Shown one piece after another: positions 1 through 64,000 of a stretch of 64,000 bases of DNA. Positions within the stretch are counted from its first letter, which is position 1, and the number at the start of each line of letters is the position of its first letter. Source of the DNA: Haladaptatus cibarius D43. GTDB lineage: Archaea; Halobacteriota; Halobacteria; Halobacteriales; Haladaptataceae. The stretch covers positions 620,001 through 684,000 of the forward strand of contig NZ_JDTH01000001.1 of the NCBI RefSeq assembly GCF_000710615.1, given 5' to 3'. Under the pieces are notes generated by a model. It was given only the letters and a program-made list of their open reading frames with translations, ran no database searches and was not told where the DNA came from. The translations under genes were made by a program, and so were the position numbers.

Positions 1-128
1 AGGTGGCGAATCCGCTGTCGCCGGGCGAGGCATTCGCCATGATCGACCTCAAAGACCCAGAATTTGCGGCGAACGTCAACAACCAGTTTTCCTCGCGGTG
101 GGAGATGGCAGAACCGCTTCGTCTCTGA
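1..128 (+). CDS. 3' end of an unidentified protein (cut by window start)
   Basis: An open frame runs from the window edge to a TGA at 126-128 and gives 41 residues ending in SSRWEMAEPLRL. Its acidic, Asp/Glu/Asn-containing composition fits a haloarchaeal protein. Nothing in this tail identifies a family, and the start lies outside the window. It converges on the moaB-like gene 31 bases further on, so the two share a short intergenic region. Confidence 0.5.
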   Translation, partial: VANPLSPGEAFAMIDLKDPEFAANVNNQFSSRWEMAEPLRL

Positions 129-159
129 GGTTCGACTTTCCCCTTTTCCTTTCCGTTCT

Positions 160-825
160 CTACTCTCGCCCCGACAGTCCGACGAGGTGGCCGACTTCCG
201 GGAGTAGAATCTCTTCGATTCCGAGTCGAACTGCATTTTCACTGCCGGGGAGACAGCAGATGACGACGCCGTCCACGACGCCCGCCGTCGCCCGCGTTCC
301 GACGACTTTCGTTCCGATTTCGTCGTAGGAAAGCGTGCGAAACAATTCGCCGAATCCGGGCAGTTCCTTTTCGAGCAGCCGGGTCACCGCTTCGATGGTC
401 ACGTCGTCGGGCGTGACGCCGGTTCCGCCGGTCGTCACGACCACATCCATGTCCTTTCGTCCGACGAGGTTGTCCACGGTTTTCTGTATCGTGTCGTAGT
501 CGTCCGGAACGAGTTCCCGTGTCACCATGTCGTGGCCGTCCGCTTCGACCAGTTCGGCGATGGCGTCGCCCGCTGAATCTTCGTCCAGCGAGCGCGAGGA
601 CGAAACGGTGACGACGCCGACTCCGAGTTCGCCTTTATCGTGGGCGTGGTGGTGTTGGTGGTCGTCGTGGTCGTGTTTGGTATCGTCGTCGTTGTGCTGA
701 TGGTCGTCGTCTTGTCGTTCTTCGTTTTCGTTCCGTCCGTCACTTTCTTCAGCAGTTTCGTCTTCTGTCTCGTCCTCCTCGTCAACCGGTGCGCGGCGCG
801 TGTCGCGCGATTGAAAATCGACCAT
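160..825 (-). CDS. moaB: MoaB/MogA-family molybdopterin adenylyltransferase with His-rich N-terminal extension
   Basis: This MPT-binding protein should adenylylate molybdopterin during molybdenum-cofactor synthesis in the cytoplasm. The core starts near residue 65 (GELGVGVVTVSSSRS) and has the family's VVVTTGGTGVTPDDVT motif and a CCLPGSENAV segment. Before the core is a linker of about 55 residues that is almost entirely Asp, Glu and His, with a His cluster at about residues 52-62. That makes the protein longer than the usual 160-180 residues. The tract could bind or buffer metal, which is inference. The ATG at 825 is the only start that includes the linker. The gene stands alone and points away from the dehydrogenase gene. 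Confidence 0.9.
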   Translation of the reverse strand: MVDFQSRDTRRAPVDEEDETEDETAEESDGRNENEERQDDDHQHNDDDTKHDHDDHQHHHAHDKGELGVGVVTVSSSRSLDEDSAGDAIAELVEADGHDMVTRELVPDDYDTIQKTVDNLVGRKDMDVVVTTGGTGVTPDDVTIEAVTRLLEKELPGFGELFRTLSYDEIGTKVVGTRATAGVVDGVVICCLPGSENAVRLGIEEILLPEVGHLVGLSGRE

Positions 826-911
826 GGGTGGTCGTTTCCGTTGCGACCTCTAAAAATCGTCGGCGACTCCGTTGAGGTACAGTTTTAGCCCTCCCATCCG
901 ACATACCGCAC

Positions 912-1952
912 ATGAAAGCCGTCCAGTTCGAAGGACACGGCGGGACGGAGGTTATCGACTACGCGGAGTTCCCCGACCCGGAACCAGCACGAGATGAAGT
1001 TCTCATCGACGTGAAAGCGGGCGCGCTGAACCACTTGGACGTGTGGACGCGCAGAGGGCTTCCAGGCCTCTCGCTCGACATGCCGCACATCCCCGGCAGT
1101 GACGGAGCGGGCGAAGTCATCGACGTCGGCGAGGGCGTGACTCGCTTCGAACCCGGTGACAGAGTCGCCCTCTCGGCGGGCGTCAGTTGCGGAAAATGCG
1201 AGTTCTGCCGCCACGGCCAGCACTCGATGTGCGTGAAATACCACGTCATCGGCGAACACGTTCGTGGGATTCACAGCGAACTCGCCGTCATGCCCGAGGA
1301 CAACCTGCTTCCGGTTCCGGACGGCGTTTCGTGGGAAACTGCCGCCGCAGCGCCGCTCGTCTTCCAGACTGCGTGGCGCATGCTCCTGACTCGGGGTGAC
1401 GTTCGCCCCGGCGAGAAAGTGCTGGTTCTCGGCGCGTCCGGCGGTGTCGGCCACGCCGCCGTCCAAATCGCGGACTACGCCGGAGCGACGGTGTACGCGA
1501 CCGGCAGTAGCGAGGGGAAATTAGACCACGCGCGCGAACTCGGCGCGGACTACGCCATCAACTACGAGGACGACGATTTCGTCGAGCAAATCCGCGACTT
1601 GACCGGAAAGCGCGGCGTTGATGTCGTCGTTGACCACGTCGGCGCGGCGACGTGGCAGGACTCCCTCAAAAGCCTCGCCAAGGGTGGCCGGATTCTGACC
1701 TGCGGGGCGACCACGGGTGGACGACCGGAAACCGACATCAACCGCATCTTCTGGAATCAGTTGTCCGTCATCGGTTCCACGATGGCCTCCCACGGCGAGG
1801 CGGACGACGCGCTGGAACTGGTGTGGGACGGCACGTTCGAACCCAAAATCCGGGACGTGCTCCCGATGAGCGAGACGGCGCGCGCCCACGAAATGCTCGA
1901 AAACCGCGACGGGTTCGGGAAGGTCGTCGTCAAACCCGACAGTGAACTATGA
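912..1952 (+). CDS. Zinc-type medium-chain alcohol dehydrogenase/quinone oxidoreductase
   Basis: A medium-chain dehydrogenase/reductase of 346 residues. An N-terminal GroES-like domain carries the four-Cys structural-zinc loop (CGKCEFCRHGQHSMC, about residues 93-107). The nucleotide-binding Rossmann domain starts at VLVLGASGGVGHAAVQ (about 171). Substrate and cofactor preference cannot be read from the sequence. The family reduces or oxidises alcohols, aldehydes or enones with NAD(P)H. The stop codon overlaps the start of a small membrane-protein gene, so the two are probably translated together. The ATG at 912 starts the canonical MKAVQFEGHG N-terminus. Confidence 0.9.
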   Translation: MKAVQFEGHGGTEVIDYAEFPDPEPARDEVLIDVKAGALNHLDVWTRRGLPGLSLDMPHIPGSDGAGEVIDVGEGVTRFEPGDRVALSAGVSCGKCEFCRHGQHSMCVKYHVIGEHVRGIHSELAVMPEDNLLPVPDGVSWETAAAAPLVFQTAWRMLLTRGDVRPGEKVLVLGASGGVGHAAVQIADYAGATVYATGSSEGKLDHARELGADYAINYEDDDFVEQIRDLTGKRGVDVVVDHVGAATWQDSLKSLAKGGRILTCGATTGGRPETDINRIFWNQLSVIGSTMASHGEADDALELVWDGTFEPKIRDVLPMSETARAHEMLENRDGFGKVVVKPDSEL

Positions 1953-2149
1953 TGACTGAAAGCAGGGAGTTCGGACGAAGCGGCTGGATTCTGGTCGCCG
2001 TGATGGTGCTCGCGTTCATCATCGCGCCCCTCCTCATCTACATCAATCCGCCGTATCTGCCGTTCAAGTTCGCGTACATCGTGGTGCCGCTGGTTCCCGC
2101 GATTCTCCTCGGCGCGACTGCGGTGTGGGCCGCCCAGCGCAAAACGTAA
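1949..2149 (+). CDS. Small two-helix membrane protein
   Basis: A 66-residue protein with two hydrophobic segments (about residues 13-31 and 41-61) separated by a short Pro-rich turn (NPPYLPFK) and a basic C-terminus (AAQRKT). The start ATG overlaps the stop of the dehydrogenase gene (ATGATGA; 1949 or 1952), an arrangement typical of coupled translation. No family recognised. Small membrane proteins of this type are common at the ends of haloarchaeal operons. Confidence 0.75.
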   Translation: MMTESREFGRSGWILVAVMVLAFIIAPLLIYINPPYLPFKFAYIVVPLVPAILLGATAVWAAQRKT

Positions 2150-2195
2150 ATCGGAAAATCCACAAACTTTTCACCGTGTGGCGTAATCACATGCC

Positions 2196-2921
2196 ATGAG
2201 TGTTATCCACGTTAAAGACCAACACGATGGGGCGTCCTATCGGCAGGTCGAACTCAAACTGTGGCATCCCGGTTGTTGGACGCTGGAAGTGACCGACGAG
2301 TACGACGGAACCCACATTCTGGAAAAATCGCTCTATCCGACCGATGAAACGGTCAAGGGCGATTTCATTCTCGTCTCGGAGAGCGACCACGACATCGAAA
2401 CGTTCGTGCAAGCCATCGACGCCCACCGGGTCGTCGAGAGCACGGCCATCCTGAAAGACGGCGGAAATCGCGCCCGCGTCGTCGTCACCTACGAGCGCGC
2501 GTCCAGCATCGTCCCCGAAATCGTCAACTCGGAGTTTATGCCCATCGAACCGGTTCACATCACGGGCGGGTACGAACAGTGGACTGTCCTCGTCCGCGCA
2601 GATCGACTGGAATCCGTGTTCGCCCGCCTCGAAGAGGAGTACGACGTTACGCTGGAAGCTATTCACGAGGTGAACCCCCACGACAACGTCGAATTTGCCG
2701 ACACCAGTGACCAGATTTATGACTCGCTTTCCGCGCGCCAGACGGAATGCCTGTTCGAGGCGCACGATGCAGGCTACTACAACTGGCCCCGTGAGATATC
2801 GGCGAACGACATCGCGGACGATTTCGGTATCAGCGGCCCGACGTTCCTCGAACACCTTCGAAAAGGCGAACAGAAAGTGCTCGACGCATTCCTGACGAAA
2901 CTCGCCGGACGGAACTACTAA
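2196..2921 (+). CDS. Bat-type helix-turn-helix transcriptional regulator
   Basis: A 241-residue protein of the haloarchaeal bacterio-opsin-activator class. Residues 1-180 form an alpha/beta input region. Residues about 183-235 form the HTH_10 DNA-binding domain, with the characteristic SARQTECLFEAHDAGYYNWPR start and the recognition helix region ISGPTFLEHLRKGEQKVL. It has no GAF or PAS motif that I can recognise. It lies alone between the small membrane-protein gene and the S9 peptidase gene, both on the same strand, with about 75 bp before the peptidase. Control of the downstream peptidases is possible but only inferred from position. Confidence 0.85.
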   Translation: MSVIHVKDQHDGASYRQVELKLWHPGCWTLEVTDEYDGTHILEKSLYPTDETVKGDFILVSESDHDIETFVQAIDAHRVVESTAILKDGGNRARVVVTYERASSIVPEIVNSEFMPIEPVHITGGYEQWTVLVRADRLESVFARLEEEYDVTLEAIHEVNPHDNVEFADTSDQIYDSLSARQTECLFEAHDAGYYNWPREISANDIADDFGISGPTFLEHLRKGEQKVLDAFLTKLAGRNY

Positions 2922-2997
2922 CGTACCAAAAATGTATTCGATTCGAACCCTCGTCGGATTGGGAATCGCTTTGAGGGTGTGCGTAAATTAGGTTGGT

Positions 2998-4974
2998 ATG
3001 CCATCGAACCTCACTCTCTCTGATGTGCTCGATGTGGAGTATCCTGCTCCCCCTTCGTGGTCTTGCGACGGTGAGTTTCTCGCCGTCACGCTGTACGAAG
3101 ACGACGGAAAAGCCCTGTTCGTCTCCGACCGAACCGGAGAACGGACGTGGCGGTTCTCACCCGAAAACGGCTTCGTCACCGAAATTTCGTGGTCGCCGAC
3201 TGCCGCGGAACTGCTCGTCGCCACGGACGACGGTGACCTCTTTTTGGCCGACCCGAACGGACAGACGACCAGCAGACTCATCGCCGGGCCGGACGACCGA
3301 GAGGCCTACACGTGGTCTTCCGACGGGTCGCGGTTCGCGTTCTACCGCGATGGCCGCCCCGTCGTCCGCGACGTTGCGACCGGCAGCGAACGAACCTACG
3401 ACGTGCCGGAGCGCGGCCCGTTCCTCGCCAAATCTCGAATGTTCGCGTGGTCTGACGACGATACACATCTCGCCTACCGGTTCGTTGACGACGAAACGAC
3501 GCAGGTCGGCGTCGTCTCCGTCGAAACCGGCGAATTGGTGTGGCGCACCCGCGACACGATGTCGAGTCACAGTCCGACGTGGTTAGCCGACGGTCGAGTC
3601 GTCTTCGACCAGCGAGGCGAAGGCGGACGCGTCCGGCGAATCGTCGCAGCTGACCCGGAGGACGGCGAGGAAATCGTTCTCGCGCGGGAAATCGACCGCG
3701 AACGCGGCGTCGTCTCGCAGGGTGCACCCGAAGTCTCACCCGACGGAACAAAAGTAGCACTCGCCCTCCCGCTCGACGGCTGGGACCACATTCACGTCGT
3801 GGACACAGAAACCGGCGAACGAACGCAACTCACGGAGGGAACGTTCGAGGACAAGGGCGTCGCCGACGAGACGCCGCAGTGGATTGACGACGAAACCCTC
3901 GTGTTCGCCTCGAATCGAAACGATTTCGGAGAACGCCACATTTACTCCGTTACGCTTTCCGGAGGAATCGAATCCCTCGTCGAAACGTCGGGCACGAACG
4001 TGTATCCAAGACCGTCGCCGTCGGGCGATAGTCTTGCGTATCTGCACGCGGACGCCCAGCGCTCGCCGGAAATCCGCGTCGATACCGTTGATACGAATGA
4101 CGGAACCCATCGACTTACCCGGTCCGCAATCGAATCGTGGCCGATTTCGCCAATCGACCCCGAAAGCATCGAGTTCGAAAGTGCAGGACGATGTATCGAC
4201 GGCTATCTGCTTGATCCGCGAAAATCGGATGCAGTTGCGGACGACGCGACAGACCTCCCCGCAGTCGTCTGCGTCCACGGCGGCCCCATGCGGCAAATGC
4301 GCGATGGCTGGCATCCCTCGCGGTCGTACAGCCTCTTCTACACGTTCCACCAGTATCTCGCGGAGAAGGGCTACGTCGGCCTGTTCGTCAACTACCGCGG
4401 CGGAATCGGCTACGGACGGGAGTTCCGCCAAGCCATCGCGGGCGTCCGCGGTGCGGACGAAATCGAGGACGTGGCACGAGCGGGCGAGTACCTGAAGGGA
4501 CTCGACTACGTCGATGCCGATTCGGTCGCCGTCTGGGGACTCTCGTATGGTGGCTACGCCACGCTCCAAGTCCTCGGCACGCACCCGGACGTGTTCGCGC
4601 TGGGAATCAACCTCGCCGGACTCGCCGACCTCGAACTGTACCGCGACTGGGCCGAGGAAACCAAATATCCGCGCGCCGCCTCCGCGGAAGTGCTCCGGAT
4701 GGGCGGCGAACCGTGGGAGGTGCCCGACCGCTGGGCCGAAGCATCGCCCGCGACGCACATGGACAACTACGAAGTTCCGCTCTACAACTTCCACGGAACC
4801 GGCGACCGGTACGTCAACTTCGAGCAGTTAGACCTCGTGGTCGAAAGCCTGACTGACCTCGGCAAGGAGTTCGACGCCGATTACTATCCCGACGAGAACC
4901 ACGTGTTCTCGAAGCGAGCGACGTGGGAACGAACCCTGAAGAAAGTCGAGCGGGCCTTGGAGATGGAACTGTGA
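2998..4974 (+). CDS. S9-family serine peptidase (acylaminoacyl-peptidase/prolyl oligopeptidase type)
   Basis: A 658-residue cytoplasmic peptidase. Residues 1-380 are beta-propeller-like repeats (WSPDG-type blades such as WSCDGEFLAV, WSSDGSRFAF, VSPDGTKVAL). The rest is an alpha/beta-hydrolase domain. Catalytic residues can be placed as Ser516 in GLSYGGYATL, Asp603 in HGTGDRYVNF and His635 in DENHVFSKR. The family cleaves short peptides, often N-acylated or after particular residues. There is no signal peptide. Its stop overlaps the GTG start of the M55 D-aminopeptidase gene by four bases (GTGA), so both enzymes are probably made together and act on the same pool of small peptides. Confidence 0.93.
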   Translation: MPSNLTLSDVLDVEYPAPPSWSCDGEFLAVTLYEDDGKALFVSDRTGERTWRFSPENGFVTEISWSPTAAELLVATDDGDLFLADPNGQTTSRLIAGPDDREAYTWSSDGSRFAFYRDGRPVVRDVATGSERTYDVPERGPFLAKSRMFAWSDDDTHLAYRFVDDETTQVGVVSVETGELVWRTRDTMSSHSPTWLADGRVVFDQRGEGGRVRRIVAADPEDGEEIVLAREIDRERGVVSQGAPEVSPDGTKVALALPLDGWDHIHVVDTETGERTQLTEGTFEDKGVADETPQWIDDETLVFASNRNDFGERHIYSVTLSGGIESLVETSGTNVYPRPSPSGDSLAYLHADAQRSPEIRVDTVDTNDGTHRLTRSAIESWPISPIDPESIEFESAGRCIDGYLLDPRKSDAVADDATDLPAVVCVHGGPMRQMRDGWHPSRSYSLFYTFHQYLAEKGYVGLFVNYRGGIGYGREFRQAIAGVRGADEIEDVARAGEYLKGLDYVDADSVAVWGLSYGGYATLQVLGTHPDVFALGINLAGLADLELYRDWAEETKYPRAASAEVLRMGGEPWEVPDRWAEASPATHMDNYEVPLYNFHGTGDRYVNFEQLDLVVESLTDLGKEFDADYYPDENHVFSKRATWERTLKKVERALEMEL

Positions 4975-5819
4975 ACGTCTTCGTCTCCGCCGACATGGAA
5001 GGCATCACGGGCATCGCCGACCCGCGCGACGTGGTGAAAGGCGAATTCGACTACGACGCTGGCAGGGAACTGATGGTCGGCGACGTGAATGCCGCGGTAG
5101 CGGGGGCAGTCGCGGGCGGGGCGGAACACGTTCTCGTCAACGATTCTCACTCTTCGATGACGAACCTCTCCCGGTGCGCACTCCACGACTCTGCCCGCCT
5201 GATTCGCGGCGGAACCAAACCACGGTCGATGATGCAGGGACTCACCGCAGACCACGACGTTGCCTTCTTCGTTGGCTATCACGGCAAAGCCGGAACCCAA
5301 AAAGCAGTCCTGAATCACACCTTCTACCCGCAGATACTCGTCTCGCTTCGCGTGAACGACGCCGAAGTCGGCGAACTCGGTTGGAACGCCGGACTCGCAG
5401 GCTCGCTCGACGTTCCCGTCGGCCTCGTGACGGGCGACGACGCAACCGAAGTTGAGGCCCGCGACGAACTGGAAGACGTAGAAACTGCGGTCGTCAAGGA
5501 CGGAATCGACCGCTTCACCGCTGATTGTCTTCCACCCGAAGACGCCCGCGAGCAGATTCGAACCGCCGCGGAGCGAGCGGTTCGGCGGGTCGGAGACGAA
5601 GGCAACGAATTTTCCCAACCTGTGCCGGACGAACCGGTCGCTATCGAGGCCGACTGGGCCACGACGAATCAGGCCGCACGTTCGGCGGGGCTTCCGTCGG
5701 TCGAACGAATCAGCGGGCGGACGACGCGCGTCGAAGGCGATGGCTACGCTGACGCCTTTGACGCATCGGTGGCGATGCTCCGTGCCGGCGGCGCGGGGCG
5801 GAATGAGTGGTACGGGTAA
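4971..5819 (+). CDS. dppA: M55-family D-aminopeptidase (DppA-like)
   Basis: A zinc aminopeptidase of the DppA family, which in Bacillus subtilis removes N-terminal D-amino acids such as D-Ala from peptides and is encoded with the dipeptide ABC transporter. The protein opens with NVFVSADMEGITG (metal-binding Asp/Glu) and continues with LVNDSHSSMTN, GYHGKAGTQ and VGLVTGDD, all family signatures. The GTG at 4971 is chosen because it gives this canonical N-terminus and a four-base overlap with the S9 peptidase stop. An upstream ATG at 4923 would add 16 residues encoded inside the S9 gene. Length is about 282 residues, normal for the family. It converges on the ABC-transporter operon, which also ends in a DD-peptidase gene. 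Confidence 0.9.
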   Translation: MNVFVSADMEGITGIADPRDVVKGEFDYDAGRELMVGDVNAAVAGAVAGGAEHVLVNDSHSSMTNLSRCALHDSARLIRGGTKPRSMMQGLTADHDVAFFVGYHGKAGTQKAVLNHTFYPQILVSLRVNDAEVGELGWNAGLAGSLDVPVGLVTGDDATEVEARDELEDVETAVVKDGIDRFTADCLPPEDAREQIRTAAERAVRRVGDEGNEFSQPVPDEPVAIEADWATTNQAARSAGLPSVERISGRTTRVEGDGYADAFDASVAMLRAGGAGRNEWYG

Positions 5820-6040
5820 CAGCGGTCGTTCGCGGGTGGCGGTGGCCCGATGCCGACAATTCGGATTTCCGGTTTACCGTTTCGGGTTCGACGGACGGCG
5901 TGCTCTGCTTTGAAACGCGTTCGGTAGTCGTGATGGCAAAGAAACACCAGTAGCACTGCTGAAATCACTGACCAAACGACCACTCGAATACTACGCATCG
6001 CTCCTTGTTGGCCGCTTCCTCAAACAAAAACTTCCGTCCC

Positions 6041-7261
6041 TCAACCGGCCAGTTCCCGCACAAAATCGTCAATCGTCTCTCGTGCGTCCTCCTCGTCCTC
6101 GCCGGTCAATCCACCCAGAAGCACGGAAAACATTACGTCGTTGTTTCCGCCATTCCGACGAACGATTCCCGAAAGGGTTCTGCTCCCCGTAAGCGTCCCC
6201 GTTTTTGCCCTGATTTCACAATCCACATCGGACAGTCGCTCTTCCAGCGTCCCCTTGCCGGGGTGCGGAAGCGAGTCGAAAAACGTGTTCGACCACGGCT
6301 GTTTTTCGACCCATTCGAGAACGCGAACCAATCCCCGAGCGGAAACCAGGTTGTACCGCGACAGGCCGGAACCGTCCCGGATTCTGGCCCCGCCTGCGTC
6401 ACGGATTTCGAGAAACTCGCTCACGACTGTCTCCCATTCGTTCCACGAACCGTCGCCGCGAACCTCGCGGGCGACGGTTCTGGCGAGTTGCTCCGCGAGG
6501 AAATTGTCCGACGGGACGTTCATCTCCCGAACGAGTTCGGAAACGGGCGGCGATTTCACGGTCGCAATCGTCTCTCCTGAATCCGAATTTCGGGAAATCA
6601 GCAGTCCGCTCGTGTGATTAATTCCCGCCGCTTCCAGTGTATCCCGAAACGCGAGCAGGCAGTGACGAACTGGGTCGACGACCGGAACGGTTTCCGTTTG
6701 CGGTTCGTCAGGCGGTTGTCCCTCGATTCGGATTTCGTCCTCGTCTCGAAAGACGCGTAGTTCGTCAGCAGACGGGTCGAACTCCGCGACGATTTCGGTC
6801 GTGTTCTGTTTCGGGGTGACTTCGATGTCGGTGCCGGACACCGTCACCGAAACCGTATTGCCGGACAGCGCGAGTGCCGTGCTTTCCGCGCCGTAGCCGT
6901 ATTTTCCATCCTCCCACATCCATCCCGGCCCGCGGGATGCTTCGGAGAAGCATCCCACGTCGGCGACGAGGTTCGTGACCGTCTCGATATCCTCGTTTCG
7001 GACGCGCTCCGCGAGTATAGACAGTTGCGATGACGAGAGCGAGGGATTCCCTCGTCCTCGAAGGACGAGGGAATCCCCATCCCTGAAAACGCCCGTTTCG
7101 AATCGGTAGTCCGGGCCGAGATGGTGCAACGCGAGCGCGGCGGTGAGCAATTTCGTGTTCGACGCTGGCGGGAGCGGCACGTCCGGGTCGTGTGCGACGA
7201 GTTCGTCGCCGCCGAGTTTCCGCGCCAGCACGCTCGATGCGAAACTGTCGGAGTTCACCAC
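6041..7261 (-). CDS. S13-family D-Ala-D-Ala carboxypeptidase/endopeptidase (DacB/PBP4-like)
   Basis: A penicillin-recognising serine peptidase with all three active-site motifs: SxxK in PPASNTKLL (about residue 34), SxN in PSDNFLAEQ, and KTG in AKTGTLTG. The family hydrolyses the terminal D-Ala-D-Ala bond or DAP cross-links of murein peptides. There is no signal peptide: the protein starts almost at the fold, so it should be cytoplasmic. It is the last gene of the dpp operon. The start is one of two tandem GTG codons (7261 or 7258), the second overlapping the stop of the ATPase gene as GTGA. Haloarchaea have no murein, so an imported D-amino-acid peptide is the likely substrate (inference). 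Confidence 0.88.
   Translation of the reverse strand: MVNSDSFASSVLARKLGGDELVAHDPDVPLPPASNTKLLTAALALHHLGPDYRFETGVFRDGDSLVLRGRGNPSLSSSQLSILAERVRNEDIETVTNLVADVGCFSEASRGPGWMWEDGKYGYGAESTALALSGNTVSVTVSGTDIEVTPKQNTTEIVAEFDPSADELRVFRDEDEIRIEGQPPDEPQTETVPVVDPVRHCLLAFRDTLEAAGINHTSGLLISRNSDSGETIATVKSPPVSELVREMNVPSDNFLAEQLARTVAREVRGDGSWNEWETVVSEFLEIRDAGGARIRDGSGLSRYNLVSARGLVRVLEWVEKQPWSNTFFDSLPHPGKGTLEERLSDVDCEIRAKTGTLTGSRTLSGIVRRNGGNNDVMFSVLLGGLTGEDEEDARETIDDFVRELAG
7043..7077. repeat. Perfect 16-bp inverted repeat with 3-base loop inside a coding sequence
   Basis: The arms 7043-7058 and 7062-7077 are exact reverse complements around the loop CGA. The sequence lies in frame within the S13 peptidase gene, where it encodes the stretch around GDSLVLRGRGNPSLS. 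A 16-bp perfect stem is much longer than chance pairing in coding DNA. Confidence 0.9.
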
Positions 7262-8538
7262 GAGAAGGCCTCTCGGTCGTCGCTGTCGATGTGACAGGCC
7301 GACAGGTGGCCGTCATCGACGGATTCCAGTTCCGGGACGTGTGCTTCGCAGGGAGAGAGATATTCGGAAAGCACGGACTGTGCTTCGTTCCAGTTTCCGC
7401 CCGCCGCGTGCGAAACGGCCCGCTCCACGGTTTCCTCGACTCGTGCCGGAAGGTTGCCCTCGAAGTAGTGTGCTCGAACCGACGCTGGGTCGGCGTCGGT
7501 TTGTAGCGTTTCGTCGCGCATGTCGCCTCTGAGTTCCATGTACTCACGGTACTCATTCCGAGTGAACGGGTCGGGAACGATGAGCGACGGACAGCGCGTG
7601 TGGAACTTACACCCGGATGGCGGGTCGCTCGGACTCGGCACGTCGCCGACCAGTTTCGATTCGACGCCGCGAGTGCCGGGGTCGGGGTTCGGCACCGAAT
7701 CCAGCAGGGCGCGGGTGTAGGGGTGATGTGGCTCCGTAAACAGCCTGTCAACCGGGCCGGTTTCCACGAAATCGCCGAGGTACATCACGGCAACGCGGTC
7801 TGCCACGTTCCGGATCACCGAGAGATCGTGCGTGATGAACAGGTAGGTTAGTCCGTACTCCTCCTGTAAATCCTGCATCAGCGAGAGGATTTGGGCCTGC
7901 ACGCTCATATCCAATCCACTCACCGGTTCGTCCGCGATGACGAGGTCTGGGTTAATCGACAGCGCTCTTGCGAGATTGATTCGCTGGCGCTGGCCGCCCG
8001 AAAACTCGTGCGGATAGCGTCCGTAATGCTCCTCTTTCAATCCGACCTGTTCGAGTAGTTCGCGGATGCGCTCCCGGCGCTTTGCTTCGTCCCATCCTGC
8101 CGCTTCCAGCGGGTCGGCGATGATGTTCCCGACTTTTCGGCGCGGGTTCAGACTCGACTGTGGGTCTTGGAACACCATCTGGGCGTTCCGCCGAAACCCC
8201 CGTTTTGCGCCGCTGTCGAACGTCGTGGTTCGCGTTCCGCGAAATTCGACCGCCCCATCGGTCGGTTCGGTCAGACCGAGCAAGGTTCGCGCGAGCGTCG
8301 ATTTGCCACAGCCGGATTCGCCGACGACGCCCAGCGTCTCGCCGGGATAGAGGTCGAAACTGACGCCATCGACCGCTCTCACACTCTTGTCGTCCAGTTC
8401 GAGCGGAAATCCGCCGTCGGAACTCCACCGAATCGAACTGATGAAGCCGGTGTTGACCGGGAAATGTTTTTTCAAGTTCTCGACTCTAAGCAGTGGTTCG
8501 TCCGATTCTTGGGGTCGTTGCTGAAGGCGTTGACTCAT
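7255..8538 (-). CDS. dppF: Peptide ABC transporter ATPase (DppF/OppF type)
   Basis: A 427-residue ATP-binding subunit of a dipeptide/oligopeptide importer. Motifs in order: Walker A GESGCGKSTLAR, Q-loop in MVFQDPQSSLNPRRK, signature SGGQRQRI, Walker B DLVIADEPVSGLD. The C-terminal oligopeptide-transporter extension has a Cys pair in GCKFHTRCP, which in this family can carry an iron-sulfur site. The extra tail of about 100 residues is longer than in bacterial DppF. Its start overlaps the dppD stop by four bases, and its stop overlaps the start of the S13 peptidase gene. Confidence 0.93.
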   Translation of the reverse strand: MSQRLQQRPQESDEPLLRVENLKKHFPVNTGFISSIRWSSDGGFPLELDDKSVRAVDGVSFDLYPGETLGVVGESGCGKSTLARTLLGLTEPTDGAVEFRGTRTTTFDSGAKRGFRRNAQMVFQDPQSSLNPRRKVGNIIADPLEAAGWDEAKRRERIRELLEQVGLKEEHYGRYPHEFSGGQRQRINLARALSINPDLVIADEPVSGLDMSVQAQILSLMQDLQEEYGLTYLFITHDLSVIRNVADRVAVMYLGDFVETGPVDRLFTEPHHPYTRALLDSVPNPDPGTRGVESKLVGDVPSPSDPPSGCKFHTRCPSLIVPDPFTRNEYREYMELRGDMRDETLQTDADPASVRAHYFEGNLPARVEETVERAVSHAAGGNWNEAQSVLSEYLSPCEAHVPELESVDDGHLSACHIDSDDREAFSW

Positions 8539-9548
8539 CGTTGACCTCGCTGGTGAAGCGTCGGTTCGTTTTTCTCACCGTACTCGTCTTTGTAGAGGAT
8601 ACACGCCGAATCGTGGTTTGGCCCCACGTCGATTCGCGGCGGTTCGATGCGGGCGCAGTCGTCAACCGCGACGGGACAGCGCGTGCGGAATCGACAACCA
8701 GACGGCGGGTCGATTGCACTCGGCATCGTTCCCTCGATTGGATTCAGGGCGTCCGCGCGCTTATCCGGGCGGACGACGGAGCGCAGGAGCGACTGCGTGT
8801 AGGGATGTTTCGGATTTCGATATAGTTCTTCGTAGGGTGCCTGTTCGACCACCTTGCCAAGATACATCACGGCGACTCGGTCACAGACTTCACGCACGAC
8901 CCCGAGGTCGTGCGTGACGTAGACGACGCTTGTGTCGTATTTCTCTTGAATCTCGTCGAACAGGTCGAGAATCTGGGCTTGAATCGTCACGTCCAGCGCC
9001 GTCGTCGGTTCGTCCGCGATGATGAGTTTCGGACTGCACGACAGCGCCATGGCGATGAGCGCGCGCTGGCGCATCCCGCCCGAAAACTCGTGTGGGTACT
9101 GGTCGGCCCGCTGTTCGGGGTCTGGAATCCCCACGTCGTCCAACAGTTCGACCGTCCGCTCATGAGCCTCTTTCTCGTTCCGGTCGGTGTGGTACTCCAC
9201 GATTTCGGCGATTTGATGACCCACGGTGAAAACCGGGTTCAGCGCCGACATCGGGTCTTGGAAGACGAACGATATTTCACTCCCGCGAACTTCCTGTCGC
9301 AGTTCGCGCTCCGAACACTCGGTCAGGTCGCGCCCGTCGAATCGAACCGACCCATCGACCACCTTGCCGGGCGGATTGATGAGGCCGAGGAGGCTCTTGA
9401 TTGTCACACTCTTTCCGGCCCCGCTCTCGCCGACCAATCCGATGGTTTCGCCGCGGTCTACCTCGAAACTGACGCCATCGACGGCTTGCACGATGCCGCC
9501 TTCCGTGTAGAAGTACGTTCGGAGGTCTTCGACTTCGAGGAGGCTCAT
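8535..9548 (-). CDS. dppD: Peptide ABC transporter ATPase (DppD/OppD type)
   Basis: The second ATPase of the importer, 337 residues. Walker A is GESGAGKSVTIK, the signature is SGGMRQRALIAMALS and Walker B is KLIIADEPTTALD. The family's C-terminal GCRFRTRCP Cys pair follows. It pairs with DppF under the DppBC membrane channel. Overlaps of four bases with both neighbouring genes indicate one transcript. Confidence 0.93.
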   Translation of the reverse strand: MSLLEVEDLRTYFYTEGGIVQAVDGVSFEVDRGETIGLVGESGAGKSVTIKSLLGLINPPGKVVDGSVRFDGRDLTECSERELRQEVRGSEISFVFQDPMSALNPVFTVGHQIAEIVEYHTDRNEKEAHERTVELLDDVGIPDPEQRADQYPHEFSGGMRQRALIAMALSCSPKLIIADEPTTALDVTIQAQILDLFDEIQEKYDTSVVYVTHDLGVVREVCDRVAVMYLGKVVEQAPYEELYRNPKHPYTQSLLRSVVRPDKRADALNPIEGTMPSAIDPPSGCRFRTRCPVAVDDCARIEPPRIDVGPNHDSACILYKDEYGEKNEPTLHQRGQR

Positions 9549-10630
9549 TGCATTCTCCCCCTCTCATTCTCGTTTTCTCCTGTCTTCGTCTCTGATTCAG
9601 GATTCGCATCAGTCCCGCCGTCCGTCGCGGGTCTGTCGGCGACGGCATCGGGTTCTTCCCTCGGCGCGTTCTCGCTGGGGAGGAAATCGTCGTCCAGTTC
9701 GTCCCAGTTCGCCTTGCGGAGCGTCGTCCGCGGATCCATCGCGTCTCGCAGACCGTCACCGAGCAGGTTGAACCCCATCACGGTGATGAAAATCATCACG
9801 CCGGGGAACACGGCAACCCACGGCGCGAGAACCATCGCTTCTTGGGCACTGCTCAGCATTCGCCCCCACGAGGCCGTCGGCGGTTGGACACCGAACCCGA
9901 GGAACGACAGGGCCGCCGCACCGATGATGACGCTCCCCATCGAGAGGGTGGCCTGCACGACGACCGCGGCCAGTCCGTTCGGCACGATTTCGCGGAACAG
10001 GATTGTTCGGTTCGGCAGTCCGGCGGCGCGCGCCGCTTCGACGTATTCCTCCTCGCGGATGGATAGCACCTCGGAGCGAATCACGCGGGCGTATGCCGGG
10101 ATGCCGATAACCCCATAAGCGATGAAAAGGTTGTAGACGCTCGGTCCTAGAATCGCCATCATCGTCATGGCGAGGATGAGGCTCGGAATCGAGTATAGCA
10201 CCTCAAGCAGGCGCATGATCGTGTCGTCGGTTCGACCGCCGAAGTAGGCCGCCGCCGCGCCACAGGCGATTCCACCGAGGAAGCTGATTCCGACGGAAAT
10301 GACGCCAATGGCGAGCGCGATTCGGCTTCCGTAAACGATTCGAGAGAGCACATCCCGGCCGAAATTATCCGTTCCCATCGGATGGTCGAGGGAGGGTGGC
10401 GAGTAGGATTCGGCTTGGTTCATCGCGTGGGGGTCTTCGTGAATCGCAGTGATGAGGGCCTTGTCGAACACCACGAGGTCGATGGTCGAGAAGATGGCCA
10501 GCACGACGAGGATTCCGATGATAACTGCGCCAGCGATGGCGGTCGGACTGTACCTGAGTTCTCGGATGGTTCCTTTGAGTCTGCTCTCGGTGTCGATGCT
10601 GCTCTCGGAGAGTGAATTGGTCGTACTCAT
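9545..10630 (-). CDS. dppC: Peptide ABC transporter permease (DppC type)
   Basis: A 361-residue inner permease. An N-terminal cytoplasmic stretch precedes the first helix (AIAGAVIIGILVVLAIF). Then come HPMGTDNFGRDVLSRIVYGSR, the hallmark of DppC/OppC, and the EAA loop for ATPase docking (EYVEAARAAGLPN). The C-terminus has an acidic tail of about 60 residues (Glu/Asp/Thr-rich) not found in bacterial DppC, as is common for haloarchaeal membrane proteins. It starts directly after the dppB stop and its own stop overlaps dppD. Confidence 0.93.
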   Translation of the reverse strand: MSTTNSLSESSIDTESRLKGTIRELRYSPTAIAGAVIIGILVVLAIFSTIDLVVFDKALITAIHEDPHAMNQAESYSPPSLDHPMGTDNFGRDVLSRIVYGSRIALAIGVISVGISFLGGIACGAAAAYFGGRTDDTIMRLLEVLYSIPSLILAMTMMAILGPSVYNLFIAYGVIGIPAYARVIRSEVLSIREEEYVEAARAAGLPNRTILFREIVPNGLAAVVVQATLSMGSVIIGAAALSFLGFGVQPPTASWGRMLSSAQEAMVLAPWVAVFPGVMIFITVMGFNLLGDGLRDAMDPRTTLRKANWDELDDDFLPSENAPREEPDAVADRPATDGGTDANPESETKTGENENERGRMQ

Positions 10631-10631
10631 A

Positions 10632-11582
10632 TCAGTCGTATCTGATTCGTGGGTCGATGTACGCGTAGGCGAGGTCTGTCAGCAGGACGCCGATGAGGAA
10701 CAACAGCGCGAACGACAGTGTCATTCCCATGATGACGCCGTAGTCCTGTTTCGTGATGCCATTGAAGAACAGTCGGCCCATGCCGGGGATGGCGAAGATT
10801 TTCTCCGCGATGACGCTGCCGTCCAGCAGGAACGACAGCTGGAGCCCGATGATGGTCACCAGTGGCAACAACGCGTTTCTGAAGGCGTGTTTGAGCAGGA
10901 TGCGGCGTTCCGGCAAGCCGTACGCCCGGGCCGTCTGGACGTACTCCTGCGATAGCTCTTCGATCATGCTGGAACGCGTCATGCGCATCAACGTCGCGGT
11001 CTGTGCAGTCGCGAGCGTGACGACGGGCATCACGAGGCGTTTCGCCGACTCCACCGGGTTCTGTGCGAAGGGTACGTACCCCGACGTCGGAAGCCAGCCC
11101 AGCTCGTAAGAGAACAGGAAGATGAGCATCAGCCCGAGCCAGAAGTTCGGCGTGGAGAGTCCTGCCAGTCCCAAAAATCGGGAGACATGGTCGCCCAGCT
11201 CGTTGTGTCGCGAGGCGGCATAAACACCGAGCAACAGCGAAATCGGGAGTGCGATGACGTACGAAAGACCCATCAGCGTGAGGGTTGGCCCGATACGCTC
11301 CAGCATGAGGTCGGTGACGGGACGTTTCATCAGGAATGATTCGCCGAGGTTCCCGGTAAGAACCCGTCCAAGGTAATCGAGATACTGCTGCCAGAGCGGT
11401 TGGTTGAACCCGTACTGCCGGATGAGGTCGTCCGCGAGTTCTTGGCTCGGATTCAATCCGAGGTAGATGCGCACCGGGTTGCCCGGAAGCGCGTGCATCA
11501 TGACGAAGGTAAGGGTAAACACGCCCAACAACACCGGAATGATTTGTAGGAGTCGCCGGGCGGTGTATCGGTACATACTCAT
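10632..11582 (-). CDS. dppB: Peptide ABC transporter permease (DppB type)
   Basis: A 316-residue permease with six predicted membrane helices. It starts with YRYTARRLLQIIPVLLGVF, the DppB/OppB N-terminal signature, and has the EAA loop EYVQTARAYGLPERRI. It forms the translocation channel with DppC. The ATG at 11582 (MSMYRY) lies 27 bases after the binding-protein gene, in the same direction. A longer overlapping frame (10627-11637) is an Arg/His-rich shadow. Confidence 0.93.
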   Translation of the reverse strand: MSMYRYTARRLLQIIPVLLGVFTLTFVMMHALPGNPVRIYLGLNPSQELADDLIRQYGFNQPLWQQYLDYLGRVLTGNLGESFLMKRPVTDLMLERIGPTLTLMGLSYVIALPISLLLGVYAASRHNELGDHVSRFLGLAGLSTPNFWLGLMLIFLFSYELGWLPTSGYVPFAQNPVESAKRLVMPVVTLATAQTATLMRMTRSSMIEELSQEYVQTARAYGLPERRILLKHAFRNALLPLVTIIGLQLSFLLDGSVIAEKIFAIPGMGRLFFNGITKQDYGVIMGMTLSFALLFLIGVLLTDLAYAYIDPRIRYD

Positions 11583-11609
11583 AATTTCGTGTATGGAAAC
11601 GGTGGATTG

Positions 11610-13265
11610 TTAGTTGTCGAGCGAGACGTTCGACCACTTGTTACACAGCGGTTGCGCCGCGAACGCGGTCGGGTCGTAGCCGTTGACTTTCTTGCTCCAC
11701 GCGGTGGCGGACTGTTCCGAGTACACCGGAATGTGGGGATACTCCGACTGGAACGTCTCCGCGAGTTCGATGTACAGCTTTCTGCGCTCTTCTCGGGTCC
11801 CAAGCTTACGCGCTTCTCGAATCTTTTCGTCCGCTTTTTTCAACTTCTCGCTGTCGGGGTATGCCTCGTACAGCATTCCTCCGGCGGCGTTGCCGATGTA
11901 ATTATCTTCCACGCCACCGTCGTCATTACGCGGATTGCGGAACAGATAGTAGTAGAATCCATCGGGGTCTTGGCCGCCGGACCAGCCGTAGATAGTCACG
12001 TCGAACTCCCCCGTATCGAGTTGGTCGAGCCATCGACCGGTGTCCACTTCCTGCACCTCCGCATTGATACCGACTTGGTTCATCTCGTTCTGTAACTTGA
12101 TGACCATTTTCTTGAACTTTCCAGACGCGAGTGTGGACATCGTCACGTCGAACCCGTCACCGTATCCCGCCTCTTCGAGCAACTGCTTCGCCTTTTCGTG
12201 GTCTCTCGACGGGTAGTATTTTTGTTTCCACTCTTGCCATGGGAAATTCCACGCCTCGTTCACCTCTTTCGGCATGAACCCATAGCTTCGCTTTGCGAGT
12301 TCTCCCTTCGTCGCTTTCAGCATCTCGTCGTAATCAACGAGGTACTGCATCGCTTCCCGAACTTTCCGATTATCGAACGGCTCTCGTTTCGAGTTGAAAA
12401 CAAGTCCGTTGTAATCGAACTGCGAGATGCGCTTCATCTGGATGGAATCGACTTTTTTCGCTTCCCCTAGCAACGTTTCGGAGACGGACGCCTGATGCAC
12501 GCCACCGGTTTTGAGGTCAACGAATGCGGTCTGTGCCTGTGGAATAATGCGATACTTGATCTGTTTTAGATTGGCCTTCTCCAGGAAGTAATCGTCGTAC
12601 CGTTCGAGCGTGAGATGTGACCCGGACTGCCACTCCTTGAGTTTGAACGGGCCGCTTCCGACCGGTTTCTGCGCGAACTTCTTTTGCCCCTTGTCCTCGG
12701 CGACTTTCTTCGGAACGATGGCTGCGTTCATCCCCGCCAGTTCCAGTTCGAACAGCGCATACGCGTATCTGAGGTTAAACGTCACCTCGTAATCGCCAGT
12801 CTTCTCGACGCTTTTGATGAAGCCAAGATTCTCCCGATTCGTCGATTTGTTCTTCGGGTCGAGCACCCAGTTGAACGAGTACGCCACGTCCTCGGCAGTC
12901 ATCTCGCTTCCGTCGTGGAACATGACTCCCTGCTTGAGCGGAACGGTGTACGTCGTTTCGTCCTGCTTTTTCGGTCGTTCCTTTGCGAGATGAGGAACGA
13001 TGTCGCTTCCGTCGGGTTTGATGGTCACGAGCGTATCAAACAGGTAGTGCATCATCGAATTCGCCCACGCGAGTTCGTTCATACGTGGGTCGAGTGTCGT
13101 CGCGCTCTCTGGAGACGTGTTGATGAACGTTCCACCTTCCGACCCGTCGCTCGGTCCATCGTCCGTCGTCTGGCCGCCACACCCGGCGAGCATCGTGGCC
13201 CCGCCGAGTGCACTCATGGTCAAAAAGCGTCGTCGGTCGAGGGGGAGATTGTCTTTATCAGTCAT
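11610..13265 (-). CDS. dppA-like SBP: Peptide ABC transporter substrate-binding lipoprotein (SBP family 5)
   Basis: The extracytoplasmic receptor of the importer, about 551 residues. The N-terminus has a twin-arginine signal (LDRRRFLTMSALGG) followed by a lipobox (MLAGC), so it should be Tat-exported folded and lipid-anchored. The mature part follows the DppA/OppA pattern: LDPRMNELAW near the start, then YTVPLKQGVMFHDGSEMTAEDV and GSGPFKLKEW. The ATG at 13265 places the Arg pair normally; a start at 13286 would add seven residues. It is the first gene of the dppBCDF-S13 operon, downstream of a strong TATA box. Ligand choice cannot be read, but the operon suggests peptides with D-residues. Confidence 0.92.
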   Translation of the reverse strand: MTDKDNLPLDRRRFLTMSALGGATMLAGCGGQTTDDGPSDGSEGGTFINTSPESATTLDPRMNELAWANSMMHYLFDTLVTIKPDGSDIVPHLAKERPKKQDETTYTVPLKQGVMFHDGSEMTAEDVAYSFNWVLDPKNKSTNRENLGFIKSVEKTGDYEVTFNLRYAYALFELELAGMNAAIVPKKVAEDKGQKKFAQKPVGSGPFKLKEWQSGSHLTLERYDDYFLEKANLKQIKYRIIPQAQTAFVDLKTGGVHQASVSETLLGEAKKVDSIQMKRISQFDYNGLVFNSKREPFDNRKVREAMQYLVDYDEMLKATKGELAKRSYGFMPKEVNEAWNFPWQEWKQKYYPSRDHEKAKQLLEEAGYGDGFDVTMSTLASGKFKKMVIKLQNEMNQVGINAEVQEVDTGRWLDQLDTGEFDVTIYGWSGGQDPDGFYYYLFRNPRNDDGGVEDNYIGNAAGGMLYEAYPDSEKLKKADEKIREARKLGTREERRKLYIELAETFQSEYPHIPVYSEQSATAWSKKVNGYDPTAFAAQPLCNKWSNVSLDN

Positions 13266-13342
13266 GGTAGTCGGTAGTGCGGGCACGTTGCCCGGTTCGT
13301 GATACCTAATAGCAAAGATGGATATAGCAAATAAGACAGCCC

Positions 13343-13368
13343 TTTTATACTAGGGTTATCTGATCAGA
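13343..13368 (-). promoter_or_regulatory. Promoter of the peptide-transport operon
   Basis: On the minus strand a clear TATA box (GTATAAAAGG, about 13341-13350) lies about 80 bases before the start of the binding-protein gene, which implies a leader of about 50 bases. Just upstream of the TATA box sits the 10-bp palindrome TCTGATCAGA (13359-13368), a possible regulator or BRE-adjacent site. It overlaps the last codons of the neighbouring gene. Confidence 0.5.
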
Positions 13369-13838
13369 ACAGTAATCTGTACGCTGTCCTGTAAATTTGA
13401 TGTATTTTCACCGGTTGCAAGATACCCTGTCAAGGTGTGCGTTCCCGGTTCGGGTCGCCACTCGTCGCCGTCGATTCCGGAACGACGAATCTGCCCGTCC
13501 CACGTTCCCTCGAACTGACGGATACCCCGTCGCGGAAAGGCGACTCGCCGCGACTTTTCTGGCGGTTCGAAGCGTCGTTCGTCGGCGTCCGGAATGCCAT
13601 CAACGTCCCATCCCCAGAGCCGACTCGTCGGCAGGCGCACGCCGAGCGGAATCGGCGCACGATTTCGAATACGGAGGACGAACTTCGCAGACTCTCCGGC
13701 GACGATTTCCCGCGGCGCGCGCAGTTCGACCGAAAGGCACCGCAACGCAATCGGGTTCGGAACCAATCCGGCGACCCAACTGCCCCCGCTTTCGGTACCA
13801 CCCGCAGGGTCGGGCGACAACACGTCTGCCGGTTTCAT
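13356..13838 (-). CDS. Beta-sandwich protein, BsuPI-like (hypothetical)
   Basis: About 160 residues if started at the ATG at 13838 (MKPADVLSPD); a start at 13865 is possible. The central part (LRAPREIVAGESAKFVLRIRNRA) and the end (THTLTGYLAT) look like the all-beta domain of BsuPI, an intracellular proteinase inhibitor family, in which hydrophobic strands alternate with Asn/Gly turns. The resemblance is by pattern only. It sits between the lysA-like gene and the peptide-transport operon on the same strand, and its end overlaps the operon promoter. Confidence 0.6.
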   Translation of the reverse strand: MKPADVLSPDPAGGTESGGSWVAGLVPNPIALRCLSVELRAPREIVAGESAKFVLRIRNRAPIPLGVRLPTSRLWGWDVDGIPDADERRFEPPEKSRRVAFPRRGIRQFEGTWDGQIRRSGIDGDEWRPEPGTHTLTGYLATGENTSNLQDSVQITVLIR

Positions 13839-13917
13839 GGTCTGGTCACCGAACCGACAACCCAAATGTCTTTCTCACGATGGAATTCGATTTTGCAGTC
13901 CATTCGAAATTTATCGT

Positions 13918-15180
13918 TCACAGCCCATCCGGAATTCGGTCACGGCCGAGTACGTCTTCACACGTTTCGCGTTTTCGCAGGCAGTCGTGCGCCCCATCGC
14001 TTCGAACCAGCACGACCGGCGGTTTCGGTTCCGCGTTGGTATGACTCGCACTGCCGAGGGAGTACGCGCCGATTCTGTCCACCGCGACGAGGTCGCCGGG
14101 ACCGAGTTCGGGAAGCGCCACGTCCTCGCTTATCACGTCGCCAGTGTAGCAGAGCGGGCCAGCGACGTGATATTTTTGCGTCGGTTTGCGGTCTTTCAGG
14201 GCGTACACCGGGTACGGCCAGTAGGAGGAAACGGCGTTCGTCCCGCCGTCCAGCACCGCAAAATCGGCGTATGGCGTCTCCTTTACGACGCCGACCGTGG
14301 CGAGGTAGGTTCCGGCGTTGCCGACGAGTCTGCGCCCCGGTTCCACGAACAGCGTCGGTTCCCGAAGACCGAGGTCGGCGCAGGTCGTGCGAACCGTCTC
14401 AGCCATGTGCTCCACGATATCTTCGGTGGCCGGAACGTCCTCGTCGTATGGAACCGGAAAGCCGCCGCCAAGGTCGAGTACGTCGATTTCGACGCCCAAC
14501 TCGTCGCGGATTTGGCCTGCAAAGCCGAGCATTTCGCGGGCGGCGATCCCGTATGGTTCGACGCCGCGAATCTGACTGCCGACGTGTAACTGCACGCCAG
14601 CGAGGGAAACGGCATCGGATTCCACAGCCGTCTCCGCAACTGCCATCGCTCGCCCGCTTTCGATGTCCAGTCCGAACTTGCTCTCTCGGGTCGCCGTCGC
14701 CACCCCGGGATGCGTCGGCACCTCCATCGCGGGGTTGCCGCGAATCAGCACGTCGGGTTTCGTGTCGGTTGCATTCGCCGCCACGATGATTTTCTCCAAC
14801 TCCGCGGCGTTGTCCACGAGCAGGTGCGAGACACCCCACGAAAGCGCGCGTTCGATGTCCTCCGGCGCACGGTTCATTCCCGTGAGAAGCACGTCTTCGG
14901 CGTCGAATCCTGCCTGCTGAGTCGCCGTCAGTTCGCATCTCGCGTAGGCTTCCGCCTTACATCCGGCATCTCGAAGCACCGAGAGAATCCCGAGGTTGTA
15001 GTTGGCTTTCACCGCGAAGTGGACTTCCGAATCGGGGTAGTGGTCGTCCAGTGCTTTCCGGAGCGTTTCGTAGTTCGCTCGCAGGTCGTCCTCGAAAAAG
15101 GCGTACAGCGGCGACCCGAATTTTGAAACGAGGTCGTCGGCGTGTCTGCGCAGTCGCTCTCTTCGGGTGGCTACGTCCAT
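13918..15180 (-). CDS. lysA: Diaminopimelate decarboxylase-like PLP enzyme (fold III)
   Basis: About 420 residues, the normal LysA length. The PLP lysine lies in HFAVKANYN, the SKFGL motif and the glycine loop LGGGFPVPYDED follow, and the C-terminal barrel carries VEPGRRLVGNAG. LysA turns meso-DAP into L-lysine. The catalytic-Cys loop reads GPLCYTGD, whereas canonical LysA has CESGD there. The Glu that contacts substrate is replaced by Tyr, so DAP may not be the substrate. It is not beside other lysine-synthesis genes but next to an EamA permease gene, transcribed divergently, and upstream of the peptide-transport genes. The ATG at 15180 (MDVATRRERL) is preferred over 15216. Confidence 0.82.
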   Translation of the reverse strand: MDVATRRERLRRHADDLVSKFGSPLYAFFEDDLRANYETLRKALDDHYPDSEVHFAVKANYNLGILSVLRDAGCKAEAYARCELTATQQAGFDAEDVLLTGMNRAPEDIERALSWGVSHLLVDNAAELEKIIVAANATDTKPDVLIRGNPAMEVPTHPGVATATRESKFGLDIESGRAMAVAETAVESDAVSLAGVQLHVGSQIRGVEPYGIAAREMLGFAGQIRDELGVEIDVLDLGGGFPVPYDEDVPATEDIVEHMAETVRTTCADLGLREPTLFVEPGRRLVGNAGTYLATVGVVKETPYADFAVLDGGTNAVSSYWPYPVYALKDRKPTQKYHVAGPLCYTGDVISEDVALPELGPGDLVAVDRIGAYSLGSASHTNAEPKPPVVLVRSDGAHDCLRKRETCEDVLGRDRIPDGL

Positions 15181-15196
15181 GCCACGAAATTCCCCA

Positions 15197-15261
15197 GAGG
15201 GCGAATAACGATTCACCCTCCCATACTAGGGACAGAAATTTACCACGAGGGCGACACCCTC
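15197..15261. promoter_or_regulatory. Divergent lysA-like/eamA promoter region with paired GAGGG...CCCTC inverted repeats
   Basis: The 87-bp gap holds two inverted repeats with the same arms: GAGGG at 15197-15201 with CCCTC at 15216-15220, and GAGGG at 15247-15251 with CCCTC at 15257-15261. An AAATTTA stretch at 15236-15242 lies about 28 bases before the eamA start and fits its TATA box. The repeats flank it and could be an operator for both genes. Confidence 0.45.
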
Positions 15262-15267
15262 CGCATA

Positions 15268-16152
15268 ATGTCACGCGCCGGTGCGCTCGCGCCGCTCACC
15301 GCCGCCGCGCTGTGGGGCGGCATGTACGTCGTGAGCAAGTGGGGATTCGAGGTGATTCCGCCCGTGACGCTGGCGTTTCTGCGCGTCGCTCTCGGCGGCC
15401 TGACGCTTTTCGTGGTGGTTCGACTGACGATACCAACCCGAAAATTTTCGTGGGATGATTGGAAACGATTCGGAATTCTTGGCGGTTGGGTCGCGCTCAC
15501 CCTCGTGACCCAGTTCGTCGGCACTGACCTGACCACCGCGAGCCAAGGCTCACTGCTGACCGTTCTCACACCCGTTTTTACGGTTCTGCTCGGCGTCAGC
15601 GTTCTCGGCGAATCATTTTCCGCGCGAAAGGGCGCGGGAATGGTGTTGGCAGTCGTCGGAACCGTCGTCGTCCTCACTGGGCAGTACGACTTTTCGACAA
15701 TCGGTGATGGGAACCTCCTCGGCGTTCTCGCTCTGTTCGCCGCGAGTTTCGGGTGGGCGGGCTACACCGTGTGGGGGAAACCGCTCGTCAGAACCTATTC
15801 GGCCCTCGAAACCGCGACCTACTCCACGCTCGTATCGATTCCGCTGGTCGGCGTTCTCGTTCCACTCGAACTCGCAACTGCCTCTCCCTCCTTCGACGCG
15901 AGCCTAACCCTCCCAATCGTCGCGGCGGTGCTGTATCTCGGCGTGTTCAGCACCGCGGCGGCGTGGTTTCTCTGGTATCGCGGACTGGAAGAATTGGATG
16001 CGGGCGTCGTTGCTGTCTTCTTTTTCGCGCAACCAGTGGTGGGTGCGGTACTCAGCGCGCTCTTCCTCTCGGAGTCGCTCGCCCCGTCATTTCTCGCAGG
16101 TGGGGCGGTGATGGCGCTCGGCGTCTGGGTCGTGAGTACTGCGGGAGAGTAA
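15268..16152 (+). CDS. EamA/DMT-family drug/metabolite transporter
   Basis: A 294-residue membrane protein with ten predicted helices in two EamA repeats. Each repeat holds the family pattern of small residues and a final helix-ending Pro (for example PVFTVLLGVSVLGESF in the first and QPVVGAVLSALFLSESLAP in the second). EamA proteins usually export amino acids or metabolites. The divergent partner is the LysA-like decarboxylase, which suggests export of its product or a related amino acid (inference). The ATG at 15268 starts the first helix properly (MSRAGALAPLTAAALWGG); an upstream ATG at 15142 would overlap the lysA-like gene. Confidence 0.88.
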   Translation: MSRAGALAPLTAAALWGGMYVVSKWGFEVIPPVTLAFLRVALGGLTLFVVVRLTIPTRKFSWDDWKRFGILGGWVALTLVTQFVGTDLTTASQGSLLTVLTPVFTVLLGVSVLGESFSARKGAGMVLAVVGTVVVLTGQYDFSTIGDGNLLGVLALFAASFGWAGYTVWGKPLVRTYSALETATYSTLVSIPLVGVLVPLELATASPSFDASLTLPIVAAVLYLGVFSTAAAWFLWYRGLEELDAGVVAVFFFAQPVVGAVLSALFLSESLAPSFLAGGAVMALGVWVVSTAGE

Positions 16153-16179
16153 TCGAGAATCGAATCGCGTCGATTCGGG

Positions 16180-16662
16180 TCAGTCCGCCAGCGGGTCTTC
16201 GGTTCCGCGAACGCTGTCCACGATAACGTCTCCCTCCGGACGCTCGACCAACCAAAACAGTTTGTAGGCATCCACGTCTCGAACGAACTCGATGTTCGGC
16301 GTATCGTTGAGTGAGTAGCGCCGGAGCGTCCACTGGAGGACGGACTCCCGCGCTTTCGCCCGCGACTGTTCCGGGGAGAGTTCCGTCGGGAGCACCAGCA
16401 CGTCCTCGATTTCCATTTCTTCCGCGTCCGGCACGCCATCCGCGCGAACCACCAACCTGCGGGAACGGTCAACGCTGGCGACGAACCGGTCGGTTCGGGC
16501 GCTCATGAACGGGCGCTTGATGGTCACTTCGGCTTCGTATACTCGGTATGGGTACGCAACCGCACCGACCCGTCCGGTTCCGGCCTCTTCGCGCGAAACC
16601 GACGGCGGGATGACCGCGAGTTCCGCGCGTTCTCGCCGTTTTCCAACCAGTTTACTCGTCAT
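16180..16662 (-). CDS. Conserved haloarchaeal hypothetical protein
   Basis: A soluble protein of 160 residues. It has a basic N-terminus (SKLVGKRRERAEL) and then alternating strand-like segments such as YRVYEAEVTIKRPF and RRLVVRADGVPDAEEM. No membrane segment and no recognised catalytic motif. It starts 16 bases after the stop of the Na+/solute symporter gene on the same strand and is probably on the same transcript. No function is proposed. Confidence 0.75.
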   Translation of the reverse strand: MTSKLVGKRRERAELAVIPPSVSREEAGTGRVGAVAYPYRVYEAEVTIKRPFMSARTDRFVASVDRSRRLVVRADGVPDAEEMEIEDVLVLPTELSPEQSRAKARESVLQWTLRRYSLNDTPNIEFVRDVDAYKLFWLVERPEGDVIVDSVRGTEDPLAD

Positions 16663-16678
16663 TGCTCACAATTTCCAG

Positions 16679-18400
16679 TCATTTCTCATTATTCCAATAG
16701 CCGGATTCCCCGACGTGGGCGCGGATGTTGTCCGCTTCGGTGATTGCTTTCGGCGACACGTCTCGCCCACCGTCAGTCACGTAACTCGGTGTCCCACTTC
16801 CAGGTTCGCTCGTCACCGCGGACAGCGGCTTGTCGAATATGTCGAAGTGGTCTTCGACACCGGACGGCGGTTTCGTCACAAGAGAGACGGAAATCAGCGT
16901 AATCACCGAGAGGATGAACGCTGGGAATAGGCCGTAGACACCGACAAGACTGTAGAGGAACGGCGAGGATTCCGTCGGCATCAGCGTGAGATTGTTAACG
17001 AACGGTAGCAATCCGAGAATGTCGGCAATGATTGGAAGAATGACGCTGAGTTGCGTCCAGATGACCATCGTCGTTGCACCGACAATCATACTCGCCACTG
17101 AACCCTTCGCTGTGACGCGCTTCCACCACAACGCCGCGATGAGTGTCGGCCCGATTGCCGCGCCTAAACCACCCCACGCATAATCGAGGACGAGGGTGTA
17201 AATCGGCGTGTCCTTGGCGAGGTACGCGAAGGCGATGCTTGCGGCACCGAGTCCGAGCGTGACGTAGCGCGAGTAGCGAACGAGTTGTTGTTCGGTCGCC
17301 TGCTTGTTCAGGAAGCCGTGGTACACGTCCTCCACGACGGCGCTCGTGGCGACGAGCAGTTGCGAGTCGGCGCTGGACATCATCGCCGCCAGTGCCGCCG
17401 CGAGGACGATTCCGGCAATGGCTCCGGGCAGGAGGTTGAGCGTCAATCGCGGCATGGCGTTGTCGGCGTTTGCGAGGTCACCCTGTCCGAAGATGACGAT
17501 GGCGTACAGTCCAACGAGGGCCGCGCCGATGTACGCGACGAACATGAACAGTTGGGCGACCATCGCCGCGAGACGGACGTTTTTCACTCGGTCGATGCCC
17601 ATGAACCGCACCATGATGTGCGGGTTGCCGGGAACACCCAGACCGATTGCGGCGTAGCTGATGATGCCGAAAATCGCCGCCCAGCCGGTTGCGCCAGCGG
17701 TGATGCTGGTCAGCGACGCCCCGCCATCGACGTTTGCGAGGTCACCGAACGGCAGTCCGTAGGTCGTGAACGCGATGACGGGGAGGATGATGAACGCGGC
17801 GAGGATAATTGCTCCTTGGAAGTAGTCCGACCATGCGACGGCGAAGTAGCCGCCGAGCATAGTGTAGCCGACGACGATGACGCCACCGACGACGATGCCG
17901 ACCCACGGTTCGACGCCAGTGAGAACCTGCAACAGCGTTCCGGCGGCGACGATTTGGGCACCGACGTAGCCTCCTTCGAACAGCATCAACACGATTGCCG
18001 AGACGCCTTTTACCATGCCCGACGTGTCACCCAAGCGAGTGGCGAAGAAGGTCGGGAGCGTCACCGATTTCACGATTTCCGTGTATTTCCGGAGTCGTTT
18101 TGCCAGTCCTGCCCACGCGAGCAAATCCGCCGGAATCATTCCGAGTCCGTTCAAAAACGCCATGATTCCCGTGTTGAAGGCGTCCGCGGGAACACCGAGC
18201 GTGAGCCAACCGCTCATTTCGGACGCTCGTTCGGAGAACCCGGTGACGACCGGGCCGATTTGACGCCCGCCGATGACGTAATCGCCGACGGAATCCATCA
18301 TTGTCGACGCCCACAGCCCGATTCCGATGAGGACGAGCAGATACGCGCCGAAGGTTCCGAGCACCCAGATGCCTGCCTGTCCTGCGATTCCGTCAGGCAT
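16679..18400 (-). CDS. Sodium/solute symporter (SSS/PutP family)
   Basis: A 573-residue transporter with about 13 helices. The N-terminal part has the SSS signature (DYVIGGRQIGPVVTGFSERASEMSGW, residues about 37-62), very close to Na+/proline symporter PutP, including the SERASxMSGW motif involved in Na+ and proline binding. It should take up a small amino acid or similar organic solute with Na+. The ATG at 18400 (MPDGIAGQAG) overlaps the end of a small membrane-protein gene by eight bases. A start at 18424 would add only a basic octapeptide. Confidence 0.9.
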   Translation of the reverse strand: MPDGIAGQAGIWVLGTFGAYLLVLIGIGLWASTMMDSVGDYVIGGRQIGPVVTGFSERASEMSGWLTLGVPADAFNTGIMAFLNGLGMIPADLLAWAGLAKRLRKYTEIVKSVTLPTFFATRLGDTSGMVKGVSAIVLMLFEGGYVGAQIVAAGTLLQVLTGVEPWVGIVVGGVIVVGYTMLGGYFAVAWSDYFQGAIILAAFIILPVIAFTTYGLPFGDLANVDGGASLTSITAGATGWAAIFGIISYAAIGLGVPGNPHIMVRFMGIDRVKNVRLAAMVAQLFMFVAYIGAALVGLYAIVIFGQGDLANADNAMPRLTLNLLPGAIAGIVLAAALAAMMSSADSQLLVATSAVVEDVYHGFLNKQATEQQLVRYSRYVTLGLGAASIAFAYLAKDTPIYTLVLDYAWGGLGAAIGPTLIAALWWKRVTAKGSVASMIVGATTMVIWTQLSVILPIIADILGLLPFVNNLTLMPTESSPFLYSLVGVYGLFPAFILSVITLISVSLVTKPPSGVEDHFDIFDKPLSAVTSEPGSGTPSYVTDGGRDVSPKAITEADNIRAHVGESGYWNNEK

Positions 18401-18527
18401 GAGTGTCCTCCTCGTACTCCTCACGCAGGCGCTTTTCGCGCCTGCCTTCGAGGACGTAGTACGCGATTAGCATCACGAAAAAAACTACGTATGGTACGAC
18501 CAATCCCACCCAGTCGAGTGTGCTCAT
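18393..18527 (-). CDS. Small single-helix membrane protein preceding the symporter
   Basis: About 44 residues from the ATG at 18527 (MSTLDWVGLVVPYVV). One hydrophobic helix is followed by a charged tail (LEGRREKRLREEYEEDTHA). Starts at 18536 or 18596 are possible. SSS transporters are often preceded by such a short membrane partner, and the gene overlaps the symporter start by eight bases, so it is probably an accessory subunit (inference). Confidence 0.7.
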   Translation of the reverse strand: MSTLDWVGLVVPYVVFFVMLIAYYVLEGRREKRLREEYEEDTHA

Positions 18528-18660
18528 CCCTGCCATACCGGTACAGACTAACAAACGAAAAATAAGCGTTTTGGCATTCACGACCGACCGTAACAAAACT
18601 ATTTGTAGGAAGACCGGACAAAACTGCCGATATGCAGACGACAGTAGGGTGTCGGTGACG

Positions 18661-19515
18661 ATGCGCCCGACGACACCGACACTCGAATCCCGCGACGAAC
18701 TGGGGAAGTACGTCGAGTGCTACGCCGACCGAATCGACGGCGAACTCGGTGTCTTCCTCGGGTTTCCCTACGGCCCAGACGAGTTCGACACTGTCTACAC
18801 CCGAAACGCCCGCCGGGCGTTTCGGAGCGCGAGCGTGGTGAAAATTCTCATCTTATACGCGCTGTACGAACGATACGACGGCCGACTCGACTCTCTCGCG
18901 GAATCGTGCCCACTCGCCCCGGAAAACAGGGTCGGCGGAAGCGGTATCTTGCATCTTCTCGACGCCACGCCGACAATCGAGGAGTTAGCTCGCGCGATGA
19001 TTGCCACCAGCGACAACGCCGCGACGAACCAACTCATCGACCACCTCTCCATGACGACGATCAACGATTCTGCGGCGAAACTCGGCATGAAGCACACGCG
19101 ACTGGCCCGGAAGATGATGACGACACTGGAAGCGACCGATTTCGAGGAGTCGGAAATCCACGTCCCGGAGGACGAACCCGCCAACGTCACGTCTCCCGTC
19201 GATTGCGCCCGGTTTTTCGCCGACATCGGATGCGAGGCGACTCTTTCCGCGAACGCCTACGAACGACTGTGCGTTCCACTTTCTGCCCAGAAAGACACCT
19301 CGATGGTTCCGCGGTATCTCCCCTACGAAACCGAAATCATGCACAAAACCGGGTGGCTCCCAACCGCCGCGCTCGACGCCGGTTTGTTGTCGGTTCCGGA
19401 CGAAGGAACCCCGCCGCTCGTCTTCTCCGTCTTCGTTGATTCCGTTTCACACGGTGCCGACGCCGCGGACGCAATCGCGGAAATCGGCGACGCAGTGTTT
19501 TCGTGGCTCAGATGA
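18661..19515 (+). CDS. Class A beta-lactamase-fold serine hydrolase
   Basis: About 284 residues with the three penicillin-recognising motifs: SxxK as S58-V-V-K61 in FRSASVVKILIL, SDN in MIATSDNAATNQ and KTG in IMHKTGWLPTAA. The fold and order are those of class A beta-lactamases. The omega-loop Glu of true beta-lactamases (ExxLN) is not clearly present: the region reads PEDEPANVTSP. No signal peptide is visible, so it should be cytoplasmic and may be a D-amino-acid peptidase or esterase rather than an antibiotic-resistance enzyme. The ATG at 18661 is chosen because upstream codons lie in the promoter region shared with the symporter genes. The last eight bases overlap the end of the convergent NlpC/P60 gene. 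Confidence 0.82.
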   Translation: MRPTTPTLESRDELGKYVECYADRIDGELGVFLGFPYGPDEFDTVYTRNARRAFRSASVVKILILYALYERYDGRLDSLAESCPLAPENRVGGSGILHLLDATPTIEELARAMIATSDNAATNQLIDHLSMTTINDSAAKLGMKHTRLARKMMTTLEATDFEESEIHVPEDEPANVTSPVDCARFFADIGCEATLSANAYERLCVPLSAQKDTSMVPRYLPYETEIMHKTGWLPTAALDAGLLSVPDEGTPPLVFSVFVDSVSHGADAADAIAEIGDAVFSWLR

Positions 19516-20488
19516 GCCGTCGCGCGAGTTCGAACTTTTCGTCCAAATCCGCGAGATAGTCGTCGTGGTCACTGTCGAAACTGTTGATGACCACCGCGTC
19601 GTCGCCGCCATAGGCGTGGATGTACTCGTCGCCGCCGAGACTGATGGCGACGTGGCCGGGGAAAAACAGCAGGTCACCCGGCAGGAGTTCGCCGCGAGAA
19701 ACCGTCTCCCCCATGGCCCGCTGTTGGTCGGCATCACGGGGAAGGGAGATTCCGTTAACTTGGTACGAAATCCACGCCAATCCCGAGCAGTCGATTCCGT
19801 CCGTCGTCATCCCGCCCCAGTCGTACTCCGTGCCGAAGAACTGCCGTGCGATTTCGACGACTGCCTCGCCGGTCGGATTTTTGGGCGAGTGGCGAACCGC
19901 CCGGTCGGGTTCCAACTCGGATTTGGATTCGAAATCGGAGCGCGCGATGGTCGAACCCGTTCGAAAAACGATTTCTTCTCCGTCGATTCGACACTCCGTT
20001 CCGGCGTATATCGGGTGTGCTAGTTCATCGGGGCAGATTTCGTGGGCCAGAGTCGCGTCCGTAGTGTCTGCCTGCGGCGAGGTGAGAACCCCTGCTTCGA
20101 CCCATCCGAGATAGTCGTCCGGCGTTCGAATCCGAATCCAATCGCCGTCGCGGTCGAACGCGGCCACCGATGCTCCGTAGAGCACCTGCGTGACCTGTTC
20201 TACCTCGGCGTCCGAATCACTGCGGACGGGCGCGACCGCAACCTGGATTGTTTGCTCCGCTCGCTCGTCAGCGAGAACCGATAGCTCGCTCGTTACCGGC
20301 CTGCCGGTTGCCTGTTCGACTGCCAATTTCGCGTGCGTTTCGAGTTCGTGCGTCGAGACGGTTCCTCGCAGCAGGAGTTCGCCGTCTTCGGATTCGACTG
20401 CCGCGTCGAACACGGCGACTCGCGAATCGGGAGCGTGTCTCGTCCGACAGCGTTGCAGTGCCAGTCGAGCGCGCTGGTAATCGTCCAT
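19508..20488 (-). CDS. SH3-NlpC/P60 cysteine endopeptidase (YkfC-like)
   Basis: About 326 residues. An SH3-like region in the middle (VLYGASVAAFDRDGDWIRIR, then DDYLGWVEAGVL) precedes a C-terminal NlpC/P60 domain. Catalytic residues: Cys234 in GIDCSGLAW and His in FPGHVAISLG, with a second His in YIHAYGG. The architecture and length match YkfC of Bacillus, the gamma-D-glutamyl-L-diamino-acid endopeptidase that cuts murein tripeptides in the cytoplasm. No signal peptide. The ATG at 20488 follows the JAMM gene by 38 bases on the same strand. The frame is open upstream to 20938, but that part is low-complexity Arg/Gly shadow of the JAMM gene. Confidence 0.88.
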   Translation of the reverse strand: MDDYQRARLALQRCRTRHAPDSRVAVFDAAVESEDGELLLRGTVSTHELETHAKLAVEQATGRPVTSELSVLADERAEQTIQVAVAPVRSDSDAEVEQVTQVLYGASVAAFDRDGDWIRIRTPDDYLGWVEAGVLTSPQADTTDATLAHEICPDELAHPIYAGTECRIDGEEIVFRTGSTIARSDFESKSELEPDRAVRHSPKNPTGEAVVEIARQFFGTEYDWGGMTTDGIDCSGLAWISYQVNGISLPRDADQQRAMGETVSRGELLPGDLLFFPGHVAISLGGDEYIHAYGGDDAVVINSFDSDHDDYLADLDEKFELARRLI

Positions 20489-20526
20489 GCGCTTTCCTCC
20501 TCGGAGAGCGGTGAAAATCCTATCGC

Positions 20527-20961
20527 CTATTCGAGGTGGACGATTTCGGGGTCGAACGCCTCCCCCCTCCAGCGCCACGACCCGACGAAGGGGTACGCCC
20601 CGTTCAGAGAGACGATGACGTAGGCGTAGCCGTCCCACGTCGCGTCCGCGGCATCGGTTTCGCTCGGATGGTCTGGCCCTTCCGGATGGGAGTGGTAAAA
20701 TCCGACGACGTCCTGCCCGCGGTCTTCTATCTTTTCCATTATCTCCAGTTGTTCTTCCGGATGAATTTCGTAGTTCGTCTCCGGCGTCTCCGCGACGTTT
20801 TCGGCCTGAAACGTGTCTTCGACTGTGGTCGGACTGCCCTGCGTTCCGGCGAGAATACCGCAAATTTCGGCAGGACGACCCCGGCGTGCGCGACTCACGA
20901 GCGTGTCGTACACTTCGCGCGAGAGGACGAGCATGCACCGTGGTTCATCTTCAGAGTGCAT
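20527..20961 (-). CDS. JAMM/MPN+ metalloprotease (Mov34/PAD-1 family)
   Basis: A 144-residue zinc peptidase with the complete JAMM signature: Glu in EICGILAG and HxHx10D in HSHPEGPDHPSETD. Haloarchaeal proteins of this size include the desampylase that removes SAMP modifiers, and bacterial relatives accompany NlpC/P60 enzymes. This gene lies 38 bases upstream of an NlpC/P60 gene in one transcript, so a role in peptide or isopeptide cleavage alongside it is plausible. A desampylase function cannot be excluded. Starts at 20961 or 20934 (MLVLSREVY) are both possible. Confidence 0.88.
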   Translation of the reverse strand: MHSEDEPRCMLVLSREVYDTLVSRARRGRPAEICGILAGTQGSPTTVEDTFQAENVAETPETNYEIHPEEQLEIMEKIEDRGQDVVGFYHSHPEGPDHPSETDAADATWDGYAYVIVSLNGAYPFVGSWRWRGEAFDPEIVHLE

Positions 20962-21020
20962 AAGCGAGGAGGCCGGTCAACCGAAACCCACTTGGATAGG
21001 AAGGGGCAATCGACTGACGG

Positions 21021-21105
21021 GCGAGGGTTGCCAAGCCAGGCCAACGGCGGTGGGCTTAAGACCCGCTCGCGTAGGCGTCCATGGGTTCGAATCCCATCCC
21101 TCGCA
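21021..21105 (+). tRNA. tRNA-Leu (anticodon UAA)
   Basis: A full cloverleaf. The acceptor stem pairs GCGAGGG (21021-21027) with CCCTCGC (21098-21104), followed by discriminator A. The anticodon loop is CTTAAGA with anticodon TAA. A long variable arm (class II, as in Leu) precedes the T arm GGGTTCGAATCCC. No CCA is encoded and no intron is apparent. Confidence 0.95.
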
Positions 21106-21189
21106 TGCACTGACGAACGAAGTGAGGAAGTGCGAGAAAGGGATTCGAATTAGACCGAGGTTCTGCGTGAAACGTAGGTTCTCGGGCGT

Positions 21190-21211
21190 AGTTCGAATCC
21201 CATCCCTTGCA
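21190..21211 (+). repeat. Duplicated 3' end of the tRNA-Leu gene (possible att remnant)
   Basis: The sequence GTTCGAATCCCATCCCTTGCA repeats the last 21 bases of the tRNA-Leu gene with one change (CTCGCA to CTTGCA), about 106 bp downstream and in the same direction. Such a copy is the usual footprint of an element that integrated at a tRNA 3' end. The base composition becomes AT-rich directly after it. Confidence 0.7.
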
Positions 21212-21400
21212 TTCTCCGTAATTACTCAACCAGGGCTTTCACCACACTTCCTCAACGACGGTTGAATATATTACAAATTACCAGTTAATATATTTTATAT
21301 ACGTAGTTCTTTCTGAAGTCCTCCCATCCCTGAATCAATATTTTCACGAATTTCCCAGTGGCCGATAGCTTTAATCAGGAGTTATGAGTTAAATTATCTA
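21212..21400 (+). promoter_or_regulatory. AT-rich intergenic region with promoter of the asparagine-synthase-like gene
   Basis: This stretch is far richer in A and T than its surroundings, with several TATATT and TTATATA runs. A likely TATA box (GCTTTAATC, about 21367-21375) lies about 30 bases before the ATG at 21401, which fits a leaderless haloarchaeal transcript. No small gene was seen in it. Confidence 0.45.
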
Positions 21401-22867
21401 ATGAAAAAGAACAATCGCGTGAAACATCAAAACCAGTTTTTCGTATGCGACTCGACGTTTCAGCCGGAGCCGCCGACCGGGTTTTCTCACGCCGAATTTA
21501 CTGACGAACTGGACATCTATCACTCCGAAATGCTTCCGGTTCAGCGGGCGTCGGAGGGCGGTAACGAACTCGCAGTTATCGGCGATGCAGTTATTCCGAA
21601 CGGGCCGACAGTTCGGAAGTGGATACAAGATACTGCCAACAAATCACTACACGAAGTGCTTCGACGATCGCAGGCACTCACGGGTCGGTACGTTCTTCTC
21701 TACTCCGACGGGGATTCGGCGACTGTTGTTCCGGACGCTCTCGCGCACAAATCCGTCTACTACCACACCGATTCTCGGTTGGTCACCACCTCGCTGAAAC
21801 TGCTATTCGATTCGGTCGATGTCGACCAGCAGAAACATTCGGACACCGTGGCGTTCATGAACTCGTCGCAGTTCAAAAACAACGAAAACGCGTTCATCGG
21901 CGACAAAACGCTCTTTCAGGATGTTCGGTGCGTTCTCCCGAACCACGTTCTCGATATGGATGCGATGGAGCCGTCGCGGCGACCGCTTTTCGCACCTGAC
22001 CACGACCGAACGCCGGCGGAGTACATCGCGGACAGCATCTCGGCGTCGATGCAGTCGTTTAACGACAAGTTCCACCTGCTAACGCCGATTACGGCGGGAC
22101 AGGATTCTCGGACGATACTCGCCTGTTCGAAGGACATCGTTCGGGATATCACGTGGTACACGTTTTCCGACTGGTCTTCGGGCGAACATCCCGACGTGAA
22201 AATCCCGAAGCGAATCGCTGCGGAACAGGATTTCGACTATTCGATTCATCATCCGCGCGACCTCGAAGACGACTTCCGAAATGCACTTTCGGAGTATCTC
22301 TGCTGGACGCGGAACCTGCCGAAAACGAAGCACGTCCAGTTTTTCTACAACAACTACGACGTAGAAAAACACGTCTACGTGACCGGAAACGGTCCAATAT
22401 ACAAGCGCAACTACGAGTCGCCGGAGAACGGCGCGAACATGGTCGAACACTGCTGTGAAATGCTTCAGTATCCGGGTAACGAATACGTCGAGCGCGAAAT
22501 CGAGGAGTGGCTACCCGGTGCGACAGAGTACGCGAACGACAACGACGTTTCGCTGATGAACCTCCTTTATTGGGAACAGAGAATGGGTCGATGGGGCGCG
22601 CTGGCACCCCGTGAAAAGGACATTGCTATCAGGGGTGTGTCTCCGTTTTCGAACTACAACCTGTTGTTGACGGCGCTGAGCGTCGATTCGTCGAGGCTCA
22701 GCGCTCCCGACCACGACTTGATACGCAGCGTTATCGAGACGAAATGGCCGGAACTGGAGAAATACACCGTCAATCCGAGCAAAAACCCACTTAAGGCGAA
22801 AATCGCCAGTAGCGCGCCGTATCCCGTCGAGCGATTCCTCCGCTACGTCAATGCCAGAATGAACTAA
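21401..22867 (+). CDS. Asparagine-synthase-like protein lacking the glutaminase cysteine
   Basis: A 488-residue protein. The C-terminal half resembles the ATP-pyrophosphatase domain of asparagine synthetase B: a PP-loop-like TAGQDSRTILA (about residues 229-239), followed by strands such as TWYTFSDW. The N-terminal half resembles the AsnB glutaminase fold (SLHEVLRRSQALTGRYVLLYSD, then LAHKSVYYHTDSRLVTTSLK), but there is no Cys at position 2, so ammonia from glutamine is unlikely to be used. Such proteins often make amide bonds in cell-surface or peptide modification. It stands alone in an AT-rich region after the tRNA, with a more AT-rich upstream region than the genes around it, which suggests transfer. 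The substrate is unknown. Confidence 0.7.
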   Translation: MKKNNRVKHQNQFFVCDSTFQPEPPTGFSHAEFTDELDIYHSEMLPVQRASEGGNELAVIGDAVIPNGPTVRKWIQDTANKSLHEVLRRSQALTGRYVLLYSDGDSATVVPDALAHKSVYYHTDSRLVTTSLKLLFDSVDVDQQKHSDTVAFMNSSQFKNNENAFIGDKTLFQDVRCVLPNHVLDMDAMEPSRRPLFAPDHDRTPAEYIADSISASMQSFNDKFHLLTPITAGQDSRTILACSKDIVRDITWYTFSDWSSGEHPDVKIPKRIAAEQDFDYSIHHPRDLEDDFRNALSEYLCWTRNLPKTKHVQFFYNNYDVEKHVYVTGNGPIYKRNYESPENGANMVEHCCEMLQYPGNEYVEREIEEWLPGATEYANDNDVSLMNLLYWEQRMGRWGALAPREKDIAIRGVSPFSNYNLLLTALSVDSSRLSAPDHDLIRSVIETKWPELEKYTVNPSKNPLKAKIASSAPYPVERFLRYVNARMN

Positions 22868-23116
22868 CCGGTCGGATACTGCGAGTAGTTCGAATACGAC
22901 TTTTACTCGATTGACCTGTCTCTCCTTTCGTACAATGTCCCTGCCAATAATGGGATGAATTTGTCTTGTCTGGTGGTGAGGACGACTGCTTCGTGTTCAA
23001 ACGATACCAACGTAAAAACAACATCTCGTCCGTATTTCATTTCCGAATTGTATGAATGAATGTCAAATAAATGACGATGGGTTTTTGACTGTCCGTTGCA
23101 GAGTGTTACAAAGTAT

Positions 23117-24040
23117 ATGAATGAGGACGGTTCCCCCGACGAGCGAGGTGTCCATCGCGTCCAGCACGACCTTGCTGGCCCGCAGTCGATTAGCACGACT
23201 GTTACGGTGGCCGTCGCGGACGTTGCGGGTGTCGAACCAGCCGAAATCCCCGAGCAGTTGTACGACGTTATCGACCCGGAAGCCCTCGACAAACTGTTCA
23301 AATCCCGTGACGACGGCACGCCACGACGGGGTGGCCGACTGTCGTTTTCGCTTTACGGCCATCACGTGACGGTTCGCGGCGATGGGTCAATTACGGTACA
23401 AGCCGGACTCGCCCGCATCAAACAACTTGGCGGAAACTTGCTCGTCGTCGGGTCGGTTCCGGACTCCGTCATCGACACGGCAAGTACGCCCCTCCTCGGC
23501 GAAACGAAGCGCGACCGAACGCGACTGTTCGCCCTCCACGACCGAAGCATCTCGACGGCCCGTAGTCGGCTTTCGATGGCCGGATCTATCGGCGAAAACG
23601 CTCACATCGTGAACTATCACACGGATTCGCGCTCGGCGGCGGCCGACGATTCGGTTCGAATCGGCCCCGAAATCGAGCGCGTCGATGGAGACCTGGACGC
23701 GTTCCGCGACGAAATCGTCGCCACAATTCGCCGACTCGACGCGGAGCGCGGCGGGTTCGAACCCGCGGAACTCAGATTCTGTTTCGACACGCTCCGTCCG
23801 TTGGCGGAATCCTACGACGATGCGCTGGTTGATGCCTTCCTCGGCCCGATTTGCGAGGCAGTAAAGGACGTTTCCGGTATGGCTCACTACATCCTTCCGA
23901 TAGAGTACGATTCGCCCCCAGTTCGTGCCATCGCTTCGAAGTTCGACGCCATCGTTGAGCTTCGGGCGGGCGACTCCGGCCCAGAACAGCGCTGGCACCT
24001 TCGGGAAACGGGCTACACCACAGAATGGTTCGACATTTGA
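23117..24040 (+). CDS. HalOD1 domain fused to a DUF7504-like domain
   Basis: About 307 residues from the ATG at 23117; a TTG at 23096 is an alternative. Residues about 20-95 match the haloarchaeal output domain HalOD1 (DVAGVEPAEIPEQLYDVIDPEALDKLF ends in a strand region YGHHVTVRGDGSITV). The remaining part starts with NLLVVGSVPDSVID and ends with a Trp-containing strand (QRWHLRETGYTTEWFDI). It is similar throughout to the protein encoded at 63000-63704 and looks like the family I recall as DUF7504, a RecA/KaiC-like fold without a recognisable Walker A. It is followed after 22 bases by the CHAT protease gene and is probably its sensor or adaptor (inference). Confidence 0.75.
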   Translation: MNEDGSPDERGVHRVQHDLAGPQSISTTVTVAVADVAGVEPAEIPEQLYDVIDPEALDKLFKSRDDGTPRRGGRLSFSLYGHHVTVRGDGSITVQAGLARIKQLGGNLLVVGSVPDSVIDTASTPLLGETKRDRTRLFALHDRSISTARSRLSMAGSIGENAHIVNYHTDSRSAAADDSVRIGPEIERVDGDLDAFRDEIVATIRRLDAERGGFEPAELRFCFDTLRPLAESYDDALVDAFLGPICEAVKDVSGMAHYILPIEYDSPPVRAIASKFDAIVELRAGDSGPEQRWHLRETGYTTEWFDI

Positions 24041-24062
24041 ACAGAGCCGACTACCGACAACG

Positions 24063-26177
24063 ATGAGCGAGGTATCCGTCACCGACGTTGCAGGCGAGGG
24101 CGTCACTCCACAGTTTCGACTCCGCGACGACCTCCCCGGACTCACCGTTATCGACCCGCTCGAACGAAATCAGTTCCAGATAGAAACGTCTCGTCCGGTC
24201 GAGCCACGGGCGGTTCCGGTTTCCGCATTTCACGCACCGGTCGGCGTCGTCACCAGCATCACGACCGCACGGATTCGGTTTTCCGCGCTCCTCGGGGCAT
24301 ACATCCGAACCACCGACAACGAATTGGTGTGTGCAGTAGACCACGAGACGAACGCGACGCTTCCGAACGCCGAGTATTACATCGAACTCACAACGCCTGT
24401 GAAGACGTATTTGCGCGTCGAGTCCGCCATCGACATCGACACGTCGAACGAGCGACTCGACCTCTCGTTCGGCGGCGAAACCACCGTCGAAATCGGGTCG
24501 CGCTCGCGTCACACTCACCCCGGCGGAACCGTGACGACGACGACAGACCCGAAAGACGTGATGGCCGCCGTCTCGTCGTTTGGGTCGGCGCTGAAAACGA
24601 CGAGTCCGGAACGGTCGTTCCCGACGCTTCGCGGTCATCCCCCGGCGGTCGAGTTCGGCGACGAACTGCACGTTCCGGACGAACTGCAACCGCCCGAAAC
24701 GGGAATCAGAATCGAAGTGCCGCCGAAGTTCGAATTCATCTTTCCAATCGCGCCGTTGTCGTACTACCTCGGTGCGACCGTCGTTCCCGGAGAGCATCCC
24801 CGAATCGTGACGAAATCCACGACCATCCCGCTCGACCATCCGGAACGCGGCTTCGAGGGGGAAATCGAACGCGTGTTGAAACAGACGTTCTTTCTCGACT
24901 GCGTGACTCGAACCGAGGGGCTCTATCGAATCGATCTCCACGAACGAGAACAGATCGAACCGCTGGTTGACCTCGATTTTTCAGTCCTCTACGACATGCC
25001 CATTGCGGAACGACTCGAAGCGTACCTCGACGTGCCATTCGCCACACTGTCCGGATTGCTTCCGACGTGGCGGTTGGCAATTCACGTCACCGCAGAACCG
25101 GAAAATAGTACGCACCTTCCGTATGTCATCAGGGATATTCCACTCGTGCGGATGGCAAACGGCATTCGAGAAAACGATGACACCGTGGAGACGGTCGGTA
25201 GCATTCGGGATTTCGCACGCACGGTCGAATCAGATACAAATCGACCGGTCGGTCGCGCCCCAACAGAACGGTACGTCACGCCGCCGAATATCGACACCAC
25301 CGAACGGGCATGGCTCGGTGAAGGTGCGCCGGTCGGCGGCAACAAACTCCTTCCGAAAGGGTTCGAGCATCGACTCGACAAAGAACACTCGACGGAGGAC
25401 ATCAGTATCGCCATCGTCTGCAACGACCCGAAGATGCAGGCCGAATACGAAGATGACCTGTACGGCAACCGTGAGGAACTCCCCTTCGACGTGCAAACGT
25501 ATCGAAACTGCTCGACTGCCGAACTCCACGAACTGCTTCGTTCTCGGACGGACTTTTTCCACTACATCGGCCACGTCGAAGACGGGTCGTTCGTCTGCTC
25601 CGATGGGACGCTCGACCCGTCGGACATCCCGCACGTCGGCGTGGATATGTTCCTCTTGAACGCCTGTCGGTCGTATGTGCCCGGAAAGCGCCTCATCGAA
25701 GCGGGAAGCATCGGTGGCATCGTCACCTACAGCGAAGTTGGAAACGCCGGGGCGACAGTCGTCGGGCGGACGGTTGGCCGTCTCCTCAACACTGGATTCC
25801 CGCTCCGGTCTGCGCTCTCTATCGCCCGCGAACAACGACTCGTCGGGAATCAGTACGTCGTCGTCGGCGACGGGGGCATCGAAATCGTCCAAGCCGACAG
25901 CGGTGTTCCGCTCATCCACTTCGTGGAATCGCTCGATGATGGACGCTATCGGGTTCGTTCGCGTTCGCACCCGGCAAACGGGCGGTCGATGGGTGGAACC
26001 ATTCTGCCGTTCATCGACGGTGTCCAGACGCATTTCCTCTCAGGTGGTGACATCCCAACGGTGACTCTCACGGCGGACGAACTGCGAGCGTACTTCGGCC
26101 TCGAAGAGGCGCCAGTCGTCTACGACGGCACCCTCCGCTGGACATCGGAAATCGATGTCGCCCGAGACTTCTCGTAA
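24063..26177 (+). CDS. CHAT-domain caspase-like protease with large N-terminal region
   Basis: A 704-residue protein. Residues 1-430 are beta-rich with no recognised domain. The C-terminal third looks like a CHAT (clan CD, caspase-like) peptidase: FFHYIGHVEDGSFVCSD with the likely catalytic His504, then DMFLLNACRS with the likely catalytic Cys535. The family's next strand and helix pattern follows (GSIGGIVTYSEVGNAGATVVGRTVGRLL, then a final SALSIAREQ helix). CHAT proteases are activated by partner sensors and cleave host proteins in several defence systems. Here the partner is probably the preceding HalOD1/DUF7504-like protein. The ATG at 24063 is chosen because the upstream frame is the shadow of the preceding gene. 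A paralogue begins at 63709. Confidence 0.75.
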   Translation: MSEVSVTDVAGEGVTPQFRLRDDLPGLTVIDPLERNQFQIETSRPVEPRAVPVSAFHAPVGVVTSITTARIRFSALLGAYIRTTDNELVCAVDHETNATLPNAEYYIELTTPVKTYLRVESAIDIDTSNERLDLSFGGETTVEIGSRSRHTHPGGTVTTTTDPKDVMAAVSSFGSALKTTSPERSFPTLRGHPPAVEFGDELHVPDELQPPETGIRIEVPPKFEFIFPIAPLSYYLGATVVPGEHPRIVTKSTTIPLDHPERGFEGEIERVLKQTFFLDCVTRTEGLYRIDLHEREQIEPLVDLDFSVLYDMPIAERLEAYLDVPFATLSGLLPTWRLAIHVTAEPENSTHLPYVIRDIPLVRMANGIRENDDTVETVGSIRDFARTVESDTNRPVGRAPTERYVTPPNIDTTERAWLGEGAPVGGNKLLPKGFEHRLDKEHSTEDISIAIVCNDPKMQAEYEDDLYGNREELPFDVQTYRNCSTAELHELLRSRTDFFHYIGHVEDGSFVCSDGTLDPSDIPHVGVDMFLLNACRSYVPGKRLIEAGSIGGIVTYSEVGNAGATVVGRTVGRLLNTGFPLRSALSIAREQRLVGNQYVVVGDGGIEIVQADSGVPLIHFVESLDDGRYRVRSRSHPANGRSMGGTILPFIDGVQTHFLSGGDIPTVTLTADELRAYFGLEEAPVVYDGTLRWTSEIDVARDFS

Positions 26178-26209
26178 CGCCCTTCCGTCCGCCGACCCTA
26201 CTCCGGGCA

Positions 26210-26674
26210 ATGACGCAGACGAGCATCGAACGTGCGTTTAATTTACACGATGGATTCGAGCAAAACGGCCCGGGAACGTACGTCGTGACGACGACACCGT
26301 TCGACGGAATCGTTCGACTAGCAGACGAAACCGTTTCGGTGACGGTTCGAACGCCGATGCTCTCGGCAGTGGTCGAGAGCGAATCGGTCGCCGACGTGGT
26401 CGAAGACGGCTGGTTCGAAACGCTCGAACTGCGACTCGAAGACGCACACACCGTCGCGTCCACGGACGACATCACGTCGCCGGTAATCGAGCGCGAGGGC
26501 GACGAAGCCGTACTCTCGCTGGATTTTTCGGGTTATCCGGACAAGGCGGCTGACGACGCGATGGCCGTCGTCGATTTCGTCGAAGGGACGTGGGTGCAAG
26601 GCATTATTCCCGGCTACGAGTACGGTGACCCTGCGGCGGGGCTGCTGTCACAGGCACGCCAGAGCCACGAATAG
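26210..26674 (+). CDS. Small haloarchaeal protein, DUF5813-like
   Basis: A soluble 154-residue acidic protein: NLHDGFEQNGPGTYVVTTTPFDGIV at the start, then VRTPMLSAVVESESVADVVEDGW and a C-terminal region ending WVQGIIPGYEYGDPAAGLL. The pattern matches a haloarchaeal family I recall as DUF5813, distantly YbjN-like, with no known function. It begins 32 bases after the CHAT protease gene on the same strand, so it may be the third member of that cassette. It is also found alone in other haloarchaea, so its membership is uncertain. A strong hairpin terminator follows. Confidence 0.75.
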   Translation: MTQTSIERAFNLHDGFEQNGPGTYVVTTTPFDGIVRLADETVSVTVRTPMLSAVVESESVADVVEDGWFETLELRLEDAHTVASTDDITSPVIEREGDEAVLSLDFSGYPDKAADDAMAVVDFVEGTWVQGIIPGYEYGDPAAGLLSQARQSHE

Positions 26675-26705
26675 AAAATCGAATAAGGCAAGCGAGTGGC
26701 GAAGA

Positions 26706-26742
26706 AACGCGCGAAGGCGTTCCCCGGACGCCTTCGCGCGTT
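26706..26742. terminator. Bidirectional hairpin terminator between convergent genes
   Basis: The 15-base arms 26706-26720 and 26728-26742 are exact complements around the loop TCCCCGG. T-rich sequence (CATTTTCC, CTGTTTTTGG) follows on the plus strand. It sits between the end of the DUF5813-like gene and the end of the convergent RAM-domain gene and could stop both transcripts. Confidence 0.75.
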
Positions 26743-26791
26743 CATTTTCCTCACTGTTTTTGGTTCTTCTCACTCTCTTGACTGTTCAACC

Positions 26792-27022
26792 TTAGTCCAT
26801 CGAGATGTACGTCTGTGTATCCTCGACGCCCTGAATCCCTTGAATCCCGTCGGCGGAAATCGTCTTGACCTCGGCGGGGTTTTCGACCTGCACCTTCACG
26901 ATGAGGTCTACGTCCCCGGCGACGATGTGGGCGTCTTCCACGCCGTCGATGCCGAGGATTGCGTTCTTCAGTCGGTCTGCCTCTCCCGTGTTCGCTTTGA
27001 CCATGATGTATGCGGCGACCAT
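26792..27022 (-). CDS. Lrp/AsnC ligand-binding (RAM) domain protein
   Basis: A 76-residue single RAM domain without a DNA-binding part, starting MVAAYIMVKANTGEAD and containing VEDAHIVAGDVDLIVKV. Such stand-alone RAM proteins bind amino acids or effectors and oligomerise as rings. The ATG at 27022 lies directly after the TAA of the TrkA-like gene, so the two are co-transcribed. Together with its paralogue at 27829 it may modulate a K+ channel (inference). Confidence 0.85.
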   Translation of the reverse strand: MVAAYIMVKANTGEADRLKNAILGIDGVEDAHIVAGDVDLIVKVQVENPAEVKTISADGIQGIQGVEDTQTYISMD

Positions 27023-27023
27023 C

Positions 27024-27713
27024 TTAGACACCTCCTGCTTCCACGGTTGCTCGACCGCCATCTCCGACGAGAATCCTTCGCACGTCCTCTAACACGGCGA
27101 AATCGGCGAGAACTGCGATTCTATCCCCCTGTTCGAGCGAATCGTCGGGAAGCGGGATCCCCATCGTCTCGCCCTTCTTTCCGAACGCGAGGATGCGCGA
27201 GTTGGCGGGAAGTTCCAGTTCGCTGATGGAGTAGCCCCGCATGGGTGATTCTTTCGTGATGGTGAGTTCGACCACTTGCAAGTTCTGGGCGATGTCGGCA
27301 ATCGCGCGGATGTTGCCGCCGAGGAGGGCGTTTTTCGCCCCGATTGCGCCGAGGCGTTCGGGGTAGATGACCTCGTCCACGTCGCTTGCGAACTTCCGGT
27401 AGATGTCTTCTCGGTAATCTTCGTCGATGCGGAGGACGGTTCGACAGCCGTGGTGCTTGCCGACCATGCAGGCCGCGAAGTTGACGTTCAAGTCGCCGGT
27501 CAATCCGCCGACGGCGTCGGCGGATTCGAGGTCTGCCTGTTCGAGCACCGATTCGCGCGACCCGTCCCCTTCGACAACCTCGAAGCCGTCGTTTCGTGCG
27601 CGCTTTGCCTTGTTCGCGTCGTACTCCACGAGAACCAGGTCGTGGCCCTCTTCGCGGAGAACGCGGGCGGTTCGCAGGCCGACGCGACCTGCACCAATGA
27701 TAACGAATCGCAT
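27024..27713 (-). CDS. trkA: TrkA-type NAD-binding K+ channel regulator
   Basis: A 229-residue cytoplasmic regulatory subunit of a Trk/Ktr-type K+ transporter. It has a TrkA-N Rossmann domain (MRFVIIGAGRVGLRTARVL, residues 1-19) and a C-terminal TrkA-C domain (about 140-220, with GYSISELELPANSRILAF). NAD(H) or adenosine nucleotides bind the first domain and gate the membrane partner, which is not in this window. The ATG at 27713 gives the exact Rossmann start; the frame extends upstream to 27830 without support. Confidence 0.9.
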   Translation of the reverse strand: MRFVIIGAGRVGLRTARVLREEGHDLVLVEYDANKAKRARNDGFEVVEGDGSRESVLEQADLESADAVGGLTGDLNVNFAACMVGKHHGCRTVLRIDEDYREDIYRKFASDVDEVIYPERLGAIGAKNALLGGNIRAIADIAQNLQVVELTITKESPMRGYSISELELPANSRILAFGKKGETMGIPLPDDSLEQGDRIAVLADFAVLEDVRRILVGDGGRATVEAGGV

Positions 27714-27828
27714 GGCACACTGTACGACAGTGGGGTTAAATAACCTTTCTCCGGTGGTGGAATCGGGAAACGAGAATCGAGTGAGCGGCGGGCAAAGGTT
27801 TTTCTCGCATGGTAGAGTATCACACACC
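27714..27828. promoter_or_regulatory. Divergent promoter region between the TrkA-like and RAM genes
   Basis: A short AT-rich core GGTTAAATAACC (about 27732-27743) lies 20-30 bases before the TrkA start on the minus strand and can serve as its TATA box (TTATTTAA in that direction). It is nearly self-complementary (GGTTA/TAACC arms around AA) and could also be a regulator site. The RAM gene at 27829 is transcribed the other way. Confidence 0.4.
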
Positions 27829-28059
27829 ATGGTTCACGCATTTATCATGGTCAACACCGCTGCAGGAAAGTCCCAAGGACTACTGGATTCGGTGCGGGAC
27901 TTGGACAGCGTCGGGGAAGCCCACATCGTTGCAGGAGATTACGACATCGTGGTGGAAGTGGACGCGGAGGAAGTGTACAACGTGCTTCAAACCTCTTCGT
28001 CGGACATTCAGGGGTTGGATGGCGTCGTGGATACGAAAACGTACATCGCAATCGACTGA
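27829..28059 (+). CDS. Lrp/AsnC ligand-binding (RAM) domain protein
   Basis: A 76-residue stand-alone RAM domain (MVHAFIMVNTAAGKSQ, then GEAHIVAGDYDIVVEV) and a paralogue of the protein encoded at 26792. It diverges from the TrkA-like gene. The ATG at 27829 gives the same N-terminal pattern as its paralogue. Haloarchaea use such proteins as amino-acid or effector sensors; it probably works with TrkA. It converges on the E1-alpha gene. Confidence 0.85.
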   Translation: MVHAFIMVNTAAGKSQGLLDSVRDLDSVGEAHIVAGDYDIVVEVDAEEVYNVLQTSSSDIQGLDGVVDTKTYIAID

Positions 28060-28086
28060 GCGAATTTTCCCGGTACGATTCACCTC

Positions 28087-29160
28087 TCAGTGGTCAAGTT
28101 CGTACACGTCGTTCGTTTCGAGGAACGAGTCTAACCAGCCTTTCTGCTTGCGCAGTCGCGGCGGCACGTCGGCGTACACTCTGTCGAACACGTCGTGTGG
28201 GTCGGGGTCTTCGACGGATTCGGCTTCTTCGACTGCCTCTTCTAGCGTTTCGTCGGCTTCGTCGTGGGCTTCCTCCACGAACTCGTCGTCGATAACGTCC
28301 TGCTCTTTGAGCCACGATTCGTAGCGTTCCAGTGGGTCGGCTTTCCGCCACTCGGGCAGGTCACGCTCTTGGTCTTCGTACTTGCTCGGGTCGTCGCTTG
28401 TCGTGTGGGCTCCCTGTCGGTAGGTCAGGCTCTCGACCAGGACGGGCTTTCCTTCCCGTGCCGAATCGAGCGCCTCGGCGACCGCTTCGCGCACAGCGAG
28501 CGGGTCGTTGCCGTCCACCTGTACGCCCTCGAATCCGTAGGCTTCGGCTTTCACCGCGATGCTCTCGCTCGCGGTCTGTTTGTGTCGTGGGAGGCTGATT
28601 GCCCAGTTGTTGTTCTCACAGAAGAAGACGACCGGCGCGTCGAAAACGCCCGCGAAGTTCATCCCTTCGTGGAAGTCGCCCTCGCTGGTTGCCCCGTCAC
28701 CGAAGTAACAGAGCACTGCATTCTCCTCTGCGCGGTAGTTCATCCCCATGCCGACGCCCGCCGCATGGGGAATCTGGGTGGCGATGGGAACCGCCTGCGG
28801 GAAGTTCGGCACGTCGTGGTCGGAGTTGTACTCGGGTCGTCCCAGTCGGAACAGGAGAATGTCGCTTATCGGGACGCCGCGCGCGGCCTGCATCGCGTTC
28901 GAGCGATAGGTCGGAAAGAGCCAGTCGTCGTCTTCCATCGCCAGCGCGGCACCGACCTGCGAGCCTTCCTGCCCGCGGTACGGCGGCCAACTGCTCATCC
29001 AGCCCCGGCGCTGGAGTGCGATTGCGCGCTCGTCAAATCGTCGGGCGAGAACCATCTGTTTAAACGTCTCGCGGGCATCTTCGGCGGAAAAGGGCGTCTC
29101 GGCCAGTTCCCGCTCTCCGATGATTCGGTTCATGCCCCCGGCAATGTAGTCCGGTTTCAA
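28087..29160 (-). CDS. 2-oxoacid dehydrogenase E1 alpha subunit (PdhA/BkdA type)
   Basis: A 357-residue thiamine-diphosphate enzyme subunit. The ThDP-binding motif is GDGATSEGDFHEG followed by a VFFCENNNWAIS segment. RRGWMSSWPPYRGQEG lies near the N-terminus, and YRQGAHTTSDDPSKY forms the phosphorylation-loop region. With an E1 beta subunit it would decarboxylate pyruvate or branched 2-oxoacids. No beta, E2 or E3 gene lies nearby, so its partners are elsewhere. Substrate cannot be assigned. The C-terminus carries the acidic, Glu-rich stretch usual in haloarchaea. Confidence 0.88.
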   Translation of the reverse strand: MKPDYIAGGMNRIIGERELAETPFSAEDARETFKQMVLARRFDERAIALQRRGWMSSWPPYRGQEGSQVGAALAMEDDDWLFPTYRSNAMQAARGVPISDILLFRLGRPEYNSDHDVPNFPQAVPIATQIPHAAGVGMGMNYRAEENAVLCYFGDGATSEGDFHEGMNFAGVFDAPVVFFCENNNWAISLPRHKQTASESIAVKAEAYGFEGVQVDGNDPLAVREAVAEALDSAREGKPVLVESLTYRQGAHTTSDDPSKYEDQERDLPEWRKADPLERYESWLKEQDVIDDEFVEEAHDEADETLEEAVEEAESVEDPDPHDVFDRVYADVPPRLRKQKGWLDSFLETNDVYELDH

Positions 29161-29404
29161 AGCCGTTCCGAAAGCGGTTACCGAGAATCGTGGGATTGTG
29201 TGTCGTTGGAGAAAAGTTCAACCGAGAGGGAACTGCCGAGGCCCGTTTTGAAAGTAAAATCCTACAGTTTCGAACAGGAAGCCGAAATGATTGTCTTCTG
29301 TATCTCTCTGATACAGTACGTTGGTTTCGTGTTCGATACAGGCAAATCGGTCACAAGAATGTGAACGTTTCAGTTACTAGGCGCAATGGACGGCCAAACC
29401 AGCT

Positions 29405-29433
29405 GGCGGGCGAGTGCACCGCACTCGCCCGCC
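29405..29433. repeat. Perfect 13-bp inverted repeat with 3-base loop in a 410-bp gene-free stretch
   Basis: The gap 29161-29570 has no supported gene. Within it the arms GGCGGGCGAGTGC (29405-29417) and GCACTCGCCCGCC (29421-29433) pair perfectly around ACC. The hairpin lies about 140 bases beyond the end of the cupin gene, read on the minus strand, and could be a terminator or a repeat remnant. There is no T-run after it. Confidence 0.75.
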
Positions 29434-29570
29434 AAGTGAGTGGACGAGACTGTCTTTGGCTGTCGAAAAGCCGAGTTTCCACGAAAACGGCAGGTCGGAC
29501 TTAGATTGGGAGGCCGGACATGGACGGATGAACGAGCATACCCAACATGCGCGAACACTGCCGTCAGCGT

Positions 29571-29888
29571 TCACGGAAGCGGGCAGAGACTCGCCGTGAA
29601 AATCACAGTTTCGTCCGTCTCGTTCCGCGCGCCGTGAATCACGCTGCGCTCGTGGAGGACGACGCCGGGGGCCGAGACGACTTCCTCCGAATCGTCCTGA
29701 ATCACGGTCACGTCGCCCTCCAAGATGTGGAAAACGTTCGTGCTATCGCCGTGTTCGTGGGCCGAGAGTTCCGCGTCGGGGCCGAGGGCGAAGGCCTTCA
29801 CGAGTACGTCGTCGGTGACGACCAGTTCGGCGGTTTGGACTTCCTCGTCGTCGGGATACAAGTCGAGGTCTGCGTAGCGGTCGAACAT
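29571..29888 (-). CDS. Cupin-domain protein
   Basis: A 105-residue single cupin barrel. Motif 1 has HEHGDSTNVFHILEG (metal-binding His and the closing Gly), and motif 2 has PGVVLHERSVIHGARNE. Such small cupins bind a metal or a small effector. It starts 24 bases after the stop of the small membrane-protein gene and is probably co-transcribed. No substrate can be assigned. Confidence 0.85.
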   Translation of the reverse strand: MFDRYADLDLYPDDEEVQTAELVVTDDVLVKAFALGPDAELSAHEHGDSTNVFHILEGDVTVIQDDSEEVVSAPGVVLHERSVIHGARNETDETVIFTASLCPLP

Positions 29889-29912
29889 ACCGGGAAAACG
29901 GCGGGTTGGGAC

Positions 29913-30200
29913 TTAATTCGACTGGTCGGTGGCGGTGCGGTCGGCGTCATCGCTGATTTCTTCGCGGTCTTCCTCTCGATAATCGGCGTGGTCGGTGATG
30001 AACCCTGATTTGAACCCAATCCAGCCAATGACGCTGATGAACAAGATTGGCGGGAGAATGGCGAAGCCCCAGAGCGGTTCCATCCCCCACCAGAGGATTA
30101 GGGCGAGGTTGAGCAGTCCGAGAATGAGAAACGGCGCGATGGCTTTCGCCGCACGTTTTCTATCTACCTCGTCCGATCTGTCCAGCAGTGACGAACCCAT
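29913..30200 (-). CDS. Small two-helix membrane protein
   Basis: A 95-residue protein from the ATG at 30200 (MGSSLLDRSDEVDRKRA). There are two hydrophobic segments (about residues 20-38 and 43-62) and an acidic tail (YREEDREEISDDADRT). The open frame extends much further upstream, to 31181, but that part runs antisense to the MBL-hydrolase gene and through a dispersed repeat, so it is not coding. It precedes the cupin gene on the same strand. No family recognised. Confidence 0.75.
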   Translation of the reverse strand: MGSSLLDRSDEVDRKRAAKAIAPFLILGLLNLALILWWGMEPLWGFAILPPILFISVIGWIGFKSGFITDHADYREEDREEISDDADRTATDQSN

Positions 30201-30290
30201 ATCCAATGCTCGGCGTCCCACGACCAAAAACTGTCCGTTCGCTTCGTCTCCTCGCCCCACGCTCAAGTGACTCCCCGTCGTACCGCCCCC

Positions 30291-30962
30291 ATGGCGACCG
30301 AACTCGCGGACGGCCTCTGGTGGTTCGACCTCGGACGCGTGAACGCTTTCCTCGCGGACGACGACGGCGACCTGACGCTCGTAGACGCCGGAACGCCGTT
30401 CGACAGCGGCGACATCGCCCGCGGTGTCAACGAAGCGGGATACAGCGTGAACGACATCGACCGCGTGCTGGTGACGCACTACGATTTCGACCACGTCGGC
30501 GCGCTCTCCCGACTTGCCAGCGAAGCGCCCGTTTTCGTCGGCAAGGCGGACGCGCCGATTCTCTCCGGAACAGAAACGCCCGACTGGCAAAACCACAAAG
30601 GTGCATTCCAGCGCGCGGCGGGGTCGCTGGTTTCCGCGCCCGAAAACGACATTCGACCGGTCGAAGACGAGAACGAAATCGGGAGTTTCACGGCCTACAC
30701 CACGCCGGGGCACTCTCCCGGCCACGTCGTGTACGTCAGCGAAAAACTCGATGCCGCCTTCTTCGGGGATTTGGTGATGGAGAGCCACGGGAAACTGAAA
30801 CCCTCGTCGTGGGCTATGAGCTACGACACCGACGACGTGCGCGACAGCATCGTTTCGCTGGCGGAACGCGCCCCCGACTTCGAAGTCGCGGGAATGGGCC
30901 ACGGGGTGCCTTTCATTCGTGACGGAAGCGAGCGACTGCGGGAGTTGGCCAAAATGTTGTGA
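30291..30962 (+). CDS. Metallo-beta-lactamase-fold hydrolase
   Basis: A 223-residue MBL-fold enzyme. The metal site begins with LVTHYDFDHVGAL, where the usual HxHxDH reads HxDxDH. Further ligands lie in TTPGHSPGHVVY (His) and FFGDLVMESHGKL (Asp), and a C-terminal GMGHGVPF supplies a His. It probably cleaves a thioester or lactone in the glyoxalase II style, but the substrate is unknown. The ATG at 30291 is preferred to 30267 because it starts at the first strand (MATELADGLWWFDLG). Confidence 0.87.
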   Translation: MATELADGLWWFDLGRVNAFLADDDGDLTLVDAGTPFDSGDIARGVNEAGYSVNDIDRVLVTHYDFDHVGALSRLASEAPVFVGKADAPILSGTETPDWQNHKGAFQRAAGSLVSAPENDIRPVEDENEIGSFTAYTTPGHSPGHVVYVSEKLDAAFFGDLVMESHGKLKPSSWAMSYDTDDVRDSIVSLAERAPDFEVAGMGHGVPFIRDGSERLRELAKML

Positions 30963-30992
30963 TAGACGGGAAAACCAACCGTTACAGCAACT

Positions 30993-31174
30993 CAACCAAA
31001 CACCACGGCGCGTGCGCCAGCAGGTCCGAGGACTCGTCGTCCGAGGGCCTGTGGTGAAGTCGCGCGAGGGATGAGTATCGCAACGACTGTAGGGAGTGAG
31101 AAACGCAGTCGATTGGGGAGGCATATGGGCGGGTGCGGAGGCGGTGTTTGGAGTCGGGAATTGTAGACAGCAAC
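30993..31174 (+). repeat. Dispersed structured repeat, copy 1
   Basis: The gap after the MBL gene holds a copy of a repeat seen several times in this window. It opens with AACACCACGGCGCGTGC, has an internal stem-loop (CAGGTCCGAGGAC pairing with GTCCGAGGGCCTG around TCGTC) and continues CGATTGGGGAGGCATATGGG. It ends GGAGTCGGGAATTGTAGACAG followed by CAAC. It is close to the copy at 43480 over most of its length. It encodes no convincing protein. Confidence 0.8.
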
Positions 31175-31289
31175 TCAGCAACTTCTACAGCTACAGCCAC
31201 CCCCGTAAATATGGACAGCAACTCGAAAATTCCTCAGAGTAACGGTCACAAAATTACCCTCCTGACTACCCATTAACTCCCAAGTCGTT

Positions 31290-31691
31290 TCACATTCGCT
31301 GGTACATCCCGCGCGAAACAGGCGCAGTGTACTCGAAGCCGAACTGCTCGTAAAATCCCTCCACGTCCGCCATGAGGTTGACATAGGCACCCTCGGGCGC
31401 GTTCTCGTCCAAATACGCCATCAGTCGCTCCATCATCCGCGAACCAAGCCCTTGTCGTTGGTGGTCGGGATGTACCGCCATATCGCCGATTTGGTACACC
31501 GAACCGCCGTCGCCGATAATCCGGGCCATGCCGACGACTTCACCAGTCTCATCAACCACCGTCACGCCGAACACGGAGTTCGGCAACCCCTGTTCGACTG
31601 CCTTCCTGCTTCGGGATGCCATGTCGGCGGCTTCACGCAGGGCGATGAACTCCTCGACTGTCGGCAGTTCGTCACGAACGTCGTAGGTCAT
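31290..31691 (-). CDS. GNAT-family N-acetyltransferase
   Basis: A 133-residue acetyltransferase of the GCN5 family. The acetyl-CoA loop is DHQRQGLGSRMMERLM (about residues 79-94), preceded by the strand YQIGDMAVHP and followed by AYVNLMADVEGFYEQFGF, all typical. The acceptor is unknown. It stands alone between a dispersed repeat and the nucleotide-synthesis genes. Confidence 0.9.
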   Translation of the reverse strand: MTYDVRDELPTVEEFIALREAADMASRSRKAVEQGLPNSVFGVTVVDETGEVVGMARIIGDGGSVYQIGDMAVHPDHQRQGLGSRMMERLMAYLDENAPEGAYVNLMADVEGFYEQFGFEYTAPVSRGMYQRM

Positions 31692-31770
31692 ACAAAATCG
31701 TTCCGCGGGCAGGTGATTAGGGCTTCCTGTTCCGGCCGTTTTCCTTCTCGTTCTCCTTTTTGTCTTCTCT

Positions 31771-32094
31771 CTACGCCGTCAACTCTTCTGCGACCGCGTC
31801 CACCGTCAGCAGGTTCGGGTCAACGATGAGGTCGGCCTGACTGCGGGCGAACTCCGGAATGCTGTTTTCGTCGTAGACCACGACCCGAATCTTCGGGTTC
31901 ACGTCCTTCGCAACCGCGATTGCGGTGGCCTGTCCGACGTCGGTGAGGACGAATAGGTCTGCGTCGTGGATGCCTGCGTCTTCCATTGCAGGCCGGGAGG
32001 CGACACCTTCCACGTCGGTCGTTTCGACGTCCTGCGATTTCAGTGCTGTTCCGAGTCCACCTTCATCCGGGCCTGCGATAACTGCGCGCATCAT
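31771..32094 (-). CDS. Small Rossmann-like protein downstream of guaAb (DUF7126-like)
   Basis: A 107-residue protein starting [19 protein letters not shown], with [20 protein letters not shown] and [11 protein letters not shown]. This resembles a short NAD-binding TrkA-N-like fold. Its ATG overlaps the guaAb stop (ATGATGA), so it is co-translated with the nucleotide-synthesis genes. The family is haloarchaeal and often annotated only by this neighbourhood. No function is known. Confidence 0.8.
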
Positions 32095-33008
32095 TCGTAT
32101 TCGATGGTCGCCGGAGGTTTATGTGTCACGTCGTAGACGACGCGGGCGACGTTCTCGTTCTGTCCCGTGATGCGCGACTGGATTCGCTGGAGCGTCTCCC
32201 AGTCGAGTTCCTGCGCTCTGGCGGTCATGCCGTCGCGCGATTCGACCGACCGAACCGCGACAATCCAGCCGTGAACGCGGTTGTCGCCTTTCACGCCGGT
32301 TCCTTTCCCGACGACGGCGGCGAACGCCTGCCACGGGTCGTACTCTTCGAGTTCTTCTTCGACGACGTGGCACGCTTCGCGGGCGACTTGGGCCTTCTCG
32401 CGCGTCACTTCGCCGATGACGCGAACTGCGAGCCCGGGGCCGGGGAAGGGCATGCGTTCCGCGACGATGTCTTCCAGTCCGAGGGCGCGCGCAACGTCGC
32501 GCACCTCGTCCTTGTAGAGGTCACGAACCGGTTCTACGATGCCGTCGAAATCCACGACATCCGGCAGGCCGCCGACGTTGTGGTGGGATTTGATGCCACC
32601 CTCGCTCTCGATTCGGTCGGGGTAAATCGTCCCCTGCACGAGGTAGTCCGCGTCCGTCTCCTTCGCTTCGCGCTCGAACTCCCGGATGAACTGTTCGCCG
32701 ATGACGGCGCGCTTCTCTTCGGGGTCGATGACGCCCGACAGCGCGTCCAAGAATCGGTCTTCGGCTTCCACGACCTCCAACGAACTCATGTAGGCGAACG
32801 TCTCTCGAATCTGCGCGGTTTCGCCTTTCCGCATCAGGCCGGTATCGACGTAGACGGGCGTGAGTTGGTCGCCGATAGCTTTGTACGCCAGTGCGGCGGC
32901 GACGGACGAATCCACGCCGCCCGACAGCGCGATGATGGCGTGCGAGTCGCCGACTTCCTCTCGAATCTCCGCGACTGCTTCCTCGATGAATTTTCCGGTT
33001 TCGACCAT
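32091..33008 (-). CDS. guaAb: GMP synthase subunit B (ATP pyrophosphatase)
   Basis: A 305-residue archaeal-type separate synthetase subunit that adenylates XMP and transfers ammonia to make GMP. The PP-loop is [16 protein letters not shown] (about residues 25-40). Downstream are [12 protein letters not shown] and [14 protein letters not shown], and the C-terminus ends [12 protein letters not shown], all standard GuaA. It depends on a separate glutaminase subunit, which is not in the window. Its start overlaps the pyrG stop by one base (TAATG). Confidence 0.95.
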
Positions 33009-34681
33009 TATGCTTCGACCTCCTCGCGTTCTTCCGCGTCCGAAGTTTTGCTTCCGTTTGCTTTCTCTTCGAGCACTCCGTCTAGCAGACCAACGAACGG
33101 TGGACTGGCCCTGTCAGGCCGGGAACGGAACTCGGGGTGGAACTGCGTCCCGAAGAAGTACGGATGGTCGTCCAGTTCGAGGATTTCCATCCGGTTGCCT
33201 GCGTGTCCGGAGAAGACCATCGGTTCGCCGTCGAAATCCTCGAAATACTCGGGATTTACCTCATAGCGGTGGCGGTGGCGCTCCGTGCAACTCGTGTCGC
33301 CGTACACCTCCTGAGCAAGCGTGTCCGATTCGATGTCGGTTTCGTGCGCGCCGAGACGCATCGTCCCGCCCATATCCTCGATTTCGTACTGTTCGGGCAG
33401 GATGTCGATGACGGGGTGTGGCGTGTCGTCGTCACTTTCCGCGGAGTTCGCACCCTCCAGTCCGAGGACGTTCCGGGCGTACTCCACGACGGCCATCTGG
33501 AAGCCGAGACAGAGGCCGAGGAACGGAACGTCGTTCTCGCGGGCGTAGCGAATGGCCTCGATTTTACCCTCGGTTCCGCGACTGCCAAATCCGCCGGGGA
33601 CGACGATTCCGTCGGCCTCTTTGAGTCGCTCCTCGTGGTCGTCGTCCATCTCGTCGGAATCGACCCACAGGACGTTCACGTCAACGTTTTTCTCCAGTCC
33701 GGCGTGCTTCAGCGCCTCGTGGATGGACATGTAGGCGTCTTCGAGCGCGTACTTACCGACGAGCGCAATATCGACCTCGCCCTCGGTTTCCTGCGTGACG
33801 AGTTCGCGCCACGCCGTGCTTCGTTCCTCGCTGGAAACCGCTCGGTCGGTCAGGTCGAGTTCCTGCATGACGTAGTCGTCCAAGCCTTCTTCCTCGACAA
33901 CCAGCGGGACGTGGTAGATGTCCTCCACGTCCGGATTCGAGAACACGGCGTCGGTCGGCACGTCGCAAAAGAGCGCGATTTTCTCCTTCGTTTCCTCGTC
34001 CAATCCGTCGTCACAGCGTCCGACCAGTACGTCGGGTTGAAGGCCGATACTTCGCAGTTCCTTCACGCTGTGTTGGGTCGGTTTCGTCTTCTGCTCGCCG
34101 TTTTTCGAGTACGGAACGAGCGTGACGTGTGTCAGCAGGAAGTCGTCTTCGTCCTGTTCCGTGGCGAACTGGCGCAGGGCTTCGAGGAACGGCATGCTCT
34201 CGATGTCGCCCACGGTGCCGCCCACTTCGACGATACACACGTCGTGGCCTTCGGCGGCCTCGCGGATTCGGCGCTTGATTTCGTCCGTGATGTGCGGAAT
34301 GATCTGGACGGTTTTTCCGAGGTAGTCGCCCGCGCGTTCCTTCTCGATGACGTGCTTGTACGCTTTTCCGGTGGTGACGTTGTGGTCGAACGTCATGTCG
34401 ATGTCGAGGAATCGCTCGTAGTTGCCCAAATCGAGGTCAACCTCGCCACCGTCTTTCAGGACGTACACTTCTCCGTGCTGGTAGGGATTCATCGTCCCCG
34501 CGTCCACGTTCAGATACGGGTCGATTTTTACGGCGGTCACGTCGAACCCGGCGTTTGCGAGCAGTCGGCCAGTGCTCGCGGCGGTGATGCCTTTGCCAAG
34601 TCCGGACATGACGCCCCCTGTGACGAAAATGAACTTCTCCCCCATCTCGGGGTCGTAGCCTGTCTCGGGGTCAGTCGGCAT
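33008..34681 (-). CDS. pyrG: CTP synthase
   Basis: A 557-residue enzyme that aminates UTP to CTP. The N-terminal synthase domain starts [17 protein letters not shown], with the P-loop-like motif. The C-terminal glutaminase domain has the nucleophile Cys in [15 protein letters not shown] and the His/Glu pair in [11 protein letters not shown]. The ATG at 34681 ([10 protein letters not shown]) gives the short acidic leader seen in haloarchaea; the frame is open to 34747. It leads the pyrG-guaAb operon. Confidence 0.96.
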
Positions 34682-34780
34682 ACTGATGTTCCGCAATCGT
34701 TCGTCAAAACGATTTCGGAGAGGGGCCGGTTCGGTAGGGGGTGGCACAGTCCATCTCGATATGGCCGCTCGATTAGATGT

Positions 34781-35542
34781 TTACGTCCGAGTGGCGTTCA
34801 CTTCTACTTGCCACTTTAGCTCGTACTCGTTCGATTTCGGCCACTTCATTTCACACGTCGCGTTCACCGATTGCGTACTATCGTACTCTCCCGACCACGA
34901 TACGGCATACGACCCTGCTTTGCCGACGTTCGTTTTTTCGCCCACATATCCGACGGAACCGGTATGAAGGGGGAATTGTATCATCGGTCCGTCCCGATTG
35001 ACCCGCGAAAACGCGACTGGAACCTTCTTGGAACTCGTCTTTTCCGCCGGGTCGTACCGACGCATGTCGTCCGTCTCTCGGGGCAACGAGAGCCTTGATT
35101 GAATCGCTTGAAGCTGTGTCTCGTTTTCAGGAGTTACGCCACTCCAGAGCCATGCCCTGTAAAACTGTTCGGAGTCGAGTTCCACGTCTGGTATTTTGTA
35201 GAGGGCAAGGACATGGTCGGAAGACCAGTTCTCATCGTCGGAGGAAAGCGTCCACGCACCAGCGAACGTAAGACCGTGTTCCGGTTCTTGTTTTGCAATC
35301 CCCCAAACACCGTTCGTACCGTAGGTCGATTCGAGCGACGATACTTTTTTCGTGAATGCTTCGTGGGAAAGCGCATCCGAATCAGGGGTGACGACTTTTT
35401 TTTCCGAGTAGGAGGGGTCGTCTTTCCCGTCTGCACGTAAACCAATATTTGTACACCCTGCTATTGAACCTGCAAGTGCGACTGTTCCGAGCGTTCGTAT
35501 CGCTGAACGTCGCGTACTTCGTGTCTGTTTTTTCTCATTCAT
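34781..35542 (-). CDS. Tat-exported lipoprotein, haloarchaeal hypothetical
   Basis: A 253-residue protein with a basic N-terminus (STRRSAIRTLG) and a lipobox (GSIAGC, Cys about residue 30), so it is probably exported and lipid-anchored. The mature part has no recognised domain. The C-terminal end (SYAVSWSGEYDSTQ, then YELKWQVEV) resembles the end of the next gene's product (YAAQWSGNYEGQQ, then FDYTFELV). The two, 52 bases apart on the same strand, look like diverged relatives. Confidence 0.78.
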   Translation of the reverse strand: MNEKKQTRSTRRSAIRTLGTVALAGSIAGCTNIGLRADGKDDPSYSEKKVVTPDSDALSHEAFTKKVSSLESTYGTNGVWGIAKQEPEHGLTFAGAWTLSSDDENWSSDHVLALYKIPDVELDSEQFYRAWLWSGVTPENETQLQAIQSRLSLPRETDDMRRYDPAEKTSSKKVPVAFSRVNRDGPMIQFPLHTGSVGYVGEKTNVGKAGSYAVSWSGEYDSTQSVNATCEMKWPKSNEYELKWQVEVNATRT

Positions 35543-35594
35543 GGCGGCCTCTAATTGTGTATGAAAATATTTGAAAAGTGTTTCCTATTTCAGA

Positions 35595-36413
35595 TTAGAA
35601 CGCGTCCGAAACGAGTTCGAACGTGTAGTCGAACTCACGAATGCCGTAGGAAGGTCGCTGTTCGACGTGGAAACCGCTCAACTCCTGCTGACCTTCGTAG
35701 TTTCCAGACCACTGGGCGGCATACTCGTCAGTCGTCGTACTCGTTCGGTTCGGGTCGTAACCGATGGTATCCTCAAGCACGGTGACGGTCGTGCTGGCCG
35801 ACGCCGATACCTCCCCCGTTCCGGTCTTGTTTTGCGCTGTCGTCGTCAAGGATAGATCCACGTCCGTCCCGTTGCGAGAAATCGAACTCGCTGGTTTTAT
35901 CTGCTTTCTGTCAGAATAGTCCGTGTGCTTGACGTGATTGGTGAAACTAACTAGATTTCCTTCGTAGAGACCACCGCTCGTTGATGACGCAGTACTCCAG
36001 TGATGGTAGATGTATCGTCGTGCGCCACTGGACGTGTAGACATCCGTTTTGTAGATGTCGATAATGTGGTCGGACGTTGCTTCGTTCGTTTCGACGTGGC
36101 CGTCCACCGAATCGACCAGTGTTCCATCAACGTCTGCACTGGCACTGAAGTTACTTTCGGGTTCTGCAACGAGGTTCGCCGTCGCCTCCTTTCCGTGTCG
36201 TTGTTCCATTTTCTCGACAAAGTCGCGCCGTTCGGAGCGCGAAAGGCCCGAGGACGACGCGTCGAACGTACCCGTTTGTCGAGCGACGTTGTACTCTCTT
36301 TCACTATTGGAATCTGCAGCAGCAGTCGCTGGAATGGTCACAGCACCAAGGGATGCTGCACCAACTCGCTTCATGAACGTTCTCCGATTCGAGTCTTTGT
36401 TTCGTTTTGTCAT
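35595..36413 (-). CDS. Tat-exported haloarchaeal hypothetical protein
   Basis: A 272-residue protein with a twin-arginine signal (SNRRTFMKRVGAASLGAVTI) ending near ATAAADS, and no lipid-anchor Cys. The mature part has many Ser, Thr and Tyr, and its C-terminal region shares the pattern WSGNYEGQQELSGFHVE with the lipoprotein encoded next to it. The codon and base use is more AT-rich than the flanking housekeeping genes. No function recognised. Confidence 0.78.
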   Translation of the reverse strand: MTKRNKDSNRRTFMKRVGAASLGAVTIPATAAADSNSEREYNVARQTGTFDASSSGLSRSERRDFVEKMEQRHGKEATANLVAEPESNFSASADVDGTLVDSVDGHVETNEATSDHIIDIYKTDVYTSSGARRYIYHHWSTASSTSGGLYEGNLVSFTNHVKHTDYSDRKQIKPASSISRNGTDVDLSLTTTAQNKTGTGEVSASASTTVTVLEDTIGYDPNRTSTTTDEYAAQWSGNYEGQQELSGFHVEQRPSYGIREFDYTFELVSDAF

Positions 36414-36530
36414 ACTGCATACGGAATTTACTTCGAACTATATTAAATTATTTTATGACTAATTTTATATAATATTCTTTGGTTAGTATTAATTTTTAAA
36501 TGTGTTGGTGCTGTCTATTCATCGAATAGT

Positions 36531-36645
36531 ATCGTAACCGACGAAGAACTCGCCAACTACCCCATCGCTTTTTTACTTCCGATAAAAAGTGCCCAACACT
36601 GAACGCCTCAGTCTCGAAGTCCAACTCCTTGATACGAACTAACTC
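36531..36645 (-). pseudogene. Decayed 3' fragment of an alpha/beta-hydrolase gene
   Basis: Read on the minus strand, this part of the 302-bp gene-free gap encodes KELDFETEAFSVGHF with a following KK. This matches the end of the intact hydrolase gene at 38206-38802 (EELGFETEAFSADHF, then EKK). The DNA also aligns (both contain CGAAGAACTCGCC and CTGAACGCCTC), with many changes and gaps. The rest of the gene is absent, so it is a remnant of a duplicate. Confidence 0.75.
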
Positions 36646-36670
36646 GGTTTTCCCGACAATATCGGAGGCA

Positions 36671-36694
36671 ATTTAAATACCGGGGAATGATTCC
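36671..36694 (+). promoter_or_regulatory. Promoter of the acyltransferase gene with small palindrome
   Basis: ATTTAAATAC at 36671-36680 is a good TATA box, about 40 bases before the ATG at 36716, which implies a short leader. Just after it lies the palindrome GGAATGATTCC (36684-36694), in a position where a bound repressor would block initiation. Confidence 0.5.
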
Positions 36695-36715
36695 TCAGTG
36701 GACCTTTGAGATACG

Positions 36716-37849
36716 ATGAGTAAGCGAATCCATAGCATAGATACCCTGCGAGCAGTTGCGATATTTTTCATCGTCATAGCACACGTACAACCGTTTCGCG
36801 GTTTCGGAACGTACGGGAACTACGTCTTTTTCGTGATAGACACAATCGGTCAGTTCGACGTTGCGTTCTTTTTCCTCACGTCCGGATACTTCCTCGCAAA
36901 GACGGCGACTGCTGACACCGTCACATCGACCGTCGTCGGTTCTGTCCGCAAACTCGGTTCGATTTACGTGTTCGGGAGACTCCTCTCCGTGACGGCAGTC
37001 ATCGGTCTTGCGCTATTCCAAGGTGTTCCCGTAGTGACTGCCCTCGTCAACCGTGGCATCGAAAACATCTCTGCGATCGACCTCCTGTACTTTGGAAGCG
37101 CGCTTGCCGTTCCACTGTGGTTCCTGACAGCATTGATTTACTCCCTCGTTTTCGTCGCTTGCTTCGTCAAGTTCAGGAAAACCCGCTATCTACTGCCCGT
37201 TGCCGCGCTTTTCCACGTCGTCGGTCTTATCGGCATGAATTACGGAATGCTCGCTAACGTACCGTTTCGAACGCGGGATGCTCTCTTCTTCGGATTCTTC
37301 TACGTCGCGCTTGGATACCACATCAGTTCGATGGACTGGACGCCGAAGGAGAGTCGCAGTCACATCTATTTTGCGGCGGTCTGTTTCTTCGCAGTGGCCC
37401 AACTAGTCGAGCAGTACGCGATTGGCTATATCATCCGTGATAACGTTCTTCGCTCCGAAATCCACTCGACGGGGTACACCATTTCGACGATATTCTTCGT
37501 TCTCGCGCTTTTCGCATACGTGCTTTCGAAGCCACAGTGGGGCAAGAATACGATTCTCCCGAAAATAGGGCGGCACGCCCTCGGCATATATCTGCTTCAC
37601 GTTCCGGTAATGCGTCTCCTCCGGACGATGAACAGAGTTTGGCGTCCCGAGATTGGGATTGACCTCACGTCGACGCTTCTCTGGCAGTTGGGCTTGACGC
37701 CACTCGTCTACGTTCTTTCGCTGGGAGTCTATCTCCTCATGGCGAAGATGCACGTCATCGAACTTGGCGGCAGTCATACGCCGTGGCTAAGCCGTCTCTG
37801 GTCACACGGTCGAGGTTTAGTATGGGGAAGAAATCCGAACGACAACTGA
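36716..37849 (+). CDS. Membrane-bound acyltransferase (acyltransferase family 3)
   Basis: A 377-residue protein with about ten membrane helices. It starts with the family's IHSIDTLRAVAIFFIVIAHV, where the Arg-Ala and His residues are characteristic, and has FFFLTSGYFLAKT. Such proteins O-acylate sugars or surface polymers using acyl-CoA or other donors. No glycan genes adjoin it, so the acceptor is unknown. The base composition is more AT-rich than that of the metabolic genes around it. Confidence 0.87.
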   Translation: MSKRIHSIDTLRAVAIFFIVIAHVQPFRGFGTYGNYVFFVIDTIGQFDVAFFFLTSGYFLAKTATADTVTSTVVGSVRKLGSIYVFGRLLSVTAVIGLALFQGVPVVTALVNRGIENISAIDLLYFGSALAVPLWFLTALIYSLVFVACFVKFRKTRYLLPVAALFHVVGLIGMNYGMLANVPFRTRDALFFGFFYVALGYHISSMDWTPKESRSHIYFAAVCFFAVAQLVEQYAIGYIIRDNVLRSEIHSTGYTISTIFFVLALFAYVLSKPQWGKNTILPKIGRHALGIYLLHVPVMRLLRTMNRVWRPEIGIDLTSTLLWQLGLTPLVYVLSLGVYLLMAKMHVIELGGSHTPWLSRLWSHGRGLVWGRNPNDN

Positions 37850-37932
37850 TGCCGATTCCAAACGAAGCCTGTGAAAGACGGCGTTTTTCGTGATACCGGA
37901 AAATCGAAGATTTTCTCCGGCCCTCAATCATC

Positions 37933-38113
37933 GAGCGATGTGGCGCGCTGGCGGGTATTCGAGGACAACGAGATTTCTCCGAAATCTCGAACGCGAGCGG
38001 TGAAGCCGCGAGCGACCGTCCGAGAAGGCGTGATGAAGCGCGCGAGGGAATCGGTTGGGGAGGGAGTGGCCTGCGGTGGCAGTTCATTTGAGTCGTGACT
38101 TGCCAACAGCAAC
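37933..38113 (+). repeat. Dispersed structured repeat, copy 4
   Basis: The 356-bp gap 37850-38205 contains this copy. It has a hairpin (CGAGATTTC with GAAATCTCG around TCC) in the place of the stem-loop of copies 1 and 2. It continues GAGGGAATCGGTTGGGGAGG, GCCTGCGGTGGCAG and GAGTCGTGACTTGCC, and ends ACAGCAAC. The remaining part of the gap (38114-38205) shows nothing recognisable. Confidence 0.7.
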
Positions 38114-38205
38114 TTTACACCACGGTCAATTATTCGTGTTTCTCTTACTGCTTCGTTTTAACTATCAGGTGCAACCCCCTCCCCGAATGAAAATCAATCC
38201 CCCTA

Positions 38206-38802
38206 TTAGAACTGTCCAACGAAGAACTCGCCCAACCGCCTCGCAACCTTCTTCTCTTGCCCAACAAAGAAATGGTCGGCGCTGAACGCCTCCGTCTCGA
38301 AGCCTAACTCCTCTGCGCGCTCCACGATGGGTTCCCAGTTCGCGGTGTCGTCCCGAGTCGCGTACAGAATCTTCAATGGAACCGCAATCCCATCCAAAAC
38401 CTCCACCGCGTCCAAATCGTCCGTCAACCGAGACGCGGGCGCGAGCAGTCCAATCACATCCACCGCTTCATCTGCCCCTGCAAGTGCCGCAACTCCGCCG
38501 CCGAAACTGAACCCAAAAATTCCAACTGAACCGTACCGCTCCCTCGCCCACCGAATCGCGTTCCGGGCGTCCTCGCGCTCGCCGTAGCCTTCGTCCCAAT
38601 CTCCGTAATCGAAGCGCAGGCAGGCGATTCCGTGGTCAGTAAGATATTCGCCGAGGACCACGAGTCGGTTGTCGCGCCGATTCCCGTTGAACTGCGGATG
38701 GGGCGGACAGGCGACTACAATCGTATCGGTTTCGCCCTCCGGCACGTCCAAGGTGGCCCGAACGTCCCGCGCACCGGGGACGACGACTTTGTTCGACTGC
38801 AT
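38206..38802 (-). CDS. Alpha/beta hydrolase
   Basis: A 198-residue hydrolase. The nucleophile elbow is GFSFGGGVAAL (Ser about residue 98), with CLRFDYGDWDEGYGE before it and the acidic/His part in ADHFFVGQEKK near the C-terminus. The layout resembles short serine hydrolases that act on small esters. No membrane segment. A decayed copy of its last part lies 1.6 kb away at 36531-36645. Substrate unknown. Confidence 0.87.
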   Translation of the reverse strand: MQSNKVVVPGARDVRATLDVPEGETDTIVVACPPHPQFNGNRRDNRLVVLGEYLTDHGIACLRFDYGDWDEGYGEREDARNAIRWARERYGSVGIFGFSFGGGVAALAGADEAVDVIGLLAPASRLTDDLDAVEVLDGIAVPLKILYATRDDTANWEPIVERAEELGFETEAFSADHFFVGQEKKVARRLGEFFVGQF

Positions 38803-38856
38803 GAGGGCGTGTTAGCTTGGTGAGGATTTTAAGGGTCGGGTTCTGAATGTAGATGT

Positions 38857-39717
38857 ATGGGAGTACTTTCACGCATGTCGTACGTCATCCGCTCGAAAAT
38901 AAATGCCGTCCTCAACCGGGCTGAAGACCCGACCGAGACGCTCGACTACTCCTACGAGCAGATGCGAGACGAACTGCAGGACGTGAAGAAGGGCATCGCC
39001 GACCTGACCACCCAGAAAAAGCGCCTCGAAATTCAGAAGCGAAACCTCGAAGAGAACGTCGAGAAGCACAACTCGCAGGCGCGGGAGGCTGTAAAGCAGG
39101 GACGCGAGGATTTAGCCCGGAAAGCGCTTGAGAAGAAAAAGCAGAAGATGAACCAAATCGAGGATTTGGAGGGCCAAATCGCACAACTCCAGAACACGCA
39201 GGACAACCTCGTGGAGAAAAAGGACACGCTCCAAAACCGCATCGAGGAGTTCCGCACGAAAAAAGAGAGCATGAAAGCGCGCTACGAGGCCGCCGAAGCG
39301 AACAGTCGCGTCTCGGAGGCCATGACGGGCGTCGGCGACGAGATGGAAGACGTTTCGCGCTCCATCGAGAACGCAGAACAACAGACCGAGGAGATGGAAG
39401 CGCGCGCAGAAGCGATGGACGAACTCCACGACACGGGTGCGTTCGACGACGCGCTCTCGGACAAAGACCAACTCGACCGCGAACTCGAAGAGATGCGAAC
39501 CGGCGGAGAAGTCGATTCAGAACTCGACACCCTGAAAGCCGAGATGGGAGTCGAGGACGAACCGGAGCCGGAACCGGAAGCCGAGACAGAAACGACGACA
39601 AATTCCGGCGAGGAGGACATCGACCTTGCAGACCTCGAGGCGGAAGTCTCGGCCGACGAAACCGAAACTGAAACTGAAGTCGAAACCGAACAGGCCACTG
39701 AGGAGAACAACTCGTAA
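38857..39717 (+). CDS. pspA: PspA/IM30 (Vipp1) family membrane-stress protein
   Basis: A 286-residue protein of the ESCRT-III-like PspA family, which forms scaffolds that protect membranes. It starts MGVLSRMSYVIRSKINAVLNR, an amphipathic helix, then has a coiled coil (about residues 25-200) rich in Glu, Lys and Gln. It ends in an acidic tail of about 80 residues (Glu/Thr repeats such as EPEPEPEAETE) that bacterial PspA lacks. It is monocistronic; the neighbouring gene encodes a membrane protein. Confidence 0.92.
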   Translation: MGVLSRMSYVIRSKINAVLNRAEDPTETLDYSYEQMRDELQDVKKGIADLTTQKKRLEIQKRNLEENVEKHNSQAREAVKQGREDLARKALEKKKQKMNQIEDLEGQIAQLQNTQDNLVEKKDTLQNRIEEFRTKKESMKARYEAAEANSRVSEAMTGVGDEMEDVSRSIENAEQQTEEMEARAEAMDELHDTGAFDDALSDKDQLDRELEEMRTGGEVDSELDTLKAEMGVEDEPEPEPEAETETTTNSGEEDIDLADLEAEVSADETETETEVETEQATEENNS

Positions 39718-39820
39718 CCTTCTCGGCCATTTGCTGTTTCAGTAATCACCCAACAGCTCTGCCGGTAGTCGTATCGCCCCGGCAACAGCCTATTTGAGTC
39801 CGCTTACCCTCACGGACAGT

Positions 39821-40858
39821 ATGAGCGATTCAGGTGGTAGTTCCCAGCCCGGCGATACCATGCGGGAACGAGTAGACGAGAGTCGGCGGAAGTTGTGGAT
39901 TCTGATGGAGGCAAACCGGTGGGGTGTCGCTGGTGGCATCCTGCTCGCGTTCTTTCTCTCGCTGGTGATTCTCGGTATTCTCGACCCGTCACCGCTTCAG
40001 CAGTCTATCGCAACCTCAGACCCTATTGACACCGCCTTTCAAGGCTTTATCGGCGCGATTATCACGGGCGTGACGCTCGTCGTGACGCTGAACCAACTCG
40101 TTCTCTCGCAGGAACTCGGCCCGGTCGGCGACCAGCGCAGTCGGATGAAAGGCGCAATGGAATTTCGGCAGGACGTTGAGGAACTACTCGACGTTCCGAC
40201 CGCGCCGCCGGAACCCGCCTCGTTTATGGAGGCGTTGATGAACGAAACTGAAGACCGAGCCGAAGCACTTGCGGATGCTGTCGAAGAGAGTCGGGACGAG
40301 GAGTTGAAGGAGGAGATTCGAAGCTACGTGGATGGCCTCGCCGAAAATGCGAACACGGTGAGTGAGCGTCTCAAAGAAAAGCAGTTCGGGACGTTCGACC
40401 TGCTTTCTGCCATCCTCAACTTCAACTACTCGTGGAAAATCTTCCTCGCGCGCAAAATCCGGAACGAACATGCGGACGCGCTCACCGACGAGGTAGACGA
40501 GGCATTCGACGATATTATCGAATGCTTGGAGTTCTTCGGCCCGTCGCGGGAGCATTTCAAGACGCTTTACTTCCAGTGGGAACTCGTCAACCTCTCGCGG
40601 TCGATGCTTTACACCTCGATTCCGGCGCTCGTTGTCGCCGTGGCGATGATACTCTATTACGACGCGAGGGCGGTTCCGGGCTACACGTTCGCCATCAGCA
40701 ACGACGTACTGGTCGTTAGTTTGGCGACGACCATCGCAGTCGTTCCCTTCGTCATCCTGCTTTCGTACATCCTCCGGATTGCGACGGTGGCGAAACGGAC
40801 GCTATCTATCGGGCCGTTTATTCTGCGAGAAACGGCACGAAACGACGAGTTGGAGTGA
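39821..40858 (+). CDS. Four-helix membrane protein, haloarchaeal
   Basis: About 345 residues from the ATG at 39821 (MSDSGGSSQPG); 39794 is possible. Two helices lie near residues 39-58 and 77-95 (GFIGAIITGVTLVVTLNQLV), then a cytoplasmic, Glu-rich domain of about 170 residues, then two helices near the end (LVVAVAMILYY and ATTIAVVPFVILLSYIL). The helical pairs around a cytosolic domain look like a sensor or channel. No family recognised. It lies 103 bases after the PspA gene on the same strand. Confidence 0.8.
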   Translation: MSDSGGSSQPGDTMRERVDESRRKLWILMEANRWGVAGGILLAFFLSLVILGILDPSPLQQSIATSDPIDTAFQGFIGAIITGVTLVVTLNQLVLSQELGPVGDQRSRMKGAMEFRQDVEELLDVPTAPPEPASFMEALMNETEDRAEALADAVEESRDEELKEEIRSYVDGLAENANTVSERLKEKQFGTFDLLSAILNFNYSWKIFLARKIRNEHADALTDEVDEAFDDIIECLEFFGPSREHFKTLYFQWELVNLSRSMLYTSIPALVVAVAMILYYDARAVPGYTFAISNDVLVVSLATTIAVVPFVILLSYILRIATVAKRTLSIGPFILRETARNDELE

Positions 40859-40910
40859 CCCCGTCAACTCCAATCAGCAACCTTTTCAAATCGGTTGATA
40901 TTTAATTCGT

Positions 40911-41192
40911 ATGATAATGATACGCGAGCTGTATATTATTTTAATAGGGCTTCTTCTCTATTTACTTGGTACAGTTAGTCCGAATCACCACCCGGAACGT
41001 TCTATGAAAGCGTTCGGGTACGGTGTGGTCAGCGTAGTTACTGCCGTTGGTTTTGCGTTCTTCGCCCCGAGAGTTCTCCGAGCCAGTATAACTGAAACCG
41101 GAGGCTCCCTAGAGAAGACTTTGTTAGCTGTGTGCGTGTGTCGTTTTCTTTTCCGCTTGCCTCATTGCAGTCCGGTACTACGTAGTCGATAG
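40911..41192 (+). CDS. Small AT-rich membrane-protein ORF
   Basis: A possible 93-residue protein with two hydrophobic segments (about residues 6-24 and 36-55). An AT-rich TATA-like sequence (GATATTTAATTC) lies about 12-25 bases before the ATG at 40911, which supports transcription. The C-terminal third (CVCRFLFRLPHCSPVLRSR) is not typical of haloarchaeal proteins, so the true end or a frameshift near it is uncertain. Confidence 0.45.
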   Translation: MIMIRELYIILIGLLLYLLGTVSPNHHPERSMKAFGYGVVSVVTAVGFAFFAPRVLRASITETGGSLEKTLLAVCVCRFLFRLPHCSPVLRSR

Positions 41193-41236
41193 AAGGATTC
41201 GACGTGGACGCTGTCCGACTAAGCGCGCCGACGTTT

Positions 41237-43159
41237 TCAGTCGAGGAAGTTGATTTCCGTCCGCTTTTCCTCACGCTCCGCTTCCAGATGCTCGCGGAAC
41301 GATTCCAACGACACGTCCTTCTCTTCGCGCTCTTTGCGGTCACGAACCGAAATCGTGCCTGCCTCTTCCTCGTCACCACCGACTACAATCATGTACGGCA
41401 CGCGGTCGTCGTGGGCCTGCTGAATCTTGCGTCCGACCGTCCACGAGCGGTCTTCGACTTCGACGCGGAAGTCGCCGAGTTCGTTTTTGATGCGGTGGGC
41501 GTAACCGAGGTTGTCGTCGCTGACGGGGAGGATGCGAACCTGTTCGGGCGAGAGCCAGAGCGGGAACTTCCCGTTGAAGTGCTCGATGAGCACCATGAAG
41601 AAGCGCTCGTAGCTTCCGTACAGGGCGCGGTGAATCATCACCGGGCGCTCGCGCTCGTTGTCCTCGGTGACGTACTCCAAGTCGAATCGCTCGGGCATGT
41701 TGAAGTCGAGTTGCACCGTCGGGCCGTCCCAGACGCGCCCAAGGGCGTCCTCGAAGCCGAAGTCGATTTTCGGGCCGTAGAACGCGCCGTCGCCGGGTTC
41801 GATGTCGTAGTCCATCGAGGAGGATTCGAGGACGGATTCGAGTTGTTCCTCCGCGTGCTCCCAGAGTTCGTCGCTTCCGACCGATTTTTCCGGGCGGGTC
41901 GCCAGCGCGACTTCCACGTCCAAATCGAACGTCTCGATGACCTCGAAGATGAGGTCCATGACCTGTCGAATCTCGCGCTCGATTTGGTCGGGGCGAACGA
42001 ACAGGTGGCCGTCGTCGATGGTGAACGACCAGACGCGCGAGAGGCCGGAAAGCTCCCCGCGCTGTTCTTTGCGGTAGACTTTCCCGTTCTCGAAGTACCG
42101 AACCGGCAGGTCGCGGTAACTCCACGTATCTTGGTCGAAGATGGTCGCGTGGCCGGGGCAGTTCATCGGTTTGAGGCCGTACTCCTCATCGTTCACGTCG
42201 AGGAGGAACATGTCGTCAACGTAGTTGTCGTAGTGGCCCGATTTCTTCCACAGTTCGGTGCGGAACAGATGGGGCGTTTCGACTTCGTCGTAGCCTGCCT
42301 CACGGTTCAGTTCGCCCGCGAAGTCGGAGAGTTCCCGCAGAATCGTCTTTCCGCTCGGGTGGTACAGTGGCAGACCCGGCCCAGTCGTCTCGTCAATCGA
42401 GAACAAGTCCATCTCGCGTCCGAGTTTGCGGTGGTCGCGCTCTTCTGCTTCCTCCATGCGCTCCAGATAGTCATGAAGGTCGCCCTCGCTGGCGAACGCG
42501 GTGCCGTACACGCGAGTCAGCGTGTCGTTTTCCTCGTCGCCGCGCCAGTAGGCCGCCGAGGTTTCGAGAATCGTGAAGCCGCCGATTTCGCCCGTCGATT
42601 CGACGTGCGGGCCTTTACAGAGGTCTACGAACTCGCCCTGCTCGTAGAACGAAAGCGGGTCTTCGTCCGCCGCTTCGGTGTCCAAAACGTCCTGTTTGTA
42701 CTCGTTGTCCTCGTACAGGTCGAACGCTTCTTCGCGGGATTTTTCGACGCGCTCGATGTCTAAGTCTTCCTCGATGATGTCGTGTGCCTCGTCTTCGATT
42801 TCCGCGAGGTCGTCGCTGTCGAGTTCGACGCCGGAGATGTCGTAGTAGAATCCCTCGTCCGTCCACGGGCCGATTGCGAGTTTCGCTTCGGGGTGGAGTC
42901 GCTGGAGGGCTTGTGCGAAGACGTGGGACGCGGAGTGACGGAGCACATCAACGTACTCGTCGCTCTGGTCGGTGACGATGACGAGTCGGCAGTCCTCGGA
43001 AAGGGGCGTTGCCTTGTCAACGAGTTCTCCGTCAACGACACCTGCGACCGCGTCCTTGCCGAGTCCGGGGCCGATTTCGTAGGCCACGTCTTCTACGGTT
43101 GACCCGTCCTCCATCTGGAGTTCGGAGCCATCCGGAAGCGTGACGACGATTTCGCTCAT
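41237..43159 (-). CDS. thrS: Threonyl-tRNA synthetase (bacterial type)
   Basis: A 640-residue enzyme with the bacterial order: TGS domain ([21 protein letters not shown]), editing domain with [12 protein letters not shown] (HxxxH) and [10 protein letters not shown], class II catalytic core ([14 protein letters not shown] with zinc-binding Cys, [12 protein letters not shown]) and anticodon-binding end. Haloarchaea commonly have this bacterial type in place of the archaeal one. The start ATG at 43159 ([11 protein letters not shown]) is standard. The upstream 624-bp gap is filled with dispersed repeats. Confidence 0.95.
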
Positions 43160-43318
43160 GGGCGCAGATACGGGACAGGTGCAAGATAAGTGTGTTGAGA
43201 CGGAGGCGAGGACGGAGATTTTCAGGCGTTGGTTTCTTTAGTATTTTTGTGGATTTTTGCGCAGATGCATCCCTGTCGTGAAGCCCGTATTTCGGTGGAT
43301 TTTGTCTGGTTTTGTGCT

Positions 43319-43475
43319 GTCTGCAATTCCCGACTCTACTGAAACCGCCTCCGCACCGATCCGCCCACACACCTCCCCAACCGATTCCTTCCCTCGTTTC
43401 ACTCGGTCAGTCATCCCCCGCGCGGGCAAACCTACGGTTCGCCTTCGCACGCCGTGTGGTTTTTCTCATCTGTAG
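43319..43475 (-). repeat. Dispersed structured repeat, copy 3 (inverted)
   Basis: On the minus strand it reads, in order, CCACACGGCGTGCG, GAATCGGTTGGGGAGG, TGTGTGGGCGG, TGCGGAGGCGGTTTC and AGTCGGGAATTGCAGACAG. It is the most complete match to the 3' part of the family. It lies head to head with copy 2, four bases away, upstream of thrS. The stretch 43160-43318 shows nothing recognisable. Confidence 0.8.
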
Positions 43476-43479
43476 AAAT

Positions 43480-43640
43480 CACACAAACACCATGGCGCGT
43501 GCTTCCACAGGCCCGAGGACTCGTCGTCTGAGGGCCTGTGGTGAAGTCGTGCGAGGGACGAGTGTGCGAACGACTGTGAGCGCACGTGTCGGTTGGAGAG
43601 GCATGTGGGCGGAGACGGTTTCAGTGGAGTCGTGACTACC
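43480..43640 (+). repeat. Dispersed structured repeat, copy 2
   Basis: It starts AACACCATGGCGCGTGC and contains the stem-loop CACAGGCCCGAGGAC with GTCTGAGGGCCTGTG around TCGTC. It continues GAAGTCGTGCGAGGGACGAG, GGTTGGAGAGGCATGTGGGC and GGAGTCGTGACTACC. It is the closest relative of copy 1. After it (43641-43783) lie two imperfect copies of CACGCCCAATCGG and no gene. Confidence 0.8.
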
Positions 43641-43783
43641 TAGCGACAAAAATCACGCAAACCACGCCCAATCGGTCTCAAAAACTGAACTCACGCCAAT
43701 CACGCCCAATCGGACGCAAAATCCCCGCAACGTTCGACTGATTCGGCGGACAATCTGATGCTCGACAAGCCCGTATCACCTCC

Positions 43784-44044
43784 ATGCGACGACTGCCAGC
43801 AAAAGAAGACGAAAGCAAACCGGTGTTCAACGTGGACGACGAAAAGGTCGGTATCGTCACGGAGATCAAAGACGGCACCGCCTACGTTGACCCGCATCCG
43901 AGCCTCCTGACCGAATACAAGATGCTTCTCGGGTGGAAAGACGACTCGAAGGAAATCTACCCGCTTCCGAAAGAGGCAATCGCGGAAATAACGGACAAGG
44001 AGGTTCGTCTGCAAACCCGCGATTCGGAACACGAAGACGACTGA
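43784..44044 (+). CDS. Small PRC-barrel-like protein
   Basis: An 86-residue acidic protein whose middle (DDEKVGIVTEIKDGTAYVDP, then KEIYPLPKEAIAEITDKEV) has the strand pattern of a PRC-barrel domain, a small fold found in RNA-processing and adaptor proteins. The assignment is by pattern. It lies 61 bases before the aspartoacylase-family gene on the same strand. Confidence 0.7.
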   Translation: MRRLPAKEDESKPVFNVDDEKVGIVTEIKDGTAYVDPHPSLLTEYKMLLGWKDDSKEIYPLPKEAIAEITDKEVRLQTRDSEHEDD

Positions 44045-44105
44045 CCACAAACGATGACCGAAATCCACAGTCTCAAGTAGTACCACTGCGTGCCACTCGC
44101 TGTCA

Positions 44106-44870
44106 ATGCACGTCGAAACCGTCGGCGACGGGACGCCGGAACTCGCCGTGGTCGCGTGCCTCCACGGAAATGAACTGTGTGGAAAAACGGCAATCGAGCG
44201 CGTGCTGGCCGAAAACCACGATTTTCGAAGACCGGTTCGGTTCGTCGTGGCCAACGAGGCGGCAATCGAGAAAAACGTCCGCAGCATCGACGAAGACCTG
44301 AATCGTGCCTTTCCGGGCGACTCTGGTGGAAAACCCCACGAATCCAGACTCGCAGCGGAACTCCTTCCGCAAGTCCGCGATTGTTCCGTTCTCGACCTCC
44401 ATTCGACGCGCTCGCATCCCGACCCCTTCGCGTTGGTCGCGCAGGTGAACGAGCGAACGACCAGACTCGCTCGTGCAACAGGTACGCCCCGCGTGGTCGA
44501 TGTCAGCTACATCGCTGGCGGTCTCATCGACTACGTTGATGGAGTGGCAGTCGAATGCGGACTACGGGGAAGCGAGCGAGCAGACCGAAACGCAGAGCGC
44601 GTCCTCCGCAATTTTCTGGGAGAGATGGGCGCAGTCGATACGCTGTCGGACGCGGGCGACCCCGAACTGTATCGGATTTTCGACGTCGTCGAAGGCGGCG
44701 ACTACGAGTTCGTCGGGGAGAACTTCGTCCGCGTGGAAGTGGGCGAGACGTTCGCCAGAAAGAACGGCGAGGAACGCCGCGCAGAACGGGCGTTTTATCC
44801 GGTGTTGATGTCCACGGACGGGTATGAGAATATTCTCGGGTTTCAGGCCGAACGGGTCGGCAAACTCTGA
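44106..44870 (+). CDS. AstE/AspA-family amidohydrolase (succinylglutamate desuccinylase/aspartoacylase)
   Basis: A 254-residue zinc hydrolase of the M14-like deacylase family. HGNE in VVACLHGNELCGKTA supplies the first metal ligands and the LDLHSTRSHP segment the second His; RSIDEDLNRAFPG is another hallmark. The family removes acyl groups from N-acyl amino acids. It converges on dgcA with only 11 bases between. The dgcN-dgcA route yields N-acetyl-L-glutamate, so this enzyme is a good candidate for the final deacetylation (inference). The real substrate may differ. Confidence 0.85.
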   Translation: MHVETVGDGTPELAVVACLHGNELCGKTAIERVLAENHDFRRPVRFVVANEAAIEKNVRSIDEDLNRAFPGDSGGKPHESRLAAELLPQVRDCSVLDLHSTRSHPDPFALVAQVNERTTRLARATGTPRVVDVSYIAGGLIDYVDGVAVECGLRGSERADRNAERVLRNFLGEMGAVDTLSDAGDPELYRIFDVVEGGDYEFVGENFVRVEVGETFARKNGEERRAERAFYPVLMSTDGYENILGFQAERVGKL

Positions 44871-44881
44871 GGGAGAGCTGA

Positions 44882-45919
44882 TTACTGTTTTTGCACGCCG
44901 GTTCCGGGTTGCCCGGTTTCGAGAGAGATGCGGCCATCAGGCATCGGAACGCCCTCGTACTCGTCCTCGGCGAGCAGAAGCGAGCCATCCAAATCCGCGT
45001 AGTCGAGCAGCGGTGCGAGGTGGCACGCCGCCGCAATGCTCGCGTTGCTCTCTATCATACAGCCGAGCATGACTTCCATCCCGTGCGCTTTCGCGGTGTG
45101 AATCATCCGCATTGCCTCCCGAAGCCCACCGCATTTCATTAGTTTCAGATTGGCGATGTCCGCTTGTCCGGCGATTCGCGGAATATCTTCCAGTGTGATA
45201 CAGGATTCGTCCGCCGCAATCGGTAGGGCGGAGCGTTCGCGGACGAATCGCATCCCGTCGGGATTTTCGGCTGGAATCGGTTGTTCGACGAACTCCACGT
45301 CGTACTCCGCGAGTACCTCGATTTTGCGTACTGCTTCTCGGGGACTCCACGCCTGATTCGCATCGACGCGAATCGTCGCGTTGGGAGCCTCGTCTCGAAT
45401 CGCCCCGACGATTTCCCCGTCGCGGTCGGTGCCGACTTTCACTTTCAGCGTGTTGTATCCGGCTTCGACCGCTTCCGCCGTTTTCTCGCGCATGACTTCG
45501 GTCGTGTCGATGCCGATGGTGAACGAGGTTTCGAGCGTGTTCTCCGGGTCGAGTCCCCAGTAGCGATACAGCGGCAGGTCGCCCCGCTTCGCCACGAGGT
45601 CGTGGAGCGCGATGCTCACCGCACAGCGAGCGGCGGGATTTCGATTTACCACTTCCTTCATCTCCCGTTCGATTTGGGCGAGCGCGTGGGGGTCGTCCAC
45701 CGATTCCACGACGTTTAGGAGGTCGGGCATGACGGTCTCCACGGTGTCCGCCGTCTCGCCGTAATGCTTGGAGGGTGCGGCCCCGCCGACGCCGACATTC
45801 CCCTCGTCGTCCTCGATTCGGACGACGACGTTGTCGGCAGTCGTCTGGGTACTCCGGGAAATCGTGAAGGCGTGTTCGAGCGGAAGCGAGAGCCGTTCGT
45901 ATTCGGTCGAGAGGCTCAT
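44882..45919 (-). CDS. dgcA: N-acetyl-D-glutamate racemase / dipeptide-epimerase-family enzyme
   Basis: A 345-residue member of the enolase superfamily, muconate-lactonizing/dipeptide epimerase group. Catalytic lysines lie in LKVKVGTDRDG and in KLMKCGG, metal ligands in RVDANQAW, VEQPIPAEN and ADESC. The pair with the DUF1611 gene defines the DgcN-DgcA route known from marine Proteobacteria and haloarchaea, in which DgcA racemises N-acetyl-D-glutamate. Older annotation would call it L-Ala-D/L-Glu epimerase (YkfB-like), and that activity cannot be excluded. Its start overlaps the dgcN stop by four bases. Confidence 0.88.
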   Translation of the reverse strand: MSLSTEYERLSLPLEHAFTISRSTQTTADNVVVRIEDDEGNVGVGGAAPSKHYGETADTVETVMPDLLNVVESVDDPHALAQIEREMKEVVNRNPAARCAVSIALHDLVAKRGDLPLYRYWGLDPENTLETSFTIGIDTTEVMREKTAEAVEAGYNTLKVKVGTDRDGEIVGAIRDEAPNATIRVDANQAWSPREAVRKIEVLAEYDVEFVEQPIPAENPDGMRFVRERSALPIAADESCITLEDIPRIAGQADIANLKLMKCGGLREAMRMIHTAKAHGMEVMLGCMIESNASIAAACHLAPLLDYADLDGSLLLAEDEYEGVPMPDGRISLETGQPGTGVQKQ

Positions 45920-46929
45920 AGAATCGCCTCCAGCACGTCGTCGGCGTCGAAGCGAACGAGGTCTGTCGCGGGTCTGCCGAGTTCGGATTCGTAGGATTCG
46001 ACCGCATCCCGGGCAGATTCATCTCCCTCGATTCCGGAGGTGTTGAGCGCGCCCGCGACGATTTCGGCCTCTTGAACTGGTCTGGCGAGATTCTCGTACA
46101 GCGAGACGTACTCCTCGATGGACGGGAGCGAGAACGATTCGTAGCTGTGGATGACTTCTTTTCCTGCTTCGTGACAAAGCACGAGTTTGTTGGCCATCGA
46201 CCCGTGGAGAATGCCGCAGGTTACGGCGGAGTAGGCGGGATGGACGATGCTTCCCTGTCCTTCCACGAACAGGTAGTCGTAGTCGTTGCCGCGCTCCAGA
46301 ATCATCTCCTCGACCGCCCCGGCGGTGAAGTCGCTGACCACGCGGTCGATCGGGTTGCCCCAGCCGTCAATCATGATTCCGGTCTGTCCGGTCGGGATGA
46401 ATTCGGCGTTGATTCCGCGCTCTTCCGCCGCTTCGAGCAGTTCGAGCGTCACGGTCATCTTCCCAACCGAGCAGTCGGTGCCGACCGTCAGCACGATTTC
46501 CGCGTCCACTTCGTTCGCAATCCCTTGGCCGACCGTCAGGTCGTCGTGCGGTTTGCGTACGTCCCAAATCTCACAATCGTTCTCTTCCGCAAGTCGGGCG
46601 AACTCCTCGTCGTTTTCGAGGAAGTAGTGGAGTCCGGAAATCACGTCACACCCGCGAGAGAGCGCAGTTCGAATGTCATCGCGCCACGAGTCGTCGAATC
46701 CGCCGCCGATGGGTGCGATGCCGATAATCAGCGCGTCCACGTCGCCAACGTCGTCCATTCCGGCGACGATGGGGGCGTCCTGTACGTCCGGTAAATGGTC
46801 GCTCACGCGCTCGCCGGGTCGGTCGTGGTCGAGAATCGCCTCGACTTCGTAGTCGGCGTAGCGAAGGATTCCGACCGCGGTTTTCGCACGCCCGGGGAAC
46901 TTCTCGTGAGCGAGTATGGCCACCTGCAT
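45916..46929 (-). CDS. dgcN: D-glutamate N-acetyltransferase (DUF1611 family)
   Basis: A 337-residue DUF1611 protein. The Rossmann-like N-terminus starts MQVAILAHEKFPGRAKTAV, the P-loop-like VGTDCSVGKMT lies near residue 150, and FVEGQGSIVHPAYS follows. DgcN acetylates D-glutamate as the first step of its catabolism. The ATG at 46929 is chosen because the frame beyond it is low-complexity and overlaps the thrB gene. The gene is upstream of dgcA in the same transcript. Confidence 0.88.
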   Translation of the reverse strand: MQVAILAHEKFPGRAKTAVGILRYADYEVEAILDHDRPGERVSDHLPDVQDAPIVAGMDDVGDVDALIIGIAPIGGGFDDSWRDDIRTALSRGCDVISGLHYFLENDEEFARLAEENDCEIWDVRKPHDDLTVGQGIANEVDAEIVLTVGTDCSVGKMTVTLELLEAAEERGINAEFIPTGQTGIMIDGWGNPIDRVVSDFTAGAVEEMILERGNDYDYLFVEGQGSIVHPAYSAVTCGILHGSMANKLVLCHEAGKEVIHSYESFSLPSIEEYVSLYENLARPVQEAEIVAGALNTSGIEGDESARDAVESYESELGRPATDLVRFDADDVLEAIL

Positions 46930-47103
46930 GCGTGTGCGGTGGTGGCACGGTAGCTTAAAGCCCTGCCCTAGCGGTAAGGGGATTTCAGCGCGTTGTCGGG
47001 TTTTCGGATGGTGACCGACTCTTAAACGAACCTCCCTTCCACCCCAACACGCAAATCCCAATGCTAGGCGAAGGTTTTTCAACCAGTCTTTTAAACGTAA
47101 GCC

Positions 47104-47979
47104 ATGGTCACTGTGCGGGCACCCGCGACAAGCGCCAACCTCGGAAGCGGCTTCGACGTGTTCGGACTGGCGCTGGAGCGACCCGCAGACGTCGTCCGGG
47201 TCGAGCGCGCCGAGGAGACGACGATTGAAGTAACAGGCGTTGGACAGCAGTACATTCCGGAGAATCCGGCGAAAAATACCGCGGGCGTCGTCGCCGAGGA
47301 ACTTGACGCACCCGCGCACATCGAAATAGACAAAGGGGTTCGTCCATCGTCCGGACTGGGTTCGTCCGCCGCGAGCGCCGCCGCCGCCGCAGTCGCGCTG
47401 AACGAACTCTACGACTGCGGATGCACGCCCACTGAATTGGTTCGCGTTGCCGCGGAGGGCGAGGCCGCCGTTTCCGGCGAAGCCCACGCGGACAACGTCG
47501 CACCCGCAATTCTCGGCGGGTTTACCATCGTTACCGACGAGGACGTGACGCAGGTCGATGCGTCGATTCCAGTCGTCGCCTGTCTCCCAGAAATCGTCGT
47601 TTCGACGCGAGATGCTCGGCAGGTCGTCCCCCAATCCGTCGAAATCGACGAACTCGTGGGAACCGTGGGCGACGCCGCGACGCTCACCGCGGGGATGTTT
47701 CGCGACGACCCCGAACTCGTCGGGAAGGGTCTGCGCAACAACTCCCTCACGGGGGCACGCGAATCGCTCATCAAGGGATTCGACGCGGTGCGGGAGTCCG
47801 CACTTTCCGCGGGTGCGACCGGCGTCGCGGTCAGTGGTGCAGGTCCGAGCGTCCTCGCCGTCTGCCGCGAGGGGGGACAGAGTTCGGTCGCAAGTGCAAT
47901 GCTTGATGCCTTTTTAGACGCGGACGTCGAAGCGCGGGCCTACCCAACGTCGGTCGGCAGCGGTGCGACGATTTTGTGA
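47104..47979 (+). CDS. thrB: Homoserine kinase
   Basis: A 291-residue GHMP kinase that phosphorylates homoserine for threonine synthesis. It starts VTVRAPATSANLGSGFDVFG, the ThrB signature. The ATP loop is GVRPSSGLGSSAASAAAAA, and the C-terminal AVSGAGPSVLAV is GHMP motif 3. The ATG at 47104 is preceded by TTTTAAAC about 12 bases upstream, a possible TATA-like element. Divergent from dgcN. Confidence 0.95.
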   Translation: MVTVRAPATSANLGSGFDVFGLALERPADVVRVERAEETTIEVTGVGQQYIPENPAKNTAGVVAEELDAPAHIEIDKGVRPSSGLGSSAASAAAAAVALNELYDCGCTPTELVRVAAEGEAAVSGEAHADNVAPAILGGFTIVTDEDVTQVDASIPVVACLPEIVVSTRDARQVVPQSVEIDELVGTVGDAATLTAGMFRDDPELVGKGLRNNSLTGARESLIKGFDAVRESALSAGATGVAVSGAGPSVLAVCREGGQSSVASAMLDAFLDADVEARAYPTSVGSGATIL

Positions 47980-48042
47980 TGACCGTACGCTGCCCTTACT
48001 GACAGCGTAACAGCCACGGTGTTCCATCAGAAAGGTGAATAT

Positions 48043-48249
48043 ATGACGGACTCAGACCGTTGCCCTGACTGCGGCGTCACCCTCGAATCGGTCAAATTCG
48101 GGATGAACGACGCGTGGAAACCGCACGTGAAAACGAACGAGCGCAAAGAGGGTTTGCTCGGGTCGCTCGGAATGAACGAATCGAAATCCGTTCGAACGCG
48201 AATGTGCCCCGAATGCGGCCGGTTGTTGTTCCACGCCGAAATCGAGTAG
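48043..48249 (+). CDS. Small zinc-ribbon protein
   Basis: A 68-residue protein with two Cys pairs (RCPDCGVTL near the start and MCPECGRLLF near the end), which should form one zinc ribbon. The middle is basic and flexible (KTNERKEGLLGSL). The ATG at 48043 is preferred to 48019. Such proteins bind nucleic acid or protein partners. It follows thrB by about 60 bases on the same strand. Confidence 0.8.
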   Translation: MTDSDRCPDCGVTLESVKFGMNDAWKPHVKTNERKEGLLGSLGMNESKSVRTRMCPECGRLLFHAEIE

Positions 48250-48259
48250 CCAGCGCGAG

Positions 48260-49147
48260 CTAAATCCGATACAGGCGCGTCGTCCACAGTTCCCGAAACG
48301 CATCTTCCAGTGCATCCTCCGGGTCGCCAGTCGCATCGACCGGTTTCGTCATCCGAGCTTCCTGTCGAAATTCCGGAAGCAGTGTTCGCTGGCCGACGAC
48401 GTACAACGCCTTTGCCTCCCGGTTTTCTATTTCCTCCCGACAGCGTTCCAGATGCTCGTCTATCTGGGCGTCCCGTCTGCGCTCGAATCGTCCTTGTGAA
48501 AACCCGCCTTTCGAGTGGTCGCTTTTCACGTCGCTTTCGAAGCCCGAAACCGACCGCCGTTCGCGCCCGTCATACTCGCCGATGGCGAACAGGTCGGAAC
48601 GAACGAGTGCCAGCGCGAATTTGCCTTCCGGTCGGAACCAGTCGGTTTCGAACTCGAAGCTGTCGCCCCATGCCACGAACGATTCCGGGGGATTCGGCGG
48701 GGCGAGGACGCCACTGACGAGTCCGGCGTCGTCGGTCACGACAACGCCGGGAACCGCACGAGAAACGAGTGGTGCATGGTCATCGAACGACTCCCGAACC
48801 TCTTTGGGAAGGTCGCCATCGACCATGGCCGTCAGCGCGCCTTCCGGTGCCGCCTCGACCGAACTGAGTCGGGAGAGAACCGAATCGAGTCGCTTTCCGC
48901 GAAGGGTTTCGACGCCGCGAAAATCGAGATCGTCGTCGTCGCCCTGTAATCGTTTGACGCGGTCTTCCAGTTCCTCGATTCTGTCTTCGAGGTGGTTGAC
49001 TCGCTCCTCCGCCTGTTGTCGCTCGGTGACCGCTTTCGCTCGGCGCTCTTTTTCTGCGTCCCGTTGTCGTTCGAGATGGTGTTTCTCTTCTTCGAGCGCG
49101 TCGATCCGTTCTTTCAACTCCGCGCGCCCGAGCAACTCGTCCAACAT
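48260..49147 (-). CDS. Vms1/Ankzf1-type release factor (VLRF1 domain)
   Basis: A 295-residue protein: a coiled coil (about residues 7-70, Glu/Arg-rich) and then an eRF1-like VLRF1 domain. The loop corresponding to the catalytic GGQ of release factors reads DHSKGGFSQGRFERRRD. Eukaryotic Vms1 cleaves peptidyl-tRNA on stalled ribosomes. The archaeal form is expected to do the same in ribosome rescue. The C-terminal ankyrin and zinc-finger parts of the eukaryotic protein are absent. It converges on the zinc-ribbon gene. Confidence 0.85.
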   Translation of the reverse strand: MLDELLGRAELKERIDALEEEKHHLERQRDAEKERRAKAVTERQQAEERVNHLEDRIEELEDRVKRLQGDDDDLDFRGVETLRGKRLDSVLSRLSSVEAAPEGALTAMVDGDLPKEVRESFDDHAPLVSRAVPGVVVTDDAGLVSGVLAPPNPPESFVAWGDSFEFETDWFRPEGKFALALVRSDLFAIGEYDGRERRSVSGFESDVKSDHSKGGFSQGRFERRRDAQIDEHLERCREEIENREAKALYVVGQRTLLPEFRQEARMTKPVDATGDPEDALEDAFRELWTTRLYRI

Positions 49148-49206
49148 CGATTCGAAGCGCGTGGGCTACGCTCTTGTAGTTTGGTGTGTCGATGCAGAAG
49201 AAACTG

Positions 49207-49455
49207 CTACAGATTTCCGCAGATTTGGTACCGGTACGGTGAGGAGCGAATCACAGTTACATCGCCGTACTGAGCCTGTCGCCCGAGGACGGTTGCGACT
49301 TCGTGCGCGCTCTCGAACGTTCCAACGTGGTTTTCGTCGTGTTCGCCGTGTTCATCGAGCAGCGTGAGGATTTCACGCGCAGTGAGGGGCTGGTCGGTTC
49401 CGGCATCCGCGATGACCGCCTGAATCCGGTCGAACTCCTGCCCACGAACGTACAT
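49207..49455 (-). CDS. Small winged-helix-like protein
   Basis: An 82-residue protein with helices and a wing-like end: DQPLTAREILTLLDEHGE, then FESAHEVATVLGRQ and a final YGDVTVIRSSPYRYQI. The pattern is that of a small wHTH domain, so it may bind DNA. A perfect 22-bp palindrome sits 34 bases upstream of its start, in a place suited to autoregulation. Confidence 0.75.
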   Translation of the reverse strand: MYVRGQEFDRIQAVIADAGTDQPLTAREILTLLDEHGEHDENHVGTFESAHEVATVLGRQAQYGDVTVIRSSPYRYQICGNL

Positions 49456-49488
49456 ATTTCATACTGGTTATGTATCGACTTTAATCTT

Positions 49489-49510
49489 CAGTCAGACGCG
49501 CGTCTGACTG
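49489..49510. promoter_or_regulatory. Perfect 22-bp palindrome (candidate operator)
   Basis: The sequence is its own reverse complement without any spacer; its half-site is CAGTCAGACGC. On the minus strand it lies 34 bases before the small winged-helix gene, immediately upstream of a GATTAAAG TATA-like run. It also follows the DUF5815-like gene by about 40 bases and could instead end that transcript, but it lacks a T-run. Confidence 0.6.
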
Positions 49511-49552
49511 CCCCCTCTTCGGAGATCGAAATAAATTCCTTGGAGACTGACG

Positions 49553-50086
49553 TTACGCAGGACGGTCGTGCGGTCCGGTGAAATCTCGCTCTTTTCGGTA
49601 CTGGTCTACGAACTCAGCTACGTCGAAGTTGAGCATATCGGCCTCGAACTTGCTCATCGCGTCCTCGTCCTCGGCGTGGCTGACGGCGTGTTCCATCAGT
49701 TCCACGATGAGTTCCACGACGATTTCGTGGAGTCGTCGGGAATCGAAATCGGTGACCCACACCATTCCGTAACCGACCTCGGGGTTTTCCATCATGTCCT
49801 CGGCGACGACCTCGCTCGGGAACTCCTCCAGTACGACACCCATGATGTGCAGGGTTCCGAACTCCCCGGCATCGTCCGTCGTTTCGACGGTTTCGCGGAG
49901 GATGTCCACGAGAAATTCCGGAACGAATCGTGAGGGCGGGTGGATGTCCATTACGACTGCGTGGGAGTCGCCGCAGTCGCAGTCGTACTCGCGCATTCCC
50001 ATGTCGAGTTCGTGGACGGCCACCGACTCGCCACATGGGAGGTCGAGCCTCGCACCCTTGCCTCCCGGTACGCGCGGTTCTGCCAT
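49553..50086 (-). CDS. Haloarchaeal DUF5815-like protein
   Basis: About 177 residues from the ATG at 50086 (MAEPRVPGGKGARLDLPCG). Cys residues lie in DLPCGESV and YDCDCGDSHAVVMDIHPPSRF, so a metal-binding N-terminus is likely. The rest is helical and acidic. The frame is open to 50278 but the extension is Arg/Ser-rich and unsupported. I recall the family as DUF5815, of unknown function. Divergent from a phiH1-repressor-like gene. Confidence 0.78.
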   Translation of the reverse strand: MAEPRVPGGKGARLDLPCGESVAVHELDMGMREYDCDCGDSHAVVMDIHPPSRFVPEFLVDILRETVETTDDAGEFGTLHIMGVVLEEFPSEVVAEDMMENPEVGYGMVWVTDFDSRRLHEIVVELIVELMEHAVSHAEDEDAMSKFEADMLNFDVAEFVDQYRKERDFTGPHDRPA

Positions 50087-50265
50087 AGCCTCCCGTTTGT
50101 CCTTTACGAGTTTAAACGACGTGATTGTCGTTCGTCCTTGCTTTGTTTCCATCCGAACACGTAAACAGACCGTAGAGGTAGCGAACAATATCCCTCGGTT
50201 CGAACGGTGCGGAATATATTGCCATCTTAGCGAACTATTTGATTGTGGAAAAAATACCCCGCACC

Positions 50266-50493
50266 ATGGCACAGGCAAGCGAGGTTCCCGACCAACTGCA
50301 ATCGACCGACGAGCGAATCCTCCGACTCCTCGACATTGAGGGCGTGCAGGTTCGACTCGACATCGAGCGACGGCTTTCCCTCCCCGGTTTGCTGACGGCG
50401 AGACGCTGTCAGGTGCTCGCCGACCGCGGCCTCGTCCGGAACTCGAACTGGTGTTGTTACGAGATTACCGAACGAGGACGACAGTCGTTGTAG
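50266..50493 (+). CDS. Winged-helix regulator, phiH1 repressor-like
   Basis: A 75-residue winged helix: DERILRLLDIEGVQVRLDI, then LPGLLTARRCQVLADRGLV, then YEITERGRQSL. The last segments (recognition helix and wing) match the PhiH1-repressor-like group of small haloarchaeal regulators. The ATG at 50266 fits better than 50239. No target known. Confidence 0.8.
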   Translation: MAQASEVPDQLQSTDERILRLLDIEGVQVRLDIERRLSLPGLLTARRCQVLADRGLVRNSNWCCYEITERGRQSL

Positions 50494-50589
50494 AAGGGTG
50501 CACGCTATGGACGTTATTTTTCTGCTGTGACTGTGAGTTAGCAATCACTATCTCGCCAAATCTGTCGAAAATTCCGCAAAACCTGATTG

Positions 50590-51003
50590 TTAGGGCCAGT
50601 CGTCACGAACGTCCTCTTCGACTCCACCATCGTCGCCGTCGTCATCTGATGCGAGCGTCCATTCGGCGGCCTCCGCAGCGTCCTCGACGTGCAGGAACTC
50701 CCAGTTGTGGTCTTCTGCGAGTTCGCGGTCGTCGTCGGTGATGCCGACGAAGACGTGGCGATCGGTGTCGAACTGCGACCGGACGCTGTCCAAACTCTCG
50801 GCTTTTCCTTTCGGCCCGGAGAAGAAATCCTGCCGAATGCGGTTCTTTCGGGTGAAGTTCGTCACCACGTAAGTCGGTTGGTCGGAGATGACGCCGACGT
50901 ACTGCGTCCAGCGGCGGGCGTCGTCGAACACCGTGCCGGGACTTGCCAGTGCTTTGAGCGCCGACAGTTCGAACGCCAGCGTCATCTCTCCGCTTCCGTT
51001 CAT
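50590..51003 (-). CDS. Haloarchaeal DUF7124-like protein
   Basis: A 137-residue acidic protein: MTLAFELSALKALASPGTVFDDARRWTQYVGV near the start, an alternating strand/helix body (RHVFVGITDDDRELAEDHNW) and a tail of Asp and Glu. I recall the N-terminal part as DUF7124, of unknown function. No catalytic motif seen. It is the first of three minus-strand genes with similar small, acidic products. Confidence 0.75.
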   Translation of the reverse strand: MNGSGEMTLAFELSALKALASPGTVFDDARRWTQYVGVISDQPTYVVTNFTRKNRIRQDFFSGPKGKAESLDSVRSQFDTDRHVFVGITDDDRELAEDHNWEFLHVEDAAEAAEWTLASDDDGDDGGVEEDVRDDWP

Positions 51004-51060
51004 GTCTTTACATCCCGTCCTGCCGGAGAAAACGGCTTCGGTTGTTCCGTCGTGGCTGGC

Positions 51061-51318
51061 TTATGCGAGGTCGATTCGGTAGTAGTCGTTGAACACGACG
51101 GTCGTATCCCTGTTGATGTCGTCTGCCAACGCTCGCGTGATTGGCACGACTGATTCCTCGCCATCGAACTCCGTCAGCAGGGTCTGTGCTTCCTCGCTTA
51201 GTTCATCGAAATGCCGGACTCGCGTCTCGGGTGCCACGGTTTCGGTTCGTCGGACGACGAGACTGTTCGCTCCACCACTCGGCACGGCGTCAACGCTAGT
51301 TGTCGTATTCGAAGCCAT
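51061..51318 (-). CDS. Small haloarchaeal protein (paralogue A)
   Basis: An 85-residue protein containing RVRHFDELSEEAQTLLTEFDG and ending VVFNDYYRIDLA. It is homologous to the product of the gene 75 bases upstream on the same strand, which has the same RHYDEL and YYQISL ends. I recall similar proteins as DUF7979. No function known. Confidence 0.72.
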   Translation of the reverse strand: MASNTTTSVDAVPSGGANSLVVRRTETVAPETRVRHFDELSEEAQTLLTEFDGEESVVPITRALADDINRDTTVVFNDYYRIDLA

Positions 51319-51393
51319 TGATATATGATACCAAATGTCGTGGTACTTCTTAAACGTTGCGGCAGATACTACATGAAAATAATAAAAAATTAG

Positions 51394-51603
51394 TTATGAT
51401 AGGGATATTTGATAGTATCCAACGTATTTGACGAATTCACCGTCGCTGAACTGGAGTGCAGTTTTCGCGTCGAGGGTTCGTTCGCCACGTTCCACCACAC
51501 TGGGAAACTGCTGTTTGGCACTCTTGTCGAGTTCGTCGTAGTGCCTGACATGCGCGTCGTTCGGAATCGTATTTGCTGGTTTGACTGTTATCGTTGGGTT
51601 CAC
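51394..51603 (-). CDS. Small haloarchaeal protein (paralogue B)
   Basis: A 69-residue protein (HVRHYDELDKSAKQQF near the start and VKYVGYYQISLS at the end). It shares its pattern with the protein encoded at 51061 and is shorter at the N-terminus. The pair probably arose by tandem duplication. The DNA here is more AT-rich than the flanking genes. Confidence 0.7.
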   Translation of the reverse strand: MNPTITVKPANTIPNDAHVRHYDELDKSAKQQFPSVVERGERTLDAKTALQFSDGEFVKYVGYYQISLS

Positions 51604-51790
51604 GACATCACTAGACCAGATTGGCCTTTGATAACAACTACCACGACAGTTCTTAAATCTTCACCTCGTGACAACTATTTCCAGCTTCCGTTCCACTGAA
51701 CAAGCGCGATTTTGCCAGTCGTGACTGGTGTTTCTTCAAAACAACGCTTCAAAAACCGACCGCACCGAAATCCACCAACTTGAATCGGCT

Positions 51791-53038
51791 CTACTGTTCC
51801 TGCGGGAGTGCGAGTTTGTCCGGGTCGAACTCCTTTTCGAGCAGGATGTCCTTCTGGTCTGCGACCTCGACCTCGTTCCGGATGAGGTCTTTGTACTTGC
51901 CCTGTGGCGCGATGTCGCCGATGAGGACGCCGCCGATTAGTTTGCCGTCTTTGAACGCGAGACGCCGCCATTCGGTGTCGCTGTACTTTTCCTCGCATTC
52001 GTCGTCGCCCATCGTCGGGAAGCCAAAGGAGAGGAACGGGAAGTCAAAGTGGGTGATGGAGTACGAAGACACCCAGCGGAACTCCTCTTTTTCCTCGTCG
52101 GAATCTGCGACCATGTTTTTGCCAGCGACCGCACCCTGCTGTTTCGCACTGCCCCACGACCCGTTCTGGGCGTACTCGTCCAAAATCACGTCGTAGTAGC
52201 GCGTAATGTCGCCAGCGGCGTAGATGTCGTCAACGTTGGTCTGCATGTACTGGTCAACGACGACGCCGCTGTCCGTCTCCACACCGCTCCCTTGCAGGTA
52301 CTCGGTGTTGAAGTTGAGACCGATTGCGATGCCGACGAACTCGCTTTCGTACTCGTTGTCCTCGGCGTCCAGCGTGGCGACCACGTTGCCGTCGTCGTCC
52401 GTTTTGAACCCGTTGACGCCGCTTTCGAGAACCGGCGTGACGCCCTTTTCTTCGAGCGCGTCGTGGATGATTTCCGCACCGTCGAGACTCAGACCGTAGC
52501 GCCACCAGCGATTACCGCGCATGATGTAGTGGGCGTCGACGTCCTGTTCACCGCAAATCGCCGCGAGGTCGATACCGAGCAGACCGGCACCGACGACGAC
52601 GCCGGTGTCCGCCTGTTCCGCACCCTCCGCGATTGCTCGAGCGTCTTGGAACGTCCAGAAGTGGTGGATGCCGTCAGCATCGCTGTTGTCTACCGGCAGT
52701 TGGGTCGGCGTGCCGCCCGTGGCGACGAGTAGTTTGTCGTACGCGAAGGTACCGCTGTCGTGAGTGTGGACTTCGTGTGCGTCTGCGTCGATGTGCGTGA
52801 CGAACGTGTTCAGTTCGAGGTCGATGTCTCGCTCGTCGTACCAGTCTTCTTCGTGAATGGAAATCGGTGCTTCGGGGAGTTTGCCTTTGGCGAACTCCTT
52901 GATAAGAATCCGGTTGTAGAGGGCTTCGCCCTCGTCGGTAATGACGGCAACGTCAGCGTCGGGTTTGGCTTCGCGGATGGTTTCCGCCGCGGAACTGCCC
53001 GCGATACCATCACCGACGATTACGTACGATTCGCTCAT
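51791..53038 (-). CDS. FAD/NAD(P)-dependent oxidoreductase (ferredoxin/nitrite-reductase type)
   Basis: A 415-residue pyridine-nucleotide-disulfide oxidoreductase without a redox-active Cys pair. The FAD fold starts YVIVGDGIAGSSAAETI, the second dinucleotide fold is VVVGAGLLGIDLAA and the FAD motif near the C-terminus is VDDIYAAGDI. Such enzymes reduce rubredoxin, ferredoxins or nitrite-reductase-like partners. No partner adjoins it. The C-terminal part (residues 290-415) has the extra domain of the NirB/rubredoxin-reductase group. Confidence 0.88.
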   Translation of the reverse strand: MSESYVIVGDGIAGSSAAETIREAKPDADVAVITDEGEALYNRILIKEFAKGKLPEAPISIHEEDWYDERDIDLELNTFVTHIDADAHEVHTHDSGTFAYDKLLVATGGTPTQLPVDNSDADGIHHFWTFQDARAIAEGAEQADTGVVVGAGLLGIDLAAICGEQDVDAHYIMRGNRWWRYGLSLDGAEIIHDALEEKGVTPVLESGVNGFKTDDDGNVVATLDAEDNEYESEFVGIAIGLNFNTEYLQGSGVETDSGVVVDQYMQTNVDDIYAAGDITRYYDVILDEYAQNGSWGSAKQQGAVAGKNMVADSDEEKEEFRWVSSYSITHFDFPFLSFGFPTMGDDECEEKYSDTEWRRLAFKDGKLIGGVLIGDIAPQGKYKDLIRNEVEVADQKDILLEKEFDPDKLALPQEQ

Positions 53039-53209
53039 GTGGGAGAAGTTCTGCGTCAGGGTTAAAGTGGATTGCTATCTCGATATTGGTGCCAAACGCC
53101 AACACGCTCGCCTTCGTCGCGGAACGATGTCTCGATTCCACCCTATCTCACTCGCCACCCCGACGAGTATGCCGGGACGTTTTAGACGCTCGCGTTCCAA
53201 GCCTCGTCT

Positions 53210-53794
53210 ATGAAAATTCGTCAGAACGCCCGCCACTTCGCGTCGAGAAAGGCGCTCGAACTCCCCGTCGTGAGCGACGTGGTGAAGTCGAAACTGGTGG
53301 ACTTGCACACGAAAATCTTCCTGAAGAAGGCAGACCCGGAGCATCAGGAAGAACGCAGAGAACGCCTCGACGCCTTTTTCGGCGCGACAATGGACTCCTA
53401 TCTCGCCGCACTGCAGGAAGGTGCCCCGGAAGCCGAGGCCCGCGAAATCACGCATATTCAGGCCAACTTCGACTTCTACAACCACGGCTGGACGGAGATG
53501 ATGGAGTTCCCCGGCGACGAACTCGAAGACCACTACGAACGCTACGAGACGTTCTTCAAACGATACGGAATCACCATCGCCGACCCACTCGGCGAGTTCG
53601 AACCGGAGGAGATGCCCGAAGCACCATCGACGCCGGAAAAATTGGATAACCCCGAACACCCCCACGCCGAAGGTGGCTTCGCGGACGACGTGTACGTCGA
53701 AGGCGACGACGGCGAGGTCAGAATCGGCGGCCAAGACGAACCCGAAGACGTGGACATCTCGGATGCGGTCGGTGTAGACGAAGGCGAAGCGTAA
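53210..53794 (+). CDS. Haloarchaeal DUF6149-like protein
   Basis: A 194-residue helical protein (MKIRQNARHFASRKALELP, then QANFDFYNHGWTEMMEFP) with an acidic C-terminal third (FEPEEMPEAPSTPEK, DDVYVEGDDGEVRIGG). I recall the family as DUF6149, found in haloarchaea and without known function. It converges on the universal stress protein gene, with three bases between. Confidence 0.8.
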   Translation: MKIRQNARHFASRKALELPVVSDVVKSKLVDLHTKIFLKKADPEHQEERRERLDAFFGATMDSYLAALQEGAPEAEAREITHIQANFDFYNHGWTEMMEFPGDELEDHYERYETFFKRYGITIADPLGEFEPEEMPEAPSTPEKLDNPEHPHAEGGFADDVYVEGDDGEVRIGGQDEPEDVDISDAVGVDEGEA

Positions 53795-53797
53795 AAA

Positions 53798-54265
53798 TCA
53801 GTTTTCCTCTCCGTTCCCGCGTTCCCCGACCGCTTCCCCTTTCCCGAGTCGAACACACACCACCGGAACTGGCGTCCGCCGAACCACTTTTTCGGTGACA
53901 CTGCGGCGAAGCGGATACCGGATACCGCCGCGACCGTGCGTCCCCATGACGATGAGGTCGATGTCTCGAACATCGGCATAATCCAAAATCGCCCGGTGTG
54001 GCTTTCCCTCGGCAATCGAACCGGCAGTCGTTCGGATGTCGCGCTCTTCCGCCCGCCGAATCACGTCTTCGACCATTTCCCGTGATTCGGCTTCGAACTC
54101 GTCGAACATCGCTTCGCGCGTTTCGCTCTCGTCTGCTTCGTCTGTGTCTACAACGGAGACGGTGTAGAGTCCTGCACCGTAGGTTTCGGCCAAATTCAGC
54201 GCGTGTGGAATCGCGTTTGCCGCCGCTTCACTCCCGTCGATTGGGATGAGTATTCGTTCGTACAT
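53798..54265 (-). CDS. Universal stress protein (UspA family)
   Basis: A 155-residue USP: MYERILIPIDGSEAAANAI, then LIVMGTHGRGGIRYPLRRSVTEKVVRRTPVPVV. The G-x2-G-x9-G-S/T nucleotide-binding motif is present as GTHGRGG followed by a Ser. It should bind ATP and dimerise. The final basic-acidic tail (GKGEAVGERGNGEEN) is specific to this copy. Confidence 0.93.
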   Translation of the reverse strand: MYERILIPIDGSEAAANAIPHALNLAETYGAGLYTVSVVDTDEADESETREAMFDEFEAESREMVEDVIRRAEERDIRTTAGSIAEGKPHRAILDYADVRDIDLIVMGTHGRGGIRYPLRRSVTEKVVRRTPVPVVCVRLGKGEAVGERGNGEEN

Positions 54266-54370
54266 CAGTACTCATTCGTGACAATCCCGCATAGGATTGT
54301 CGTGTATTTGACCGGAGTGGTGTGGCGTTGAACCAATTCGATTTTCATCTTGGACGACTCTTTCGGCCAC

Positions 54371-55051
54371 TCACTCCGGCGATTCGGTTCCCTCCGCGGC
54401 CTCCACCGATTCGGTTTCTTTTTCTGCCTCTCCGCGCCATCGCTTTCTCTCTTCGTACTCTTCGAGACGGTCGCGGACGCGGTCTTTCAGGTCGTCCTGA
54501 TTGACGTTCACCTCGAAGACGTATCGTTGGTCTGCGTCCCGCGTTCGCTCGACGTTGGCGCTGACGAGTTCATTGTCGAAGTACACCGGCGATACCTTCG
54601 TCATGACGTGTTTGTACACCGTCTCCTCCACCGCTCGCAGTGCTTTGCGCCCCGCCGTATCAACTGCGCGAGTCGCACGCTCGACTGATTCTTGGCCCTC
54701 CTTCACTGCGTCTTCTACGTCCCCGTCTGCGAGTTCTGACATCGAATCTTTCAGTTCGTCTCCCGCGGCATCCACGTCCTCGGTCGGGGATTTTCCCGCC
54801 TTTTCGCCTTCTCCTTCCGACGGACTCGCCTGCTCCGCGGTTTTCTCTTTTACGTCCTCCCGGAGACGCTCGTGAACTTTCGGCCGCCAGTCGTTCCACT
54901 CCTCGAAGTCCGAGTCGGAGTCTTCGACACCTTCCTCGGTTAGGGCTTCCGTGATTCGTTCGCCGTGTTCGACGATGGTGACCCAATCCCCCTGTTCTTT
55001 GAACCCCGCGACACTCTCCTCCATACTATGTAAAACGCTACCAACAGCCAT
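54371..55051 (-). CDS. Haloarchaeal DUF5828-like protein
   Basis: A 226-residue, very acidic protein; the start at 55051 may be replaced by the ATG at 55027 (MEESVAGFKEQGDWVTIVE). The N-terminal half is helical and linked by a charged Glu/Lys stretch to a C-terminal beta-containing part (YFDNELVSANVERT, RYVFEVNVNQDDL). I recall this family as DUF5828. No function known. Confidence 0.78.
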   Translation of the reverse strand: MAVGSVLHSMEESVAGFKEQGDWVTIVEHGERITEALTEEGVEDSDSDFEEWNDWRPKVHERLREDVKEKTAEQASPSEGEGEKAGKSPTEDVDAAGDELKDSMSELADGDVEDAVKEGQESVERATRAVDTAGRKALRAVEETVYKHVMTKVSPVYFDNELVSANVERTRDADQRYVFEVNVNQDDLKDRVRDRLEEYEERKRWRGEAEKETESVEAAEGTESPE

Positions 55052-55145
55052 CTACATTTCTGACACTGAATCGAACACTGCAGATTGGTGCAAACTGGAA
55101 ATACTGCGAAAATAGTGGTTGGAGGCCACCACCCGAAAAATAGTG

Positions 55146-56315
55146 TTACAGCATCTCTACACCCGTTAACAGTCCAAACGCCAACACGAACGAGAGGAAT
55201 AATGAGACGATCCATCCGAGAACCGTGTAGAGGATTTTTCCGGTGCTCGTTTTCTCCCCGCCGACGGCGTAGCCGCTTCCGATGACTGCGCTCACGATGA
55301 TTTCGTTGAACGAGACGGGAATCCCGAACAACACCGCGGTCTGAGCGATAGCGAACGCCGGAATCAGCGCGGCGGTGGCTCGCCGCGGGCCGAGCGACGA
55401 AAAATCCCGCGCGAGCGCCTTTATCATCCGCGGTGCGCCCATCCACGCACCGAACATGACGCCCAGACCGCCGAAGACGAGAACGACGAGAATGGGCAGT
55501 TCGAGCGGCGTGAGCATCGGGACGAGCGGGCCAACCGCGAGTCCGACCTGACTACCCCCTGCGGAAAACGAAACGAGCGCGCCGATGCCGAACAGCAGAT
55601 GGCGTTGGCCTCGCCTGACGCTCGACCGAACTTCTAGCAGCAGGATTCCGCCGAGAATTAGGCCGACAAGCAGGCTCATCACAGCGAGGCCGAGCAGTGG
55701 CGAAAGCGGCAGTTCCTCGGAGAGAACCGCCGCAATCGACGCTCCGCCCTGCTCGGGCGCGAGCAAGGTAAACGGCGAGTTTGCGAGGATGAGTCCCACC
55801 AAGCCACCGAACAGCGGAATCGTGTACTCGTCGGGCACGTCATCTCGGCGAATTAGTCGCGCAAGTCCGTAGGCGGTGCCGCCGCAGAGAAACGGCGTCA
55901 GCACCCACAGCAAGAGGATTTGTTGGTATTTCGCGTAGGCTGGCTGTCCCCCCAATGCCAGTCCGACGCCGATAATCGCTCCTGTCGCGGTGAACGCAGT
56001 CGCCAGCGGATAGCCGCGGAAGACGCCGATTGCGACCAATCCCGCCGCAACCGTGAGCGCGATGACCGCCCCAATCGGCGAAATAGAGACACCCTCGATG
56101 AGTCCGGCGGCCATCGCCTCCGTGACGTTCGCGCCCTGCAACACCGCCCCCGCGATGCCGAACAGTCCCGTGAAGAAGGCCGCGCGCATAATCGTCATCG
56201 TTCGCGCGCCGACGCTGGGGGCGTAGGGAGTCCATCCCGCCCCGACTGTCCACGCCATGAAGAAACTCGCCACCGCACCGACGCTCAACACTGCTATCTG
56301 TTCGACTCCCACCAT
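55146..56315 (-). CDS. Inorganic phosphate transporter (PiT family)
   Basis: A 389-residue membrane protein with about 11 helices. It contains the two PiT repeats: ASFFMAWTVGAGWTPYAPSVGARTM near the start and PVSFNEIIVSAVIGSGYAVGG near the end. It should import phosphate with Na+ or H+. No PhoU-like gene lies beside it. The loop between the repeats is short. Confidence 0.92.
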   Translation of the reverse strand: MVGVEQIAVLSVGAVASFFMAWTVGAGWTPYAPSVGARTMTIMRAAFFTGLFGIAGAVLQGANVTEAMAAGLIEGVSISPIGAVIALTVAAGLVAIGVFRGYPLATAFTATGAIIGVGLALGGQPAYAKYQQILLLWVLTPFLCGGTAYGLARLIRRDDVPDEYTIPLFGGLVGLILANSPFTLLAPEQGGASIAAVLSEELPLSPLLGLAVMSLLVGLILGGILLLEVRSSVRRGQRHLLFGIGALVSFSAGGSQVGLAVGPLVPMLTPLELPILVVLVFGGLGVMFGAWMGAPRMIKALARDFSSLGPRRATAALIPAFAIAQTAVLFGIPVSFNEIIVSAVIGSGYAVGGEKTSTGKILYTVLGWIVSLFLSFVLAFGLLTGVEML

Positions 56316-56432
56316 GATAGGTCGTACTAGCGACGAACGGGCAAAAGTTCACGTACGATTTCATATTTGCGTGGTGAAGATCGTGTTTGCGGAGTGGGCA
56401 ACCGGTGTGAAAAATCATTCCGAAAAAATCGA

Positions 56433-56460
56433 GGGCGATGTCATGGCCATGGCATCGCCC
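56433..56460 (-). terminator. Hairpin terminator downstream of the FAD-dependent oxidoreductase gene
   Basis: On the minus strand, after the end of the gene at 56493, the sequences 56433-56445 and 56448-56460 pair over 13 bases with one G-T pair, around a 2-base loop. A T-run (GATTTTTTCGG on the minus strand) follows directly, as in an intrinsic terminator. Confidence 0.7.
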
Positions 56461-56492
56461 AACCGAGACGCTAACGTCTGGTCGTCAGTAGC

Positions 56493-57872
56493 TTACTGAG
56501 GACTGATAATCTGTTTTCTGCCCGCGATTCTGTCGGCGCATTCGTAGCCGGCGACGATGCCGCCGTTCAGACTGCGCTCGGGGTACTGGGCCTTGCTCGC
56601 CATTCCGGCGTAGTAGATGCCCTCCGCGATGTCGTCGCCGAGGTCGTAGGGCACGACCATGTCGAGATAGCCGCGTTCGTACACCGGTGCGGCGCGCGGG
56701 TTGCGCGCGAGACGGAACTGCTTCACCGAGTCGCGGTTCCAGTCGGGGAACATCTCCGCGATGTGGGAGAGCCACAGGTCTTCTACTTCGTCGTCGTCCA
56801 TCTGCCACAGCTCTTCCTCGTAGTCCTGAATGTAACTTGCCACGTAGAGCAAGTGATCGCCGCCGTACCGTTCCGACGGGATGTAGTTCGTATGCTCGAT
56901 AAGCGCGCCGAACGGTGCCTCGTGGCCGATGTTGAGCCAGTAGGTGTCGGTCAGCGATTCGTCCATCGTCACGAGGGCACAGACCGCCCCTTGGAAGTCG
57001 ATGTCGCATTCGTATCCCGTGAGTCCCTCCAGAACGTTGGGCATCGCCGCGACGACGACGCCGTCAACGTCGTGCGTTTCGGTCGCAGTTTCTTCGTCCA
57101 CTGTTCCACCATCTGCGGTGGCGGCTTTCGCCGTGGGGGTCGCTTCGGTCGTAAGCGACCGAACCTCCCCGCCTTCGGTGTCGATGTCGCTGACGCGCAC
57201 GCCGGTCGTGATGTTCTCCTCGCCGACTTCCTCGATGAGTGCGTCGATGAGACGACCGAAGCCGCCGCGGAGGTAGCCCAGTGGTTCGCCACGGAGCAGG
57301 TCGCGCTCGCCGCGGAATTTGATGCGGCCGAGGAGCCACGCCGCGCTCACGTCTTCCTTTCTGCTTCCGAACTTCGCATCCAGAAGCGGGCCGAAGAAGT
57401 TCTCGTAAACTCCTCGAGAGGTGTGTTCTACGAGGAACTCGTCTATCGGCACGTCCTCGAAATCCTCCAGTCGCTCGTAGGTGTCGAACTTCGGAATGCC
57501 GCCCCGAACGTCGATTTCCTGCGTTAGCAGGGCCAACCGGAACTTGTCGTAGGCGCTCATGTGCGGGTAGGCGAGGATTTCCCACGGCTTGTCGAGCGGG
57601 TGGACGACGCCATCGACGTAGTAGGCGTTTTTCCCGATGGGCCACTCCAAATCGTCGCCCAGTCCGAGTTCATCCATGAGATCGATGATGGTTTCCTCGG
57701 ACGCAGAGAGGTGGTGGTAGAACTTCTCGATTCGGTCGCCGTTCGTCTCGTAGGTCGCGGCGAGTCCGCCGAGGTCGTCGCTCGCTTCGAATACTTGCAC
57801 GTCGTAGTCGTGCTGCTGGAGGCGGTAGGCGGCGGCCAATCCGGCGATTCCCCCACCGACGATACCTATCAT
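56493..57872 (-). CDS. FAD-dependent amine oxidase-like protein (protoporphyrinogen-oxidase-like)
   Basis: A 459-residue flavoprotein. The FAD fold is MIGIVGGGIAGLAAAYRLQ, then VQVFEASDDLGGLAATYE. The order of segments resembles protoporphyrinogen oxidases, carotene desaturases and UDP-galactopyranose mutase-like enzymes. A low-complexity insert (GGEVRSLTTEATPTAKAATADGG, then ETATET) lies near residues 232-265. The substrate cannot be told. The gene ends at a hairpin terminator. Confidence 0.85.
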   Translation of the reverse strand: MIGIVGGGIAGLAAAYRLQQHDYDVQVFEASDDLGGLAATYETNGDRIEKFYHHLSASEETIIDLMDELGLGDDLEWPIGKNAYYVDGVVHPLDKPWEILAYPHMSAYDKFRLALLTQEIDVRGGIPKFDTYERLEDFEDVPIDEFLVEHTSRGVYENFFGPLLDAKFGSRKEDVSAAWLLGRIKFRGERDLLRGEPLGYLRGGFGRLIDALIEEVGEENITTGVRVSDIDTEGGEVRSLTTEATPTAKAATADGGTVDEETATETHDVDGVVVAAMPNVLEGLTGYECDIDFQGAVCALVTMDESLTDTYWLNIGHEAPFGALIEHTNYIPSERYGGDHLLYVASYIQDYEEELWQMDDDEVEDLWLSHIAEMFPDWNRDSVKQFRLARNPRAAPVYERGYLDMVVPYDLGDDIAEGIYYAGMASKAQYPERSLNGGIVAGYECADRIAGRKQIISPQ

Positions 57873-58189
57873 GACAGTCAGGTTCGTCGCCCCGTGGAAT
57901 ACGTGTTACGACCGCGCGTTTTGATAGCTTCGGACTGTTGAACTGGCTTCGACGATGAGGTGTTGGTCGTTTCTCCGTTGTTCTGTCTTTCGGAGCAGGC
58001 CGCGAATGTCAACGAATCCACGACTACGACCGCAGTTGCTAGGGCCAAAAACCGCCCGCGGAGCGTCATGCCGACCGCTGGCACGACACTCCGCTGCGTC
58101 CCCTGACCACCCGGTACGCGAACATCCTCGCCGACCGTTGGCTCAGGTGTTCGCATCCGCGTCCTCAAGCCGGGTGTGTAAATTTCGAA

Positions 58190-58360
58190 AACAGCAGACC
58201 GACCAATCCACGGGACGCACCGGCTGGACGCCGAGCCAGCGGTCGGCGAGGCGTCCAGTCATGCGGGGAGGGCGGGGGACGAAAAGGACGAGTGCGCCAG
58301 CGGTCGGCGCACTCGTTTGCCTGCGGTGGCGGTCATTTGTTGTCGTGATTGCAGTACTCG
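58190..58360 (+). repeat. Dispersed structured repeat, distant copy 5, with two hairpins
   Basis: In the 807-bp gap 57873-58679 lies a weaker member of the repeat family. Two hairpins, arms CTGGACGCC (58224-58232) with GGCGTCCAG (58250-58258) and CGAGTGCGCC (58289-58298) with GGCGCACTCG (58306-58315), carry the same inner sequence GCCAGCGGTCGGCG. The end (TGCCTGCGGTGGCGGTCA, GTCGTGATTGCAGTAC) matches copy 4. The rest of the gap shows no gene. Confidence 0.55.
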
Positions 58361-58679
58361 ATAGAACTACCGCCGGTTGTGACAGCTCTGTAGAACTAAC
58401 TAGGGTAACCAGCGTGGTAAGCCACAGATATCGCTACGCTCACCCACCTGTTCTCGGTGCGACCTCCTTGCTGTCCAAAATGAGTCTGATATGGGAGTCC
58501 CGTTCGAAAAATTCGGCTGGAGAGTCAACGTGAGAACGGCACGAAATCCGAGGTAGGTGCATACGGCGGCGAACTGCAGTCTCCGTCGTGTTTCGAACGC
58601 CTCTACACCCGAACTGTGCCGATAACGATGGGCGGTGAATGATCAAGCTATTTTAACATAACGAATTACGGTATAAACG

Positions 58680-58907
58680 ATGTCCTCCGACAACGCCCCC
58701 GCTCGACATATCTTCGGCCATATTCATGTGGTCAGCACCTCCGTCCTAGGCCAACTACTCGGCCTCGTTCTCGCGTTCGTCGCGTTCAGCATCATCGATT
58801 GGGCCATCGACCCATTGACCACTTCCACCGGAACCGTGCTTTACGGTACCATCGGCGTGTTCATTCTCTGCAACGGATTGTACGTCGGTGGGCTTCGGGT
58901 TCGATAG
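58680..58907 (+). CDS. Small two-helix membrane protein
   Basis: A 75-residue protein with two hydrophobic helices (about residues 20-40 and 52-70) and a short charged N-terminus. A TATA-like sequence (GCTATTTTAACATA) lies about 25-35 bases before the ATG, which supports expression. No family recognised. It converges on the mptA gene. Confidence 0.75.
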   Translation: MSSDNAPARHIFGHIHVVSTSVLGQLLGLVLAFVAFSIIDWAIDPLTTSTGTVLYGTIGVFILCNGLYVGGLRVR

Positions 58908-58929
58908 AAATCGGAAAAACGGACGTCGC

Positions 58930-59871
58930 TTATTCGTCTAGCGATTCAGCAACTTCCTCGCGCAACATCCCGACTTCGGCCACACGCTCCGCGTGGGCGT
59001 TGTGCTGGTGGATGGACTCGTCGTTGCTCTGTTTCATCGTCACGACGGCGTCGTCCGGCAGGTCGGGGAACTGCTCGACCACGCCGTGGGCCATGTCGCG
59101 CACGCAGTCTTCCACGAACTTCGCGTCGGCGTGCGCCTGAAACGTCATGTGGTCTTCGTCGGGGCGCTTTGCGAGGTTGTAGATTCGGGCGCTCATGGAA
59201 TCTCGAGCAACCTCGATGAGTTCGTGTAGGTCCACTTCCGGCGCACCCGTACTTTCGACTGTCAGGGTTGCGTGCCCACGCTGGGAGTGGCCCGCTTGCG
59301 GGATTTCGCGCAGGAACTCTTTGACTTCCTGTTCGCCGACGCCGAGGTCGAGGAGTTTCTTTTTCGCTCTCCCGCTCATCATGCCCTGCGAGCAGGGACA
59401 GACTGTCATGCCGGTTACGCGCGCGCCGATTTCTTCTCTCGTTTCTTCCTCTTCGCTCGCGGTTGCGCTGGCGATGATGTCCACGGTTGCCTGCGTCGGG
59501 CGACCGCTTTCGGGCGTCGTATCGCGCACCATGAACTCCGCTTCCATGCTTACTTCGGCCTTGGTCGTGTAGTCGTGTTTTTCGAGCAATCGTTCGGCGG
59601 CGTCGCCGCACACGTCCTCGACGCGGTAGGTCGGTTCGCTGACGGCGTCTTCGAGGACTTCGTCTACGACTTCCATATTTCGGCTCATGTCCGCGCCTTT
59701 GCGCCAGCTCGGAAGGTCAACGAGCACGTCGAACTCGGCGGTCAGCACGTAGGGTCGTTTGTCGGAACGAGCAATTTCGACCAGTTTTTCCACGCCGGTT
59801 ACGCCAACTCGGTTCAACCCGACCGTCACGTCGGGTGCCGTAGCCTGCACGTCGGGGAGTTGCTGTTTCAT
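58930..59871 (-). CDS. mptA: GTP cyclohydrolase MptA (FolE2-like)
   Basis: A 313-residue member of the archaeal GTP cyclohydrolase IV/FolE2 group that opens GTP to dihydroneopterin 2',3'-cyclic phosphate. Metal-site residues lie in [11 protein letters not shown] (Cys) and [11 protein letters not shown] (His). The start ATG at 59871 ([11 protein letters not shown]) is clear; the frame extends upstream in Arg-rich shadow to 60177. It supplies pterin or deazapurine precursors (archaeosine, folate-like cofactors). Confidence 0.94.
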
Positions 59872-59963
59872 TGTCCCTCTGTTGTGAGCAACAGAATTAG
59901 AGGCTTCCGCTTCCGGCACTCTTTCCCGAGGCGTTTCGGCAGTCAATCGGATTGACTGCTCCC

Positions 59964-60788
59964 TCAGTCCAGCTTCGAAAGCGCCCCGAAGAAGTTCGTG
60001 GACGGCCCGGCGATGTGGGCCGGTTCCGGCGCGAGTGACACCGTAATCGTCTCCGGCGGTTCGATTCGAACCTGCGTTCCGTCGCTTCCGACGACAGCAA
60101 ACGGCGCATTTTCGACGCGAATCACGACATCGTGGTCGGGGTCGAACACGAGCGGTGGCATGGGGTTTTGCGCGCACATTTCGGTGAACACCAGTCCATC
60201 GACGCCCGGATGTACCAGCGGGCCACCCTCACTGAGGTTGTAGGCCGTACTCCCCGTTGGCGTCGAAATCAGTACGCCGTCGGCGTGGCCCTCGCCGTAC
60301 TCCACGCCGTCGATGTGTACTTCGTAGTCGAGTCCCTGTCCGTGGCCGCGCTGTGCGCCCTGAATCACGATTTCGTTCAGCGCGGGGTGAACCGACCAGT
60401 CGCCGTCTCCGCTCGCGCGAAGACGTGGTACTGCCCGTGACGGAATTTTCCCGTCTTCGTGATACTCCGCCACGACTGCGCGGACTTCGTCCACTGCTTC
60501 CTCCGGCGCGACAGCGTTGAGAAAGCCGACCTCTCCCAGATTCACGCCCAGAATCGGCGTTCCGCCTGCTCCACTGGCAGCGAAGAGGAAGGTGCCGTCG
60601 CCGCCGATGCTCACGACGAGGTCGTTTTCCGTCATTCGTGAGACATCGACCCCGTCAATCCCCAACTGCTCGGCGGTCGCGGCGTCGATTCGAACTGTGA
60701 CGCCCTCCTCGGTAAGCGTCTCCTGCAATCGCCCTGCGAGTGTCGCGGCCCGTTCGTTTCCCCTCTGCGCGACGATACCGACGTTCAT
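59964..60788 (-). CDS. nadK: NAD kinase
   Basis: A 274-residue NAD kinase. The ATP/NAD motif is [20 protein letters not shown] (about residues 56-75), then NEIVIQ and the [16 protein letters not shown] motif, all canonical. It makes NADP. The ATG at 60788 or the one before it (60791) is the start. Divergent from the KaiC-like gene. Confidence 0.94.
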
Positions 60789-60895
60789 CACGACTCCGTT
60801 CTCGCCGGGCGCTCAAAAAGCCGCCGACACGAACATTAATTTGCGTCGGGTGCCAGTGACAGGATGATGAGAACTCTCGCTCGAACCCCGTTTTC

Positions 60896-60924
60896 GGTGC
60901 GCACGAGCGAAGCGAGTGCGCACC
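60896..60924. repeat. Hairpin upstream of the KaiC-like gene
   Basis: The arms GGTGCGCAC (60896-60904) and GTGCGCACC (60916-60924) pair perfectly around an 11-base loop with GAGCGAAGCGA. It lies between the divergent nadK and KaiC-like genes and could be a transcript element or a site for a regulator. The GAGCGAAGCGAG type is common in haloarchaeal DNA. Confidence 0.5.
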
Positions 60925-60961
60925 GGACTCCACGCCTTCGAATCCTGACGGCGGTGATGGC

Positions 60962-62119
60962 GTGACCGAGGAAGACGACTGGTTCGAGGCCGCACTTCGT
61001 GACGACGATGGGGAGGAAGACAGTACTGACGACGAGCCAACAGATGAGCCGGATTCGCCCGACTTCCCCGATGCGCCCGATTCGTCGGAACTCCCGACCG
61101 AGAAACGCGAAGATTCCCCCGCAGGCAACCCGGGATTCGGCGCGGACGAGATGGCGACACCCAGTGCTGACCAAGAGACGAAACCTCCCGAAACGCCGGA
61201 CGAGTCGAACACGGACGAATCGAACAGCGAGTCGCTGTTCGACGACGACTTTGCTTCCGCATTTTCGAGCGCACCCGGCGCAGGCCCCAGCAACGAATCG
61301 GATTTCGGTGGCGGGTTCGGCGGCGGCGATGGCGGTTTCGATGCTGGCGGCGGTTTCGATGGTGGGTTCGGCGGCGGGTTCGACACCGGCGGCTTCGACG
61401 ACGAAGCGTTCGAATCGGACATCCCCCGAACCGACATCGGCATCGACGGCCTCGACAGCATGATTCAGGGCGGCGTCCCCGAACGAACCCTGATGGTCGC
61501 TATCGGCAACGCCGGAACCGGGAAAACAACCTTTGGACTCCAGTTTTTAGACCACGCACTGTCGCGCGGCGAAAGCGCCGTCTACGTCACGCTGGAGGAG
61601 AGCCACGAGCGAATCGTCAACAGCGCGACAGAGAAAGGCTGGCCCTACGACGAGTACGTCGAAGATGACCTGCTCGCAATCGTGGATTTAGACCCAATCG
61701 AGATGGCCAACTCGCTGTCGAGCATCCAGAGCGAACTCCCCGGCCTCGTCCGTGATTTCGGCGCGACCCGCCTCGTTCTCGACTCCGTCTCCCTGCTCGA
61801 AATGATGTACGAAGCGCAGTCGTCACGTCGAAACGAGATTTACGACTTCACCCGGAGTCTGAAGCAAGCGGGCGTCACGACCATGCTGACGAGCGAAGCC
61901 AGCGACGACAACCCCTACGCCTCCCGTCACGGCATCATCGAATATCTCACCGACGCCGTGTTCGTCCTCCAGTACGTCCGAAGCACGGACGATTTCCGCG
62001 AAACCCGACTCGCCGTCGAAATTCAGAAGATTCGGGACGCGAACCACTCCCGCGAAATCAAACCCTACGACATCACCGACGAAGGAATCAGCGTGTATCA
62101 GCAGGCGAATCTATTCTAA
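60962..62119 (+). CDS. KaiC-like RecA-family ATPase with Gly/Phe-rich N-terminal linker
   Basis: A 385-residue protein with a GTG start. Residues 1-110 are acidic and disordered (Glu, Asp, Pro, Ser). Residues about 117-155 form a Gly/Phe/Asp repeat (GGGFGGGDGGFDAGGGF, then GGFGGGFDTGGFDDEAF). Then comes one KaiC/GvpD-type ATPase domain: IDGLDSMIQGGVPERTLMV, Walker A GNAGTGKTTF, a Walker B-like region TRLVLDSVS and VEIQKIRDANHSREIKP at the end. KaiC-family proteins in archaea act in signal, motility and gas-vesicle control; the ATPase is single-domain, so it is not a clock KaiC. A strong hairpin follows. Confidence 0.87.
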   Translation: MTEEDDWFEAALRDDDGEEDSTDDEPTDEPDSPDFPDAPDSSELPTEKREDSPAGNPGFGADEMATPSADQETKPPETPDESNTDESNSESLFDDDFASAFSSAPGAGPSNESDFGGGFGGGDGGFDAGGGFDGGFGGGFDTGGFDDEAFESDIPRTDIGIDGLDSMIQGGVPERTLMVAIGNAGTGKTTFGLQFLDHALSRGESAVYVTLEESHERIVNSATEKGWPYDEYVEDDLLAIVDLDPIEMANSLSSIQSELPGLVRDFGATRLVLDSVSLLEMMYEAQSSRRNEIYDFTRSLKQAGVTTMLTSEASDDNPYASRHGIIEYLTDAVFVLQYVRSTDDFRETRLAVEIQKIRDANHSREIKPYDITDEGISVYQQANLF

Positions 62120-62142
62120 ACGACCTTTTACGACGGTCGAGA

Positions 62143-62175
62143 GACGAAGCCAGCGCGATTCGCGCTGGCTTCGTC
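62143..62175 (+). terminator. Perfect 15-bp hairpin downstream of the KaiC-like gene
   Basis: The arms GACGAAGCCAGCGCG (62143-62157) and CGCGCTGGCTTCGTC (62161-62175) pair without mismatch around ATT, starting 24 bases after the stop. No T-run follows, so it may be a transcript-stabilising or processing structure instead of a classical terminator. With 7043-7077 and 29405-29433 it shares the layout of long perfect arms and a 3-base loop. Confidence 0.65.
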
Positions 62176-62293
62176 CGTCTCCCTGTAAAAGCTCGACCAA
62201 AAGCACTCCTTCCTCGCTTCGTTTCACTCCGCTCGGTCGTCGGCCCGCTCACTCGTCACTGCGTTCCTCGTTCGCGGTGAGTCACTACCTCTC

Positions 62294-62394
62294 GCGGTTG
62301 TGTCGGTTGCTCGTTTCTGGTGGTTGCGTACATTCTCGCTTTCGGCGGTTGTGTCGATAGCTGACTTTGGCGGTTGCGTCGTTTGCCTATCTCT
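62294..62394 (+). repeat. Degenerate 25-bp tandem repeat, four units
   Basis: In the 343-bp gap between the KaiC-like and stress-protein genes, units begin at 62294, 62320, 62345 and 62370, each starting with G(C/T)GGTTG(T/C)GT and followed by a CT-rich end. Spacing is 26, 25 and 25 bases. The repeats have diverged and do not encode a plausible peptide. The stretch 62176-62293 holds CGCTC/GAGCG-type sequence and no gene. Confidence 0.55.
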
Positions 62395-62462
62395 CCCGGC
62401 GAACGACTCGCGCCGCTCGTCTTCGCCGGTCGCTGTCCAAAAAAATCGTGGTTGGATTTCGG

Positions 62463-62891
62463 TTATCGAACTACGGTCACGGGCATCGGCGAGCGTCGAA
62501 CGACGGTTTCAGCGACGCTTCCCAGAAGGATTCGGGAGACGCCGGAGCGGCCGTGACTGCCCATCACGATGTGGTCGAAATCGTTGTCCTCGGCGTAGTC
62601 CACGATGACCTGCGACGGGCGTCCGACTTCCGTCGCCGTCGAGAGGGTCGCACCGTGTTCCTCCGCGGTTTCCCGCGCCTCCGTGAACAGTGCCTCCGCG
62701 CGCGTTTTCGAATCTTCGTACCACTCCTCGGAATAGCCGGGCATCCCGACCGTCGAACTGTACCCCACGTCGATGGGGTCGATGACGTTGATGACGGTAG
62801 TTTCGGCGTCCGGAAACTCCCGCAGTACGTAGTCGAGTGCTTTCGTGGACTGCTCTGACCCGTCGATTGGAACGAGAATCCGCTTTCCCAT
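62463..62891 (-). CDS. Universal stress protein (UspA family)
   Basis: A 142-residue USP (MGKRILVPIDGSEQSTKALDYV, then DFDHIVMGSHGRSGVSRILLGSVAETVVRRSPMPVTVV) with a complete nucleotide-binding motif. The ATG at 62891 is preferred to 62918 because it is the canonical start. Divergent from the second HalOD1-system cassette, with a TATA-like run between. Confidence 0.92.
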   Translation of the reverse strand: MGKRILVPIDGSEQSTKALDYVLREFPDAETTVINVIDPIDVGYSSTVGMPGYSEEWYEDSKTRAEALFTEARETAEEHGATLSTATEVGRPSQVIVDYAEDNDFDHIVMGSHGRSGVSRILLGSVAETVVRRSPMPVTVVR

Positions 62892-62999
62892 GCGACTATC
62901 CACGAGTGGCGTTGTCATAGTATTTCACCCGTGGGAGGGCTTCACGACACAATCACAACCCGAGTGTTTTTATCTTATTACTATCATCAGTAGGGTAAA

Positions 63000-63704
63000 A
63001 TGGGGCTCGACGGTATCGAGTTTCGCGGCGACGAAAGCGTCCCCGGATTCTCGAATCTGCTCGCGGAACTCAAAACAGGCGGATGCAACCTCCTCATCAC
63101 TGGACCGGTGTCAGAACGTGTCAGTGCGCGAGCGACGCGAACGCTTCTTGGCGACCCTGCAGCCGACCGCAAACGGATTGTGGCGCTGACCGATTCGACG
63201 ACGCGACGCGTCGAACCGTGTCTGCCGACCGGAGTTCGACTCGACAGCTCCAACGTCTGGGTCATCGACCAGCGAAACGGCGAGCGGTCGATACCGACCA
63301 GCGCCAGCGTTGCAGACGTCGAACTTCCGTCTCGACGGGATGGCCAAAACGAACTGTGGAATCTCGCCGAGGAAATCGTTCTCGCAATCGGTTTTTTCGA
63401 CACGACGACGGGCGGACTGGAACCGGCCGGACTCCGTCTGTCGGTCGATTCGTTGAGTTTTCTGGCCGAACAGCACTCCCGCACGGAGTTCGAGTGTTTC
63501 TTACGGATGCTCACCGCGATTATTCGGGGCGTGCGAGCAATGGGCCACTACCACCTGCCGATAGCGGACGACGACCCGCTCGTGACGGAACTGTCGCCCC
63601 TGTTCGACGCGCGTATCGAACTCCGCCAACGTGATGGATTGGTGCCGGAACAACGATGGCACGTGCCTGCATACGAACGAAGTACCAACTGGGTACGACT
63701 CTGA
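63000..63704 (+). CDS. DUF7504-like protein, partner of a second CHAT-like gene
   Basis: A 234-residue paralogue of the C-terminal domain of the protein encoded at 23117: NLLITGPVSERVSARATRTLLG, then RAMGHYHLPIADDDPLVTEL, then PEQRWHVPAYERSTNW. There is no HalOD1 domain here. A TTTTTATCTTATT run about 25-35 bases before the ATG is a good TATA box for a leaderless message. The next gene starts four bases after its stop, the same order as in the cassette at 23-26 kb. Confidence 0.8.
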   Translation: MGLDGIEFRGDESVPGFSNLLAELKTGGCNLLITGPVSERVSARATRTLLGDPAADRKRIVALTDSTTRRVEPCLPTGVRLDSSNVWVIDQRNGERSIPTSASVADVELPSRRDGQNELWNLAEEIVLAIGFFDTTTGGLEPAGLRLSVDSLSFLAEQHSRTEFECFLRMLTAIIRGVRAMGHYHLPIADDDPLVTELSPLFDARIELRQRDGLVPEQRWHVPAYERSTNWVRL

Positions 63705-63708
63705 GACG

Positions 63709-64000
63709 ATGCAACCAGCATTCGAACCACCACCGAACCGACCGGGATTGCTCATCAACGACCCCATCGAGAGCGTCAGGTTCGCTCTGTACACGCCCGA
63801 CCAGTCGCCGCTTTGCCCTGCCGACCCGGAGGGGTTTCATTTTCCGGTCGATGCCGCCGTCGAATTTGAAACCAAGAAAATAGAAATTCCGAGGCTGACG
63901 GGGGTGTACGTCCGAACACAGGACGGCGACCTCACGGCGAGCTACAGCGTCACGGACGACGGCACGACGGTTTCGGCTGGTGCGTACAACCTCGAACTCA
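63709..64000 (+). CDS. N-terminal part of a second CHAT-protease-like gene (cut by window end)
   Basis: The first 97 residues (MQPAFEPPPNRPGLLINDPIE, then FHFPVDAAVEFETKKIEIPR, then TGVYVRTQDGDLTASYSV) align in pattern with the N-terminus of the protein encoded at 24063 (LPGLTVIDPLERNQF, FHAPVGVVTSITTARIRF, GAYIRTTDNELVCAVDHET). The protease domain, if present, lies beyond the window, so its activity cannot be judged. The gene begins four bases after the DUF7504-like stop. Confidence 0.7.
   Translation, partial: MQPAFEPPPNRPGLLINDPIESVRFALYTPDQSPLCPADPEGFHFPVDAAVEFETKKIEIPRLTGVYVRTQDGDLTASYSVTDDGTTVSAGAYNLEL

Follow-up and report, generated by a model that had tools for sequence, protein, structure and literature searches.

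A CHAT-type protease homologue paired with a predicted pseudo-KaiC partner in haloarchaea: a candidate module for regulated proteolysis

CHAT proteases have been described chiefly in the context of CRISPR, CBASS and chromosome segregation. Among haloarchaeal signalling proteins, HalOD1-iKaiC was listed as a signalling architecture by Galperin et al. 2018 (PMC5847659), who cite the KaiC survey of Makarova et al. 2017 (PMC5717392), and in the available part of their census this architecture is given without a protease partner. A search of the literature on haloarchaea combined with CHAT or metacaspase returned nothing naming the protease family described below, and the pair may be mentioned in the survey by Makarova et al. 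2017. Here we describe a locus in which both elements, a predicted CHAT-type protease and a HalOD1 protein of the KaiC fold, are encoded side by side.

The locus lies at 23117-26674 in a stretch of 64,000 nucleotides from Haladaptatus cibarius D43, hereafter the window, where an earlier reading of the sequence had proposed a signalling or defence cassette of three co-oriented genes. The coordinates confirmed this arrangement, with all three genes on one strand and gaps of 22 bases between genes 1 and 2 and of 32 bases between genes 2 and 3.

23117..24040, plus strand: gene 1, HalOD1-DUF7504 protein of 307 aa, predicted pseudo-KaiC partner or regulator (Pfam, AF2, Foldseek)
24063..26177, plus strand: gene 2, predicted CHAT-type clan CD cysteine protease homologue of 704 aa (AF2 model, Foldseek)
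26210..26674, plus strand: gene 3, DUF5813 protein of 154 aa (Pfam), probably a bystander

Pfam analysis identified HalOD1 and DUF7504 in the gene 1 product and DUF5813 in the gene 3 product (2e-48), and the 704-aa product of gene 2 had no match in Pfam and no noteworthy one in PADLOC or NCBIfam. The closest relative was found in H. litoreus (93% identical). Comparison with the H. litoreus orthologues gave dN/dS values of 0.14 (protease) and 0.06 (HalOD1-DUF7504 partner), pointing to purifying selection on both genes, and since both values are low the gene pair is not regarded as a product of chance. The DUF5813-like gene had also been counted as part of the cassette, but it was rejected as a third component since it follows the seven Haladaptatus orthologues only; its product is probably a genus-level bystander. 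A JAMM desampylase gene (20527-20961, minus strand; NCBIfam desamp_Halo) precedes the cassette by about 2 kb.

The gene 2 product was modelled with AF2 from an alignment of 60 sequences, resulting in a model with a pLDDT of 88.7 and a pTM of 0.89. Foldseek comparison of this model with the PDB returned clan CD proteases as top matches, namely separase (5fby, 8e-7), the SAVED-CHAT filament (8tl0, 9e-7) and gingipain K (2e-6), with Craspase TPR-CHAT and procaspase-3 and -7 further down the list. The model has the caspase-haemoglobinase fold of CHAT and other clan CD peptidases, in agreement with the CHAT-type fold originally proposed for the C-terminal third, and the C-terminal part of the protein is, as modelled, a CHAT-type clan CD cysteine protease homologue. 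Searching the PDB by sequence, with either the protease sequence or its profile, gave no meaningful match, and a viral fold library returned two matches below 0.001, both weak. The regions and residues of the protease are located as follows.

24063..25352, plus strand: N-terminal region, residues 1-430, with a beta-rich domain (~17-160) followed by an alpha/beta domain
25380..25922, plus strand: predicted catalytic CHAT domain, about residues 440-620 (Foldseek; CHAT profile alignment in paralogues)
25572..25574, plus strand: codon of the predicted catalytic His504 (FFHYIGHVED), invariant in 59/59 and 81/81 relatives
25665..25667, plus strand: codon of the predicted catalytic Cys535 (FLLNACRS), likewise invariant in 59/59 and 81/81 relatives

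Both predicted catalytic residues occupy the positions claimed for them, and they stand in the GH and NxCxS context that is typical of the His-Cys dyad in CHAT and clan CD peptidases. The original prediction could have been refuted by homologues devoid of His504 and Cys535, and this attempt failed, the dyad being present in every member of both sets of relatives. Even among the 39 intact members of a divergent set the dyad was kept in 38, while the N-terminal motifs RGHPP (190-194) and DCVTRTEG (279-286), a conserved feature of the family's main branch, fade. The description of the whole N-terminus as beta-rich held for residues ~17-160 and had to be revised for residues 163 to ~345, which are mixed alpha/beta in the AF2 model; a disordered linker is predicted at residues 368-395.

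At the sequence level the family lies close to the border of the Pfam CHAT model (PF12770). The model matched 11 of 37 relatives, the best at 2e-5, and the highest score among the relatives inspected singly was 23.7 bits, over the part containing His504 and Cys535, against a cut-off of 24 bits; the cut-off was thus not reached by relatives lying just under it, nor by the window protein, which gave no match. In the whole genome PF12770 matched three protease paralogues only, with 17-19 bits. Some plasmid homologues of the protease carry the annotation 'CHAT domain' or 'caspase family'.

The gene 1 product was analysed in the same way. Its AF2 model (pLDDT 86.7) showed the KaiC CI domain 4tlb as the best Foldseek match (E 2e-8), and the Walker A motif GK[ST] was found in 0/45 aligned partner-type proteins. 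According to the model, the DUF7504 domain is a KaiC fold without Walker A, that is, a pseudo-KaiC.

23183..23401, plus strand: HalOD1 domain, residues 23-95 (Pfam PF18545, 4e-24)
23429..23962, plus strand: DUF7504 domain, predicted KaiC fold without Walker A, residues 105-282 (Pfam PF24336, 4e-49)
23981..24037, plus strand: C-terminal tail PEQRWH...TTEWF, residues 289-307, candidate docking element, present in 41/45 partners

HalOD1 is optional, being missing from many partners at other loci. The QRWH...W tail lies outside the Pfam domain and is shared by most of the DUF7504 partner proteins, as listed above. In this genome eight DUF7504 proteins have this tail or one of its variants, five adjacent to a protease gene and three elsewhere, and this number equals that of the proteases, a coincidence that is suggestive only. 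Thirty DUF7504 loci were taken from the 15 genomes devoid of the protease family; 28 of their proteins could be matched, and the tail was absent from all 28.

The pairing of the two genes recurs within the genome, where 15 DUF7504 hits were counted in 3.9 Mb and a DUF7504 gene lies directly upstream, on the same strand, of five of the eight protease genes. The second pair within the window is located at its end.

63000..63704, plus strand: second partner gene, DUF7504 without HalOD1, tail PEQRWHVPAYERSTNWVRL
63710..64000, plus strand: start of the second protease paralogue, which extends past the window end (683697-685769 of contig C1)

About 0.9 kb upstream of this second pair a gene at 60962-62119 encodes a KaiC-type protein whose Walker A motif is intact (GNAGTGKTTFG), and a UspA-like gene (62463-62918) lies between them on the opposite strand. 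At another locus of the same genome (L164:1974-6220) a paralogue is flanked on both sides by stand-alone HalOD1 genes, with another DUF7504-type gene downstream.

A neighbourhood survey in haloarchaea, suggested together with the original prediction, bore out the association: a DUF7504 and/or HalOD1 gene lies upstream of 51 of 111 protease-family members drawn from many families, the neighbour counts being approximate because neighbouring genes were called with a purpose-built codon model. This neighbour label requires 10 changes on the protease tree, a FastTree reconstruction with long-branch warnings, and the pairing is therefore not the outcome of one recent event. The distance matrices of 47 protease-partner pairs correlated with an r value of 0.91, a value as high being reached in 0 of 2000 permutations, and the same correlation amounted to 0.92 inside Haladaptatus alone, where species descent weighs less. 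As about half of the loci are devoid of an adjacent DUF7504 gene, the family as a whole does not require this partner. In a divergent branch (L165:1356-6122) the protease gene is flanked by a serine hydroxymethyltransferase gene on one side and by the gene of the transcriptional regulator TbsP on the other, a layout seen in several haloarchaeal families (TbsP where tested), and in the Haloarcula branch a REC-PAS response regulator comes next. The shared theme of these neighbours is regulation, with the partners swapped between branches.

We consider it reasonably probable that genes 1 and 2 form a two-part, signal-gated module for regulated proteolysis, in which the pseudo-KaiC partner controls the CHAT-type protease. 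The gene 2 product would be a cytoplasmic CHAT-type cysteine endopeptidase acting through the predicted His504/Cys535 dyad, and the gene 1 product its dedicated partner, with a KaiC-fold domain that lacks the ATP-binding P-loop and, in this copy, with HalOD1. A cell signal would enter via HalOD1 or via the wider KaiC-type network and change the state of the pseudo-KaiC, which would hold or free the protease, probably through its C-terminal QRWH...W tail. Once released, the protease may cleave one or a few target proteins. Whereas both folds, the invariant dyad, the missing Walker A, the physical pairing and the co-evolution were computed, we infer catalysis, the direct contact, the direction of control and the targets.

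The family is widely distributed, being detected in 180 of the 195 Halobacteria genomes sampled (92%), and the protease-partner pair is not a rare cassette. This genome contains eight copies of the protease, and between 6 and 18 matches per genome were counted across the genus Haladaptatus. Distant members occur in four further genomes, all from one family of the phylum. In a distant member from outside Halobacteria (L171) both predicted catalytic residues are gone, and it is possibly a pseudo-protease. Relatives of the protease were also found on 25 haloarchaeal plasmids. In two Haladaptatus genomes (G002, G004) the orthologue of the protease studied here exists only in broken or fragmentary form, so the cell can dispense with this copy. 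In H. halobius (L063) the orthologue is split by an apparent frameshift, and at G004:C1:694854-695449 it is reduced to fragments. A CHAT-type protease thus appears to belong to the standing equipment of nearly all haloarchaea and is paired here with a KaiC-type pseudo-enzyme.

In a wider reading, the whole family would be a haloarchaeal caspase-like protease system, a near-universal, multicopy CHAT peptidase switched by pseudo-KaiC partners, and the source of the caspase-like activity of Haloferax. High activity of this kind was reported in Haloferax volcanii extracts (PMC3615174); the authors describe archaeal genomes as being without clear homologues, and the available part of their article names no gene for the activity. 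The protease family is a natural candidate for the caspase-like activity in Haloferax and Haloarcula. We regard the wider reading as rather unlikely. The same article, citing earlier work of its authors, mentions that Pyrococcus and Sulfolobus showed similar activity, which argues against the link. Each of the 15 Haloferax genomes (15/15) carries exactly one member of the family, and the reported orphan activity is therefore directly testable; this single-copy gene provides a concrete handle on that activity.

An unlikely alternative is an anti-virus suicide system, in which the partner would sense infection and the CHAT protease would kill the cell or arrest it. SAVED-CHAT and Craspase, which act in bacterial defence, rank among the nearest folds, some copies of the protease are plasmid-borne, and copy number varies strongly in the genus (6-18 per genome), this variation leaving a small chance for such a function. 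A family present in 92% of sampled Halobacteria is, however, far steadier than typical defence systems. Housekeeping genes, among them chorismate synthase, folate genes, UspA and uracil-DNA glycosylase, make up most of the neighbourhood in this genome, none of the three proteins at 23117-26674 was matched by PADLOC, and searches of viral contigs and of phage records yielded no relative of the protease. PADLOC analysis of 50 neighbours matched 44 families, with one protein each among those listed; as these matches apparently come from one and the same helicase-like protein, the neighbourhood is not considered a defence island. The proposal of a signalling or defence pair was thus upheld for the protease assignment and for the signalling partner, by structure search, conservation, cross-family synteny and co-evolution, and received no positive support as regards defence.

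Pseudo-proteases are known in clan CD, and it may be argued that the protease fold has been retained for binding only, as a non-catalytic scaffold or receptor within the pair. The partner, for its part, resembles a pseudo-enzyme and the distant member L171 has neither dyad residue, both in keeping with such a role, but His504 and Cys535 are unchanged in all close relatives, and in the divergent branches they persist longer than the other conserved motifs, which makes a purely binding function improbable. Quite improbable, finally, is that the adjacency reflects a general clustering of haloarchaeal signalling genes with no specific partnership, for although DUF7504 genes occur in every genome (up to 17 hits) and about half of the family members have no DUF7504 neighbour, gene order and strand are fixed, the distances co-vary at 0.91 and do so also inside one genus, and genomes without the protease showed no DUF7504 protein of the tailed type.

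The proposed signal-gated proteolysis module can be placed beside several described systems. With the disk-determining factor DdfA (NCBIfam NF053557; PMC10869688) the gene 1 product shares HalOD1 similarity, scoring 66.1 bits under a cut-off of 70, over the HalOD1 part only. The resemblance to HalOD1-iKaiC (arCOG02452) is closer: gene 1 shows the same architecture, HalOD1 followed by a KaiC-fold domain, and the loss of GK[ST] from all 45 partners corresponds to the inactivated ATPase of that group. If the proposed module is real, the KaiC-based signalling hubs postulated in archaea would gain an output, namely proteolysis. On the protease side, the family differs from SAVED-CHAT and Craspase in that its 430 N-terminal residues contain no recognised TPR or SAVED domain, its partner is a predicted pseudo-KaiC, and it is not tied to CRISPR or CBASS; unlike CHAT peptidases in general (PF12770), its sequences score below the CHAT cut-off. 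With these same peptidases, including SAVED-CHAT, the Craspase TPR-CHAT (Csx29) and separase, it shares the predicted C-terminal clan CD fold and the His/Cys dyad, and, as proposed for the family, they are under the control of a separate protein or domain.

Follow-up and report, generated by a model that had tools for sequence, protein, structure and literature searches.

The window, a 64,000-nt stretch of Haladaptatus cibarius D43 (contig NZ_JDTH01000001.1; G000:C1:620001-684000), carries a dgcN-dgcA gene pair beside the gene of an AstE/AspA-type zinc deacylase, and in the genus, as well as in one genome of another genus (G330), this linkage is firmer than plain chance. The best single explanation, to which we assign a probability of about 0.42, is that DgcN, DgcA and the accessory deacylase provide a route to L-glutamate. 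The core DgcN-DgcA pair of haloarchaea would have gained the accessory deacylase in the window's genus and a sister genus. Judging from distant homologues, DgcN would acetylate D-glutamate and DgcA would racemise the resulting N-acetyl-D-glutamate to the L form. The deacylase would then free L-glutamate, or a matching acidic amino acid, from the DgcA product, a step suggested solely by the linkage. The gene content, conservation, catalytic residues, fold and genus linkage described below are direct observations.

Gene order and conservation of the block

The deacylase, dgcA and dgcN genes are intact open reading frames in the window and, together with their neighbours, are arranged as follows:

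41,237 to 43,159, minus strand: flanking threonyl-tRNA synthetase gene, context and not pathway (label from our own reading)
43,784 to 44,044, plus strand: P0005, small conserved ORF of 86 aa, 61 bp upstream of the deacylase gene on the same strand
44,106 to 44,870, plus strand: P0001, accessory AstE/AspA-type zinc deacylase of 254 aa (PF24827)
44,871 to 44,881, no strand: intergenic 11 bp, tail-to-tail, between deacylase and dgcA genes (from the sequence)
44,882 to 45,919, minus strand: P0002, dgcA-like gene of 345 aa, enolase-superfamily racemase/epimerase, proposed N-acetyl-D-glutamate racemase (MR_MLE Pfams)
45,916 to 45,919, minus strand: ATGA overlap of 4 bp, dgcN stop and dgcA start (from the sequence)
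45,916 to 46,929, minus strand: P0003, dgcN-like gene of 337 aa, DUF1611 protein, proposed D-glutamate N-acetyltransferase (Pfam DUF1611)
47,104 to 47,979, plus strand: flanking homoserine kinase gene, context (NCBIfam 347 bits, cut-off 194)

Both junctions agreed with the first-pass annotation, as ATGA was read at the four-base overlap of dgcN and dgcA, and the stop-to-stop spacing in the sequence confirmed a deacylase gene ending 11 bases from dgcA in the opposite direction. Within the genus, P0005, the deacylase, dgcA and dgcN were found together in 9/9 genomes, with a gap of 4–21 bp between deacylase and dgcA and an overlap of -4 between dgcN and dgcA in all eight genomes measured, the window included. 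Median dN/dS values for the block's three genes were 0.17, 0.14 and 0.135 (36 pairs within the genus), and one locus (L290, G328) carries a frameshift in the first half of dgcA. The Pfam search gave P0005 no match above cut-off and no confident family, and P0005 had no match in 70 other dgcN loci.

The threonyl-tRNA synthetase gene flanks the block in seven of the nine genus genomes and the homoserine kinase gene in six. Neither is found beside the intact block in G323 and G327, which are sister rows in the tree, while in G322 the synthetase is the only one of the two usual flanks retained. The block has outlasted its flanks, although the arrangement shared by G323 and G327 could be accounted for by a single relocation of a 3-kb segment.

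When 28 genomes of the taxonomic family were searched for the deacylase, the accessory gene was found in 10, namely the nine of the genus and G330, and three further matches were core-type by tree. In G330 one called gene (261 aa) lies between deacylase and dgcA, the whole interval being 0.9 kb; genes in haloarchaeal loci were called with a composition-based caller that sometimes chose the antisense frame, a fault shared by the earlier homology-based calling. Among other holders of the accessory deacylase, dgcN lies in the same orientation at 7.7 kb in G238, 6.6 kb in G265 and 11.7 kb in G233. The distance is 118 kb in G213, 121 kb in G214, about 550 kb in G070 and G124 and 908 kb in G134, and in G203 the two genes are on different contigs. 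In total, the accessory deacylase occurs within 12 kb of dgcN in 13 of its 19 holders, a count in which holders of the same genus are not independent. The idea that the linkage was unique to the window genome, which arose from a class sample that held no other members of the genus, was rejected by the genus search.

Beyond the family this adjacency was not found. The 70 other dgcN loci, each covered for about 6 kb to either side of the gene, gave one strong deacylase match, which is the core paralogue, and three weak matches (E 1e-4 to 1e-6), and 80 Rhodobacterales-type dgcN loci gave one weak match to the deacylase family. In G288 a UPF0179-like gene separates a core copy from dgcA close by, and this core copy has its own UPF0179-like and DUF309-like neighbours. 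DUF1611 matches were present in 293 of 322 genomes of the class (Halobacteria, E <= 1e-10), the accessory clade in few genomes (lower bounds, given the E <= 1e-65 threshold at which the class was searched for the deacylase), and the core paralogue in 18 of 20 dgcN-lacking genomes (from a total of 29 that lack it). A role for the deacylase as the third enzyme of dgcNA in haloarchaea at large was therefore rejected. The prediction that the three genes stay together elsewhere thus held for the genus and, over 0.9 kb, for the sister genus, but not as adjacency in other haloarchaea; likewise, the complete D-glutamate route proposed in the first-pass annotation is plausible for the window's genus but not general to haloarchaeal dgcNA.

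Identity of the DgcN-DgcA pair

P0003 is a two-domain protein in which both the N- and C-terminal DUF1611 domains (Pfam DUF1611_N, 101 bits; DUF1611, 248 bits) and the conserved P-loop (GTDCSVGKMT) are present; its solved relatives are 2obn, 2g0t and 7xrj. When 70 haloarchaeal core DgcN proteins were compared with 80 DgcN-type proteins from Rhodobacterales-type loci, retrieved with a 7xrj piece as query, 60 alignment columns, the P-loop included, were at least 95% conserved with the identical residue. From such distant homologues, P0003 is likely to transfer an acetyl group from acetyl-CoA to D-glutamate.

P0002 has the MR_MLE_C (155.7 bits) and MR_MLE_N (44.6 bits) domains of Pfam. Downstream of dgcN, dgcA follows directly in 66 of the 70 fetched loci, as it does in the window; in the other four (L112, L131, L135 and L136) no dgcA match was found within about 6 kb of dgcN. 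The catalytic KxK, the metal-binding D-E-D, the second lysine, the DxD motif and the 20s-loop arginine are retained in all 66 haloarchaeal core loci. This arginine is also found in 78/78 bacterial DgcA proteins, and the position is leucine in 10/10 second haloarchaeal copies. The GCMxES motif has glutamate in 64/66 core proteins, where bacterial DgcA has glycine (77/78, with one gap). The DxD motif was tried as a discriminator between N-acetylglutamate racemases and dipeptide epimerases and rejected, being present in every group.

The names DgcN and DgcA stood as the best NCBIfam families for these proteins (NF041892 and racemase_DgcA, NF042940), but both fell short of the equivalog cut-offs at about half of the score, with 248.1 bits against 480 and 257.4 bits against 400. 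The models themselves work, since one Rhodobacterales DgcN and one Rhodobacterales DgcA reached 522 and 513 bits, respectively. In a tree built from subsets of 66 and 78 rows, and with long branches, bacterial DgcA grouped with E. coli YcjG (100/100), the haloarchaeal core DgcA formed its own clade outside these two, and the second haloarchaeal copy grouped with dipeptide epimerases of Bacillus and Enterococcus. The best solved match of P0002 is 3iji, titled muconate cycloisomerase, a dipeptide-epimerase relative from Bacteroides, and the next four are titled dipeptide or L-Ala-D/L-Glu epimerases. N-acetylation and racemisation of D-glutamate is the likeliest role for the pair, though no more than likely, because the proteins reach about half of the equivalog bits and the tree, with its long branches, does not place bacterial and haloarchaeal DgcA together.

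Yu et al. 2023 (ISME J), as cited in PMC12363236, name marine Proteobacteria and halophilic archaea in their title as bearers of the pathway, and the route or its enzymes are described in the available parts of PMC10845958 and PMC11747546. No enzyme for the deacylation of N-acetyl-L-glutamate is named in the available parts of these three articles.

Accessory and core deacylases

P0001 matches PF24827 with 57.5 bits (cut-off 25), and this match and its zinc set uphold the label of AstE/AspA-family zinc hydrolase given in the first-pass annotation. The curated NCBIfam models for aspartoacylase and succinylglutamate desuccinylase gave 46.9 and 29.5 bits, missing their cut-offs of 180 and 170. 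The AlphaFold model of P0001 (pLDDT 94.7) was matched over its full length by 3cdx (Z 23.5, rmsd 2.8, 247 aligned), DoeB 6twm (Z 23.0, rmsd 2.6, 246 aligned), aspartoacylase (ASPA) 4mri (Z 21.9, rmsd 2.7, 238 aligned) and the cyanophycin dipeptide hydrolase CphZ (Z 19.2, rmsd 3.3, 247 aligned), as well as by AstE.

The wider family was found in 76 of 78 representative genomes and comprises two lineages. In a tree of 54 proteins the window gene falls within a 19-member accessory clade (100/98), apart from a core lineage that includes the second copy of the window genome (G000:C2:91618); L051 (G161) switched sides of the root between two trees and was excluded from the 19. The zinc set H20, E23 and H99 and the general base E150, assigned by alignment to ASPA with the residue list available from PMC10998430, are present in 19/19 accessory proteins. 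The substrate-binding arginine and asparagine residues of ASPA in that list are also retained, except R168, which according to the same source contacts the substrate side chain and lies ten residues before the base E178.

The two lineages differ in the pocket. Core proteins have R or K139, E148 and Q154 in 34/34 cases, whereas the accessory clade has G139, A148 and R or K154, each in 18/19. Given this charge swap, the substrate of the accessory deacylase is expected to differ from that of the core copy. Column 139 is possibly the counterpart of ASPA R168, and the basic residue at 154 may replace the missing arginine; the equivalence with R168 is inferred, because none of the PDB alignments extended into the region around R168.

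In the clade's other half (families f4 and f8; G070, G124, G238, G265, G233, G203, G213 and G214), 8/8 members have the deacylase gene divergent from and adjoining a five-gene peptide ABC-transporter operon, named by its similarity to the operon inside the window itself, which has ATPase, permease and binding-protein Pfams. The nearest orthologous operon in the window genome (L275) is 237 kb away, with 69% permease identity, and has no adjoining deacylase gene. The transporter permease (E <= 1e-110) was present in 16 of 28 genomes tested, including G273, G171, G129 and G047, which have a deacylase that is core-type in the tree.

Competing explanations and comparison with known systems

For the route to L-glutamate we counted the class-wide pairing of dgcN and dgcA, the 60 shared columns, the 20s-loop arginine, the best NCBIfam families, the block in 9/9 genus genomes, the proximity of 12 kb or less in 13/19 holders and the retained active-site residues. 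Counted against it were the missed cut-offs, the DgcA tree, the convergent orientation by which the genes are not one operon, the eight deacylase relatives beside a peptide transporter and the absence of Arg139 from the accessory clade. Almost as likely, because of the transporter association, the convergent orientation and the changed pocket, is a separate role in which the deacylase would hydrolyse N-acyl-amino acids or dipeptides imported by the peptide ABC transporter, its place beside dgcA being inherited gene order. An orthologous operon in the window genome and the inclusion of CphZ and DoeB in the fold group are in keeping with such a hydrolase. It fits less well with a deacylase that stays with dgcNA throughout the genus, even in the two genomes without the usual flanks, and with the presence of transporter orthologues in genomes that have no accessory deacylase.

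The remaining doubt about the route concerns the identity of the DgcN-DgcA pair itself. It is improbable that the true substrate of the core DUF1611-epimerase pair is some other acyl- or peptidyl-amino acid, such as a dipeptide of the L-Ala-D/L-Glu type, and that the DgcN/DgcA name has been over-transferred. The missed cut-offs, the position of the core epimerase outside the clade of bacterial DgcA and YcjG, the solved matches led by 3iji, the glutamate of GCMxES and the core status of the pair in genomes across the class would all suit a different substrate. Strict pairing with a DUF1611 protein is, however, what is seen in the characterised pathway; the DxD motif does not discriminate, because bacterial DgcA retains it too; the tree has long branches; and the published title (Yu et al., 2023) claims the pathway for halophilic archaea. 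A broader and rather speculative reading is that DUF1611 and an enolase-superfamily epimerase make up a module of general use that first acylates and then epimerises D-amino acids, in which at least three separate epimerase lineages (bacterial YcjG-like, haloarchaeal core, and the haloarchaeal second copy related to the Bacillus/Enterococcus dipeptide epimerases) would each serve a different side chain, with haloarchaea adding lineage-specific deacylases as a third step. Were this so, another residue would be served by the second haloarchaeal pair, in which the 20s-loop arginine is missing and which is found near peptide-transporter genes in several genomes and near an NlpC/P60 enzyme in one.

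The suggestion that D-glutamate from murein peptides links this locus to an island at 3-21 kb of the window was not borne out, as the dgcNA pair belongs to the core genes of the class and no tie between it and that island was found. To our knowledge, Halobacteria are a class without peptidoglycan, and a pair that is core to such a class argues against a tie to one island of the window genome. The 3-21 kb region does encode S9 and M55 (D-aminopeptidase) peptidases, an S13 D-Ala-D-Ala carboxypeptidase-type protein, an oligopeptide transporter and a PLP decarboxylase of the Orn/DAP/Arg family, so that use of peptides and D-amino acids is credible. The route to L-glutamate pays off only once the N-acetyl-L-glutamate from DgcA has lost its acyl group. 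The window's genus offers a concrete candidate for this step and a clean comparison of accessory and core copies with a charge-swapped pocket. It would also allow a test of why a pair of the D-glutamate type is retained in nine out of ten genomes of archaea that have no peptidoglycan.

Among known systems, the AstE/AspA family (aspartoacylase, succinylglutamate desuccinylase, DoeB and CphZ) shares with P0001 the Pfam catalytic domain, the zinc ligands, the base and a fold that matches over the full length (Z 19-23.5); P0001 is shorter (254 aa), has 13-22% identity to the solved members and is without an apparent counterpart of ASPA R168. The core haloarchaeal copy is 44-47% identical to P0001 with identical catalytic residues, but forms a separate, well-supported clade and has DUF309-like and UPF0179-like neighbours (labels from our own reading). 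L-Ala-D/L-Glu epimerases of the YcjG and YkfB type have the superfamily, the catalytic lysines and the DxD motif in common with P0002, whereas the haloarchaeal core epimerase is paired with DUF1611 and has its own clade in the tree. Closest in arrangement is the DgcN-DgcA pathway of marine Proteobacteria and haloarchaea (Yu et al., 2023), with an equal gene order of adjacent DUF1611 and enolase-superfamily racemase genes and with the P-loop and catalytic residues common to the window pair. The window proteins are about 36% identical to bacterial DgcN and DgcA and miss both equivalog cut-offs, and the gene behind dgcA in Rhodobacterales-type loci encodes a D-amino-acid transaminase, whereas the window has a deacylase gene beside the pair.

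Genes next to the deacylase and irregular dgcN-dgcA loci

One small open reading frame accompanies the AstE/AspA-type deacylase gene of the window:
43784-44044, P0005, small ORF of 86 aa without a confident family

P0005 was found directly upstream of the deacylase in 9/9 genomes of the window's genus, and it was not found in 70 other dgcN loci. In four loci (L161, L166, L167, and L328) the gene near dgcA at the position of the threonyl-tRNA synthetase matched the synthetase of the window at only ~30%, and a synthetase of another type may therefore occur there. In G328, a member of the window's genus, the first half of dgcA (L290:2781-3818) is out of frame, with the frame restored from approximately residue 153; this represents either an assembly error or decay. 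No match to dgcA was detected within ~6 kb of the core dgcN genes of L112, L131, L135, and L136.

Neighbors of dgcN-dgcA in Rhodobacterales-type loci

Neighboring genes were examined in 12 of the Rhodobacterales-type dgcN loci (L172-L251). An N-formylglutamate amidohydrolase-family gene occurs ~3-4 kb downstream in seven of these and is a candidate for the deacylase of the bacterial DgcN-DgcA pathway. A D-amino-acid transaminase gene was also recurrent behind dgcA.

Second DUF1611-epimerase pairs and peptidase genes

The genome of the window carries an additional DUF1611 gene (G000:C2:1824618-1825097, within L147) with its own epimerase, which belongs to a different lineage and has Leu in place of the 20s-loop Arg. 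Such second pairs are scattered among other haloarchaea, several being plasmid-borne. Peptidase and transporter genes of the window lie in a single stretch:
2998-20961, S9 peptidase, M55 D-aminopeptidase, S13 carboxypeptidase-type protein
same stretch, oligopeptide ABC transporter, Orn/DAP/Arg decarboxylase
same stretch, sodium:solute symporter, JAB protein

Genome G273 encodes an SH3 domain-containing NlpC/P60 protein (L138:5866-6888) whose gene adjoins a second DUF1611-epimerase pair, and a peptide-transporter ATPase gene is found in the vicinity. This gene group looks like a murein-peptide salvage cluster, here in a haloarchaeon.
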